DNA of 64,000 bases, taken from the NCBI GenBank assembly GCA_948144175.1, contig CANXME010002305.1:1-64000 (forward strand). The letters are read 5' to 3'. This document shows positions 1-64,000 of the stretch, in pieces. The position numbers and the translations under genes are program-made. The first letter of the stretch is position 1. The number at the start of each line of letters is the position of its first letter. Source of the stretch: Closterium sp. NIES-65 (taxonomy: Eukaryota; Streptophyta; Zygnematophyceae; Desmidiales; Closteriaceae). Below the pieces are notes generated by a model. That model was not told the origin of the DNA, searched no databases, and saw only the letters and a list, made by a program, of their open reading frames with translations.

Positions 1-3000
1 GGCGAGACGAAGCACTCCAGGCGGAGCACCCCCAGTCTCAGCACCCCCAGGCTCAGCACCTCCAGGCTCAGCACCCCCAGGCTCAGTACCTCAGGCACAG
101 CACCCCCAAGCTCAGCACCCCAGGCTCAGCACCCTCAGGCTCAGCACCCCCAGGCTCAGCACCCCCAGGCCAGCACCCCCAGACTCAGCACCTCCAGACT
201 CCGAACCCCCAGGCTCAGCTCCCACAGGCGTAGTACCTCCAGTCTCAGCACCCCAGGCTCAGCTCCAGCAGCCGCACCAGAGTCACCAGTGACCTCGACA
301 GGCTCGACCGCGTCTACCTGGGACACACCCTGAAGGGGCAGGACCCTGAGGGGGAAGGGGGTTCTACCGGGGGGGGACTCTGGTACCAAGAAGAGCAGGG
401 GAGGGGGGAGGGACGGAGTGCGGTAGGGGAAGAGGGCGGTAGTAGGGTACCGACTCGTCGAACGTGACGTCCTGGGAGGACAGAACACGTCGAGAGGTGG
501 GGTGGTAGAACTGCCACCCTGGAGCGTCGGGGGGGAACCCCAGGAAGACGCAGGGAGCAGCGCGAGGGGACAGCTTGTCCGCAGACAAGTCGCGGACAAA
601 CGCCCGAGATCCCCAGACCCGGAACGCTGACGCATCGCCAACCTTCCCCGTCCACAGCAGCGCTGGGGAGGTCTCCGGCCTGGAGACCCTGGGGTGGAGG
701 TTGATCTGATGCGCTGCGTACCTGACCGCAAACGGCCACAGAAAATGGGGGGCAGCCGCATGCATCATAGACGTACGAGCGACGTCCATGACCATGCCAA
801 TGCGGCGCTCTGCAATCCCATTCTGTTGCGGGGGAGTCCGGAAGCGCGAAGGTCTGGCGGATGCCTCGCGCACGACAGTAGCACGCAGAAGGCCAGAGGA
901 GAACTCTCCGCCTCTGTCCGAGTGCAAACGCAACACAGGAAAGTCCGAGCCAAAGCTCTGCCTGAGCTGGAGACGAGCTTGCGCGGATCCAGTCGATCAG
1001 CACCTCAGTGACATCACCCTTGCTGCGCAAGGGGAAGACTGTGGTGTAACGCGAGTAGTCGTCAACCACCAGCAGGAAGTAGCGCTCGTGACCGAGTCCA
1101 CGGACGCGGGCAGGGCCCCACACGTCCATGTGAAGCGTCTGCAACGGAGCCTCTGTCGGAGGAAACTGGGAGGAGTGAGGGGCAGCACGCTGGCGCCCCT
1201 CGACACAGGGGACACAGGCAGGGCCAGGGCCCTGAGGAAGGGGAGGTAGAGACCGGGGGAGACCAGACACAAGAAGACCGGAGGCCATGCCTCTGAGCCG
1301 AAGCAGAGAGGGGTGGCCAAGACGGTGGTGCCAGAGGAGGGTCTCGTGAGACAGACGGCGACACGAACAGGGGGCAGACTCAGGACCAGACCTGGACGCT
1401 GCAGCAAACACCTGACTAGACGAAGGCACGCTACCAGACTCAGCACCTGGAGGAGAAAGCAGTGGTCAGTGTGTACAGGCTCGACCCTGGCTGGCGTGTA
1501 ACGTAGCCAGGTGACGACCCGTGCTAGCCTCCGTGCAGTGCGTCACTTGCTGACTAGCAGGGGTGAACTGGTGAACTCCCCCATCCTGTAGGTCAGCACC
1601 ACTCACCAAGTTCGTAGAGAACGAGGGGAGGTAGAGACCAGACAGGGTGCCAGAGGGAGCCGCCGGACACGGGAGGACCGTGGAGAAGCGAGCCAGGACA
1701 GGACCCCCAGAGGGGTCAGCCAGGGAAACCGCAACCGGCCGACTAAGCGGCGTAAGTGTGGTGCGGTCCCGAAAGAAAGAGCGAGACGCTCCAGAGTCAA
1801 GAGTTAAGGATTGGGAGGCCGAAGCCGACGAAGTACCTGAGAGCGCAGACGCACTAGTACCTGAGAGAGCAGTCTCACGAGTACCTCGGAGTACAGACGC
1901 ACTGGCACCTAGAGCAGAAGCCTCACCGGTACCTGAGCAGCAGTACCAATGCCCGGGTCGGGCGGGAAACACCGGTAATAGTCACCCTCCTCACTAGCGG
2001 TCACAGCATACATGGCAGCAAGGATAGCATCAAAATCAAGATCAAAGATAGCTACACCAGCCCTAGACAGCTCTCCCCAGCGGGGGATCTCCGCGGCCTC
2101 CGGGAACTGCTGACGCCAAGCGAATGTCAGGCGGCCAAAGCAGCGCTGAGCGGGGTGGGCACCCCCACACTGCTCTCCAGTGCGGTCGCCAGTGCGGAGA
2201 ACGTAGGTGCAGGGACCAAAACCCCCACCGCGCTGACGCTGCGTGTACCACTCACGGAGCTGCTGGGGGGTGAGGACGTCGCGAGAACGGTGCTGCTGCT
2301 GCTGCTGCTGCTGTTGGCGCTGACCGCCACCAGTGCCGCTCCGCTGCGAAGCCCCACTCCGACCACCTCCACCTCCGCCACCCCCGCCTCCGCCTCCACC
2401 GCCCCTGCCCCCACCTCCACCGCCGCCACCTTCGCCACCTCCGCTACCACCGCCACCGCCGCCGCCACTCCCGCCGCCACCGCTGCCACTAGCACCCCCA
2501 CCCCCACTACCACCTCCACCGCCACCCCCCACTCCCTCCGCCGCCTCCACCCCCACCTCCACCGCCCCCACTGGCCCCACCCGCTCCCTTGCCCCCCTTG
2601 CCCTTCCCAGAGCGGCGTCTCCCGCTAGGGGTAGACGCCGCACCGACCGGCTCAAGACCAACGAGGTCGGCCGCAGCGGCAGAGGCAACAGAGGGCAGGA
2701 GAGGGGAAGGAGAACACCCCTCAAAGATGGGGGCGCGGGGGTCACCTCGAGAGGCTCCTACAGCAACTATGCTCTTCTCTGCTGCAAGAAGGGCCTTCTC
2801 GAGGCTGTCGACGGTGAGGGTGGTGGGACAGACCGCAAGGAAGTGGTCCCGGACTACACGAAGGGAGTCAGGGAGGCGAGTGACTAGGAAGTAGAGAGTG
2901 ATGTACATGGGGGGGGGGTTCTTGGCGCAGAAGTCAGCAGGAAGTGCAGCGCGGGTAGCGAGTGTCACTAGTGCGGAGTTGCGTGATGAGATCAGCGATA

Positions 3001-3489
3001 GTGGGAAAGGCGGCAAGGTCAGGGAAGAGGAAGGGGAGCATGAGGCGGCTCAGTGCAGCAGTGGCAGGGGAGGAGTAGCGTGCAACTACAGCGTCGTACA
3101 AGGTCTGAGCACTCTTGTACTGACTAAAGTGCGCGCGCTCAGTGGTAGGCAGGTGGCGACGCACAGCAAGACGTGCAGCAGCATCGCGCGTGGCCCACTG
3201 AGAGCGAACAGTGGCGTCAGCATCAGCAGCAGGGGCAGGGACAGCGCCAGAGGTGAGGTCAAAGAGAGACAGACTGTCGGCCCTGTCGCACTGTAAAAAC
3301 AGCTGCAGGTCGTCGAGCCAGACCTCAAAGTCAATGGCTCGACCCTCAGCGTCAAAAGTGAGGACAGTGGGTGTAGCCATGACGACGACAGTGGCGCAGT
3401 GCAAGCAGTAGGGAAGGGTACGCAGTGACAGCAGTGCAGTGCTCACCGGGTAGGGCAGGTCGGGCGGCTCAGGAGGAAGGTCGCCAGAC

Positions 3490-4320
3490 GACACAGCCGC
3501 TAGGCTGCTGGGCGGCTCGGCTCCCGGGCGGCTCGGCTGCTGCTGGGCGGCTCGGCTGCTGTTGGGCGGCTCGGCTGCTGCTGGGCGGCTCGGCTGCTCC
3601 TGGGCGGCTCGGCTGCTGCTGGGCGGCTCGGCTGCTGCTGGGCGGCTCGGCTGCTGCTGGGAGGCTCGGCTGCTGCTGGGCGGCTCGGCTGCTGCTGGGC
3701 GGCTCGGCGGCTCGTCTGCTGCTGGGCGGCTCGGCTGCCGCTGGGCCGCGTAGGTAGGGCGGCCGGGCCGCGAAGGTAAGGCGGCGGGTGGGCCGCAGGT
3801 AGGGCGGCGGGTGGGCCGCAGGTAAGGCGGCGGGTGGGCCGCAGGTAGGGCGGCGGGACGGCCGCAGGTAGGGCGGCAGACGGCCGCAAGTAGGGCGGCG
3901 GGTAGGCCGCAGGTAGGGCGGCGGGACGGCCGCAGGTAGGGCGGCGGGTAGGCCGCAGGTAGGGCGACGGGACGGCCGCAGGTAGGGCGGCGGACGGCCG
4001 CAGGTAGGGCGGCGGGTAGGCCGCAGGTAGGGCGGCGGGTAGGCCGCAGATAGGGCGGCGAGTGGGCCGCAGGTAGGGCGGCGGGACGGCCGCAGGCAGG
4101 ACGGCAGACGGCCGCAGGCAGGGCGGCGGGACGGCCGCAGGTAGGGAAGCGGCGGGGCCGCGTCGAGGAGGCGGCGGGGCCGCGTCGAGGAGGCGGCGGG
4201 GCCGCGTCGAGAAGGCGGCAGGGCCGCGTCGAGGAGGCGGCGGGGCCGCGTCGAGGAGGCGGCGGGGGCCGCGTCGAGGAGGCGGCGGGGCCGCGTCGAG
4301 GAGGCGGCGGGGCCGCGAGG
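3490..4320. repeat. GC-rich tandem repeats in the leader of Copia A
   Basis: Three successive arrays with different units. About 3500-3745 repeats GGCGGCTCGGCTGCTGCTG. About 3770-4140 repeats GGCCGCAGGTAGGGCGGC. About 4145-4310 repeats GAGGAGGCGGCGGGGCCGC. They lie between the primer-binding site and gag. Open frames across them are low-complexity and are not called as genes. Confidence 0.85.
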
Positions 4321-4423
4321 GGAAGGGCGACACGGAGGGTCGCGAGAAAAAAGAACGCGCGCCTCGGGGCGCTTCGGTGGGCCCTAGAGAACAGTCCCTA
4401 GGATGGGACCTGCTCTGATTCCA

Positions 4424-4555
4424 TGTGAAAATAGAAACGTGAATGAATTGACTACGAACGAGGTGAGTACAAATAGGAAACCCTAATTGGGTTGTACCCC
4501 CTATGGGATACCCCACTATAGCCTACACAAACAAGTAAGCTATAATGTTCTGACA
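4424..4555 (-). repeat. 5' LTR of Copia A (132 bp)
   Basis: Begins TGTGAAAATAG and ends TTCTGACA on the + strand. It shares the core CCCACTATAGCCTACACAAA with the LTRs of D. The sequence to its left matches the initiator tRNA-Met 3' end, which marks this as the 5' LTR of a minus-strand element. Confidence 0.85.
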
Positions 4556-4827
4556 GAGGAAAACGGTGATAATTCCGTACGAAAGATTATGGAGTTACAC
4601 ACCGGCCTGGACCAGACGCGAGCAGCACTCCAATGAATAGAGGAGCTTCTCGCGAACCAGTCAGTAGCCACCACAGCAGCAGCGAACGTAGCAGCGAATG
4701 CAGCAGCGACGCCAGCAGCAGCAGCAGCGATACGGACACTTCACCCAGCAGCAGCGGCAGCAGCTACAGTGAATCTTGAGGCGGCACGTCCGAGGCTACC
4801 AGAGACATTCAATCCGAATGCTAGAGA

Positions 4828-4940
4828 TGTCAAATTGTAATGTTGTGTAGGCTGTAGTGGGGTAGCCTATATGGGGTACACAATTCTAGGGTTGCAAACT
4901 TGTATCACTTTCATTCCTTAGTCATTCATTCTCGTTTCTT
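4828..4940 (+). repeat. 5' LTR of Copia B
   Basis: Starts TGTCAAATTGTAATG and carries the family core GTAGGCTGTAGTGGGGTAG. It differs from the copy at 6872-6987 at only a few positions. Confidence 0.82.
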
Positions 4941-4944
4941 AAAC

Positions 4945-4964
4945 AAAAAAAAAAAAAAAAAAAA
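4945..4964 (+). repeat. A20 tract inside Copia B
   Basis: Twenty consecutive adenines lie between the end of the first LTR of B and the start of its recognisable body. Confidence 0.9.
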
Positions 4965-6871
4965 GTTACAGCCGACCTCCCCACTGCCTGCTCCATCTCC
5001 CTACACTGGTCCTACTGGAGGTCTTGCTGAGCGTCGTGAGCCTGCGTCTCGCCCTGCGTCACCGGTCTGTGTTGCTCGAACTAGTGGTCACGGTTCGCGT
5101 CAGCGTCCTCCTCCTGTCCCTGGCACGCACCGGATGTCTCTGCGTCCGTCCACTGCTCCTCTGCGTGCCCCGTTGCCTTCTCCTCATGAGTCCTCTCTTC
5201 ATGTTCTTGCCGACCCTGAGTCGGACTCTCTTCGTGCTGCCAGTCCTACTGTCACGCGTCTCCTTGCTACTGTCGTCACTGACCCTTCTTTTGAGTCCAC
5301 TGCTGTGTCTGCCCTAGTTGCTGAGCTCATCGACTTTGCTGCTCGCTGTCATCTAGACTACGCTGCTAGTCTTGTCGCTGAGTCTGAGTCTGTCTGTCCT
5401 CCGTCCGTCGGGGGTGAGTGTGCCCTTGGCACGGACGTCCTTGAGGACAGGCAGGAGGAGTTCCAGTGTCTGGCTGCTGCTTCACCTCATCTCGTGTCCG
5501 TACTGCTTACCCCTGAGGGAGACCCGGATGCACTTGACATCCCGACTCCGCGCTCTTACGCGGAGGCGATAGAGGGTCCCTACTCCTCTCAGTGGCAGGC
5601 AGCTATGGATGCAGAGATGGCTTCCTGGAAGTCCACAGGCACCTACGTTGACGAGGTTCCCCCACCTCGGGCGAACATCGTCAGTGGCATGTTGATTTTC
5701 TGGGTGAAGCGGCCGCCGGGTTCTCCGCCTGTCTTCAAGGCGCGGTACGTGGCTCGTGGATTCAGTCAGCGGCAGGGAGTTGACTACTTTCAGACCTTCT
5801 CTCCCATCCCGAGACAGAGCACAACGCACCATTACCCTGACTCAGTCACACATGGTGCAGCAGGTCCTTCAGCGCTTCGGCTTCACGTACTCCTCGCCTC
5901 AGGCCACTCCTCGGCCTACTCGTCACTCGCTCTCAGCTCTGCCTTCGGATGAGTCCGTAGAGTCGAGTGGCCCGTACCCGGAGCTTGTTGGCTGCCTCAT
6001 GTACCTGATGACCTGCACACGACCTGACCTTGCATACCCTCTTAGCATTCTCGCACGCTATGTTGCTCCTGGGAGACACAGACCGGAGTACATGGCCGCA
6101 GCGAAGAGGGTGTTGCGCTACTTGTGCAGTACGTCGGGCATGCGGCTTGTGCTTGGAGGGCGGAGTCCGGTGGTCCTCACTGGGCACGCAGACGCTTCTT
6201 GGGCGGACGACCAGGCTACGCTGCGGTTGTCACAGGGTTACACCTTCAGCCTTGGTTCCGGCTCTGTTTCGTGGCGGGCTACTCGCTCGTCTTCTGTTCT
6301 CGGCTCCAGTTGTGAGGCTGAGATCTACGCTGGGGCCATGGCTGCACAGAAGCTTCGCTGGCTCACCTACCTGCTGACTGACCTTGGCGAGGTGCCTCGT
6401 TCTCCTCGAGTGCTGTACGTAGACAACAAGGCCATGCTGGCCTTGTGTTGAGAGCAGAGACTGGAGCACAGAACAAAGCACATTGCTCTTCGCTACTCCC
6501 TTGCTCGTGAGCTGCAGCAGCGTGGTCAGCTCCGTCTTGCTTACGTGGCCTCTGAGGCCAACACTGCTGATATCTTCACCAAGGCACTTGCGCCTTGTGA
6601 TCATCAGCGCTTCTGTAGTCAGCTTGGTCTTGTGCCTATCTTGCCTCACTTGCTCACCTCTTGACCTTGCTTGTACTGTTACATATATATACCCCTGCTC
6701 TTGCTTGTCTTACCTTCTATATATATATGTACTCCTGCATGTGAACTGGCCTTGTGGCCTTGAACTTGTGCTTGGAATGTGTGGTGACTTTGTGATCCAC
6801 CCTGAGCTTGCTGTGCTGTGCTTGACTGGTCTTGTGACCCCTTGTTCTCCCCCACTTTACCTATGGGGGTG

Positions 6872-6987
6872 TGTCAAATTATAATGTTGTGTAGGCTGTA
6901 GTGGGGTGCCTATATGGGGTACACAATTCTAGGGTTGCATACTTGTATCACTTTCATTCCTTAGTCATTCATTCTCGTTTCTTCTGA
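6872..6987 (+). repeat. 3' LTR of Copia B
   Basis: Begins TGTCAAATTATAATG immediately after the polypurine tract and is followed by the AGAGA target duplication. Confidence 0.82.
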
Positions 6988-9566
6988 AGAGACACCGACG
7001 TCCATCGATTCATTGCGACCCTCGAAATTTACTTCGAGCCGTTAGCTGTACGACCCCGACACACGATGCAATGCGGATTCGACTCGCAGTGACACTATTA
7101 CGAGGCCCGGCGCTCGAGTGGATTTATAACAGCAATAAGATCCGAGGCGAGGGGTCATGGACGCAGTTTGTGGAAGCTTTATTTCAACGTTTCGAACCAA
7201 TCAACTCTAGCTACATGGCGCGGCAGCAGATTCATCGGCAGAAACAGTTCGGCAGTGTAACACAGTACACGCAGCAGATGGAGAACCTCTTCAACCGGAT
7301 TAGAGACCTGACCGAAGGGGAAAAAATCCAAGCGTATACTGAGGGGCTAAAAATGGAAGTCCGGCAACATGTGATTGCCGCGAACTACAACAACTACCGC
7401 GACATGGTGTATGCAGCAGAGAGATTCGATGCGTTGATGCGAGATCAACCCGAAACACAACTACGCGTGCCGAACAGATCATTCGGCACGGAGCGATCGG
7501 CACCACCCACGACTGCCGACCCGATGGATATCGACAAGATCGACGCGAAGCAGCGGTCGACAAAATATGAGAAGTACGAATTTTGCGGCGCAGCAGGACA
7601 TCGATTCTTGGCGTGTTGGAAAATGAAGAAGGCACGAGCGGAGCTGCAGGGCAACAACAGTGCGACATCCACGATGGCGAAAAAAGGAGGACACGATGGC
7701 GCAAATTTTAAACGCCACGCTAAGCCGGCAACACAGGAAATCGCCGAGACAAATGGAGGCTCCGCGAAACAAGACTCTGCACCGACCGAGAAACTCCAGC
7801 CGAACACCCCCGAGAGAAAGAATATTTCCTCTCGAGGTTTTCAAGCCTTTAAAAATTCAGGGGGAGATTTCAAGGCCAAGAAAAAGCCTTTAGACATTAT
7901 TCAGTGAAGGAGGTCTTGGAGCAGTACAAGGATATAATGCCCGACGACCTACCCGCAGGCGTACCTCCAGCACGCACCCACGAGCACGAGATCGTGGAGG
8001 AACCGGGTGCGAAACCCGTCTCACGTGCACCATACCGACAGAGTCCGATCGATCTGACAGACATGAAGAAACAGATAGAGTATCTACTGGACAGAATACT
8101 GATCCGCCCATCCACCTCTCCCTACGGTGCACCAGTTCTCTTCACTCCAAAACCAAACGACAGGTTATGGATGTGCATCGACTACCGCGCACTGAACAAA
8201 CAGACAATTAAAAACAAATACCCCATACCGCGCATAGACGACCTACAGGACCAACTGCGTGGTGCAACAGTCTTTTCGAAGCTGGACCTACGGTCAGGAT
8301 ACTGGCAGATCAAGATGGCGGACAACTCGATCCACAAGACGGCGTTCCGTACGAGATACGGCTCCTACGAATACTTGGTGATGCCGTTCGGACTCTGCAA
8401 CGCACCAGCAACGTTTCAGGCGGAGATGAATCATATCCTTCGACCCCTGCTCGACGAGTGCGTGGTGGTGTACCTCAACGACATTCGCATCTACTCCAAG
8501 AACATGAAGGAGCACGTGGAGCATCTGCGGAAGGTGTTCGAGATCCTGCGGAAAAACAAGTTCTACGTGAAGCTTTCGAAGAGCGACTTTGCCCTGAAGA
8601 AGGTGCAATTTCTCAGGCACATGGTGAGTGCCGACGGCATACACGTGGACCCGCGGAAGATCAAAGCCGTCAAGAAATGGAAAGTACCGGAGAACGTAAA
8701 GGAGTTGCAGCAGTTCCTAGGCTTCGCCAACTATTACAATAGGTTCGTGGCGCAGTACGCTGAGATAGCAGCGCCACTGACCGACCTACTGAAAAAGGAT
8801 ACGCCCTACAAATGGGATACTCCTCATCAGCAAGCCATGGAGCAGCTACAAATAGCACTAACTACAGCGCCAGTACTCATCCTACCGGACCCAGACAAGG
8901 ACTACGTGGTGGAAGAAGATGCTAGTGACCAAGCAGTCGGAGCGGTAGTGATGCAGGATCACGGATGCGGTTTGCAGCCCATCGCCTACCTCAGTAAGAA
9001 GCTACACGGAGCACAACTGAACTACCCCATCCATGACAAGGAAGCCTTAGCGATGCAGAACTCCCGGAAGCAGTATGTCGATCAACAGCGACGTGATCAC
9101 TCAGTAGCAGTCGGAGATCAGGTGCTTCTCGACACGCGCAACTTGAACCTGTCACACCTACCATCCAAACTCTGGCCTCGCTCCTGTGGTCCTTTTCTCG
9201 TTGAGGCACAGGTGATGCCAGTTACATTCCGCTTGCGCTTACCAGATACGTGGAAGCTTCACAATGCTTTCCATGTTCAACTACTATAACCCTACAAGGA
9301 CCCCAACCAGCAGTTCCAGGGACGACAGCTACCGCCACCACCACCTGTTCTCATACAGGATGAACCTGAGTACGAGATCGAGCGCGTTCTCACTCATCGG
9401 CGCCACAGCGGCAAGGCCCTGGAGTTCCTGATACGCTAGAAGGGATACAACCCCACTCAGGACAGCTGGGTTGCAGAAGCTGATATGGGCAACGCACGCC
9501 GTGCTCTCAAGGACTATCTTGTCAAGTAGGGTGTATCTCATGCCACCCAGCTTTGAGGGGGGGACG

Positions 9567-9939
9567 TGTGAGAGTACGACGGCTTATGCCAGCTATGCTT
9601 GCTTGCCTTTACTTCATTATGCTAGAAAGAGCATAGGATAATTATATGCATGCATGAATTGCTTGATTTCTTAGGCTAGGTGCTTTCCTATATTTTATTA
9701 TAGTTATAGCACCAAGCTAGGTTGCGTGCACCAAATTCTGGCTTTTCGGTTGCCACCAAATTGCCTTCTACCGAATTCGGGAAGGATCTGTTCGGGACGC
9801 TTCGCGACCCGCGGAACCTTCGCGTAACACCTGGTTACGGGGCCTTATGTCGAGCCTATATATAGCCTCGTGTTGTACCCAGGTGATCATTCAATTCAAT
9901 TCAAACTCTCATTTCTTAGCTCGATCCTAGATCCTCACA
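9567..9939 (+). repeat. 3' LTR of Gypsy C (about 373 bp)
   Basis: Starts TGTGAGAG directly after a G-rich polypurine tract and ends CCTCACA. It is homologous to the LTR at 22103-22441 and includes the shared block GGCTTTTCGGTTGCCAC and a TATATATAGCCTCG box. Confidence 0.82.
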
Positions 9940-10498
9940 CACCAAGTTCGTGACCCACGAGGAGCTCGCATGATCGAATTTACGATCCGCTGGAAAGACC
10001 GCACGCTCACAGAGGACAACTGGGTCCCCCTGGATAGAATTGAGAGTCACCCTATCCTCACCGAGTACCTGCGCAGCCGAAACTTCAGGGATGTACACGC
10101 GCTTTCGTAAGGAGGTCCTCCTGAAGGGGGGAGGGGTAGTGTTAGGAAAATTCCTTTTCCTTACTTCGTGCCCCTGCTCAGCGCGTACATCACTATAGCA
10201 CCACATTCAGTACCGTTACCACTCGCAACCCTCGCTTCGACAATCCTCCCGCCACCTTCGCATGTCGCACCCCGACCTCACGGCTCGGCGGGTAACCCGC
10301 GCTCCGGGCCTCCGCCTCGACATTTCCCAACCACAGTCCCAACCTTAGTTCCAGGGTTGATAATTTCGAGATGACAAACAATTGAACTGCGCGCTTGTGT
10401 AAATCCGTTTTCTGAACGGGGCTCGGAATTAGTGCCTGAACATGTGTGCGCATGTTCAAGTGAAACTGGGCACTTTTGTGCACGTGCAACAAATTGGC
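9940..10498 (+). mobile_element. Gypsy F remnant: chromodomain tail plus LTR
   Basis: About 9970-10109 encodes the end of a chromodomain (IRWKDRTLTEDNWVPLD, then an HPILTEYL block). A polypurine tract (about 10111-10137) and an LTR starting TGTTAGGAAAATTCC at 10140 follow. The LTR is interrupted at 10504 by element G and probably continues beyond 12178; its far end was not found. A related LTR fragment lies near 25690-26040. Only the tail of the element is here, possibly because C inserted just upstream. Broken. Confidence 0.7.
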
Positions 10499-10503
10499 GA
10501 CTC

Positions 10504-10637
10504 TGTGAGAATTGAGGAATGAAGAAGAGGGGAGGCGTTGCACTAGCAGCAGTTGGCATACATATAGGAAACCCTAATTGGGTTGTACTCGCTATAGAGT
10601 ACCCCACTGCAGGCTAGACAATTATAACATTCTGACA
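10504..10637 (-). repeat. 3' LTR of element G (134 bp)
   Basis: Starts TGTGAGAATTGAGG and ends ATTCTGACA, followed by the CACCCCCATAG polypurine complement. Confidence 0.87.
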
Positions 10638-10979
10638 CACCCCCATAGCCAAAGTGGGGTGTAATCAGCACAACAAGCAAGCAAAAACACAAGCTCAGGG
10701 TGGATCACAATGTCACCACACATTCCGAGCACAAGTTCAAGAAGCAACAGTTTAAAGTTCACAAATGTAAGCAAAGCTAGAGGCTATCGCAGAGGGCAAG
10801 TGTGGAGGAGGAGGGACTATGAGAGGAGAGGAGGTAGTGGGTGGCAGCTGAAGCTGCTGGCACACGGCGCAATTGGAGCAACTGGCACACGGGCAACTGG
10901 AGCAACTGGCACACTAGCAACTGGAGCAACTGGCACACAGGCTACTGGAGTAACTGGCTCCGCGGCTAACTCTGAGCGG

Positions 10980-11421
10980 CAGGAGCAACGGACTCACGGG
11001 CGACTGGAGCAACGGGCTCACGGGCGACTGGCGCAACGGGCTCACGGGCGACTGGCGCAACGATCTCACGGGCGACTGGAGCTGCGGGCTTCACGGCGGC
11101 CACCCCCTTCAACCTCCCCAAACTATCCCACCCCCATTTCACACACCCCCTACTGCACCCCTAGGTTCACTCACACCCCACCCCCTAGCACCACTCCGTC
11201 GAATCCCACACACCCACCCCCCTCAGCGGCAGCTGCAGCAGTGGGAAACAGAGGAGGAGGAGGAGCAGGAGAGACCACACACCCGCCATCCCCTACTCGC
11301 CACCCCCAAGCCCTAACACAGGGCAGGGTGGGATGGCGGGTAGGGAGGTTACGGGGGGGGGGGGGGGGCGACGCGCGGCCTCCCAGGGCGCCAAAGCAGG
11401 CGGCAAAGGGGGCGACGCTCG

Positions 11422-11452
<31 letters not shown>

Positions 11453-12000
11453 CACACGCGGCCCCCTCAGGTCGCCTCGACAGGCGACGGGAAAAGAGGG
11501 GGGGGGGGGGGGGGCGGTGCACGGGTCCCCGGTGCGCCGCGCCAGGCGACGGAGCATGGCCGGGGCAGGGCAGGGGAAGGGCCGCGACAGGGTCGGGGCA
11601 GGGCCGGGGCAAGGCCGCGACAGGGCCACGACAGGGTCGATAGGGGCGGCGACGGGGCCGGTAGAGGCGGCGACGGGGCCGCTAGAGGCGGCGACGGGGC
11701 CGCGAAGAGCGGCGACGGGGCCGCTAGGGGCGGCGACGGGACCGCGAAGGGCGGCGACGTGGCCGCAAAGGGCAGCGACGGGGCCGCTAGGGGCGGCGAC
11801 GGGACCGTTAGGGGCGGCGACGGGGCCACGAAGGGGCCGCGAGGGGCCTGGAAGGGCGGCAACGGGGCCGCGAAGGGGCCGCACGAGGGGCCTGAAAGGG
11901 CGGCAACGGGGCCGCGAAGGGGACGAGAGGGGCCGAGAAGCAAAATTCGGTCGCACGCCACGGGGCGTGAAGCAGACAGAGTAGCAGCGGAAGCAGTTAG
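10980..12000. repeat. GC-rich tandem repeats inside element G
   Basis: About 10980-11080 repeats CTCACGGGCGACTGG-like units. 11350-11520 has long G and C runs. About 11640-11900 repeats GGCGGCGACGGGGCCGC-like units. The arrangement is like the leader repeats of Copia A and D, but the units differ. Confidence 0.8.
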
Positions 12001-12039
12001 GTGGGCCCACAGGCCAGGAGCGTAGATGCTCTGATAGCA

Positions 12040-12173
12040 TGTGAGAATTGAGGAATGAAGAAGAGGGGAGGCGTTGCACTAGCAGCAGTTGGCATACATA
12101 TAGGAAACCCTAATTGGGTTGTACTCGCTATAGAGTACCCCACTGCAGGCTAGACAATTATAACATTCTGATA
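12040..12173 (-). repeat. 5' LTR of element G (134 bp)
   Basis: Near-identical to 10504-10637. It is preceded by the tRNA-Met-like primer site and followed by the GACTC target duplication. Confidence 0.87.
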
Positions 12174-12178
12174 GACTC

Positions 12179-13145
12179 AACAAACTGCACGAGCGCTTCT
12201 GACGAACACATTTTGAGACTCGTCAACCATCAACGAGCCACGAGCCAGCAGTGATGGCCAAGAGGGCTATTTGTAGCCCCAAAAGATCGCAACCAGCCGA
12301 CGTGGCGCGATGTCAAGAAAACGACCAGGGTAACATAGGCCCGTCACGTTCACAGCAAGTTGAGCTCTTGATGTCCGAACCTAGCAGGAACACCGTGCTA
12401 GTGCAGTGATTCAACTGAAAATACAACGCACGGTTCGAGCCAAGTTCACTTCGAATGTGACTCAACAACTGACTCGAGATCCAATGCTACACTCGATGCT
12501 AAATAATGAGCTTATGAAAATTTTGAAATTGCACGTGCCCTTATGAAAGCCAAAAGTATACTGAAGGCGTTGCCTCCTCGCCACTAGTCCCATTCCCACT
12601 GCGTCCTTAGTGTGCACTACTAAAAGGCAACCACCGTAGGCAAAATTAGGCAAAACTGCGGAGAGTCACACAACAGGAGTGGACTACGGAGGAAGGCACG
12701 GGGTTGTGTGGGTGATCGTAGCGTTGCACTAGGCGTTCTCACTAGTTGTTGTATTCACCGAGAGGTTTGGCAAGAGTTTCACAAAAAAAATGAGAGAACA
12801 TTAGATTACAATGAGGCATGCAAGTCGATATAGCTAGAATGACATTGCAAGACCTAGCAAGCTATCTGCAGGGTGAACTATGCCATCGCAGTAGAAGTGC
12901 GGCTTGCCAACATTGCGAGTAGTCTGCCAGAGTTGTATAGCAGTGGTTTGCCATCGCTGTAGAGGCAGGTGGACTTCTACGCATGTGCGCACCTACCAAG
13001 TAGGTGCAGGTAGACGGACGCGTCGCCAGGAACATTGCGCAAATGCCTGGTAGAACACATGTCGACGGTTTTGCCAAAGGTGCGACATTGAGCATGTGAT
13101 GTCGTTCCACAAGTCGACTTCGCGACAACCTCCTGAGGCAAAGTT
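12179..13145. other. No gene recognised
   Basis: About 1 kb with no convincing coding frame on either strand. The first part probably continues the LTR of F beyond element G. The rest, around 12880-13110, has loosely repeated words resembling 17700-17870. Nothing else can be supported. Confidence 0.5.
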
Positions 13146-13149
13146 CGCG

Positions 13150-14045
13150 CATGTATACGACCTTGGGTTCTTGGGTTTGCTCCGTCGTCTGCTGACCCAT
13201 CGCTATTTCTTCGCACTGACACTTCGCTGCCGCCGTTCTACATCCTCGTGTACGTCGACGACTTGGTCTTTGCCACTGCTGACACTGAGACTCTCGCCCT
13301 GGTGAAGTCGGAGCTGCAGAAGAGACACATGTGCACAGACCTAGGTGAGCTGCGCAGTTACCTTGGCTTGCAGATCACCCGGGACAGAGCACGCCGCACC
13401 ATCACCCTGATTCAGTCACACATGGTGCAGCAGGTCCTTCAGCGCTTTGGCTTCACCTGGTCCTCGGCACAGGCCACTCCTCTGGCTACAAGTCACTCGC
13501 TCTCAGCTCCACCTTTGGACGAGTCCGTAGAGCCGAGTGATTCTTACCCAGAGCTAGTTGGCTGCCTCATATACCTGATGATTTGCACTCGTCCTGACCT
13601 CGCGTACCCTCTTGGCCTTCTGGCTCGCTACGTGGCTCCTGGTCGGCACCGAAAGGTGCACATGGATGCTGCGAAGAGGGTACTGCGTTACTTGTGCAGT
13701 ACATCAGGCATGGGGCTTGTGCTTGGAGGGCGGAGTGAGGTTGTCCTCACTGGTCACTCGGACGCTTCTTGGGTTGACGACCAGGCTACTCAGCGGTCGT
13801 CACAGGGTTACACCTTCAGCCTTGGCTTTGGTTCAGTTTCTTGGCGTTCTACACGCTCGTCTTCTGTTCTCGGCTCCAGTTGTGAGGCTGAGATCTACGC
13901 CACAGCCATGGCTGCACAGGAGTTACGCTGGCTCACCTACCTGGCTGTAGTGGGGTAGCCAATATGGGGTACAACCCCTTCTAGGGTTTGATATTTGTAC
14001 CCAACTCTTCCATAGTTCATTCATTCCTGCCTATACTTCTAACAC
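13150..14045 (+). mobile_element. Copia fragment H (RT and RNase H plus LTR piece)
   Basis: 13248-13950 encodes the second half of Copia reverse transcriptase (YVDDLVFATADT, the LGELRSYLGLQI block) and most of RNase H (LTGHSDASW, SSCEAEIY). It is closest to Copia D and B. From about 13946 the sequence is an LTR piece with the family core GCTGTAGTGGGGTAGCC. Broken, a remnant. Confidence 0.85.
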
Positions 14046-14049
14046 GTGG

Positions 14050-17000
14050 CAGTGGTGGTGAGGAGGAAATGAGTGTGGGTGTCTTTGTAGCAGGTCAGAA
14101 GCATTTGGGCATACTTGGGATTGGATTTCTTAACCCGTTTCCCTTTGCCCATCTCCTCATTCTGATAGTCAGCTCCACCTTTTTTCGCTGCTGCACTATC
14201 ATCCGCCCCTTGTTGCACGGTATCTCCTTCAATCTCCCTTCCGATGACGATCGCACCATCTGCAAGTAGGTCTTCAATCTATGCTGCCACCTTTTCATTG
14301 TCCCCCGTGTCAATGATTCACCATGGATCGGAGTTGGTCGTGCTAGCAGATTCGTCCCCACTCTCCTCCACGTCAGAATTTTCAGCTTCTTCTTCGTTGA
14401 GTTGTCACCAGCCCCTTTTTCCCTTAACTTGTTCTTCTTCACTCTCTTCCATGGCAGTTGAAGGTGAGGGTAGTTCCGGAACCTCCCACACCCAATCGAA
14501 TCCCGGCGTAGTGTGGTCTTCGTAGTCATCATTACCACCCCTACCATTGGCTGCCCTTATCCCCTCCTTCACACTCCCATCAATCATTTCCTCCACTAGA
14601 GTTGGTGATGCTGCCGCTTCCTTTAACACAGTTTCCTGTTTTCTTCCCTTCCACTCCATGTAGGTGTCACACCCGTAGAAGGTGACATCTCTGGTTGCCG
14701 TGACTTTCCTGGTCTCCATGTCGTGTATCACCTTGGTCCTTGCAAGTAGCTTATAATCGGGTCCCACCGCCTCTCGATATTGCGTCATGTAGCCCCAATC
14801 ACGTAAGAACTCCAGATTCGGCTTCCTTTTGTAGAACGCCTCGTGAGGGGTAATGTCCGTCACTAGTCCTTTTGTCGGTAGCCGGTTTTTCAGCCAACAT
14901 GCCATGCCTAGCGCATCTCCCCAGTAGTGAAGGGGGAGTTTGCTATCCGCGAGCAAGCTCCTCACGCCCTCCAGCAGTGATCGTTTCACCCGCTCCGCAA
15001 TGCTATTGTGTTGAGGAGTGTATGGGACCGTGAGCTCCTTCGAATGCCCTTTGACTTCAGGTGCGTGTTGAACTCGGTGTTAATGAATTCTCCCCCGTTG
15101 TCCGTGCACAACACTTTCAGCTTCTTGCCACCTTGCCTACCGTTTCCGCCTTCCAATCAAGGAAGCTCGTGTAGACTTCTGACTACTTAACTTCAGTCAC
15201 CCACGTGTGTCGTGTGCCAAGATCAGTGAAGGTAACGAAATACTTGCTGCCATGTCGTGAAGCCACTCGCATCGGTCCACATACGTCGGCTGCCACAGTA
15301 GCCAACGTCTTGTATGGCTCACAGACTCCATGCTTGGGATGTGGTGCCTTTGTTGCCTTTGCTTCCATGCATGTGCTGCACTTCAAATTTTCCTCTCCAC
15401 CCTCAGCTACCTTCACTCCCGCTGCCATGTTTTTCTTGACCAGCAGCTTGAGTCGAGTGTGACCAGCGTGCCCCATCCTCCGATGCAGCAGGTTGACTTC
15501 CACCGTGCTCACCGCTGCTGCCATAGGAAGCGCCTGCTGCTGCAACTCCTTGACTGGCTCATTTTCCAGCTTGGTGCGGAGCTCTTCTCGTGCTACCTTC
15601 CCCGCTTCCGGTTCAGCCAGGTAGGTAACCTTTTCCCCACTCTGTTTTTCATCCAGCTTCATCTCGTACAGCCCTTGCTTGCGCGATCCTTCCGCTATCA
15701 CCTTCCAGCCTGAACCGAACACCCATAGGCAGCCCTTGTCACTGAAGGTTTTGCATCCACCGCTGTCCAAATGCGATTGGCTTATGAGGTTGAGTGTGAG
15801 CTTGTCCACCAGCAGCACGTTGTCAAGCTTCACCTCACCATAAACACTTTGCAGCACTAGGTCACCTTCCCCTTTCTCAGAAAGTTTCCCTTCATCTCCC
15901 AACAGCACGCACGGGATCGTTGATGCTCTGAAATTTTGCAGCCACTCCTTCCGATTGGTCATGTGTTGGGTACTTCCACTATCCATGTACCATTCCTTCC
16001 CTTCGAGGCCCTTTGCAAGCAGGCATGCGCCGGATGCTCTTGCAACATTGGCCTTGTGGGCTCCTCCGAGGATGACGTCGTCGTCACTGGTTTTTGCTTC
16101 GGTGGCATTGATCTTTGTAGGTACGTGATTCTTTTGCTGCTGCTGCCCTCCCCTGAAGCTCTTACTGGCCGGGTTGCTGTAGCAATCGATTGCCTTATGC
16201 CCAAGCTTCCCACAATGATTGCAATTTCCAAGAAATCCACCTCACGGCCGCTGTCCTCCTCCGCTTGTTCCCCCATTGGCAGATTGCCTAACTGTTCCTG
16301 TACCTCTGAAATTCTTGCTTCTTGGGTTGGAGTAGCACTCGGCAGCCTTGTGCCCTTTCTTCCCACAGTGGAAGCAAGCTCCGAATGCTTTTCTTGCCCC
16401 GGTTGCATTCAACATTGCAGGTTTTTTGTTGCTGAAGTTGTCCGGCAGCGCCTCCCTTCGCTCTTCCTCCACACGTACAAGCGTCACGTCTTGAAGGGAC
16501 TCCACTAAGTCCGTCATGTCCGTCGGGCGTCGGCAGGCCAGCATCCTCTTTTCTGCTGCCCATGTTTTCGGTAGGCCGCCAATGATGTAGCTCAGCATTT
16601 GCTTCTCCGATTCGGGCACTCCCATAGCCGTCAAGTTGTCGTTGTAGCTTTTAACACGGCCCCGTAGTCCACCACCATCTCGGAAGGTTCCATGGCCAGC
16701 AAAATGAGTTTCGTCCTCACTGCTGTCATTTTTACTTCGCTTTTCCTAAGGTACACTCTCTCCATGTATGCCCACGCCTTCTCTGCTGCGTTGTACTCCT
16801 TAAAGAACGGGTCGAGTCGTGCCACGATTGCATCCGAGACCGAGCGGCAAGGTTGGAAGAAAGCTTATTGGCTTCTTCTCTTAAATGTTTTTTTTGTCAA
16901 CGGGAGTTGTGTGTTGGCCCCGTCCTTGCTTGGGCGGAGCTGACTTCGTGGTCGGGTATGAGGGGAGCAGCCGACCTGCAGCAGTGGGCGAGCTGGTTGA

Positions 17001-18475
17001 CGAGGAGGTCGACCTGCACCGGGGCCACTGCACGGGCGCTGACTTCAGGGTGGCGCCGACTTTAGGGAGGTCGACTTGGGAAGTTGATTTGCGGAGGGCG
17101 TCGACTTGGTGACGCCAACTTGGGGCAGCCGACTGGGGTGGTCGGCTGACAGGATTGCTAGTCCACCTGGTGGTTGGTCAACCAGGCCTGCTAGTCGACT
17201 TGGTGGTGGTCGACCAGGTGTGATGTTGACCTGGTGGTCGACCAGACCTGGTGGTTGACGAAGGAGGGGCCGACGTCGACCTCGACTCAGGACACCGAGT
17301 AGTTGGGCGTCGAATAGCAGGGCGTCAACTTGGTGACGCCGACTTCGGGTAGCCGACCTGGAGCTGATCGGCTGACAATTGCGCTGGTCGACATGGAGGT
17401 GGTCGACCAGGAGTGACGTCGACCTGGAGCTGGTCGACCAGAGGTGTGGTCGACCTGGTGAGGTCGACCTGGAGGTGGTCGTCGACTTGGGAGGTCGACG
17501 GGCACATACGGCAGCAGCTCGTCGACGTGGTTGCCCGGTCGACCAGGTTACCTGGGTGACGAGATTCTGCGGAGGAATGTGACGGTCGCCCAGGCGAAGT
17601 TGGCGAGTCCGACCTCGGTGGTGGTATCCCGTGGTTGACATGGTTGATCAGATGTAGTCGTCAGCGCCAGGTTGACTTGGTGTGTGCGTTGTGTAGGTGA
17701 CAAGGCTTAGCACGCCAATCATTTGCGAGCACCTGCCAAGCTGGTGCGATGTTGTACTGCGGGAGCTACACTGGCATGCCATCGACCTACAGCGTTGGCA
17801 CGCCGTCGACTTTGCACTGGTGGAGCACGGTCGACCAAGTCGTGCTGGAACGGCGGTCGACCATGCTGTGCTGGCAGTCGACTGACCTGAATGCTAGCTC
17901 TGATGCAGTCTTGCCATGCCAACTTCTTTGTACCATTGTTCTGATTTTTTCCTAGTGGAACTCTTGCCAACTTTCCCCGTGAACCAGCAAGTAGTGTGCG
18001 CACAAGGAAATGACTAAGGAACGAACGGATGCAGAGATCACACGAGCACCCGTGCCTAGTCCGTAGTCTAGCTCCTGTTGTAGTAGTTATCTCCGCATTT
18101 TTCTCTTGTGCGGCTGCAGGTGCAGGTCCATCTTTCTCCATCGCTGCCTCTGGGCTGTAGAAATGCCACATTCCACCTCCCAAGCGCGCCTCATGAACTT
18201 CAGTCGCCATGTGCCGAAGTTCTCACCATTGAAGCGTTGAGCTTCACTTAAGCCAATCGTTGGTTTGGCCACAATTTGCACCTTCGAAAGGGCATCCAGT
18301 AGACTCTGCAATTGCGCACTCCCTGCGTTCACTGAAGACCCTGAGCTGGTCTCTCCATCTCCATTCCCCATGTTGCTAAATATTTGTCTCCTCCAATTAC
18401 TCTAAAAACTTATAACGCCTCCAACGCTTCTATAATGAGACTCGACGCGACTATAACCAAGCTCTGGTACCAGCT
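14050..18475 (-). mobile_element. Copia element I (distinct family, partial)
   Basis: A second Copia lineage read right to left. It has a primer site like the initiator tRNA-Met end (about 18458-18471, CTCTGGTACCA), gag N-terminus (about 18090-18371), the rest of gag with a CFHCGKKGHKAAEC zinc knuckle (about 16250-16850), protease with a DSGSTQHM motif and GAG-pre-integrase (about 15350-15986), and integrase ending in the usual post-core region (about 14400-15340). Reverse transcriptase was not seen; the fragment ends at H. Gag is interrupted by a roughly 1.2-kb insert (about 16855-18075). LTR limits were not determined. Broken, with several breaks. Confidence 0.82.
16855..18075. mobile_element. 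GTCGAC-rich insert within gag of Copia I
   Basis: A 1.2-kb block separating two parts of the gag of I. Between about 17000 and 17880 it is dominated by irregular repeats built on GTCGACC and GGTCGACCAGG (the palindrome GTCGAC recurs many times) with no stable unit length. Its edges are unique sequence. No transposase or target duplication was recognised, so the type is unknown; a non-autonomous element is the simplest guess. Confidence 0.5.
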
Positions 18476-19885
18476 CTTAGTTTATGTATAGCCTCTGGCT
18501 AGCGTCAAAGATAGTAGATGCTTGGGAAGATTTCTGGTTTTCCAAGACCGATTTCACTCAAAATAGAGAAGTACACAAAATGATTGAAACAACAAGAGAT
18601 TTAAGCATTTCAAAATGTGGTGTGCGCCTCGCGTAACACGTCATCCGCGTTTCAGCCCGAGTCGCACGCGTAACCGATTTCGGTAACCGACACCGGAACC
18701 GGAACCCTCTTGTCTCATCCGTACAGAACACGGTTCGGTTGCAGTTGGACATTCTAGGCTTCAGAAATGTCTTCTCGACATTTCCCAAACCCTCTTCTTC
18801 TAGCATTCTGGTTTTCCTTGCTTTCCTCACGTTTTCCTCCTTCGTTCCTTAGGATTCCGTCCCATCATTCTAGCTGTGGTTCCCCACCTTAGGGCGCTAT
18901 TTCCCACCGTTCTTACCATTGCGCTACCGTCCCTAGGACTAATACATAGGTCGGTAGTCACTAGGGCAGCGGCGAACCACCCTAACAGTGGAAAGGCTGG
19001 GTCGGCGATGGATTTGAAATGATTGTTTTTGAGTCGACTCAAAAACAGGCGATGGAAGTAAGATGCAACTCATGAGGGGACAGTTGCTGCTGGATAGGGA
19101 TGGGGGATGGAAAGTGGGGGATGGTGGATGGCGATTAGGAGATGGGGCGTGGGAGATGCAGATAGGAGATTAGGGTGGCGGATAGGGGATGGGGGATGGG
19201 GGATGGGGAATAGGGGATGGGGAATGGGGAATAGGGGATGGAGGATGGGAATGATGTCGAAGCGAAGGTGTGCGCGGTCCGAAAAGGAACATGGATCTGA
19301 ATACCAAGTGTTACAAGTGCATTTGAAAGATTGAGCGATATCGAGGCAAGCGACGGCATGAGGGTAATGTTAAATAGTGAAAAACTAAGATCACCAAGAG
19401 TGCCCTACAGGTCTAGCGCCGAGGTTGGGAATCGTTGAGGCGTAGGGCCGGGTCGCAAGTTACCGGTTGTGTTGTGCGGTTGGGGCGCGACGGTGGAAGT
19501 GGCGGGAACAGTGGACGAGGCGAATCTCGCAAGATGGTAACGGAGTACTATTTTGGTGAAGTGGTGGAAATACTCTCGTACGTTGTAGAGGTGATGGTGT
19601 GAAGTAAAGAATAGTTGTCTCCTTACTATTACAAGTAATACTCACATCTGAATATGCAGTATAGGAACAAGACTCATTAGGCTGAAATGTAGAGTTGACT
19701 CTGCATATTTTTCTGGGAAAATATGTCAATGGCAACTTACATGGGGCACTATAACGCGTACGGTAACGATTTCATCGCATTTGGTAACTCCCTTGACGCT
19801 TATAGTAACTATACACTAGCAGCCCATCACGCGAATGGTAACTTAAGAGAAATCAACTATGACATGACCCTGAAGCGACCGTTTC
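18476..19885. other. Non-coding stretch, possibly the LTR of Copia I, with a G-rich minisatellite
   Basis: The segment right of the primer site should contain the 5' LTR of I, but its other copy is not in the window, so no limits are given. No host gene is seen. 19090-19255 is a GGGGATGGGGAATA-type minisatellite. 19380-19880 has no recognisable coding sequence. Confidence 0.5.
19090..19255. repeat. G-rich minisatellite
   Basis: Irregular tandem repeats of GGGGATGG and GGGGAATA words on the + strand. Confidence 0.8.
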
Positions 19886-19889
19886 CCGC

Positions 19890-22441
19890 TCGCGCCAAAC
19901 CAATGTGCGGAAAGTCTTCGAGATCCTACAAGAGAACAAGTTATACGTGAAGCTATCAAAGAGCGACTTCACCCTGACGAAGGTGCAGTTTCTCGGGCAC
20001 ATGGTGAGTGCCGAAGGCGTACACGTAGACCCGTGGAAGATCGAAGTCGACAAGAAGTGGAAATTTCCTGAGAACGTGAAGGATTTGCAGCAGTTCCTAG
20101 CCTTCGCCAACTACTACAATAGGTTCGTGCCGCAGTATGCTATGATTGCAGCGCCACTCAAAAAGGATACGCCCTACTATTGGGATACTCCTCAACAGCA
20201 AGCCATGGAGCAGCTACAGACAGCACTGACTACAGCGCCAGCACTCATCCTACCGGATCCAGACAAAGACTATGTGGTGGAAGCAGACGCTAGTTACCAG
20301 GCAGTCGGAGCAGTGCTGATGCAAAATCACGGACGCGGTTTGCAGCCCATCACGTACCTTAGTAAGAAGCTACACGGAACAGAGCTGAACTACCCAATCC
20401 ATGACAAGGAAGCCTTAGCGATAGTTACTGCCTTCAAGGCGAGGAGGTGTTATCTCAACAAATCCAAGACTACAGTTTACACTGACCACTGCAGCCTCAA
20501 ATACTTGAAGTCGTAGCCGACACTCTCACGAAGACATGTGCAGTGGGTGGAATTCTTGGAGACCCACTTCCATTACGACATCATCTACAAACGCGGGCTA
20601 CACAACAACGCAGACGCGTTGAGTCACCCCGGTCACGTAGCAGGCATCCAGCTTGACGGGATGAACCCCCTACTCAAGGGTCTATTCCAACATGGATAAT
20701 TCATGGACGTAGAGATCGCTATTGCAGAAAAACTGATGCTGTTACAGTGGGTAAGGAAGGGATCAAGAAAGATCTGGGTACCAAACTATGCCCCGCTCCG
20801 ACAGATCTTACTGGAGGAGTTTCACCACGTATAGTACGCGGGACATTTTGGGAGCAACAAGACGTTAGCGGGAATAGCAAAGTATTACTACTAGCCCCGG
20901 ATGGCAGCAGACATGCAGCAGTTTGTCACCTCTTGCGACACTTGTTAGTGGATGAAGAGTAGCAAGCAGAAAAAAGCAGGGTTACTTCAGCCTTTATGCG
21001 TACCGGAGCAGCCATGGCAAGTTGTCAACCTATACTTCATCACTGGGCTACATTCAACCTCACGAAGGCATGATGCTATACTCGTGGTGATAGACAAGTT
21101 CTCTAAAATGGGACACTTCATCCCGACCAACGGCAAGGCTATAGCTGAAGCAACTGCTCGCCTCTTCTTCTATCGCATCATCACCATCCACGGCATCCCC
21201 GCTACACTCATCTCAGACAGAGACCCAGAATTCACCAGTAAGTTCTGGAGGGAACTCATGGATTTGTTGGGGACAAAGCTTGCAATGTCTTCAGCGTACC
21301 ACCTCCAGACTGACGGACACACTTAGCGACTCAATTAGGTGGTTGACGATCACTGCGCGCAGCTTGCAAAGACGACATCAGCCACTGGAATCTGCAGTTA
21401 CCGACGCTTGAGTTCGCTTACAACAACGCTTCGCATGCGGCCACAGCAAAATCTCCATTCTTCCTGTGCTACGGACGGGAACCACTTACACCATAGCAGC
21501 CAACCACACCGGCACACGTCCAAGCCGCACACGACTTTGTCACCACTATGCAGCAGCTATGGGAGAAGACACAGCGACGTCTCTCCACGATGTAGAACTC
21601 CCAGAAGCAGTATGCCGATCGCCAGCGACGTGATCACACGGTAGCAGACGGAGATCAGGTGCTTCTCGACACGTGCAACTTGAACATGTCTCACCTGTCA
21701 TCTAAGCTCCGGCCTCGCTTCTGTGGTCCTTTTCACGTTGAGGCACAGGTGACACCAGTAACATTCCGCTTGCGCTTACCTACTACGTGGAAGCTTCACA
21801 ATACTTTCCATGTTCAGCTACTAAAGCCCTACAAGGACCCCAACCAACATTTCCAGGGATGGCAGCTACCACCACCACCACCTATTCTCATATAGGATGA
21901 ACCAGTATACGAAGTGGAGCGCGTTCTCACTCATCTGTGTCGCGGTGGAAAGCCCTCAAGTTCCTGACACGCTGGAAGGGATATGACCCGTCGGAGGACA
22001 GTTGGGTTGCAGAAGCTGATATGGGCAACGCACGCTGTACTCTCAAGCATTATCTTGTCAAGCAGGGTGCATCTCACACCACCCAGCTTTGATGGGGGGA
22101 CGTGTGAGAGTGCGACGACTTTGCTGGACTATTCTTGCTTGATTCTGCTTTCTTACGCATTACCTAGCTTAGCTTTATTTTATCTTGCATGCTTTTGCTT
22201 GATTTCCTAGGTTCGATGCTTTTACTATAGTTATTGTAGTTATAGGCACCGAATTCTAGGCTTTTCGGTTGCCACTAAATTGCCTTCTACCGAATTCGAG
22301 AAGGACCCATTCGGGACGCTTCGCGCTCCGCGGAACCTTCTAGTATTACCCGGGTTACTGCCTTTGTGCCTATATATAGCCTCGCCTTGTACCTAGGTGA
22401 ATCATTCAATAGATTTGTCTTTCCTGAACCAGATCCTCACA
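19890..22441 (+). mobile_element. Ty3/Gypsy chromovirus J (partial)
   Basis: Same family as C. Parts: the second half of reverse transcriptase (about 19890-20150), RNase H (about 20180-20520), the integrase zinc-binding region (about 20700-20960), integrase core (about 20980-21330, with the FITGLHSTSRRHDAILVVID block), the integrase C-terminal region (about 21600-21840), chromodomain (about 21890-22070), a G-rich polypurine tract and a 3' LTR (22103-22441, TGTGAGAG to CCTCACA). No 5' part is present. Broken, with several breaks. Confidence 0.85.
22103..22441 (+). repeat. 3' LTR of Gypsy J (about 339 bp)
   Basis: Homologous to the C LTR at 9567-9939. It has a TATATATAGCCTCG box about 70 bases from its end. 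Confidence 0.82.
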
Positions 22442-23895
22442 CCCTGGTTGCTCGTGAGTATAAGGTAGTGAGATCTTCCGATGGATGCCCTTCTCAATTG
22501 AAGTTATAGAAGTTGGAGTGGAACTGAAAGGCCTTCAATTTTGTTCCGATTGTCACTGCGCCATTTTTAACCAGATACGAAAGCAGTCAAATGCTTTCGG
22601 ACAAGTGCCGAGACAAACCAATAACTGGCGTCGATAAGCGTCATCATATAGTAGTCCCCTTTCATCTCTTGAGCGCTCCACTTCGTACACAGGTTCATCC
22701 TTTACAAGAACAGGTGGTGGTGGCAGTAGCTGCCGTCCCTGGAACTATTGGTTGGGGTCCTTGTAGGGCTTCAGTACCTGCACATGGAGAGCGTTGTGAA
22801 GCTTCCACGTAGTAGGTAAGTGCAAGCGGAATGTTACCGGTGTCACATGTGCTTCAACATGAAAGGGACCAGAGAAGCGAGGTCGGAGTTTGGATGGAAG
22901 GTGAGACAGGTTCAAGTTGTGTGTGTCGAGAAGCAACTGATCTCCGACTGCTATTGAGACATCGCTGAGTCACTGGCGATCGGCATAATGAGACGTCGCT
23001 GAGTCTTCTCCCATAGCTGCTGCATGGTGGTGACGAAGTCATATGCGGCCTGGACGTATGCTGGTGTGGTTGGCTGCTATGGCGTACGTGGTTCCCGTCC
23101 GTAACACAAAAAGAGAGGAGATTTTCCTGTGGCCGCGTGTGATGCGTTGTTGTAAGCAAACTCAGGTGTCGATAACTGTGAATCCCAGTGGCTGACATCG
23201 GCTTTGCAAGCGGTGCGCAGTTCAACCACCTGATTGAGTCTCTCTTTCTGTCCGTCAGTCTGGGGGTGGTATGCTGAAGACATGGCAAGCTTTGTCCCCA
23301 ACAAACCCATGAGTTCCCTTCAAAACTTACTAGTGAACTTTGGGTCTCTGTCCGAGATGAGTGTAGTGGGGATGCCGTGGATGATGATGATGCGATCGAA
23401 GGAGAAGCGAGTAGTTGCTGTAGCTGTGGCTTTGGTCTGGATGAAATGACCGATTATGGAGAACTTTTCGATCATCTCGAGTATAGTATCATGCCTTCGT
23501 GAGGTCGAAGGAAGTCCCGTGATGAAGTCGAGGCTAACGACCTGCCATGGCAGCTCCGATACGGGTGGAGGCTGAAGTAACCCTGCTTTTTTCTGCTTGC
23601 TACTCTTCATCCGCTGGCACGTATCGAATAAGGTGACGAACTGCTGCACGTCTGTTGCCATCCCGGGCCAGTAGTAATACTTCGCTATCCCTGCTAACCT
23701 TGTTGCTCCCGAAATGTCCCGCGTACTGTACGTCGTGAAACTCTTCCAGTAAGATCTGTCGGAGCGGGGAATAGTTCGGTACCCAAATCTCCTCTGTTCC
23801 CTTCCTCATAGCTATGTCTTTCTCCCACTGCAACAGCTTCTGTTTCTGTGCTGTAGCGATCTCTGCGTCCACGAAGTAACCATGTTGGAGTAGAC

Positions 23896-24094
23896 TGTCA
23901 AGATATGTTGCTAGGGTTTAGCCTTAGGAGCCATGTTGGGAGGTAGAGTGTGAGGGAGTTGGCAATGAAAGAGGGAACTTCACTATAGAGCTAAGGGTAC
24001 AAATATGATAGGAAAGGGGGTAATCCACCAGACAGAATGTGATAACTACACTACTGCTATATCTACATGCAGTTACAATAATATAACTCTGACA
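23896..24094 (-). repeat. 3' LTR of element L (199 bp)
   Basis: TGTCAAGATATG to ATAACTCTGACA. It matches 24989-25187 with one visible difference. Confidence 0.9.
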
Positions 24095-24988
24095 TCCCCC
24101 CTTAACTGCATGCAGGAATAGCAAAGCATAAATCACAACCCGCAAGTGTACTGAAAGCATTAGCACGCAAGAGCAATGACAACCAGTGCAGCAGTGGCAG
24201 AAACAACAGCAGAAACCCCTTAGCCAATATAGAAACGAAAGAAAGGTGCATGTGGCGCAGGTCGCCTGGAGAGCGGCGTGCGGCGGCAACAAGCGGCGGC
24301 ACAGCAGGCTCAACGGCAGCACCTGCCGCTCAACAGCAGCAAACGAAAGAGACGAATTAAGTGGCAACAGGGGCTGCAGCTGGAGGTGCCACAGGAGCAG
24401 GGGGTGGCAGTTGCAAATGCAGGGCTGCTGCTTCTGCCACTCTCTCTCATACCCTCCTTTATCCCCCCTTACCCTCTCTCCCCCCCCCCTCCCCTCAGCA
24501 ACAATTGCTGCAGGGAGAGAGGAAGAGGGAAGGGAGGGAGGAGCGGCAGGCTCCTCACACCCGCCCCCTCCCCCCAACCCCCCCCCCCACGATGGAAGGG
24601 AAGGGCGGAATCACCCACTGCCGGCGCTGGCGGTCGCGTTGGCGCTAGCGCTGGCGGCCGTCGCAGCTGCTGGCGGTGGCGCTGGCGGTCCGCGCAGGCG
24701 CTGGCGCTCACGGCTGGCTGCAGCGTTGGCGCTCGCGGCTGGCTGTGGCGCTGGCGTCCGCGCTTGCGAAGGCGGATCGCGGGGCGACGGGGGGAGCGTG
24801 ACGGACGAAAAGGGCGCACGGGCGCGACGCGAAACGAAGGGCCTGCAGAAAGTGAAAAACGGGACCCGCGGGGTTCGTCCACGGGGCGATTCGGGGGACC
24901 CGCGGGGCGCATTACGGGCGGCACGACGGGTGGGCCCATGATCATTAAAAAAAAATAGGTCCTCAGGAGAAATTCCTGCTCTGTACCA

Positions 24989-25187
24989 TGTCAAGATATG
25001 TTGCTAGGGTTTAGCCTTAGGAGCCATGTTGGGAGGTAGAGTGTGAGGGAGTTGGCAATGAAAGAGGGAACTTCACTATAGAGCTAAGGGTACAAATATG
25101 ATAGGAAAGGGGGTAATCCACCAAACAGAATGTGATAACTACACTACTGCTATATCTACATGCAGTTACAATAATATAACTCTGACA
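24989..25187 (-). repeat. 5' LTR of element L (199 bp)
   Basis: Directly follows the tRNA-Met-like primer site and is followed by the TAGAC target duplication. Confidence 0.9.
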
Positions 25188-25430
25188 TAGACCCTTGAGT
25201 AGAGGATTCATCCCATCAAACTGGACGCCTGCTACATGACTGGGGCGGCTCAACGAGTCTGCTTTGTTGTGTTCCCCGGGTTTGTAGACGATGTCGTAGT
25301 GGAAGTGAGTTTCCAGGAAGTCCACCCATCGCACCTGTCGTCGTGAGAGCATCGGCTGCGGCTTCAAGTATTTGAGACTGCATTGGTCAGTCTGAACTGT
25401 AGGCTTGGCTCCCTCTAAGTAAAACCTCCA

Positions 25431-26385
25431 CGTTCTGCCAGCTCATCTTGACTGGACGCGAAACCAGTCAAGTCTTCGCGAGTCAAACGAAGCGAGAATG
25501 AAATCGAACTCGCTGCAAAAATGAAACTCGATACCGTGTTTAACAGGATTTCAAACTAATTTTGTATGTGCGCTTATAATAAGTAAAGGTTTTTCAGGGG
25601 GGGGCGCTTATGATTGAGGACCGGCCATAAGCGCATGGCTCCATATAGAAGCGCCGGCGCTTTTAATAGGATGGCGCTACTATCCGGGGTGATACGGTAC
25701 TTTACACACACGCTTACCGCGTACATGACTATTCCCGCCAACAGCACCCTACAATAAAATGTTACCACTCGCGACACCTGCCTCGACCATTGTTTCCGCC
25801 AATGTCCACATTGCAACCCAGCCTCATGGTTCGGTTGATAACCCGCGCTCTGGTCCTCCGCCTTGACAATTCCCAAACTCGGCGCCAAGCCCGTCACGCA
25901 CCTCATTCTCGCGCATTACTGTTACCACGCTAGGCCTCGCTATATATTGTTCGCTCATTCCTTCGCTCATTGTATTCTTGCTTCGATAGTGCAATCCTCG
26001 TTCTCTCACTCAATTGCACTCGTAACAGGGGTCTATACCCCTTGAGATTTTGCATGCGCTTATGGCAGACTGATGTGTCTTTGCCCCTGTGGGCTGGCAG
26101 AGAATCTCGTGCGCGCGATTCTGATTCCTGACGCTATAAAACTTCCACTCCATTGAATTCACAAGAATGAGATGCACACTTTGGTGCTATAAGAATATGA
26201 ATCTATATCAGCCATTTTATAAGCGCATGCGCTTATACCCCATACTCAACTAGAATCGCATACTGTATGCGCATACTATCCGGGGTGATACGGTAACTGA
26301 AGGGGTCCTATATCCGGGGGTTTACTGTACAAAGACGCAGCGAATGTAGGTGGTGGTGGTGGTGGTGGTGAAATTCCCAAGAATG
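25431..26385. other. Intergenic, with short dispersed repeats
   Basis: Apart from the F-like LTR fragment, this holds two copies of TATCCGGGGTGATACGGT (about 25681 and 26278) and several AAGCGCATGCGCTTAT-like palindromic words. It lies just downstream of the HHO stop codon and would hold that gene's 3' UTR and polyadenylation site, which I could not place. A short GGT array lies near 26350-26370. Confidence 0.5.
25690..26040. repeat. LTR fragment related to Gypsy F
   Basis: Aligns over roughly 200 bases with 10175-10340, sharing blocks such as GTTACCACTCGC and GATAACCCGCGCTC (and a close variant). No coding part is attached, so it is a solo LTR or a fragment. Confidence 0.6.
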
Positions 26386-30759
<4,374 letters not shown>

Positions 30760-32013
30760 TGTGAACCACAAAAACTATGCCTTTAGTAGTAATTTTCTAG
30801 CATCTCTTGTGACTCTCGCCACCAAAATCGTAAATCTGGCAGCTAAAACCCCGGCGCAATTTCCATGATTTGCCTGGGTGACGCTATTTCCGAGAAGTCG
30901 ATTTCCATTCCAGAGAGGCTTTCTGCTTCCTAACAAAGTTACTTTCTGCACCTGGACAGGTTTCAGCGTTAAAGCTGGTGATACTGGCAGTGGTGGCAGC
31001 AGTTCAGTGTGAAGAGTGCAGGGGCGGGAGCTTGGAATGCAGCCGAAACATGTTATTTCTGTCGTTGCATTTGTGCGTTTGCTGTGGGGCACTTCTGTTT
31101 TGCCTTGCTTGGTTCCACAGTGCAACACGATGATTTGTGGAGACGAACACCATTGAATATGCCAACTGGGTTGAGTAAGTGGGGTTTTTTTTCGGGATCT
31201 GAATTGGGAAAGATTCCTGATTCAGAAAAGATGCTCACGTTTGTTCACACGCGCAGATCGATGCATCCAACGGACGGACGAATTTCTCGGCGGATCTTCA
31301 CCCGAATCTTGTGGTCCGGTTAGATGCTGACGTGGCCGCATCTGTGAGGCACGAAATGGAATATTCGTTCTCGCATTTTGGTGGAGCATCTTCCCTCGTA
31401 GCCGCTTTGCCTGGGCAGCTCGCATTGCCGCCGGGGCAAACTATTGCCTATAACCAGTAAGGATCCGTGAAAGTAATTAGAGAAACTCATTAGAGCCAGT
31501 GTGGGGCGAAAGGCAAGGCGCGGAGGGGGATGTGTTAGGGTGCAATAATGAGAGGGGTAGCTTCTGGAGTGAGTAGAACTCCACCTCATCCGAACAGTAA
31601 TTAATGTACCTGGTACTTGGTTCCGATTGTCCCTGGAAACTCTCCCTAACGGCGCCCTTCGTTCGTCCGAAACCACCCGAGGAGGTTTGTCCCATGTACC
31701 CTAAAAAACTCTTTCGAAGCATGAAAAAGTACCTGGCCACAATGGCGCTGAGCCTTGCACGAACCGCGGGCTGCACGATTCTGAGGGTCACGACACCCGC
31801 CTTATGCGCTTACAGTACATTTCATATCAAATTTAACAAGTTACGCAACGGAGCTCTACACCAAAATAGAGATGACAAATACCTCACCATTCACGCTCAA
31901 CTGTGATATTGGAAACCATAACAGTGAGAACTGCATTCTTATACTTTTGTACTGTATATGATGCTATTCATGTCTCATTGTTGATCACTAGCTTGCGAAT
32001 TAGCATTCACTTC
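30760..32013. other. HHO upstream region
   Basis: About 1.25 kb between the HHO start codon and the target duplication of composite element E. It should contain the promoter and 5' UTR of HHO. No TATA box, second gene or RNA gene could be supported; the open frames here look random. Confidence 0.5.
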
Positions 32014-32018
32014 ACCTG

Positions 32019-32443
32019 TGCTGGGCTGAAAGGCCCTAGGATCTTTGTAGAGTTAAAGTCTGAGTAGATGTTGTAATAGCGGAAGCGTTGAATAAAGCTC
32101 TTGAACCACCTTGCGCTAGTATGTGAGGGCAAAGTAAGTTAATAAAAGCAAAGGGATACAAGAATATAAATAGATGAGTACAGAGAATATGAAGAGACAT
32201 TATAACTAATTTTACTGTTGTAGTTCGATACAGTGCGACTCGGGCAACTGCTCAATGTCGAGTCAGTTGATTGTCCTTGCTGTCGCGCTGCGTCAGGTCA
32301 AAGGTCGCTGCCCTTTGACTTTCCCGTAACCTCCGACGGTTACGTTAACCTCGTTGGTTGACTCGCGCTGCTTCGACTTGAGCTGCTTCGTTTTGTGTCT
32401 TGACTACTGACACGACAGAGGCGCTTAACTTATTTGTTCCCAA
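32019..32443 (-). repeat. Outer 3' LTR of composite E
   Basis: Starts TGCTGGGCTGAAAGG. From about its 60th base it is nearly identical to 50545-50971. Its last two bases (CA) lie beyond element D at 39755-39756, which restores the 427-bp length of the other outer LTR. Confidence 0.85.
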
Positions 32444-32577
32444 TGAGAAAATTAGAACGCGAGAATGGAATGACTATGAACGAAGTGAGTACAAATAGGA
32501 AACCCTAGTTGGGTTGTACCCCAGATGGGATACCCCACTATAGCCTACACAAATAAGAAAGCTATAATATTCTGACA
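32444..32577 (-). repeat. 3' LTR of Copia D (134 bp)
   Basis: TGAGAAAATTAGAACG to ATTCTGACA, followed by the CACCCCCATAGGC polypurine complement. Confidence 0.87.
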
Positions 32578-32784
32578 CACCCCCATAGGCAAAGTGGGGG
32601 AGAACAAGGGGTCACAAGACCAGTCAAGCAAAACAAAGCTCAGGGTGGATCACAAAGTCACCACACATTCCGAGCACAAGTTCAAGGGCCACAAGGCCAG
32701 TTCACATGCAAGAGCATATATAGAGATATACAAGAGTCAAGCAAGCAAGAACAAGAGTATATATAGGTCAAGGTACAAGCAAGG

Positions 32785-35700
32785 TCAAGAAGTGAGCAAG
32801 TGAGCCAAGACAGGCACAAGACCCAGCTGCGTGCAGCAAAGCTGATGATCACAAGGCGCAAGTGCCTTGGTGAAGACATCAGCAGTGTTGGCCTCAGAGG
32901 CCACGTACGCAAGTCGCAACTGTCCACGCTGCTGTAGCTCACGAGCAAGAAAGTAGCGGAGAGCAATGTGCTTTGTCCTGTGCTCCAGTCGCTGCTCTCG
33001 ACACAAGGCCAGCATGGCCTTGTTGTCTACGTACAGGACTGGAGGAGAACGAGGCGGCTCTCCAAGGTCGGTCAGCAGGTAGGTGAGCCAGCGAAGCTCC
33101 TGAGCAGCCATAGCCCCGGCGTAGATCTCACCCTCACAACTGGAGCCAAGAACAGAAGACGAGCGGGTAGCCCGCCACGAAACAGAGCCGGAACCAAGGC
33201 TGAAGGTGTAACCCTGTGACGACCGCTGCGTAGCCTGGTCGTCAGCCCAAGAAGCGTGCGCGTGCCCAGTGAGGACCACTGGACTGCGCCCTCCAAGCAC
33301 TAGCCCCATGCCCGACGTACTGCACAAGTAGCGCAACACCCTCTTCGCTGCAGCCATGTGCTCTGGTCGGTGTCTCCCAGGAGCAACATAGCGGGCGAGA
33401 ATGCTAAGAGGGTATGCAAGGTCAGGTCGTGTGCAGATCATCAGGTACATGAGGCAGCCAACAAGCTCTGCGTACGGACCACTCGACTCTACGGACTCAT
33501 CCCAAGGCAGAGCTGAGAGCGAGTGGCGAGTAGGCAGAGGAGTGGCCTGAGGCGAGGAGTACGTGAAGCCGAAGCGCTTAAGGACCTGCTGCACCATGTG
33601 TGACTGAGTCAAGGTAATGGTGCGACGTGCTCTGTCCCGGGTGATCTGCAAGCCAAGGTAGCTGCGCAGTTCACCCAGGTCAGTGCACGTGTGTCTCTTC
33701 TGCAGCTCGGACTTCACGTAGGCGAGTCCAGCAGTGTCAGCTGTGGCAAAGACCAAGTCGTCGACGTACACGAGGATGTAGAACGGCGGCAGAGAAGTGT
33801 CGGTGCGCAGAAACAGCGACGGGTCGGCAGTAGAAGGAGCAAACCCAAGAGCCGCAAGCGTAGTCCTCAGTGTGTCGTGCCACTCACGTGGCGCCTGGCG
33901 GAGACCGTAGACTGGACGCCGGAGACTCCACTGGGTACCAGGAGGGAAAGACCCAGTGAAGCCAGGTGGGCGACGCAGCCAGATCTCCTCGTGCAGGCTG
34001 CCCTGCAAGAAAGCAGTGCTGAAGTCGAGAGAGTGCAGCTCGTAGTCACAGTGAGCAGCAACGTGCAGCAGTACCCGAAGAGTGGTCATCTTCGGGGTGG
34101 GAGAGAAGGTCTGAAAGTAGTCAACTCCCTGCCGCTGACTGAAGCCACGAGCCACGTAACGCGCCTTGAAGACAGGCGTAGAACCCGGCGGCCGCTTCAC
34201 CCTGAAGATCCACATGCCACTGACGATGTTCGCCCCAGGAGGGGGAACAGCGTCAACGTAGGTGCCTGTGGACCTCCAGGAAGCCATCTTTGCATCCATA
34301 GCTGCCTGCCACTGAGAGGAGTAGGGACCCTCTATCGCCTCCGCGTAAGAGCGCGGAGTCGGGATGTCTAGTGCATTCGGGTCTCCCTCAGGGGCGAGCA
34401 GTACAGACGCGAGATGAGGTGAAGCGGCGGCCAGACACTGGAACTCCTCCTGCCTGTCCTCAAGGACGTCCGTGCCAAGGGCACACTCACCCCCGACGGA
34501 CGGAGGACAGACAGACTCAGACTCAGCGACAAGACTAGCAGCGTAGTCTAGACGACAGCGCGCAGCAAAGTCGACGAGCTCAGTGACAAGGGCAGACGCA
34601 GCAGAAGACTCGAAAGAAGGGTCAGTGACAGCAGTAGCAAGGAGACGCGTGACAGTAGGACTGGCAGCACGAAGAGAGTCCGACTCCGGGTCGGCAAGGG
34701 CAGGAAGAGAGGACTCAGGAGGAGAAGGCAAAGGGGCACGCAGAGGAGCAGTGGAGGGACGCAGAGACATCCGGTGCGTGCCAGGGACAGGAGGAGGACG
34801 CTGACGCGAACCGCGACCACTAGTGCGTGTAGGACGAACAGGCGACGCAGGACGAGACGCAGGCTCACGACGCTTAGTAAGACCTTTAGTTGGACCAGCG
34901 TAGGGAGAAGGCGCAGGCAAAGGGGAGGCAGGCTGTAGCTGTGACTGGGACTGGACAGGCTGTGGACCCTCTAAGGGAGGAGGAGGAGGACCAGGAGAAG
35001 GTGTAAGACCAAGAACCTGCTGCAGGAGCGGAACGAAGTACGGTCGGGGCCGCGTGGCGACGCCAGAAACAGCAGGGACAGCACCAGTACTCCCAGAAGG
35101 AGTACTCGCTCCAGCAGTACCTCCAGCAGCACCTCCAGTAGCTCCAGAACCCCCAGCAGCACCAGGAGCACTGCGAGTCAGACCGCCAGCAGTAGTCTCA
35201 GCGCCAACACCCTCAGCAGTACCAGCTCCAGGAGAACCCTCAGGCCCAGCAGCTCCAGCACCCACCGCACGAGCACCTCCGGGACGCGCGGCAGCAGCAC
35301 CCTCTGCAGCCGAAGAACCTCCAGCACCAGCAGTACGCCTCCAGCGCCGGGCAAACCACTCACGCAGCTCCTGTGGGGAGAGTGGCTCTCGGCAAGACGA
35401 AGCACCTCCAGGCGAAGAACCTCCAGGCAAGGCACCTCCAGGCGGAGCACCCCCAGTCTCAGCACCCCCAGGCTCAGCACTCCCAGGCCCAGCACCCCCA
35501 GGCTCAGGCTCCTCAGACACACTACCCCCAGGCTCAGCACCCCCAGACTCAGCACCCCCAGGCTCAGCACCCCCAGACTCCGCACCCCCAGGCTCAGCAC
35601 CCCCAGGCTCAGCACCTCCAGTCCTAGCAGCCCCAGGCTCAGCTCCCGCAGCAGCACCAGAGTCACCAGTTACCTCGACAGGCTCGACCGCGTCTACCTG

Positions 35701-37533
35701 GGACACACCTGAAGGGGCAGGACCCTGAGGGGGGAGGGGGTCTACCGGGGGGGGACCTGGTACCAAGAAGAGCGGGGGCGGGGGGAGGGACGGAGTGCGG
35801 TAGGGGAAGAGGCGGTAGTAGGGTACCGACTCGTCGAACGTGACCTCCTGGGAGGACAGAACACGTCGAGTGGTGGGGTGGTAGAACTGCCACCCAGGGG
35901 CGTCGGGGGGGAACCCCAGGAAGACGCAGGGAGCAGCGCGAGGGGACAGCTTGTCCGCAGACAAGTCGCGGACAAACGCCCGAGATCCCCAGACCCGGAA
36001 CGCCGACGCATCGCCAACCTTCCCCGTCCACAGCAGGGCTGGGGAGGTCTCCGGCCTGGAGACCCTGGGGTGGAGGTTGATCTGATGCGCCGCGTACCTG
36101 ACCGCAAACGGCCACAGAAAATGGGGGGCAGCCGCATGCATCATAAACGTACGAGCGACGTCCATGACCATGCCAATGCGGCGCTCTGCAATCCCATTTT
36201 GCTGCGGTGAGTCCGGAAGCGTGAAGGTCTGGCGGATGCCTCGTGCACGACAGAAGGTACGCAGAAGGCCAGAGGAGAACTCTCCGCCTCTGTCCAAGTG
36301 CAGACGCAACACAGGAAAGTTCGAGCCAAAGCTCTGCCTGAGCCGGAGACGAGCTGCGCGGATCCAGTCGATCAGCACCTCAGTGACATCACCCTTGCTG
36401 CGCAAGGGGAAGACTGTGGTGTAACGCGAGTAGTCGTCAACCACCAACAGGATGTAGCGCTCGTGACCGAGTCCACGGACGCGAGCAGGGCCCCACACGT
36501 CCATGTGAAGCGTCTGCAACGGAGCCTCTGTCGGAGGAAACTGGGAGGAGTGAGGGGCAGCACGCTGGCGCCCCTCGACACAGGGGACACAGGCAGGGCC
36601 ATGGCCCTGAGGAAGGGGAGGGAGGGACCGGGGGAGACCAGACACAAGAAGACGGGAGGCCATGCCTCTGAGCCGAAGCAGAGAGGGGTGGCCAAGGCGG
36701 TGGTGCCAGAGGAGAGTCTCGTGAGACAGACGGCGACACGAACAGGGGGCAGACTCAGGACCAGACCTGGACGCTGCAGCTAACACCTGACCAGACGAAG
36801 GGACGCTACCAGACTCAGCACCGGGAGGAGAAGCAGTGGTCGGTGTGTACAGGCTCGACCCTGGCTGACGTGTAAACATAGCCAGGTGGCGACCTGTGCT
36901 AGCCTCTGTGCAGTGTGTCACCCGCTGACGAGCGGGAGTGAACTGGTGGACACCCACATCCTGTAGGTCCGCACCACTCACCAGGTTCGTAGAGAACGAG
37001 GGGAGGTAGAGACCAGTCAGGGTGCCAGAGGGAGCCGCCGGACACGGGAGGACTGTGGAGAAACGAGACAGGACAGGACCTCCAGAGGGGTCAGCCAGGG
37101 ACACCGCAACCGGTCGACTAAGCGGCGTGAGAGTGGTGCGGTCCCGAAAGAAGGAGCGAGACGCCCCAGAGTCAAGGGTGAAGGTGAGAGAGGCCGAAGC
37201 CGACACAGTACCTGAGAGTGCAGACTCACTAGTACCTGGGAGCACAGACGCACTGGCACCTAGAGTAGCAGCCACACTGGCACCTGACGCAGCAGTACCA
37301 ATGCCCGGGTCGGGCGGGAAACACCGGTAACAGTCACCCTCATCACTAACAGTCACAGCATACATGGCAGCAAGGATAGCATCAAAGTCAAGATCAAAGA
37401 TGGCTACACTAGCCCTAGACAGCTCTCCCCAGCGGGGGATCTCAGAGGCCTCTAGAAACTGCTGGCGCCAAGCGTCGGTCAAGCGGGCAAAGCAGCGGCG
37501 GGCGGTGTGGGTGCCCCCACACTGCTCACCCAC
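32785..37533 (-). CDS. Gag C-terminus and Pol of Copia D
   Basis: A 1582-codon open frame. It holds the end of gag with a Cys/His cluster (GEQCGGTHTARRC), protease (LDSGASRSFFRDRTTLTPLS), GAG-pre-integrase (LSHETLLWHHRLGHPSLLRL), integrase core (MDVWGPARV, DRGGEFSSGLL, QQNGIAERRIG), a long low-complexity linker with PGGAE repeats (about 35400-35650), reverse transcriptase (the FQTFSPTPKMTTLRVLLHVA block, YVDDLVFATADT) and RNase H (LTGHAHASW, SSCEGEIY, KHIALRYFLARE). The frame ends shortly before the polypurine tract. Confidence 0.9.
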   Translation of the reverse strand: MGEQCGGTHTARRCFARLTDAWRQQFLEASEIPRWGELSRASVAIFDLDFDAILAAMYAVTVSDEGDCYRCFPPDPGIGTAASGASVAATLGASASVLPGTSESALSGTVSASASLTFTLDSGASRSFFRDRTTLTPLSRPVAVSLADPSGGPVLSRFSTVLPCPAAPSGTLTGLYLPSFSTNLVSGADLQDVGVHQFTPARQRVTHCTEASTGRHLAMFTRQPGSSLYTPTTASPPGAESGSVPSSGQVLAAASRSGPESAPCSCRRLSHETLLWHHRLGHPSLLRLRGMASRLLVSGLPRSLPPLPQGHGPACVPCVEGRQRAAPHSSQFPPTEAPLQTLHMDVWGPARVRGLGHERYILLVVDDYSRYTTVFPLRSKGDVTEVLIDWIRAARLRLRQSFGSNFPVLRLHLDRGGEFSSGLLRTFCRARGIRQTFTLPDSPQQNGIAERRIGMVMDVARTFMMHAAAPHFLWPFAVRYAAHQINLHPRVSRPETSPALLWTGKVGDASAFRVWGSRAFVRDLSADKLSPRAAPCVFLGFPPDAPGWQFYHPTTRRVLSSQEVTFDESVPYYRLFPYRTPSLPPPPLFLVPGPPPVDPLPPQGPAPSGVSQVDAVEPVEVTGDSGAAAGAEPGAARTGGAEPGGAEPGGAESGGAEPGGAESGGAEPGGSVSEEPEPGGAGPGSAEPGGAETGGAPPGGALPGGSSPGGASSCREPLSPQELREWFARRWRRTAGAGGSSAAEGAAAARPGGARAVGAGAAGPEGSPGAGTAEGVGAETTAGGLTRSAPGAAGGSGATGGAAGGTAGASTPSGSTGAVPAVSGVATRPRPYFVPLLQQVLGLTPSPGPPPPPLEGPQPVQSQSQLQPASPLPAPSPYAGPTKGLTKRREPASRPASPVRPTRTSGRGSRQRPPPVPGTHRMSLRPSTAPLRAPLPSPPESSLPALADPESDSLRAASPTVTRLLATAVTDPSFESSAASALVTELVDFAARCRLDYAASLVAESESVCPPSVGGECALGTDVLEDRQEEFQCLAAASPHLASVLLAPEGDPNALDIPTPRSYAEAIEGPYSSQWQAAMDAKMASWRSTGTYVDAVPPPGANIVSGMWIFRVKRPPGSTPVFKARYVARGFSQRQGVDYFQTFSPTPKMTTLRVLLHVAAHCDYELHSLDFSTAFLQGSLHEEIWLRRPPGFTGSFPPGTQWSLRRPVYGLRQAPREWHDTLRTTLAALGFAPSTADPSLFLRTDTSLPPFYILVYVDDLVFATADTAGLAYVKSELQKRHTCTDLGELRSYLGLQITRDRARRTITLTQSHMVQQVLKRFGFTYSSPQATPLPTRHSLSALPWDESVESSGPYAELVGCLMYLMICTRPDLAYPLSILARYVAPGRHRPEHMAAAKRVLRYLCSTSGMGLVLGGRSPVVLTGHAHASWADDQATQRSSQGYTFSLGSGSVSWRATRSSSVLGSSCEGEIYAGAMAAQELRWLTYLLTDLGEPPRSPPVLYVDNKAMLALCREQRLEHRTKHIALRYFLARELQQRGQLRLAYVASEANTADVFTKALAPCDHQLCCTQLGLVPVLAHLLTS

Positions 37534-38181
37534 GCGGTCGCCGGTGCGAAGGACGTAGGTGCAGGGACCGAACGCCCCACCACACTGACGCTGCGAGTAC
37601 CACTCACGGAGCTGCTGAGGGGCGGGGACGTCGCGAGAGCGCTGCTGCTGCTGCTGCTGGCGCTGACCACCCCCAGTGCTGCTCCGCTGGGACGAGCCAC
37701 TCCGACCACCTCCACCACCACCACCCCCGCCTCCGCCGCCACCGCCGCCACCGCCACCCTCGCCCCCGCCGCTCCCACCGCCACCTGCACCGCCACCTCC
37801 GCCGCCACCTCCGCCTCCACTGCCGCCACTAGGACCTCCACCCCCGCCACCACCTCCACCGCCACCCCCACTCCCCCCGCCGCCCCCAACTCCTCCGCTA
37901 CCGCCCCCGCTAGCTCCACCCGCTCCCTTGCCCCCTTTGCCCTTGCCAGAGCGGCGCCTGCCGCTGGGGGCAGACGCCGCACCGACCGACTCTAGACCAA
38001 CGAGGTCGGCCGCAGCAGCAGAGGCGACAGAGGGTTACAGGGGGGAAGGAGAACACCCCTCAAAGATGGGGGTGCGGGGGTCACCATGAGAGGCCCCTAC
38101 AGCGACTATGCTCTTCTCGGCCGCTAGCAGGGACTTCTCGAGGAGGTCGACAATGAGGGTGGTGGGACAGACAGAGAGAAA

Positions 38182-38682
38182 CTAGTCCCTAACAGCACGA
38201 AGGGAATCAGGGAGACGGGTGACTAGAAAGTAGAGGGTGATGTACATGGGAGGGGGGTTTTCGGCGCAGAAGGCAGCAGGAAGCGCAGCTCGGTAGCGAG
38301 TGTCACTAGCGCGAAGGTGGGTAAAGAGGTCAGCGACTGTAGGAAAGGCAGCAAGGTCAGGGAAGAGGTAGGGTAGCATGAGGCGGCTCAGTGTTGAAGA
38401 GGAAGGGGAGGAGTAGCGCGCAACTACAGCGTCGTACAAGGCCTGAGCGGTCTTGCACTGACGCACAGCAAGACGTGCAGCAGCATCGCGTGAGGCCCAC
38501 TTGGAGCGCACAGTGGGGTCAGCATCAGCAGGAGGTGCAGGTACAGCGCCAGAGACAAAGTCAAAGAGAGAAACTTCATCTACCGTATCGCAAAGCAAGT
38601 ACAGCTGCAGGTCGTCGACCCAGACCGCAAAGTCGATGGCGCGACCCTCAGCGTCAAAAGCCAGGACACTGGGGGTGGCCAT
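38182..38682 (-). CDS. Gag N-terminal region of Copia D
   Basis: Begins MATPSVLAFDAEGRAIDFAV, matching the gag start of Copia A. Residues run through the Copia gag helical region (YDAVVARYSSP, LMLPYLFPDLAAFPTVADL). A polyglycine stretch encoded at about 37680-37990 follows in the element. The start given is the ATG shared with A. Confidence 0.82.
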   Translation of the reverse strand: MATPSVLAFDAEGRAIDFAVWVDDLQLYLLCDTVDEVSLFDFVSGAVPAPPADADPTVRSKWASRDAAARLAVRQCKTAQALYDAVVARYSSPSSSTLSRLMLPYLFPDLAAFPTVADLFTHLRASDTRYRAALPAAFCAENPPPMYITLYFLVTRLPDSLRAVRD

Positions 38683-38799
38683 GATAGCAGCTAACAGTCT
38701 CACCGGACAGAAAGGGTCGGGTCGCTCAGTAGCACAGCAACACAGCAGCACACCAACTCCGCCGGCCCAGGAGCAGTAGCAGCTCCACAGCAGCAGGAG

Positions 38800-39530
38800 C
38801 TCGGCACCTCAGATGGCTCGGGCGGCTCGGGCGGCTCGGGCGGCTTGGGCGGCTCGGGCGGCTCGGGCGGCTCGGGCGGCTCGGGCGGCTAGGGCGGCTC
38901 GGGCACGCAGCAGCACGGGCGGCTCGGGCGGCTCTGCTGCTCGGGTGACGCTGGGGCTCACGGGCGGCGCGGGCGTCGTGGCGGGCGGCTCACGGGCGGC
39001 TCGCGGGGTTGCTGCACGGACGGCTGCACGGGCGGCTGCACGGGCGGTTGCACGGGTGGTGCACGGGCGGCTCACGGGCGGCTGCACGGGTGGCGCGTCG
39101 GGCGGCAGCACGGGCGGGTGCACGGGTGGCTGCACGGGCGGTTCACTGGCGGCTGCACGGACGGCTGTACGGGCAGCTGCACGGGCGGCGCGTCGGGCTG
39201 CAGGGGGCGACGCACGGGCAGCCCACGGGCGGCTAGCGGGCGTCGGGCGGCGCGCAGGCGACGGGCGGCTAGTGGGCGCCGGGCGGCTAGCGGGCGTCGG
39301 GCGGCTAGCGGGCGTCGCGCGGCTAGCGGGCGTCGGGCGGCTAGCGGGCGTCGGGCGGCTGGCGCGTCGGGCGGCTAGCGCACGGGCGGCTCTGGGTGGC
39401 GCACGGGCGGCTTTGGGCAGCGCGCGGGCGCTAGGGCGCTAGGGCAGGCAGCGGGTCGCGGGCGCTAAGGCGGCGCTCGGACTGCTAGGGCGGGCGGCGC
39501 GCTAAGGCGGCGCTAGGGCTGTAGGGCAGA
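38800..39530. repeat. GC-rich tandem repeats in the leader of Copia D
   Basis: Successive arrays: GGCTCGGGC units (about 38815-38900), GCACGGGCGGCT units (about 39010-39200), and GGCTAGCGGGCGTCGGGC units (about 39225-39370). They lie between gag and the primer site, the same place as in A and G. Confidence 0.85.
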
Positions 39531-39642
39531 TCGAAAAAAAAAAAGGTAAGAGCAAGGGCCCGGAGCGCGCTCCGGGCAGAAAAAAAAGTTCGATGTGGTG
39601 GGCCCTAAGCACAGTTCCCACGGGGGAACCTGCTCGATACCA

Positions 39643-39749
39643 TGACTATGAACGAAGTGAGTACAAATAGGAAACCCTAGTTGGGTTGTACCCCCTATGG
39701 GATACCCCACTATAGCCTACACAAATAAGTAAGCTATAATATTCTGACA
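39643..39749 (-). repeat. 5' LTR of Copia D (107 bp)
   Basis: TGACTATGAACGAAG to ATTCTGACA. It is preceded by the tRNA-Met-like primer site and followed by the CCCAA duplication. Confidence 0.87.
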
Positions 39750-39756
39750 CCCAACA

Positions 39757-42700
39757 CTCCCCTTCGCTTCTGGAGTGTCGCTGATGGTGACGTGGCTTTG
39801 TCCAGTCAGCAGCATGCAGTACTCAAACTTCTGTTTTCCAAGTTTCTTGGTCAAGTAGTCGGCTGCCATCTCGGACGTGGGACAGTAGGATAGATCGAGT
39901 TTCCCTTTCTCGATTTCGTCTTTCACGAAGAAGTATCGCAGGGCGATATGCTTCGTTTTGTTCGCGAATCCGCTCTTGTTGGCGATGCGAATTGCGGATT
40001 GGTTGTCGCAGAACAAGGTGAAGTTGGGTAACTCGGCTAACTTTGCTTCTTCCAGCAGCTCGCGAAGGTAGAGTCCTTCCTTGGTGGCTGAGCAAAGGGC
40101 GATATATTCTGCTTCAGCTGAGGAGAGAGCGATTAGTTCCTGCTTACTCGACTGCCAGGAGATAGGTCCGATAGGCTCTAGACGATAGACGTAGCCAGTG
40201 CGAGAGCGCCTGTTATCTGAATTGCCGGCATGGTCGGCATCGACGTAGCCGATTAGTTTCGTTGACGTAGCTTCGCTCTTGTAGTAAGTCAGGCCGATCG
40301 TTGGCGTGCTCACGAAATAGTGCAGTGCGCGATCGAGCTCCGCCAGGTGCTCTGCTTCGGGCTTCTTGAGGTAGGTAGCGAGTTGGCTTGCGGAGTAGGA
40401 TAGATCCGGGCGACAGGTGACGGCTGCGAAGAGGACGCAGCCCAGTTTCCTCTGGTAGTCTCATATTCCGGCAGCTTTGAGTGGAGCGGAATTTCCTTTG
40501 TCATTTCCTGCCGTGTAGCGGTATGGCGTGGCGATAGCGGTAGGTGTGAGCGAAAAACGCTTGGCGATCGTGTCGGCGTATTTCTCGGCGCTTAGATAGA
40601 TCGCATTTTCTTCTTCGCGGATGTTGAGCCCGAGGTACTGCGTGACGGTAGAAGAGACCGTGAGCGTGAGGTCCTTCTGCAGCTCCCCTTCGAACCAGGT
40701 GGTGACGTCGTCGGTGGAGCCGATGTAGAGCAAGTCGTCGACATAGACTATCAGCAGGATGTAGTCTGCGTCTTTGGTGAGTCGGTACATCCCTTGGTCG
40801 TGAGGTAGTTGACGAAATCCGATGCGAGTAAGGCAGGTGTGTAGGTGCTGTTGCCACAGCCGCGGTGCTTGTTTGATTCCGTAGAGAGATTTCAGTAGCT
40901 GACAGACCTGATTGGGGTTTCCGTGGGTACCATGTGGGAGTTCGACGAAGATTTCGGCGTCGACGGGTGCGTAGAGGAATGCATTGGCGACATCAATTTG
41001 TCGCAGCTTCTTCTTCTTCATGGCGGCGACGGCGAGAAGGATTCGGAGAGAGGTATGTCGACTGACTAGGGCGAATGTCTCAGTGAAGTCTCGTCCTTGC
41101 TCCTGATCGAATCCACGCACGACCCAGCGTGCTTTGAATTTCTCGATCTTGCCGTCTACTTTTGTTTTGATGCGGAAGACCCATTTCCCGGTGAGAATAG
41201 TCTTGTTCCTTGCCACGCTTGCGGGAACGACCTTCCAGGTGTTGCGTTCCTCCAATGCCTTTAGTTCTCTGTCCATGGCTTCACGCCATTTCTCCCTGTG
41301 TTCCCCCTCCAGAGCCTGCTGAACCGTCGCAGGCTCTTTAGGAAGAGAGGAGCCATGGACTGCGGTGACGAGGCCGAGAATCTGCAGTTCGGTCTGTGAG
41401 TAGCGGGGGAGTGTTGTGTCCTCGGGATAAGCTGCTTCATCTCCCGCTTCTGGGTCGGGTATGAAATTCGGTCCTACTTTTTCTGCTTCGTTGGTGTTGG
41501 CTGTTGCAGGTGTTACGTAACCATTGTCGGCGAAGTGATAGAAGACTTCGGCGTTGGCACTTTCGCGAGGATTTTCTTCGTCCATGGGGACGTTGACGGA
41601 GCAGAACGGGAGAGGTCCGGCTTCTTCAGATGCGTTGTCGACATTCTGCTCGTCCCAGTCTGCTTTGTCTGCTGCTGAGGCGAATGCTCGGTCACCACAA
41701 AAGCCACCTGTGGGGTTTTGATGCTCGTGCAAGTTGGCGAGGTACGTTTGAAGGGTGAGTCGCTCGTAGAAGATCACATCACGTGCTGCTACTGTTTCCT
41801 TTGAGTGGACGTCGAAGATTTTCCACGCGTTGTAATTTTTCTCGATGCCGAGGTGTAGTCCCCACTGTGCCCGTTGTGAAAATCTTCCCACTCGTGCTTC
41901 TGGGGGTCGGTACTGTACCATGCACCCGAAAACTCGTAACATTTTTGTGCTGCCCTGCTTCCCTGTCCACAGCAGGTGCGGTGATGCGTTGTTCGGGAGT
42001 GACGACGACGACAACAAGTTGTGCAGCATGACAGCATGGTCCATTGCTGCAGGCCACTGGTGGTTGGGTAGCCGCATGCCACGTAACAGTTTGCGCATGC
42101 TGTTCTGCAGAGTCCTGTTCATTCGTTCTGCGACACCTTGCTGCTGATGGGCGTAGGGAAGGGAGAGGAGTTGCTTGATTCCTCTTTCCACCAGGTACTG
42201 CTTGAAGCGCTGAGAGGTGTATTCTCCTCCTCCGTCTGACTGGAAGCTTTTCAGCTGTGCTCCCGACTCTCGTTCTGCTACTGGTAGCCAGGCAGCGAAC
42301 GCTGCGAGTGCCATGTCGCGGCTTGGTAGGTTTAGATGCCAGACATATCGAGTGGCGGCGTCGATGAAGGTAATCGTATAGTTGTAGGTGACTTGTCCTG
42401 GTTCGCGATTGTAGAGGATGTCGCTGTACACCTTCTCGAGTGGTGCGTACGCTGGTGCGCTCGGGTTGTGATGAGGAGCGAACGGTCGATGTGGTAAGTC
42501 AGCTTCGGGGCAGGTAAGACAAGTCCCTCGTGCCTTTTGAAGTTCTCTGCCGTCGGGTAGTAGTAGGGAGTCTTTGTCGAGAACTCCTGCTCTTATCGTG
42601 TTGTTTAAGACTGTGTTGCTTGGATGTCCCAATCGTGCGTGCCAGGTTTCTTCGGAGGCGCGATGTCCGGGTGATCGTCGATACGTGTCGGAGTTGGAGT

Positions 42701-44971
42701 AGAAGCTGGCGACAAAGTTTGCGCTTCTGTGGGCTTCTCGTGGAGTTGGTTTCATCTGCTGTGCGGGTGTTGGTGGTTCTTCGTCGACGAGGGCTGGTGT
42801 CGTTGTTCCTGCTGCTGCTGCCGATGTTGTCTCTGCTGCTGCCGATGATGTCTCTGCTGCTGCCGTTGTTGTTTCTGCTGCTGCCGATGTTGTCTCTGCT
42901 GCTGCCGATGATGTCTCTGCTACTGCCGTTGTTGTTTCTGCTGCTGCCGATGATGTCTCTGCTGCTGTCGATGTTGTCTCTGCTGCTGTCGAGTGTTATA
43001 TTGTTGCTAATGCGCGTGTTCGTTCTGCTTCAGGGATAGTATGGGAGTACCAGAAGCCTTCCGGGCTGAAGTCTGGATCAAGATCTGGAGGGTGCGTCCA
43101 GTCCGTGAAGTTAACAATAGCGTCGCTGTCTGCGGTGCCCAGGTCCGGGACGAAATCCAGGACGAAGACGTTGTTCTTCAGAACTGCCTTCCCGATGTAA
43201 AGGCCGCCTTTCCCGTGATATTATTTAAATTCCTGGGTGGTGATGTCGGCTTCCAGGTGGATGCCCTTCGCCATCAACTGGCTGACGCTCAGTAAGTTGT
43301 AGCCGAGTCCTTCTGCTATTAGTACCTTTGACATGTGTAGTATAACATTAGTCTCCCTGGACTGAAGCTGTACCACTCCTTGTCGTCGTGTGCGCAGGTT
43401 CTGATTGTTGGCAACTGTGATGACGACCTCTCGTTGAAGTCGATGTTCGCGTTGGACGAAGCGTCCCGAAGAGCACATGTGTTGTCCGCACCAGCTGTCC
43501 AAGAACCAAGTATCTTTCCCGGATGGTTCACTTTGAGCAATGGCGGCGTACGTCGGATTCGGTTGAAGAGACTCGCGGCGAGGCGTGCTGTTGTCAAGTT
43601 GTTCTTCGGGTGAGTAGTACGGTGGTGACTCGGTTGTGCAGGAGTCGGTTATCTTTACCATGCAGTTGACGATATTCCTTGGTTTTTGCGCAGGTTGTCC
43701 TGTTGGAGTCGTTGAAGCTTGGACTGAAGTTGTTGGGGCTGCTTGCGTCGAGGTGACTTGGCCGCTCGAAGGTCGGAGTTGTCGCTGTGGTGCTGTCGAT
43801 TGATGACGATACGGGCAGTGAGTGCGAGGATGTCCTGAAGTCTTGCAGATATGGCAAAAAGGAGGTACTGGCTTCGGTTGTTGTTGCTGTCGAGTGTTGC
43901 TATTGTTGTAGCGTCGCTGGGTGTGAAAGGCGAATTCTGGTACTGATGCCTTTTTCTTATGTCGTTCTTCTTGCAGGTCCATATCCTGCTGCTCGGCGTG
44001 GATTTTGGCGCAGAGTGCCGCTTCGGAGATTCTTCCGTGTGCTCGTAATATGGCGCGAGTGGAGCGCCAGTGAGGGCCGAGACCGCCGATGACGACCGTG
44101 ACGAAGGCGTCTTCTGAAATTGAACCTCCACATCGAAGGAGCCTGTCGCGCAGCTCGCGGCAGCGAGTGATATACTCCATGCCTTTCTCGCCTGGCTTCA
44201 TTTCGATTGTTGTCAGCTGCGCCATTAACCGGCTTTGGTCTACACTGTCTGTTGCTTGATACAGGTTCTTCAGGTGGTTGTACGCGAGCTCCGCGGAGTT
44301 GCCGTAGCCTCGGTAAGGCCTGATGTTCTGCTGTTGGGTCGGGGTAATGTTCCTCAGTAGTATAGTGTACGCCATCATTGATTGATAAGTATACTGCTGC
44401 TTCTCATACTGTGTGCCGTTTGTTGGATATGGCAGGGACCCGTCGAAGAAGCCAAGGATTTGCGCTCCTTCCATCATCAGCTCGAATTCGAAAGACCAGG
44501 TGAAGAAGTCTTTTCCGTCAAAGGGCTTTGTCGTTTGGTGCTTTAAAACGTGCGCGAATTGCGACTGAACTTGTAATGCGTCCAGTGCTCTCTCTTGTCC
44601 CGGTGCAAGTTGTGGTTGCGGCATAAAACTGACGGAGCCACGCTGGGGCTCGTACGGAGCAAAGGTGGGTTGTTGATGTTGATTCCCGCGCGCGTAGGAT
44701 GAGCCATCGAGACTCATAGGCGTCACGTTGTTGTTGTTGTTGCTGTTGTTTGATTGCGCAGGTGCTCCTTGCTGGTGCTGCTCGTAGAAGGACATGAAGG
44801 AGAAAAATTTCTCCATCATGCTTGGATCGAAGCCCGCGCCTTGGTTTGCGGGTGTTTCCGTAGACCCAGCTACTGGTCTCGTCGTTGTCCCCTCCTCTGT
44901 CAGTAGGCCAGAGGCAGGTGGTGGAGTAGGGGTAGTACCGGGAGAGCCGTTGGAGGAGCTCCTCTCCTTTC
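39757..44971 (-). mobile_element. Copia body E1 of composite E
   Basis: Gag is at 43221-44819, with a CHICKTSGHPRTHC zinc knuckle and Gln/Asn-rich ends. Integrase, the linker and most of reverse transcriptase are at 40461-42755 (GAG-pre-integrase HARLGHPSNTV, RT YVDDLLYIGSTDD). RNase H is at 39717-40313 (YVDADHAGN, LSSAEAEYIAL). Similarity to E2 is high but clearly below identity. A Ser/Ala repeat array (codons for AAAETTSA-like units) lies between protease and integrase at about 42800-43000. Broken, with a few breaks. Confidence 0.85.
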
Positions 44972-45413
44972 TGTTGGGCTGAAAAATAGCCCTTAGGATC
45001 TTTGCAGAGGAGAACTCTTAGGTAGAAACTTGTAATAGCGGAAGCGTTTTAATGAGGATTGTGAACCGACCTTGCACTGGTGTGTGAGAGCAAAGTAGAT
45101 TAAATTAAACAAGCAAATACAAGGATTTATATAAGAGTACAGGGAATACGAATAGATAGATAGATAACTGTATTGCTGTTGCGGTTCGATATAGTGCGAC
45201 TCGGGCAACTGCTCTGTAACGAGTCAGTTGTGTGTCCTTAACTGTCGCGCTGTAATTGTCGAGTCAAAGGTCAGCGACCTTTGACTTTCTCGTAACCTCC
45301 AGGCGGTTACCCTAACCTCCGAGGTTGACTCGATGCTTCGATTGGGACTGCTTCGCTTGGTGCCTTGGATTTTGATACGACAGAAGCGCACTTAGGACTC
45401 ATTGTTTCCAACA
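44972..45413 (-). repeat. Middle LTR of composite E (442 bp)
   Basis: Starts TGTTGGGCTGAAAAATAG and ends TTTCCAACA. It is visibly more diverged from both outer LTRs than they are from each other, except for its first roughly 48 bases, which equal those of 50545-50592. Confidence 0.85.
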
Positions 45414-48400
45414 CTCCCCTTCGCTTCTGGAGTGTCGTTGCTGGTGACGTGGCCTTGTCCAGTCAGCATCATGCAGTATTCGAACTTCTGCTTTCCGAGT
45501 TTCTTGGTCAAGTAATCGGCTGCCATCTCGGATGTTGGACAGTACGACAGATCGAGTTTCCCTTTTTCTATCTCGTCCTTCACGAAGAAATAGCGCAGGG
45601 CGATGTGTTTCGTCCTGTTTGCGAAGCCGTTTTTGTTGGCGATGCGAATTGCCGACTGGTTGTCGCGGAATACGGTGAAGCTGGGTAACTCGGCTAGCTT
45701 CGCTTCTTCCAGTAGTTCGCGAAGGTAAAGTCCCTCCTTGGTGGCTGAGCAGAGTGCAATATATTCTGCTTCTGCTGAAGATAGTGCGATTAACTCCTGC
45801 TTGCTCGACTGCCAGGAGATAGGACCGATAGGCTCAAGGCGGTAGACATAGCCGGTGCGTGAGCGCCTGTTGTCGGTGTCGCCGGCGTGATCGGCGTCGA
45901 CGTAGCCGATTAGCTTGGTCGGTGTAGTCACGTTTTTGTGATAAGTTAGTCCGATCGTCGCGGTGCTGACGAAGTAGTGGAGAGCACGATCGAGTTCCGC
46001 CAGATGCTCTGCTTCAGGTCTCTTGAGATAGGTAGCGAGCTGACTCGCGGAGTAGGATAGGTCGGGACGGCATGTGACTGCTGCGAAAAGAAGGCATCCA
46101 AGCTTCTTCTGATAGTCGCGTATGCCGGCGGGTTTAAGTAGAGTAGATTGCCCCTTTTCGGTTCCTGACGCGTAGCGATAAGGCGTGGAGATGGCGCTTG
46201 GTGTGAGACGAAAGCGTTTCGCGATAGTGTCGGCGTACTTCTCGGCGCTTAGGTAGATTGCGTTTTCTTCCTCACGGATGTTGAGCCCGAGGTATTGCGT
46301 AACCGTAGAGGAGACCGTGAGCGTGAGGTCTTTCTGGAGCTCCCCTTCGAACCACGTGGCGATGTCGTCGGTTGACCCAATGTAGAGGAGATCGTCCACA
46401 TAGACGATTAGTAGGACGTAATCGCCTCCTTTTGTGAGGCGATACATGCCTTGGTCATGCGGGAGTTGTTTGAAGCCGATGCGGATGAGGCGGGCGTGTA
46501 GGTACTGCTGCCACAGTCGCGGTGCCTGCTTGATCCCATAGAGTGATTTGAGTAGTTGACACACTCGGTTGGGTTCGCCGTGGGAGCCGTGCGGGAGTTC
46601 GACGAAGATTTCTGCATCCACAGGTGCGTAGAGAAATGCGTTCGCAACGTCGATTTGTCGCAATTTCTTTTTCTTCATGGCGGCTACGGCGATGAGAATT
46701 CGGAGTGAGGTGTGGCGACTGACCGGAGCGAAGGTTTCGGTGTAATCTCTTCCGTGCTCCTGGTCGAAGCCACGTACGACCCAGCGGGCTTTGAATTTGT
46801 CGATGGTGCCATCAGCTTTCGTCTTCACACGGAAGACCCATTTCCCGGTAAGAATGTTTTTATTTTGAGTTACGCCGATGGGAACAATTTTCCAGGTGTT
46901 GCGCTCCTCCAGTGCCTTCAGCTCTTTGTCCATAGCTTCACGCCATTTCTCCCTGTGTTCCCCCCCCAGAGCCTGCTGAACCGTCGCAGGCTCCTTAGGA
47001 ATGCCGGCGCCATGGACTGCGGTGACGAGACCAAGGATTTGCAGCCCAGTCTGTGAGTATCGAGGGAGTTCTGGATCCTCGGGATAAGCTGCTTCGTCTC
47101 CCGTTTCTGGGTCTGGCATGAAATTTGGCCCTACCCTTTCTGCTTCGTTGGTGTTGACTGTCACAGGTGTTACGTAACCATCGTCGGCGAAACGGTAAAA
47201 GATTTCGGTGTTGTTACTGTCGCGAGGATTATCCTCATCCATGGGCACGTCGACGGAGCAGTATGGGAGAGGTCCGGCTTCTTCCGAGGCGTTGTCGACG
47301 TTCTGTTCATCCCAGTCTGCTTCGTCCGCTACTGACGCGAAGGCTCGGTCACCACGAAAACCACTGGTGAGGTCCCGATTCTCGTGCAAGTTGGCGAGGT
47401 ACGTCTGAAGGGTGAGTCTTTCGTAGAAGATCACGTCACGTGCTGCTACTGTTTCCTTTGTGTGGACGTCGAAGATTCTCCATGCGTTGTAATTTTTCTC
47501 GATGCCGAGGTGTAGTCCCCACTGTGCCCGTTGCGAAAATCTTCCCGCTCGTGCTTCTGGGGGTCTGTACTGTACCATGCACCCGAAAACTCGTAACATT
47601 TTCGTGCTGCCCTGCTTCCCTGTCCACAGCAGATGCGGTGATGCGTTGTTCGGGAGTGACGACGACGACAACAAGTTGTGCAGCATGACAGCGTGGTCCA
47701 TTGCTGCTGGCCACTGGTGGTTGGGTAGCCGCATGCCACGTAACAGTTTGCGCATGCTGTTCTGCAGGGTCCTGTTCAGTCGTTCTGCAACACCTTGCTG
47801 CTGATGTGCGTAGGGAAGGGAGAGGAGTTGCTTGATCCCCCTTTCCGCCAAGAACTGCTTGAAGCGCTGAGAGGTGTACTCGCCACCTCCGTCTGACTGG
47901 AAATTTTTCAGTTGTGTTCCAGACTCTCTCTCTGCTATCGGTAGCCAGGCGGCGAATGCTGCGAGCGCCATGTCGCGGCTGGGTAGGTTGCGATGCAAGA
48001 CGTATCGAGTGGCGGCGTCGATGAAGGTGATGGTGTAGTTGTAGTTGACTTGTCCTGGTTCGCGATTGTAGAGGATGTCGCTATAGACTTTTTCGAGTGG
48101 TGCGTACGCTGGAGCGCTCGGGTTGTGATGTGAAGCAAACGGTCGATGAGGTAAGTCAGCTTCGGGACATATAAGGCAAGTCCCTCGTGCCTTCTGGAGT
48201 TCTCTGCCATCGGGTAGAAGTAGAGAGTCTTTGTCAAGGACTCCTGCTCTTATCGTGTTATTCAAAACCGTGTTGCTTGGATGTCCTGTGCGTGCGTGCC
48301 AGATCTCTTCAGAGGCGCGGTGTCCGGGTGAGCGCTGATATGCGTCGGAGTTGGAGTAAAAGCTGGCGACGAGGTTGGCGCTTCGGTGGACTTCACGTTG

Positions 48401-50494
48401 AGTCGGATTCAGCTGTTGCGCGGGTGTTGGTGGTGCTTCGTCGACTGTGACTGGTGTCGTTGTTCCTGCTGCTGCTGATGTTGTTGCTGCTGCCGGTGTT
48501 GTTGCTGCTGCCGATGTTGTCGCTGCTACTTCTTGTTGAATCGTTGCTAACGCTCTTGTTCGCTCTGCTTCAGGGATAGTGTGGGAGTACCAGAAACCTC
48601 CCGGGCTGATGTCGGGGTCGAGATCCGGAGGGTGTGTCCAATCAGCAAAGTTCATAATGGCGTCGCTGTCTGCAGTGCCGAGGTCGGGAGCGAAGTCGAG
48701 GACGAAGACATTGTTCTTCAGCACTGCTTTCCCGATGTAGAGACCGCCTCTCCCGTGGTAAAGCTTGAACTCCTGGGTCGTGCTGTCGGCTTCCAGATGA
48801 ATTCCTTTTGCCATCAACTGGCTAACGCTCAGTAAGTTGTAGCCGAGTCCTTCAGCGATGAGTACCTTAGACATGTGCAGTATGACATTTGTTTCTCTTG
48901 ACTGAAGCTGTACCACTCCTTGTCTTCGTGTGCGCAGGTTTTGGTTGTTGGCAACCGTGATGATTACTTCCCGTTGGAGTCGATGTTCGCGTTGTACGAA
49001 ACGCCCGGACGAGCACATGTGTTGCCCGCAGCAACTGTCCAAGAACCAGGTGTCTTGGCCGGACGGTTCACTTTGAGCGATAGCGGCGTAAGTCGGATTT
49101 GGATGGAGTGATTCGCGACGAGGCGTCCTGTTGTCGAGCTCCTCTTCCGGTGAGTAATGGGGTGGTGACTCTGTTATGCAAGAGTCGTTTATCTTGACCA
49201 TGCAGTTGACTATATGTCTTGCTCCTTGTGCAGGTTGTCCAGTTGAGGTTGTTGAAGCTTGAATCGTGGTTGTCGAGCTTGCTTGTGTCGAAGCAACTTG
49301 GGTGCTTGAAGGCCGCAGTTGTCGCTGTGGTGTTGTCTGTCGAGACGGGCAGTGCGTGCGTGGGTGTCCTGATGTCTTGCAGATGTGACAAAATGGAGGT
49401 ACTAGCTTCGGCTGCTGCTGTCGATTGTTGTAGTAGTTGTGTCGTCGCTGAGTATGGAAAGCAAACTCCGGTGCTAATGTCCTTTTCTTGTGTCTTTCTT
49501 CTTGCAGGTCCATATCCTGCTGCTCGGCGTGAATTTCTGCGCAAAGTGCCGCTTCGGAGATCCTCCCGTGTGCTCGAAGAATTGCTTTGGTGGCGCGCCA
49601 CTGAGGACCGAGGCCGCCGATGATGACTGTTACGAAGGCGTCTTCAGAGATTGACCCTCCACATCGAAGAAGCTTGTCGCGCAATTCGCGACATCGGCTG
49701 ATATACGCCAACCCTTTTTCTCCTGGTTTCATTTCAACTGTTGTCAGCTGCGCCATTAACCTGCTCTGGTTTACACTGTCTGTTGCCTGGTACAGGTTCT
49801 TCAGATGGCCGTACGCGAGTTCCGCCGAGTTGCCGAAGTTCCGGTAAGAGCGAATGTTCTGCTGCTGGGTTGGTGTGATGTTTCTCAGTAGAATGGTATA
49901 CGCCATCATGGATTGGTATGTATACTGCTGCTTTTCATACTGTGTCCCGTTTGCTGGATACTGCAGGGATCCGTCGAAGAAGCCGAGTATCTGCGCGCCC
50001 TCCATCATCAACTCGAATTCAAAGGACCAGGTAAAGAAGTCCTTTCCGTCGAAAGGTCTTGACGTCTGAAGTTTCAGAACATGCGCGAACTGCGACTGTA
50101 CTTGTAAGGCATCCATTGGTTTATCTTGCGCAGGTGGAGGTTGAGGCAGGAAGCTGATCGACCCGCGTTCGTACGGGGCGAAGGTGGGTTGCTGCTGTTG
50201 ATTCCCTCGCGCGTATGACGACCCGTCAAGGCTCATGGGTGTCGCTCCGTTGTTGCTGTTGTGTGTCTGTGCAGGTCCCGACTGCTGGTGTTGCTCGTAG
50301 AAGGACATGAAGGAGAAAAATTTCTCCATCATGCTCTGGTCGAAGTCAGAAGGATGGTTCGTGGGGGTCTCGGTTGATGTTCCCCTTGGTCTTGCTGCCG
50401 TGCCTTCCTCTGTCTGCAGGCCAGAGGCTGGCGGTGGAGTAGGAGTAGTGCCCGAGGAGCCATTAGGGGAGCTCCTTTCCTTGTTTGTTGCCAT
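45392..50494 (-). CDS. Gag-Pol polyprotein of Copia body E2 (looks whole)
   Basis: A single 1700-codon frame with the complete Copia order. Gag covers about residues 1-400, with a CHICKTSGHPRTHC zinc knuckle near residue 370. Protease has an LDSCCGQHMC-type active site near 475. GAG-pre-integrase (HARTGHPSNTV) and integrase (DGGGEYTSQRF, the ERLNRTLQ block) cover about 720-1000. Reverse transcriptase (YVDDLLYIGSTDD) is near 1300-1400 and RNase H (YVDADHAGD, SSAEAEYIAL, KHIALRYFFVKDE) covers about 1550-1690. The stop lies a few codons inside the middle LTR. The enzymes copy element RNA into DNA in virus-like particles and integrate it; this is known for the family, not shown here. Confidence 0.92.
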   Translation of the reverse strand: MATNKERSSPNGSSGTTPTPPPASGLQTEEGTAARPRGTSTETPTNHPSDFDQSMMEKFFSFMSFYEQHQQSGPAQTHNSNNGATPMSLDGSSYARGNQQQQPTFAPYERGSISFLPQPPPAQDKPMDALQVQSQFAHVLKLQTSRPFDGKDFFTWSFEFELMMEGAQILGFFDGSLQYPANGTQYEKQQYTYQSMMAYTILLRNITPTQQQNIRSYRNFGNSAELAYGHLKNLYQATDSVNQSRLMAQLTTVEMKPGEKGLAYISRCRELRDKLLRCGGSISEDAFVTVIIGGLGPQWRATKAILRAHGRISEAALCAEIHAEQQDMDLQEERHKKRTLAPEFAFHTQRRHNYYNNRQQQPKLVPPFCHICKTSGHPRTHCPSRQTTPQRQLRPSSTQVASTQASSTTTIQASTTSTGQPAQGARHIVNCMVKINDSCITESPPHYSPEEELDNRTPRRESLHPNPTYAAIAQSEPSGQDTWFLDSCCGQHMCSSGRFVQREHRLQREVIITVANNQNLRTRRQGVVQLQSRETNVILHMSKVLIAEGLGYNLLSVSQLMAKGIHLEADSTTQEFKLYHGRGGLYIGKAVLKNNVFVLDFAPDLGTADSDAIMNFADWTHPPDLDPDISPGGFWYSHTIPEAERTRALATIQQEVAATTSAAATTPAAATTSAAAGTTTPVTVDEAPPTPAQQLNPTQREVHRSANLVASFYSNSDAYQRSPGHRASEEIWHARTGHPSNTVLNNTIRAGVLDKDSLLLPDGRELQKARGTCLICPEADLPHRPFASHHNPSAPAYAPLEKVYSDILYNREPGQVNYNYTITFIDAATRYVLHRNLPSRDMALAAFAAWLPIAERESGTQLKNFQSDGGGEYTSQRFKQFLAERGIKQLLSLPYAHQQQGVAERLNRTLQNSMRKLLRGMRLPNHQWPAAMDHAVMLHNLLSSSSLPNNASPHLLWTGKQGSTKMLRVFGCMVQYRPPEARAGRFSQRAQWGLHLGIEKNYNAWRIFDVHTKETVAARDVIFYERLTLQTYLANLHENRDLTSGFRGDRAFASVADEADWDEQNVDNASEEAGPLPYCSVDVPMDEDNPRDSNNTEIFYRFADDGYVTPVTVNTNEAERVGPNFMPDPETGDEAAYPEDPELPRYSQTGLQILGLVTAVHGAGIPKEPATVQQALGGEHREKWREAMDKELKALEERNTWKIVPIGVTQNKNILTGKWVFRVKTKADGTIDKFKARWVVRGFDQEHGRDYTETFAPVSRHTSLRILIAVAAMKKKKLRQIDVANAFLYAPVDAEIFVELPHGSHGEPNRVCQLLKSLYGIKQAPRLWQQYLHARLIRIGFKQLPHDQGMYRLTKGGDYVLLIVYVDDLLYIGSTDDIATWFEGELQKDLTLTVSSTVTQYLGLNIREEENAIYLSAEKYADTIAKRFRLTPSAISTPYRYASGTEKGQSTLLKPAGIRDYQKKLGCLLFAAVTCRPDLSYSASQLATYLKRPEAEHLAELDRALHYFVSTATIGLTYHKNVTTPTKLIGYVDADHAGDTDNRRSRTGYVYRLEPIGPISWQSSKQELIALSSAEAEYIALCSATKEGLYLRELLEEAKLAELPSFTVFRDNQSAIRIANKNGFANRTKHIALRYFFVKDEIEKGKLDLSYCPTSEMAADYLTKKLGKQKFEYCMMLTGQGHVTSNDTPEAKGSVGNNES

Positions 50495-50544
50495 GTCTTG
50501 TAATGATCAAAAGTTAGAGTTTTCCCCTGTCAGCTCTCATACCA

Positions 50545-50971
50545 TGTTGGGCTGAAAAATAGCCCTTAGGATCTTTGCAGAGGAGAACTCTTGATGTTGT
50601 AATGGAGGAAGCGTTGAATAAAGCTCTTGAACCACCTTGCGCTAGTATGTGAGGGCAAAGTAAGTTAATAAAAGCAAAGGGATACAAGAATATACATAGA
50701 TGAGTACAGAGAATATGAAGAGACATTATAACTAATTTTACTGTTGTAGTTCGATACAGTGCGACTTGGGCAACTGCTCAATGTCGAGTCAGTTGATTGT
50801 CCTTGCTGTCGCGCTGCGTCAGGTCAAAGGTCGCTGCCCTTTGACTTTCCCGTAACCTCCGACGGTTACGTTAACCTCGTTGGTTGACTCGCGCTGCTTC
50901 GACTTGAGCTGCTTCGTTTTGTGTCTTGAGTACTGACACGACAGAGGCGCTTAACTTATTTGTTCCCAACA
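50545..50971 (-). repeat. Outer 5' LTR of composite E (427 bp)
   Basis: Starts TGTTGGGCTGAAAAATAG right after the tRNA-Met-like primer site and ends TTCCCAACA, followed by the ACCTG target duplication. Confidence 0.87.
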
Positions 50972-51082
50972 ACCTGAACGAGGCTTACCAGACTTCAACA
51001 AGTCACACAACAGTCTTGGACTCCAGTCCAGTGTTCCTACTGGTATTTGCTACCGTATAATCTTCACTGCTTTCCTCCACTT

Positions 51083-54000
51083 TCACGGAATAGATTCACC
51101 ACCATCACCACCATCCTCACCATCATCTCCGTCCCCACTCGCCTCCTCCCATTCTCCACTCAAATCTTCTCTCCCATCCGCCTCTTCTCCTTCCATCTCT
51201 ATCCCCCTCTCCCCCACCTGGTCCGCCTCCTCCTCTATGGATGCCATGAGCCGAGCCATAAGCTCCGGATGCACCTGAGAAATAGGCGGAAGGCACATGA
51301 TGAGAGAGACAGCATTGGGTGAAAGGGAGAGACTTGTACTCTCTCCTCCCTCCGCGCCTCCTCTTCTATGGATGCCATGAGTCGAACCATCAGCTCTGGA
51401 TGCATCTGAAAGAGGTTTGGGTGCACCGGAAGGCACATGTTAAGAGAGACAGCATTGGGTGAATAAAACGACATGGACGTCTTCACCTCGTCCCCTGTCC
51501 TCCTCTCCTCCTCATCCCTATGCTCCTCTTCTAGTCGTCGTTATCAATGCCATGAGCCGAGCCATGAGCTCCGGATGCACCTGAGAAGCAGGCGGAGGGC
51601 ACTTATTAATGAGACTGTATCGGGTGAAAGGGAGAGACATGTACTCTCTCCTCCCTCCGCTCCTCCTCCTCCTCCTCCTCCTCCTCCTCCTCCTCCTCCT
51701 CCTCCTCCTCCTCCTCCTCCTCCTCCTCCTCCTCCTCCTCCTCCTCCTCCTCCTCCTCCTCCTCCTCCTCCTCCTCCTCCTCCTCCTCCTCCTCCTCCTC
51801 CTCTATGAATGCCATGAGCCGAGCCATGAGCTTCGGATGCACCTGAGCAGGAGGAGAGCCCAGGAGAGGAGAAACAGGTGTGGGTGCAATGGAGGCCAGA
51901 TGTAACAAGAAGAAGCTCTGGGTAAAAAGGGAAAACAAGGTCTTCTCTCCTCACTTGCTCGCCTTTTATCACTGCCACCAGGCCATGTGTGTGTGGATAC
52001 ACATGAGACGGACGCCCATGCTGCTGAAATGGGTGGCCCAATGAGGTGAAACAACACGCAGAAGAAGCAGCACCGACAGGAACAACAGGCGAGAATTGTT
52101 TATGAGAGGAAGAAGCGCACACACCGTAGCTCACCTAGTTCAAGCCTCACCGATTCAAACGTGCACCTCGTCAAACTTTTGAGGCGCCTCAAAAGAAGGT
52201 TCTGACCAAAACGAGCTCAAAGGATTCTTGGGGCTCACCGATTCGAATATCCGATGCATCACGCCGTCTCTCTGCCGCACCTCCACCATGCGGTGCGTGC
52301 TGACGTGGCGCTGGTTGAAGCGCCCCACCACCGGGGGCGGGCAGCTGTAGCAGGCGGCACAGAGATCAAAGCCCACTCGCTCCGGGCAGTCAAGGCACCT
52401 GTAGCGCGCCCCCACAATGGGGAAGGCCTGAGGAAGGTTGAGAGGAAAGAGGGGAGAATCAGGGGAAAGAGGAGGGAGAGGGAGGAGAGAGGAAACCAAG
52501 TGGGAAGGAAAAAGGAGGGATAAACAGAAAAGGGGTTGGTCAACTTAAGCCAGCTCAAGTCAACTCAGGTCAACGCAAGTCAACTCACCCCGCATCCATC
52601 ACAACCGACGCTGATGTGGATGAAGTTGGCTCGCCTCGTCTCCTCCAGCTCCCTCATCAGTGCCTCCTGCTCCGCCTCGCTCTGCCCCTCGCTGCTCCCC
52701 TCAAGGCGCGCCAGGTCAAGCCGCCGCACCACCGCATGCACGCGCTCCCACGCCGCCCGCACCGCCGTGCTCTCTCCCTCGCTCATCTGCTGCTGCCCCT
52801 CTGCCAAAGCTGCCTCTTCTCCGCTCTCCTCTCTTGTTCTCACCGCAGTCACATCGCCCACCCTGCTCTCCTCCTCCTCTCCTCTCCCTCCCTCCGTGTC
52901 TGACTGGATGCTCCCTCTCCCCCTCCCTTCCCTCCCCTCCTCTCCTCCTCTGTTCTCGTCACTCCCTGCCTCCCCCCCTTCCCTACCAGTTCGCTCACTT
53001 CTGTCCCATTCCCTCACGCCCTCCTCTCTCACACCCTCTTCTGCACCGGAACCAGCTGCTAGCAGCCTCCCTCTCCTCTCCCTGCTCTCTCTCCTTTCAC
53101 CTCCTCCCTCCTCTCCCATTTCTCTTGTTCCTCTTCCTGCCTCCTCTCCTTCCCTGCCTTGCATTGAACACTCACCGCTTCCCATGCGGCCAGCACCCAC
53201 AATCTCACCCCTCCCGCCCTCACCCCTCTCACCTTCACCCCTCATTTGCACCATCTCACCATCAACCTGATCTTCCTCTCTCATCCAAGTAATCTCAGCC
53301 GTCCGTTCACATCTGCACCTCTCCTGCTCGCGCCTCTGCAGGGCGGCAGGGAAGAGGGCGGAGAGGGCGGCATGCAGCGGCACACATGCCTCCACTCGCC
53401 TCGTTGGCTGCACCGCTCCACACTGCACACACCGCCTGCCGTCCCTCCCTGCCACACCCGCAGCAGCAGTGGCGGCGGCAGCAGCAGCAGCACCAGTGGC
53501 ACCAGCACCAGTTGTATCACCACCAGCACCATCACCACCATTTGCAGCAGCATCAGCAACACCAGCAACAGCAGCAGTAGCGGCAGCAGGAGGAGAAGCA
53601 GCAGCAACAAGGAGGGAGTGGGGCGGGAGAGTGTGCGGAGGGAGGGTATGGGGCGGGCTGAGATGAGGTAAGGAGGGGGAGGAGTGGCGGAGGGAGAGCG
53701 GGGGGGAGGAGGAGGGGTGGGCGAGAGAGGGCGTGCTTGCTGAAGTGGTGAGGTGGGTAGATGTGCAGGCAGCGCACACGACTGCAAGGGGGGAGGGGTT
53801 GGGGGGCGAAGAATTAGGGGAACAGGCGGGAGGAGGAGGCAACGATTAGTAATTATCAAGAATTCTCGAACATGCTGGAGGATGTGGCGGAGCGGGAAGA
53901 CGTACCGAACCGACAGAGCGGACGGCTGGAAGGGAAGGGGGAGGGAGGGGGGGGAGGGGGAGGGTGCGAAACTATCGAAATTTCTCAAAAGGGCGAGAGA

Positions 54001-55210
54001 GCGCGTGCTGGTGGATGGGGTGACTCATGTGACTCGGGTGACTCGGGTGACTCGCTCGTGTGACTCGTGAGGCGGGAAACCCCGAGAGTGTGGCTGGAGG
54101 GTGTGTGGCTGGAGGGTGTGTGAGTGGAGGGTGAGTGAGTGGAGGGTGAGTGAGTGGAGGGTGAGTGAGTGGAGGGTGTGTGAATGACGGGTGGGACGGA
54201 GGACATGAGAAGGGAAATGGCGAACGGAGGAAAATGGGTATTTCAGTAACCTCTCACATTTCACTGCACTGAACCCTCTGTCAACGCACTGAACCCTCTG
54301 TCACCGCACTGAACCCACCATGACCGCAGTTGAGCACGACGGGGTGCAGCAGCAGCAGGCGGCACACCCCACATGAGAACTGCTGCTGCCAGTACGCCAG
54401 AAACACCCCCTCCGTCGCACTCAACCTCTCTCTCCTGCCCTCCCCCGCTCGCCCCTCCCCATTTTCCTCCTGCACCACGTCTCTCCTGCCCTCCCCTCGT
54501 TCCTCCGCCTCTGCCTCAAGCAAAGGGGGCGGGGGGGGAGCGGATGGCGCGTAGGGCGCAGGGGGCGCGGAGGGCGAGAAGGTGCCCATGGCGCGCTCCT
54601 CCTCCGCGACGTCCCTGGCGCGCGCGCGGAGCTCCGCGGGGAAGGCGGAGGAGAGGAAGCGGTGCAGCAGCCAGCACACTCCAGGAAAGTGCGCGAAGGC
54701 GCGGCGGCACATGGGGCAGCGGCTCTCGCTGTAGGGCGTCATGGCGCGATGCACGCACCAGAAGCAGAACACGTGGCCGCACGCTGAGAGGGGTGAGGAG
54801 GGAGGGGAGGGGGAAGAGGGGAGCCGCAGACCTGATTCAGAGCGGGAGGGGGAGAGGTCAGCCGATGCCTCCGGTCACGCCCGACGAGGTCCGAATCGAA
54901 TCTCTCCTGGGTGCCGAAGCCGACATTAGCGTTTAAACTGGCGGTTAAGCTTGACGCGCGCAATGAAAGGAGAGAAGCGCGGAATCGTTGCTGCAGGCGA
55001 AAACGCACCGTTGACAACGGGTTTGAAGATCAAATCGCGGCAGATAGGACAGAGAAAGTCATCCATCGAGAGATTCACGGTCGCGGGTCGCACAGGCGGA
55101 CGGGTCAACGACGGCAGGACCTGTGCATCGTACGGCGCTTCATTCACGACATGCTCGTCCATTGGCTCGCCTCGACCAGCCGCGTCCACGACGTTACGAC
55201 CTCCCTCCAT
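51083..55210 (-). CDS. PRT1: PRT1-type E3 ubiquitin ligase (two RINGs and a ZZ finger), five exons
   Basis: Predicted exons: 55009-55210, 54319-54783, 52589-53781, 52239-52427, 51083-51274. They total 2241 nt, 746 residues, with GT-AG sites in frame. RING 1 spans residues 54 to about 95 (CPICRDLIFKPVVN, CGHVFCFWCVHRAM, CPMCRR). RING 2 starts near residue 205 (CGVCRLLLLHPVVLNCGH, VVCAAC) and its last Cys pair (CVQCGAVQP) comes after about 110 low-complexity residues. The ZZ finger (about 605-670) has GCDGCG, YRCLDC, FDLCAACY and GRFNQRHVSTHR. The tail is acidic. In Arabidopsis PRT1 is an N-recognin that ubiquitinates proteins with aromatic N-terminal residues; RING-RING-ZZ order and acidic tail match. 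Its length is well above the roughly 410 residues of Arabidopsis PRT1. The extra comes from the RING 2 insert and a Glu/Arg/Gly-rich stretch. Confidence 0.88.
51235..51405 (-). other. Duplicate terminal exon of PRT1, copy 3
   Basis: Follows a TTTCAG acceptor and reads MHPELMVRLMASIEEEARRE in the gene's phase, ending at a stop at 51235. It is homologous to the called last exon (51083-51274). It could be an alternative last exon or a dead copy. Confidence 0.65.
51518..51580 (-). other. Duplicate terminal exon of PRT1, copy 2
   Basis: Follows a TTCTCAG acceptor and reads VHPELMARLMALITTTRRGA before a stop. It has no acidic tail. Confidence 0.65.
51606..51842 (-). other. Duplicate terminal exon of PRT1, copy 1, with polyglutamate
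   Basis: Follows a GCTCAG acceptor and reads VHPKLMARLMAFIEEE. It then runs in frame through a GGA microsatellite coding nearly 50 glutamates and ends with a short tail (PFHPIQSH) at 51606. If used, it would replace the normal acidic tail by a longer acidic one. Confidence 0.6.
51661..51803. repeat. (TCC)n microsatellite in the 3' part of PRT1
   Basis: About 47 uninterrupted TCC units on the + strand (GGA on the gene strand), inside duplicate exon copy 1. Confidence 0.95.
54085..54190. repeat. Minisatellite in PRT1 intron 2
   Basis: About seven units of GGAGGGTGAGTGAGT and the variant GGAGGGTGTGTGGCT. A GTGACTCGG array lies just to its left (about 54025-54065). Both lie inside intron 2 (53782-54318). 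Confidence 0.85.
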
Positions 55211-55341
55211 CTCGTCTGAGCGTTGCTTCTGACGTCACAAAATTGTGCTAAGTTTCTTAGCTGCCACAAAAGGATGTTTGTTGCTTTTGCGTCTGCTATG
55301 TTATTTACACTAAAATGTATTGTTATTGCATGCTATGACAT

Positions 55342-55413
55342 GTCGATGTAGTATAATGGTCAGTATCTCCGCCTGTCACGCGGAAGATCCGGGTTCGATC
55401 CCCGGCATCGGCG
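55342..55413 (+). tRNA. tRNA-Asp (GTC)
   Basis: A 72-nt cloverleaf. The acceptor stem is GTCGATG paired with CATCGGC, with discriminator G. The A box is TAGTATAATGG, the anticodon loop CTGTCAC has GTC at 55375-55377, and the B box is GGGTTCGATCC. There is no intron and no encoded CCA. The body is very close to plant tRNA-Asp. It lies in the spacer between PRT1 and the next gene. Confidence 0.95.
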
Positions 55414-55850
55414 TGAGCTTTTGCTCGGAGCCCCCTTCGCTCTGACTCGGCTTGCACGTTTTTGACAATGTTCACGACAGTTGCGATGAAGTGACCGCAT
55501 GTTCGTTTTATGTACATTCTTTACGGTCTACTCCTCTGTATCACGGTTCAATATGGTGATGCGCAAGATTGAAGTGTCGTTGTACTGGGCACGCGCTCCC
55601 CACTCGCATCCGCAACGGTCAGCCTGGTCCGCACAAAACGTACCATCCTCGCTAGTAGAAACCTCACTAACCGCTTTTGCCATAACACCCTATCACCGTT
55701 TATGCTAAACTGCTCTACGTGCCTCGCGACGCACTCTCCTGTGCGCCTGTGCGCCTGGGGACCTTCGCTTCGCTTCCCATCCCGCCTCGCAATTTTACCC
55801 GCCCGTCCCCTCTTTCAGCCATCACGTGCGATCTGAGTAGTCAAGGCCGG

Positions 55851-58800
55851 ATGGCTGAACGGATGGACGCGATGCATTCCGCCATTCACTCGAGCGGCGA
55901 CGATCGAAGCAACGGAGCTAGCGTTTCCGCCGCCTCGCCTCGTACCGATGGCGATATTTCCGCCGAGTCTCTGCGCGACCTCCACGCCTCCGCCGCCGAG
56001 CCGCTGCTTGGCAGCAGCAGATCTTCCGCCTCCGCTTCCGCCTCTCCGCTCGTTAAGAGATCCGCCGCTGCTGCGACTAGCGCTTACGAGCCAATCGAAA
56101 ACGGCAACGTGGCAGCTACGAGCACGAGCGTGCCAATGAGAGAGGTCCACGTGGATCTGTACATTCGCGGGCGGGGCAAGAGCGGCAAGGGCAAGGGGCC
56201 GGCGTGCTCGTTCGCGGCGCAGCTGCTGGGGTGGCACGCGGACCGCCTTGACGTGGCGGCGATTAAAAGGCGACACGGGCTCAAGGCGCTCTTCGCGCTC
56301 TCGTCCACCGGCGTGCGCGGGTTAGAGCTGGTGGCGAACCCGCGGAACGGACTGTCGCTGACGACCTACACGGGCAAGCCCGGCAGCAGAATTACGCTGG
56401 ACGGGGAACCGCAGGTGGGTGTGAGAGGGCAACGGGGTGAGGGGCTCCCTCGGGGTGGTGTGGGATGGAGGGGGTGCTGCTGGGTAGGACGAAGAGGGAG
56501 GCGCGCGCGTTAGAGCTGGTGAGGAACCCGCGGAACGGGCGGTCGCTGACGACTTATACCGGCAAGCCAGGCAGCCGAATCCCGCTCGATGGGGAACCAA
56601 AGTTATGCGATTGTGAGGGCAAGCGGGCGGGGAGTTGCGGGCTCCTGGGGGGTGCTGAGGGGTGCTGGGAGGCGCGGGGGTTTGAGCTGGTGGGGAACCC
56701 GCGGAACGGATTGTCGCTGACGACATACACGGGCAAGCCGGGCAGCCGAATCGCCCTTGATGCGGATCCGCAGGTGTGCTTCTGAGAACAGGGGGGCGCG
56801 GGGTGCAGCAGGTGCGGGGGTTGGGGGATGGGGGCTATGTTGGAAAAGTCGCGCCCAGCGCATTATACGCAAGCGCATATACGCTTGCGTATAGTGCGTT
56901 ATGCGCTTCGTGAGTGACTTTGAAAGTCGCAGAAAGTACGCTGCCTGGGCAGCAAAAGGTTTTTACCGGGCAGACGAAAAAAAACCGCCGAAGGAGGGGG
57001 GGGGGAGTGGTGGTTTTACCGAATTTCATATATTGAAAAAACCCACCATTCTCAACTACTCTAAGCAAGCAACATGCATCTCTCCTACCCCACCCCCTAC
57101 TCCCACCCTCTACTCCTCCCGTCCCTTCCTTCCTCCTCTACTTGTACTCATCCTCTAGCTCATCCTCCTCCCCCTCCTCCTCATCCTCCTCCAGAACCTC
57201 GTTGTACCCTTCCGGCAGGGAGGCCTCAGGGATGTTCCCCGGGAGAACCGTCACCCACTCAGCCCCCTTGTGCCAGTTGCGCACAATGTTCCAATTGTGC
57301 GCAACATACACGAGGTCCCGACACTTCTCGGACCCCAACCTGTTGCGCTTGGCAGTGTGGATCGATTCCCACACTGCCCAGTTCCTCTCACACGCCGATG
57401 CGGACACTGGCTGAGAGATAACGCGGCAAGCGAGCGTTGTCAGCTCGGGGTGCTCCGTCCCGTGCCACGTCCACCACTGGACGGCCGTCTTCTTACCGGC
57501 CTTCACGAGCTCACGGTCAGAGATGGCGTCGGGTAGGCCGAAGCTCCCCTAAAGGGTGTTGAATGCCGTCAGGCCGTCCTGGATGACGTGGGATGCGCGC
57601 AGCTCCTCGCCATCCTTGCGCGTGACGGTCCGCCCTGCGTAGTGACGAGCGACAAACGCTTTGAAGACGCGAGTACACTCCAGGTCAGTGCGGAAGATGC
57701 CTTCCTCTTGGTTGACCGGGTTGAGGATCCGGCCAACCACGTGCATGGCACACGCCATGCTATGGTCCCAGCGCTTTTGGACGATGTTGGTCACCTCCGT
57801 GCGTTCACTGCTGGACAGCACCAATCCCGCCTCCTCCTCCTCCAGCTTCGCATTGATGTCTTCCGTGAGCTGTAGCATCAGATCGTCCATCCTGCCCATC
57901 ATGCCCTTGGCCGTCGAGTCGGTCTTGCGCATGACGACAAAGGGTATCTTCAGGAGGGCGACGAAGAACTCCGCCCCTTTCCACCACACGGCATCCATGA
58001 TCATGGCTTCGAAGGGCTCGACCGGCGGCTTCCTCCCCTTCGCCCAAGCCTGCCACTCCGGGCTCAGCACCATCTGCGTCAATGCACTCCGCACCTCGCA
58101 AAGCCGCTGCACCGCAATGAATTGCGTGCCAAATTTGGTGCCCGCCGGCTTCAGCACCTGCTTCCCCTTCCCTCCCTTCACTTGCGGGCTTCGCATGTAA
58201 CCTTTGGTGAAATGGTGGGCACGCACAAAGGTAATAATCACCCCCGCCTTAGCCACAATGTCCTTCGCCCAATCCATTTTCCCAATGTCCTCCATGAGCA
58301 GATCCATGACGTGAGTAGCGCACGGCACATGCTCAATGTGAGGATACTCAAGCATGAGTTCCCTACATGCAGCCGCATAATTGCTGCCCCCATCCATGCA
58401 TAACGCAACTATGTTGGCGGGCCCCACCTTCTCAATGATCGGGCGCAAAACGGATGCAATGTAGCCTCCCGTCTTCGTCTCCAACTTACAGTCGATGCTT
58501 TCGGTGAACACTGCACCGGAATCGTTGATGAGCAGGATGTTGGCTTGGGGACGGCCACTTTTGTCCGTCATCATGTCCGAGCCTATCGTCACGCCATCCC
58601 GCTTCCAGCTCGCAGTGATGGGAGCGAGCCCCCTCTCGATCTTTTCGCGGCAACGCGCAAGGCCGGCGCCACCAACATACCGCCGCTTCGGGGGAACGTA
58701 GCCATGGCCCGCGTCCGTGATGCAGCGCACAGCGTTGCGCCAGAGAGGGTGATCGGCGAGATGCTCCGGGAGGTGAAGTGCCGCCCACATGAGGCAGATG

Positions 58801-60633
58801 GCGTCGTCTGCCGATTCCTTCGCACACGACGCCCCTTCCCCGTAGAAGTCTTCGATGCACTGCTTCTTCGCTCCACCCGCACACGCCTCGATCGCCATCT
58901 CCTCCGCCTTCTTCTTCCCTTCCCTGCGGGCGTGTTTGCCTTCGTACAATTTGCGGACGGCGCCGCGGTCAGCAGAAGGGATAGGCGCCTTGCAAAGACG
59001 GACGTCCTTCCGTTTCAGCCCTTTCCAGCGCGTGATGTGTTGCGCGCAACGGAAGGCGCCCCCTACGAACTTAAGCTTGCAGTGCCGGCATATGCGGAGA
59101 GTACGCTCAGGACCATTCGAGGTACCTTCGGTAGAGGTAAGGAAATGCTTAGAAATAACATGGGTGTTCACAGGAACATCCTCGTCGTCCGCCATGGTCG
59201 CGTCATTCGAAACACTAGGAGCCTCACTAGTGGCACTTGCGGGAGTACCAGAAGGAGTCGACATCAAGTGCAGGTGAGCGGGAGTGTTGAGAGAGAATGA
59301 ACGAGAGAGATAATACAGATGACGGGAATGAGAGCTTACCTTATAGTCCAGGATGTGGTTGAACCACCTACGCTGGTTGACGACATTCGTGTTTGTGTGT
59401 TGGAGTCGCGCGATAGCATAGGGTGCAGTGCGGTTCAAATTTTCCCACGTCCCCACATTTCGACAGGTGTGGGTGACAATGTGGTTGGGACGTGCGTACA
59501 AATTGGCAGGGACGTGCGTACATTTTGAGTCGCGTCAAACATTCGCAATTCGTGCGCGACTATTGAAATCTTGTTTTTTTTCGGGTCAGCCCGAACTTTC
59601 GCCAACGAATATACGTACGACTTGCGTACACCGTATATTCGTAAACGACTATACGGAGTGCGCTTATGGTTTCTGGCGACTTTTCCAACATAGGATGGGG
59701 GTTGGGGGTGCGGGGTGTGGGGGGAAGGGAGAGTGGGAGGGGGTCGCTGGCCGGTGCAAGGTAGGACGAGCACGAGGGCGCCCGCGAGTTGGAGCTGGTG
59801 GGGAATCCGCGGAACGGGCAGTTACTGACGATGTGCAGCGGCAAGCCTGGCAGTCGAATCACGCTCCATGGGGAACCGCAGGTGGGCGATTGTGAGGGCA
59901 GGCGGGTGGAGAGTTTCTTCGGGGTGTTGTGGGGTGCAGGTGGGTGCTGCAGGGTGCTGTGGCCCGCGGGGGGTAGGATGAAGACGAGGGGGGGCGCGGG
60001 TTGGAGCTGGTGGCTAACTTATCCGCGGAACTGGTTGTCGCTGGCGACTTGTAGCAGCCAGCAAGCGGGGCAGCACAATAATGCTCGATGGGGAACCGCA
60101 GGTGAGCTTGTGAGTGCAGTTGGTGTGCAGGGGGGTGTGCAGGGGGTGTGCAGGTGGGTGCAGGGGGTGTGCAGGTGGGTGCAGGGTAATACGAAGATTT
60201 TGGGGTGGGCGCGGACAGGACGAAGACGAGGGCATGTGCGGGCGTGTCAGAATTCTAAGGTTAAGGCCTAAGAAATCCTGACAGAGGGTGTAGCGGAGAG
60301 CGAAGGCGAAAAACCTGTACATTTGTATATAAGCGAAACCGATTGTGGCGAAGGGCAGTAACGGCAGCGGCGTGGCGGGGTGAGACAGGTTGCAGAAAGG
60401 TGGGGCGAGGAACTGGATTCGGGGTGCGCTGGCAAGGTTACAGCGAGATGACGTGGAGGAGGGTGCGGGTGGGGAGCATACTGTGTGATGTGTGGTGTGC
60501 ATGCGTGTGCTTTGGTTTCTTCTTGCAGACACCGAGTCCAGGACAGAGCTGGGAAGCAGCAACGCCAGCTGGAGACGGGTGGAAAAGCATTGTGGATGGC
60601 AAGCTAGGTAGCCTAGCACTGTTGCATTGTTAG
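55851..60633 (+). CDS. Unnamed protein, two exons separated by a 4.1-kb intron
   Basis: Predicted exons 55851-56414 and 60529-60633 join in phase 0 (CCGCAG|GTGGGT, TTCTTGCAG|ACACCG) to give 222 residues. I do not recognise the family. Residues 1-90 are Ser/Ala-rich. The ordered part starts near residue 97 (VHVDLYIRGRGKSGKGKG), continues DRLDVAAIKRRHGLKALFAL and ends with NPRNGLSLTTYTGKPGSRIT and LDGEPQ. Exon 2 adds TPSPGQSWEAATPAGDGWKS and a short end. There is no signal peptide or membrane segment. The in-frame ATG at 55719 is an alternative start; 55851 begins MAERMDAMHS. The intron holds four copies of the end of exon 1 and a hAT transposon. The stop is at the last codon before retroelement-flanking sequence, so the native 3' end is uncertain. 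Confidence 0.6.
56509..56773 (+). repeat. Two intronic copies of the end of exon 1 (left of the hAT)
   Basis: 56509-56602 and 56681-56773 repeat the last 94 bases of exon 1 (56321-56414). They keep the reading of NPRNG, SLTTYTGKPGSRI and a DGEPK or DADPQ end. The second keeps a CAG|GT donor; the first does not. Confidence 0.85.
56835..59693 (-). mobile_element. hAT DNA transposon (complete ends) in an intron
   Basis: The perfect 18-bp terminal inverted repeat CTATGTTGGAAAAGTCGC is at 56835-56852, with its complement at 59676-59693. The 8-bp target duplication GATGGGGG, the size expected for hAT, flanks it at 56827-56834 and 59694-59701. Subterminal palindromic words such as GCGCATATACGCTTGCGTAT fit transposase-binding repeats. 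It carries a transposase gene on the minus strand and splits the array of exon-1 copies into two pairs, so it arrived after the duplications. Confidence 0.93.
57138..59264 (-). CDS. hAT transposase (BED finger, DUF659-like core, hAT dimerisation domain)
   Basis: From MSTPSGTPAS at 59264, a BED-type zinc finger follows (CRHCKLKFVGGAFRCAQHITRW). The catalytic core has the DUF659-like block SDMMTDKSGRPQANILLIND, an aspartate in ALCMDGGSNYAAA and the CATHVMDLLMEDIGK block. The C-terminal dimerisation domain is at 57138-57450 (SASACERNWAVWESIHTAKR). The frame is continuous except for one in-frame TAG at 57549-57551 between core and dimerisation domain, so this copy probably makes a truncated protein unless an intron removes the stop. 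An upstream frame from 59501 may be a separate 5' exon. The enzyme cuts and pastes elements bearing the CTATGTTGG ends. Confidence 0.85.
59788..60101 (+). repeat. Two intronic copies of the end of exon 1 (right of the hAT)
   Basis: 59788-59881 and 60001-60101 repeat the same segment. Both end CCGCAG|GT, and the last has the strongest donor (GTGAGC). The fourth copy is the most diverged and no longer reads cleanly. Confidence 0.82.
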
Positions 60634-61217
60634 GCCAACCTTGCTAGGGTTTGCGTAGGGAAGCTTAAGGCAGGGTCCTGGGCCATGGGACTGCCACTAC
60701 GTGTTTGTTTTCGTAAATTACTGCAGCATTCTGTTTTCAAGATAAGCAGTCTTAGCACGGAGCCATAACCGCAGTCAGGATGAGTTAGGAGGTAGATGAA
60801 CTTACAAACACGCAGTCCGTGCAACTGAGATCGGGACGACAGCTAGAGCCGGTGATGGTCAGGCCTAGTTCGAACGAAAGGATGCTGAACGAAGAAGGGG
60901 GTCAGCGGGAGACGGGAAGAACGGAGGGCCAGAAGGGCCTCAGTGAAGGAGCGAGTGGTCCGCAAGGCGTCGCTCGGGAAGAACCAGGCGACAGCGGGAA
61001 GAATGCGTCCGATGAGCAGCGGGAACGCCATCGCAGCCAGATGCTGGGGCGCCCGCAGCCGGGGGGACCAAGTGCGTATCAGCGGAGCGCCTCGTGGCAA
61101 GGAACCGAAGACGAGGCGACGTTGCAGCGATGGAAGTACACGCAACTGCCCAAGATAGAAATGCCGGAGAGATTCTCGGGAGACGCGAGACGGGGGGCGA
61201 GTCTTTAAAACTACATC

Positions 61218-62138
61218 ATGCAGCTGGAAAACCTCCAGGCGCGCTGGGCGAAGGATCGGTTGGATCCGGAAGAATTCTTCAGAGGCTTGGCGAATACCCT
61301 GGCGGGCGAGGCGGAGACCTACTACAGAATTTCCAGGAGAGAGCTGCTGGAGTGGTCTGCGGAACGAGCGCCAGGCGAACGGGACCCGACGGTGCGCTTC
61401 CTATCGATGCTCCGCGAGCAGTTCCCGCTACAAACCGCGGAAAGGGTGGTCGAGTTCCGAGGATTCCGTCGTCGGGAAGGGGAATCATTGCTGGCGTACT
61501 ACGGGAGACTCGTGGAGCTGGGGGAGGACATGAATTGCACGGACCAGGGACGGCTGATTGGGAAGTTTGTAAACGGACTGAGCCAGCCACTGCGGCAGGA
61601 TGTGGAAGTGCGAGTGTTCGAAATGGGATCAGAAGCCACCTTGAGGGAAGCCTATGAGATCGTGAAACGAGTGGAGACCGGGCGTCGGCTATATGAAGTG
61701 GAGCGGACGACGGATAGAGGACCAGAGAGGAGGTGGCCGGCATGGGCAGCGGCATCGGCCTACCCAGAGGCAGAGGAGAGGGCGAGAGAGGAGCCGCGGA
61801 GATGTCACAACTGCGGTCTAACCGGGCATCTCCGACGAGATTGCCGTAACCCTGCGGCTTGCTCGCTGTGTGGAAGCCGAGAGCACATGCGAAGGGAATG
61901 CCCAGGCACGCCAACTTGTACGCGGTGCAATCGCAAAGGACACTGCGAAGCGGATTGCTACGCGGGAAGACGGGAGCGCCGGGGCGCAGAAGCAGGGGAG
62001 GATCGCCAAGCCACTATCGTGCGACTGCGGGCGCAGTTAGCCGACTTAGAGGCTGCCGAGCAGAAGGAACCGGCCATGGTAGCACGCGAAGATGAAGACG
62101 CGGAGGAACCTGAGTTTATTCTCATGGCTCAGCCGTAG
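61218..62138 (+). CDS. Gag of element M, three zinc knuckles
   Basis: The retrotransposon-gag fold covers about residues 1-150 (FFRGLANTLAGEAETYYRIS, then VRFLSMLREQFPLQTAERVV and FVNGLSQPLRQDVEVRVFE). Three CX2CX4HX4C nucleic-acid-binding knuckles follow: CHNCGLTGHLRRDC, CSLCGSREHMRREC and CTRCNRKGHCEADC. An acidic end closes it. It would package element RNA into virus-like particles. Three knuckles in a row is more than the single one usual for Gypsy. Confidence 0.88.
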   Translation: MQLENLQARWAKDRLDPEEFFRGLANTLAGEAETYYRISRRELLEWSAERAPGERDPTVRFLSMLREQFPLQTAERVVEFRGFRRREGESLLAYYGRLVELGEDMNCTDQGRLIGKFVNGLSQPLRQDVEVRVFEMGSEATLREAYEIVKRVETGRRLYEVERTTDRGPERRWPAWAAASAYPEAEERAREEPRRCHNCGLTGHLRRDCRNPAACSLCGSREHMRRECPGTPTCTRCNRKGHCEADCYAGRRERRGAEAGEDRQATIVRLRAQLADLEAAEQKEPAMVAREDEDAEEPEFILMAQP

Positions 62139-62282
62139 CGTGAGCGTGACGAATTGGGCTTGCGGAGGGCCACATGCAGGCAGAACTTCCCTGAAGACGT
62201 GCGGCGAGAGGCGGGACCAAGGCGGCGAGCTAGTGATCGCCCGGAGGGAGCGGGAGCAGCATATCGGCACCGAAGAGAGAGA

Positions 62283-64000
62283 ATGGCCTGTCAGGCCACC
62301 GTGCTGACTATAGCCGCCGGAGTGGTTACTATCGGAGGCTTCACGGCGCAACGAGCAATAGTGGACACGGGAGCAGCGCATGTGTTGATTGGCAAGAGCC
62401 TGGCGGAAAAGCTGCAACTGCACAAGCCGGGACGGCTGATCGCAGAAGGATACCTCTTCATGACGGCCGATGGGGGAGAGGCGAAATGGATGCCCAAGAC
62501 CAGGCAATCCATATCCCTAATGCTGAACCCAGGAACTACGGAGGAGTGCGCGCTGAGAGTGGACTGCGGAGTGTCAGAATCAGAGGATTTTGATTTGCTC
62601 ATCGGGGTGGAATACCTGTTCGGGATCGGAGCCACCATCTGCATGTGGGAGGAGAAGGTGCAGTATCGGGTGTGCTACTGGGAAGACGACGGGCCAATTG
62701 GTACCTTGCCAGTGCGCTTCGTGAGAAAGGAACCACGAGAAGCCTACCAGTGCACAGAAGCGGAGATACGGGAGGAGCTGGGCATACCCACCTGGCAGCA
62801 GATCTCACGGCTGCCAGCGCCGCAGGCGGAACCTGCGGAGGGAGAACCAGACCTCAAGGCGCTGTGCACCGACACCAAGCGGCTACTGGGACCGACGGTC
62901 GTGCTCGACCTCTTTGGCGGTATAGGAACGGGGCTGGCGGCGGTGCTGAAGTCAGGTATCAGCGTGGAGAAGTGGATCTTGGTGGAGAGTGACATGGAGG
63001 CGGCTAAGATGGCAGTGTGCCACGCACACAAGTTGCATGAACGTTACCCGCATCAATTCTGCACCGCCACCCTGGACCACAGTATGCTATGCGGGGCCAG
63101 CGACATCCGACGCGTCGATGAACAGCAGTTGCGCGAATGGGGGAGAATTGACATAGTGGTGGCAGGATGGGAGTGCCAGGGCTACTCACGAGCAGGAGAA
63201 GGGAGAGGCATGAGAGACGAAAGGAGCAGTTTGTTCCGGGAGTTGCAGCGAGTGTTGGGGCTGATCAAAAGAATCCAGGGAGACGTGCTTTACATAGTGG
63301 AGAACGTGGATATGGAAGGGGACATAAGGGAGCAGGTGCAGCTGGCGCATGAGGAAATCACGGCGGTGCTGGGGCCAGGCGTGGTGATAGACGGAGCGCA
63401 AATAGGGAGCATGACACACCGAGTGCGAAGATTTTGGACGAATGGGGTCAGTGACGCTGCACTACAGTATCGCCTATCCCTGATGGAGCGGCCAGTTCCC
63501 CGCCTGGTAGAGGACATCATGGAACCAGGGAGGCTGGCGGCACCGGTGACAAGGCTGGACCACCCAGCTCAGTTCCCCTGTAACGAAGTAGGGAAGCCAA
63601 GGCAGGCCTGGCCGACGTTCGTCTCCTACCGAAACGCGGCAGCCTTCAGGATGCACGGGGACGACCCATGCCCAGGCATGGTTTATGACTGCACGGCCGG
63701 GGAGTGGCAGGAACCTACGGCGCTGGAGAGGGAGCTGGCAATGGGCTTCATGGAGGACGCAACCGCACACCCGGAGGTGACGCAAGACGAGAGGAGAGCG
63801 CTGGGCAGGACCATGGATCTCAACGTCATGCATTGGCTCGTAGCCACCATCCGGATGTACCACTCCCAGCTGCGGTGGGAGCGGAAGAGAGATAAGGCAG
63901 CGGCAGTGCGCCCACCTACGGAGAGATCGGCGGCGAAGGAGGCCATGGCGCGGGCAATGCTGGGTGAGATAGAGGAACACGACGAGCGGCAACATGAGCG
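62283..64000 (+). CDS. Pol of element M: retropepsin followed by C5 DNA methyltransferase (open at window end)
   Basis: The frame has no stop across its 572 visible codons. Retropepsin: IVDTGAAHVLIGKSLAEKLQ near residue 25, with LLIGVEYLFGIGATI near 105. The methyltransferase starts near residue 200. It has motif I DLFGGIGTGLAAV (SAM binding), the acidic VESD of motif II, motif IV ECQGYSRAG with the catalytic-type Cys, an RSSLFRELQRVL helix as in DRM/DNMT3 enzymes, motif VI IVENVDME, and motif VIII THRVRRFW. A motif IX-X region near residue 480-525 (ALERELAMGF, RRALGRTMDLNVMHWL) resembles the DNMT3/DRM C-terminus. The family transfers methyl groups from S-adenosylmethionine to cytosine in DNA. 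Position between protease and the expected RT implies that it is processed from Pol. Substrate and activity are not shown. Confidence 0.88.
   Translation, partial: MACQATVLTIAAGVVTIGGFTAQRAIVDTGAAHVLIGKSLAEKLQLHKPGRLIAEGYLFMTADGGEAKWMPKTRQSISLMLNPGTTEECALRVDCGVSESEDFDLLIGVEYLFGIGATICMWEEKVQYRVCYWEDDGPIGTLPVRFVRKEPREAYQCTEAEIREELGIPTWQQISRLPAPQAEPAEGEPDLKALCTDTKRLLGPTVVLDLFGGIGTGLAAVLKSGISVEKWILVESDMEAAKMAVCHAHKLHERYPHQFCTATLDHSMLCGASDIRRVDEQQLREWGRIDIVVAGWECQGYSRAGEGRGMRDERSSLFRELQRVLGLIKRIQGDVLYIVENVDMEGDIREQVQLAHEEITAVLGPGVVIDGAQIGSMTHRVRRFWTNGVSDAALQYRLSLMERPVPRLVEDIMEPGRLAAPVTRLDHPAQFPCNEVGKPRQAWPTFVSYRNAAAFRMHGDDPCPGMVYDCTAGEWQEPTALERELAMGFMEDATAHPEVTQDERRALGRTMDLNVMHWLVATIRMYHSQLRWERKRDKAAAVRPPTERSAAKEAMARAMLGEIEEHDERQHE

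Follow-up and report, generated by a model that had tools for sequence, protein, structure and literature searches.

A split-repeat Ty3/Gypsy-type retroelement of a Closterium-like alga carries a predicted DNMT3-class methyltransferase domain with an altered motif IV

The closest described systems are the retroelements of de Mendoza et al. (2018, PMC5890265), which we summarize from the parts of that paper available to us. KnitGypsy-Dnmt3 of Klebsormidium nitens combines Gypsy domains with DIRS-like repeats, and the Symbiodinium elements SymbioDIRS-Dnmt3 and SymbioLINE-Dnmt also encode cytosine methyltransferases. In yeast, the SymbioDIRS-Dnmt3 domains methylated CG sites and the authors suggested that element cDNA is methylated. 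The KnitGypsy-Dnmt3 and SymbioLINE domains gave no methylation, which the authors regarded as inconclusive, in the case of KnitGypsy-Dnmt3 because human DNMT3B failed as well. Where these parts of the paper mention target site duplications, they do so only for SymbioLINE. PMC12344493, in the portion accessible to us, cites this work and names LTR Copia and DIRS elements.

The retroelement analysed here resembles KnitGypsy-Dnmt3, as described in those parts, in its Gypsy domains, with reverse transcriptase (RT), RNase H and rve integrase, in a DNMT3-class domain placed after the protease, in split repeats of the order A-coding-B-A-B (in six of nine copies here) and in purifying selection on the DNMT. 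It differs in reading ECQ rather than PCQ in motif IV and in its far greater number of copies (a lower bound, which duplicated contigs may also inflate) compared with the few given for KnitGypsy-Dnmt3. Sibling copies of our element maintain one frame through the integrase, whereas the related protein P0034 from Klebsormidium (marked partial) and its relatives P0050–P0054 end just past the DNMT. The Symbiodinium elements share with it a retroelement-encoded cytosine methyltransferase and, in the DIRS type, the A-coding-B-A-B order, but they have dinoflagellate hosts and use a tyrosine recombinase or an endonuclease in place of the rve integrase. Ordinary Ty3/Gypsy LTR elements have the same RT-RNase H-integrase order, TG...CA ends and short target duplication; the present family differs from them in lacking a full LTR at each end and in carrying the extra DNMT. 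It is also distinct from DIRS elements, which use a tyrosine recombinase and make no target duplication, as it encodes an rve integrase and is flanked by 4-bp duplications. The DNMT3-bearing, split-repeat Gypsy kind is known from Klebsormidium, and the branch described here, which is very abundant, is a variant of it with ECQ in motif IV. Our literature search, which had most subscription journals outside its reach, found no report of such elements in Closterium.

The window, the whole 64,000-base stretch analysed, comprises bases 1–64000 of a 298,768-base contig (C2007) in an 874-Mb genome of 2,400 contigs. The element copy that it contains spans 60245–67461 (TGTC...GACA), such that the window end falls inside the element, and is flanked on both sides by GGCG, a 4-bp target duplication that was read after the ends had been set. 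The initial annotation, made from the letters of the window, had described a frame running from a retropepsin into a methyltransferase behind a three-knuckle gag, and matches to Asp_protease_2, PF00145 and zf-CCHC bear this out (Table 1).

Table 1 Features of the element copy within the window (contig positions).
Feature	Position	Strand	Details
Left target-site duplication, GGCG	60241–60244	.	Right copy at contig 67462–67465, outside the window
Repeat A1, left terminal unit, starts TGTC	60245–60800	+	Matches A2 of sibling C62 at 94.96% identity (556 bp)
gag frame, first part	60789–61205	+	Ended by in-frame TAA 61206–61208; aligned relatives (P0004) read through
gag frame, second part, three CCHC zinc knuckles	61209–62135	+	zf-CCHC E 1.9e-7; knuckles at 61803–61844, 61860–61901 and 61917–61958; ended by in-frame TAG 62136–62138
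pol frame: protease, DNMT, start of RT	62139–64000, on to contig 64946	+	936 codons in full
Retropepsin-like protease region	62283–62702	+	Pfam Asp_protease_2 E 2.3e-5; DTGA at 62364–62375
DNMT3-class C5-methyltransferase domain (predicted)	62862–63857	+	PF00145 E 2e-8; limits from the family profile
Motif I	62916–62933	+	GGIGTG
Motif IV	63165–63182	+	GWECQG
Motif VI	63297–63311	+	VENVD
Motif VIII	63414–63437	+	THRVRRFW
IX-X-like block	63723–63749; 63798–63818	+	LERELAMGF; ALGRTMD

The contig to the right of the window confirms the proposed Gypsy type. Past the TAG at 64947, pol resumes in the same frame (64950–67232), and Pfam searches of the two frame pieces identified an RVT_1 domain split in two halves by this TAG, RT_RNaseH (E 1.7e-35), Integrase_H2C2 (E 9.3e-16) and rve (E 1.5e-10). 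In addition, the RT of a Closterium relative, P0017, is closest to Ty3. The RT and integrase expected from rightward extension were therefore found, together with RNase H; the expected classical LTR was not, the repeats being split instead. The window copy contains three in-frame stops (TAA 61206, TAG 62136 and TAG 64947) and has GTG at the codon that aligns with the first codon of sibling C2075. Its gag and pol share one reading frame, interrupted between them by the second of these stops, and are fused in relatives such as P0004 and P0005. We ruled out programmed read-through of the TAG between gag and pol because P0004 and P0007 carry a residue at that position. Sibling copies encode gag, protease, DNMT, RT, RNase H and integrase in one open frame of ~2,140 codons, and open frames of 2,000 or more codons were found at 10 of the 123 genome places scored in one search. 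The window copy thus represents, with near certainty, a Ty3/Gypsy-type retroelement, here in short form and decayed, whose host is a Closterium-like alga. Further to the right, from ~70.9 kb, the contig contains Copia-type pieces (gag_pre-integrs and SH3_retrovirus).

The PF00145 match, obtained in the profile search that the initial annotation had proposed, lies over the curated cut-off, while NCBIfam dcm matches the same pol frame at E 6.7e-9, under its own cut-off. Among solved structures, the pol frame is matched best by chains of DNMT3A and DNMT3B (best E 1.6e-8, for query residues 247–430). A family profile built from 14 domains and compared with the PDB had DNMT3A as its top match (1e-28), together with a second stretch that matched weakly across the C-terminal block. 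Next came the 4onj chain "DNA methyltransferase" (1.1e-12), which we take to be tobacco DRM, HhaI (1.5e-10), DRM2 (5.6e-10) and a tRNA methyltransferase/DNMT2 (2.9e-7); the 57 listed matches include no chain under the name DNMT1 or CMT. The roman numerals in Table 1 follow the motif numbering of the family. With this numbering, the window domain has the canonical order I, IV, VI, VIII and C-terminal block, and the DRM-type rearrangement is not seen. By these profile matches the domain is of the DNMT3 class, with a DNMT3-like C-terminal block. The earlier label "DNMT3/DRM-like" therefore stands for its first half only, DNMT3 being the better name because the motif order is canonical and not rearranged. 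All of the motifs listed at the outset are present, but motif IV has Glu in place of the Pro of PCQ.

PCQ is described as a conserved triad with its Cys as the nucleophile in the accessible parts of PMC6709928, and ECQ is thus a natural variant of it. In the window's genome, Glu precedes the motif IV Cys in 21/21 covered sequences (20 places, with C62 entered twice; six pieces do not cover the position). The same residue is found in 25 of the 26 covered Closterium proteins (one Ser; 11 not covered) and in six of seven proteins of the RT-first group (Pro in the seventh). By contrast, Pro occupies this position in 16 of 17 covered Klebsormidium-like proteins (one Leu; one not covered) and in 6/6 other recognised proteins (P0071 not covered); P0037 and P0049, which the text pattern missed, read PC by eye. 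Codons for GWECQGY occur at 197 genome places compared to none in the control, with varied third bases among the matches listed. The ECQ motif was not found in print in the literature search described above, which did not use ECQ as a search word. Methyltransferase activity cannot be assumed, because Glu replaces Pro in nearly all covered copies, and the change in motif IV may leave room for an altered or binding-only role.

Whatever its chemistry, the domain appears to be maintained. Nei–Gojobori dN/dS ratios for the DNMT were 0.06–0.33 in 8 of 10 pairs (two saturated), compared to 0.04–0.15 for RT-RNase H in 9 of 10 pairs (one saturated), 0.03–0.18 for the integrase (7/7 pairs) and 0.03–0.32 for the protease (6/6 pairs); the method is rough for several of these pairs, in which dS exceeds 1, and the window pairs include a decayed copy. 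Judged by these ratios, the DNMT domain is under purifying selection, and very probably it has a selected biochemical role. One such role would be that of a binding module for DNA or an RNA/DNA hybrid, kept without the usual methyl transfer for cDNA handling or for the steering of insertion. In favour of this reading, ECQ is present in nearly all covered sequences of the window's genome and of Closterium, and selection acts on the whole domain. However, the motif IV Cys and Gln and the motif VI Glu, which pure binding would not need, are invariant in 14/14 aligned domains, as is one Arg of motif VIII, and we consider a purely binding role rather unlikely.

The copy count suggested by the initial annotation was obtained from two genome searches, which scored at least 121 related places among 1424 candidates (each E ≤ 8.4e-111) and at least 123 among 901, counts that are lower bounds, although some of the places may lie on duplicated contigs, as with C708. 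In the protein searches, 71 distinct relatives were recovered, of which 37 are labelled Closterium, two Klebsormidium nitens and one Marchantia polymorpha; the best Closterium match covers 54% of the query at 79% identity. Together with the interleaving of the DNMTs of this genome and of Closterium in the DNMT tree described below, this suggests a Closterium species or a close relative of one as the host. The 71 proteins and the at least 121 genome places indicate that the union of DNMT and retroelement is more than chance. A fortuitous join, or an unrelated methyltransferase gene lying beside a retroelement fragment, is refuted by the single frame, the common termini with target duplications and the many copies of the same order, and has a negligible probability.

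The number of copies also bears on what the predicted methylase might act upon. Hundreds of copies could affect the host methylome, as is discussed in the available parts of PMC5890265, and a defence role for transposon-encoded methylases has been proposed (PMC6338049, likewise as accessible to us). An enzyme aimed mainly at host DNA, at rival elements or at DNA viruses would serve such defence or host manipulation. However, because the domain is part of the gag-pol polyprotein, its place is more likely to be the particle, and we regard a main target outside the element as unlikely. Relatives in viral contigs were not confirmed in either of two scans; one of these gave two pattern matches, which had no tblastn support. 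That the element's own DNA is the main target is the reading we lean towards, at somewhat below an even chance. Three observations count against it: the ECQ motif, the KnitGypsy-Dnmt3 result in yeast (PMC5890265, in the parts available to us) and the CpG content, in which the depletion that might trace self-methylation was not seen (0.74–0.82 in eight copies, compared to 0.45–1.09 in window bins).

To define the ends of the element we compared sibling copies, placed the boundaries by their terminal letters and read the four flanking bases afterwards. An upstream versus downstream blastn of the window copy for classical LTRs had given short matches only (best 92 bp at 84%), no full LTR was found at each end, and the A and B limits taken from the siblings replaced the classical LTR reading. 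The 11 loci examined were chosen non-randomly, eight on account of their long open frames and two, C708 and C62, because they are closely related copies. They comprise nine resolved independent copies (the window copy, C62, C2075, C802, C343, C2100, C321, C1450 and C1728), C783, whose ends could not be placed, and C708. The latter (C708:231400–241300, L049) was not counted as independent because it matches both the window locus and the flanks of that locus (99.67% identity over 9.9 kb); either this segment is duplicated or the assembly includes a second haplotype of it. TGTC...GACA ends and 4-bp target duplications are present in 9/9 independent copies, and no resolved locus among the 11 lacks the duplication.

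Six of the nine copies have the split repeats A1-ORF-B1-A2-B2, reading A-ORF-B-GC-A-B from TGTC to GACA. The window copy, C1450 and C1728 have the short form A-ORF-B, which may have arisen by recombination between B1 and B2 or by insertion of a short molecule; the window copy accordingly has neither A2 nor a second A-B, and C1728 additionally carries a duplication of 440 bp close to the left end. Repeat A is 554–629 bp long and 97.3–99.8% identical within a copy, while repeat B is 145–283 bp long and 95.1–100% identical as measured in C2075, C802, C343 and C62, the second B of C2100 and C321 being deduced from the repeated end motif. In five long copies the A repeats are 99.5–99.8% identical, which indicates recent insertions; C62, at 97.3%, is older. 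The GC linking B1 to A2 creates the junction GACAGCTGTC, which occurs once in each of the six long copies and in 0/5 other loci. Genome-wide this 15-base junction was found 172 times, compared to four times for the reversed control. In contigs C1–C1770, which hold 70 of the 121 scored DNMT places, the exact junction lies 3–6 kb downstream on the same strand for 25/70 places and upstream for none. These contigs contain 98 junctions, 26 of which have a partner among the listed DNMT places. The combination of split repeats, integrase-type ends and 4-bp duplications was not found in print within the reach of our search; it bears on how these elements replicate.

The insertion point after the protease had been put forward as a possible mark of independent capture. 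This is not supported. In Klebsormidium nitens P0034, zinc knuckle, protease and DNMT follow one another as they do here, the DNMT shares 34% identity with that of the window and, as far as the available parts of PMC5890265 describe KnitGypsy-Dnmt3, both kinds have DIRS-like split repeats. P0069 is also a Klebsormidium protein. In a DNMT tree of 62 rows, which includes a long DNMT3A outgroup and omits near-duplicate copies and domains covering fewer than 262 profile positions, the DNMTs of the window's genome and of Closterium interleave in a clade of their own (100). A separate acquisition, within the Closterium lineage, of a DNMT3 from the host would fit this clade and its motif IV, which differs from that of the Klebsormidium-like group, and the node that joins the clade to its nearest group, the Klebsormidium-like set with P0070 and P0037, is supported by 80 only. 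By contrast, the shared position and split repeats argue against it, as does the RT tree (18 rows), in which elements with a DNMT cluster (99) to the exclusion of Ty3 and a single DNMT-less Gypsy (window 7853–9286), albeit a small sample. We judge an independent capture to be distinctly unlikely. The reading of a shared capture rests on DNMT and RT trees without host DNMT3 genes, and no recognisable host DNMT3 was among the proteins returned by the third protein search.

The domain order varies among relatives. In the window element the DNMT precedes the RT. In P0033, P0035 and P0040, which likewise have a same-family DNMT with ECQ in a Gypsy-type polyprotein, it is placed after RNase H and before the integrase, with a PHD finger as the last domain. 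P0070 has the order DNMT-RT-RNase H-integrase-PHD. One capture with later shuffling of domain order would be the simplest reading of these arrangements. The PHD finger after the integrase, a second chromatin-type domain, is found in the DNMT-bearing Gypsy-type proteins P0033, P0035, P0040, P0041 and P0070, and our search, with the reach given above, found no such arrangement in print.

Taken as a whole, the data are best explained, though tentatively and with a little less than even confidence, by a Ty3/Gypsy-type element whose DNMT3-class methylase would most simply have been inherited from an ancestor shared with KnitGypsy-Dnmt3. The methylase would travel beside the RT and methylate the element's own cDNA or fresh insertions, such that new copies would be born marked and either cost the host less or be hidden. 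The integrase would join the start of A and the end of B to the target, and the palindromic B-GC-A junction resembles joined ends. The domains of the window copy, the ends in 9/9 copies, the split repeats in 6/9, the DNMT dN/dS, the DNMT3 class, the domain order and repeat type in common with Klebsormidium and, from a different element, the CG methylation by SymbioDIRS-Dnmt3 in yeast (PMC5890265) support this explanation. A bolder version, which we think improbable, is that a large zygnematophyte retroelement clade altered the heart of its DNMT3 (PCQ to ECQ), kept it under selection and spread to hundreds of places, with the enzyme acting on an unusual substrate, an RNA/DNA hybrid or circular cDNA of the element itself, and the split repeats coupled to a retroviral-type integrase working on joined GACA-GC-TGTC ends. 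If true, this would be a replication scheme between those of LTR and DIRS elements. With retrotransposons that bear the class of enzyme by which they are silenced, it becomes possible to test how self-methylation and element success are linked, and the window's genome, with its many DNMT-bearing copies and a DNMT-less Gypsy, provides the contrast needed for such a test.

Two further proteins returned by the searches may extend the range of such elements. Marchantia polymorpha P0036 (MARPO_0020s0163) has knuckle-like sequences at 300 (CWTCGGDHLRRDC) and 332 (CDHCGRAGHTRDRC), LLDSGA, which resembles a retropepsin motif, at 581 and, further on, a DNMT whose GWPCQG lies at 852; Pfam matched the DNMT only. 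The protein looks like a gag-protease-DNMT in a land plant, and PMC6338049, in its accessible parts, states that land plants, such as tracheophytes, lack transposons encoding methylases. P0049 has an N-terminal DNMT in an RT protein and a C-terminal end that appears tyrosine-recombinase-like by eye, and is possibly a DIRS-type DNMT element.

Other elements and repeats lie in the remainder of the window. The DNMT-less Gypsy frame (7853–9286, + strand) has SH3_Tf2-1 directly after RNase H. Three Copia-type elements or parts (RVT_2, rve) lie on the minus strand at 32788–38034, 40464–45017 and 45395–50506, and segments 39751–42879 and 45408–48527 are 85% alike. A 661-codon frame at 57552–59534 (minus strand) matches DUF659 (E 2.6e-34), a domain typical of hAT-like transposases. 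Finally, a dispersed repeat of ~100–280 bp, present at 59748–60119 and 56310–56776, recurs several times near the element.
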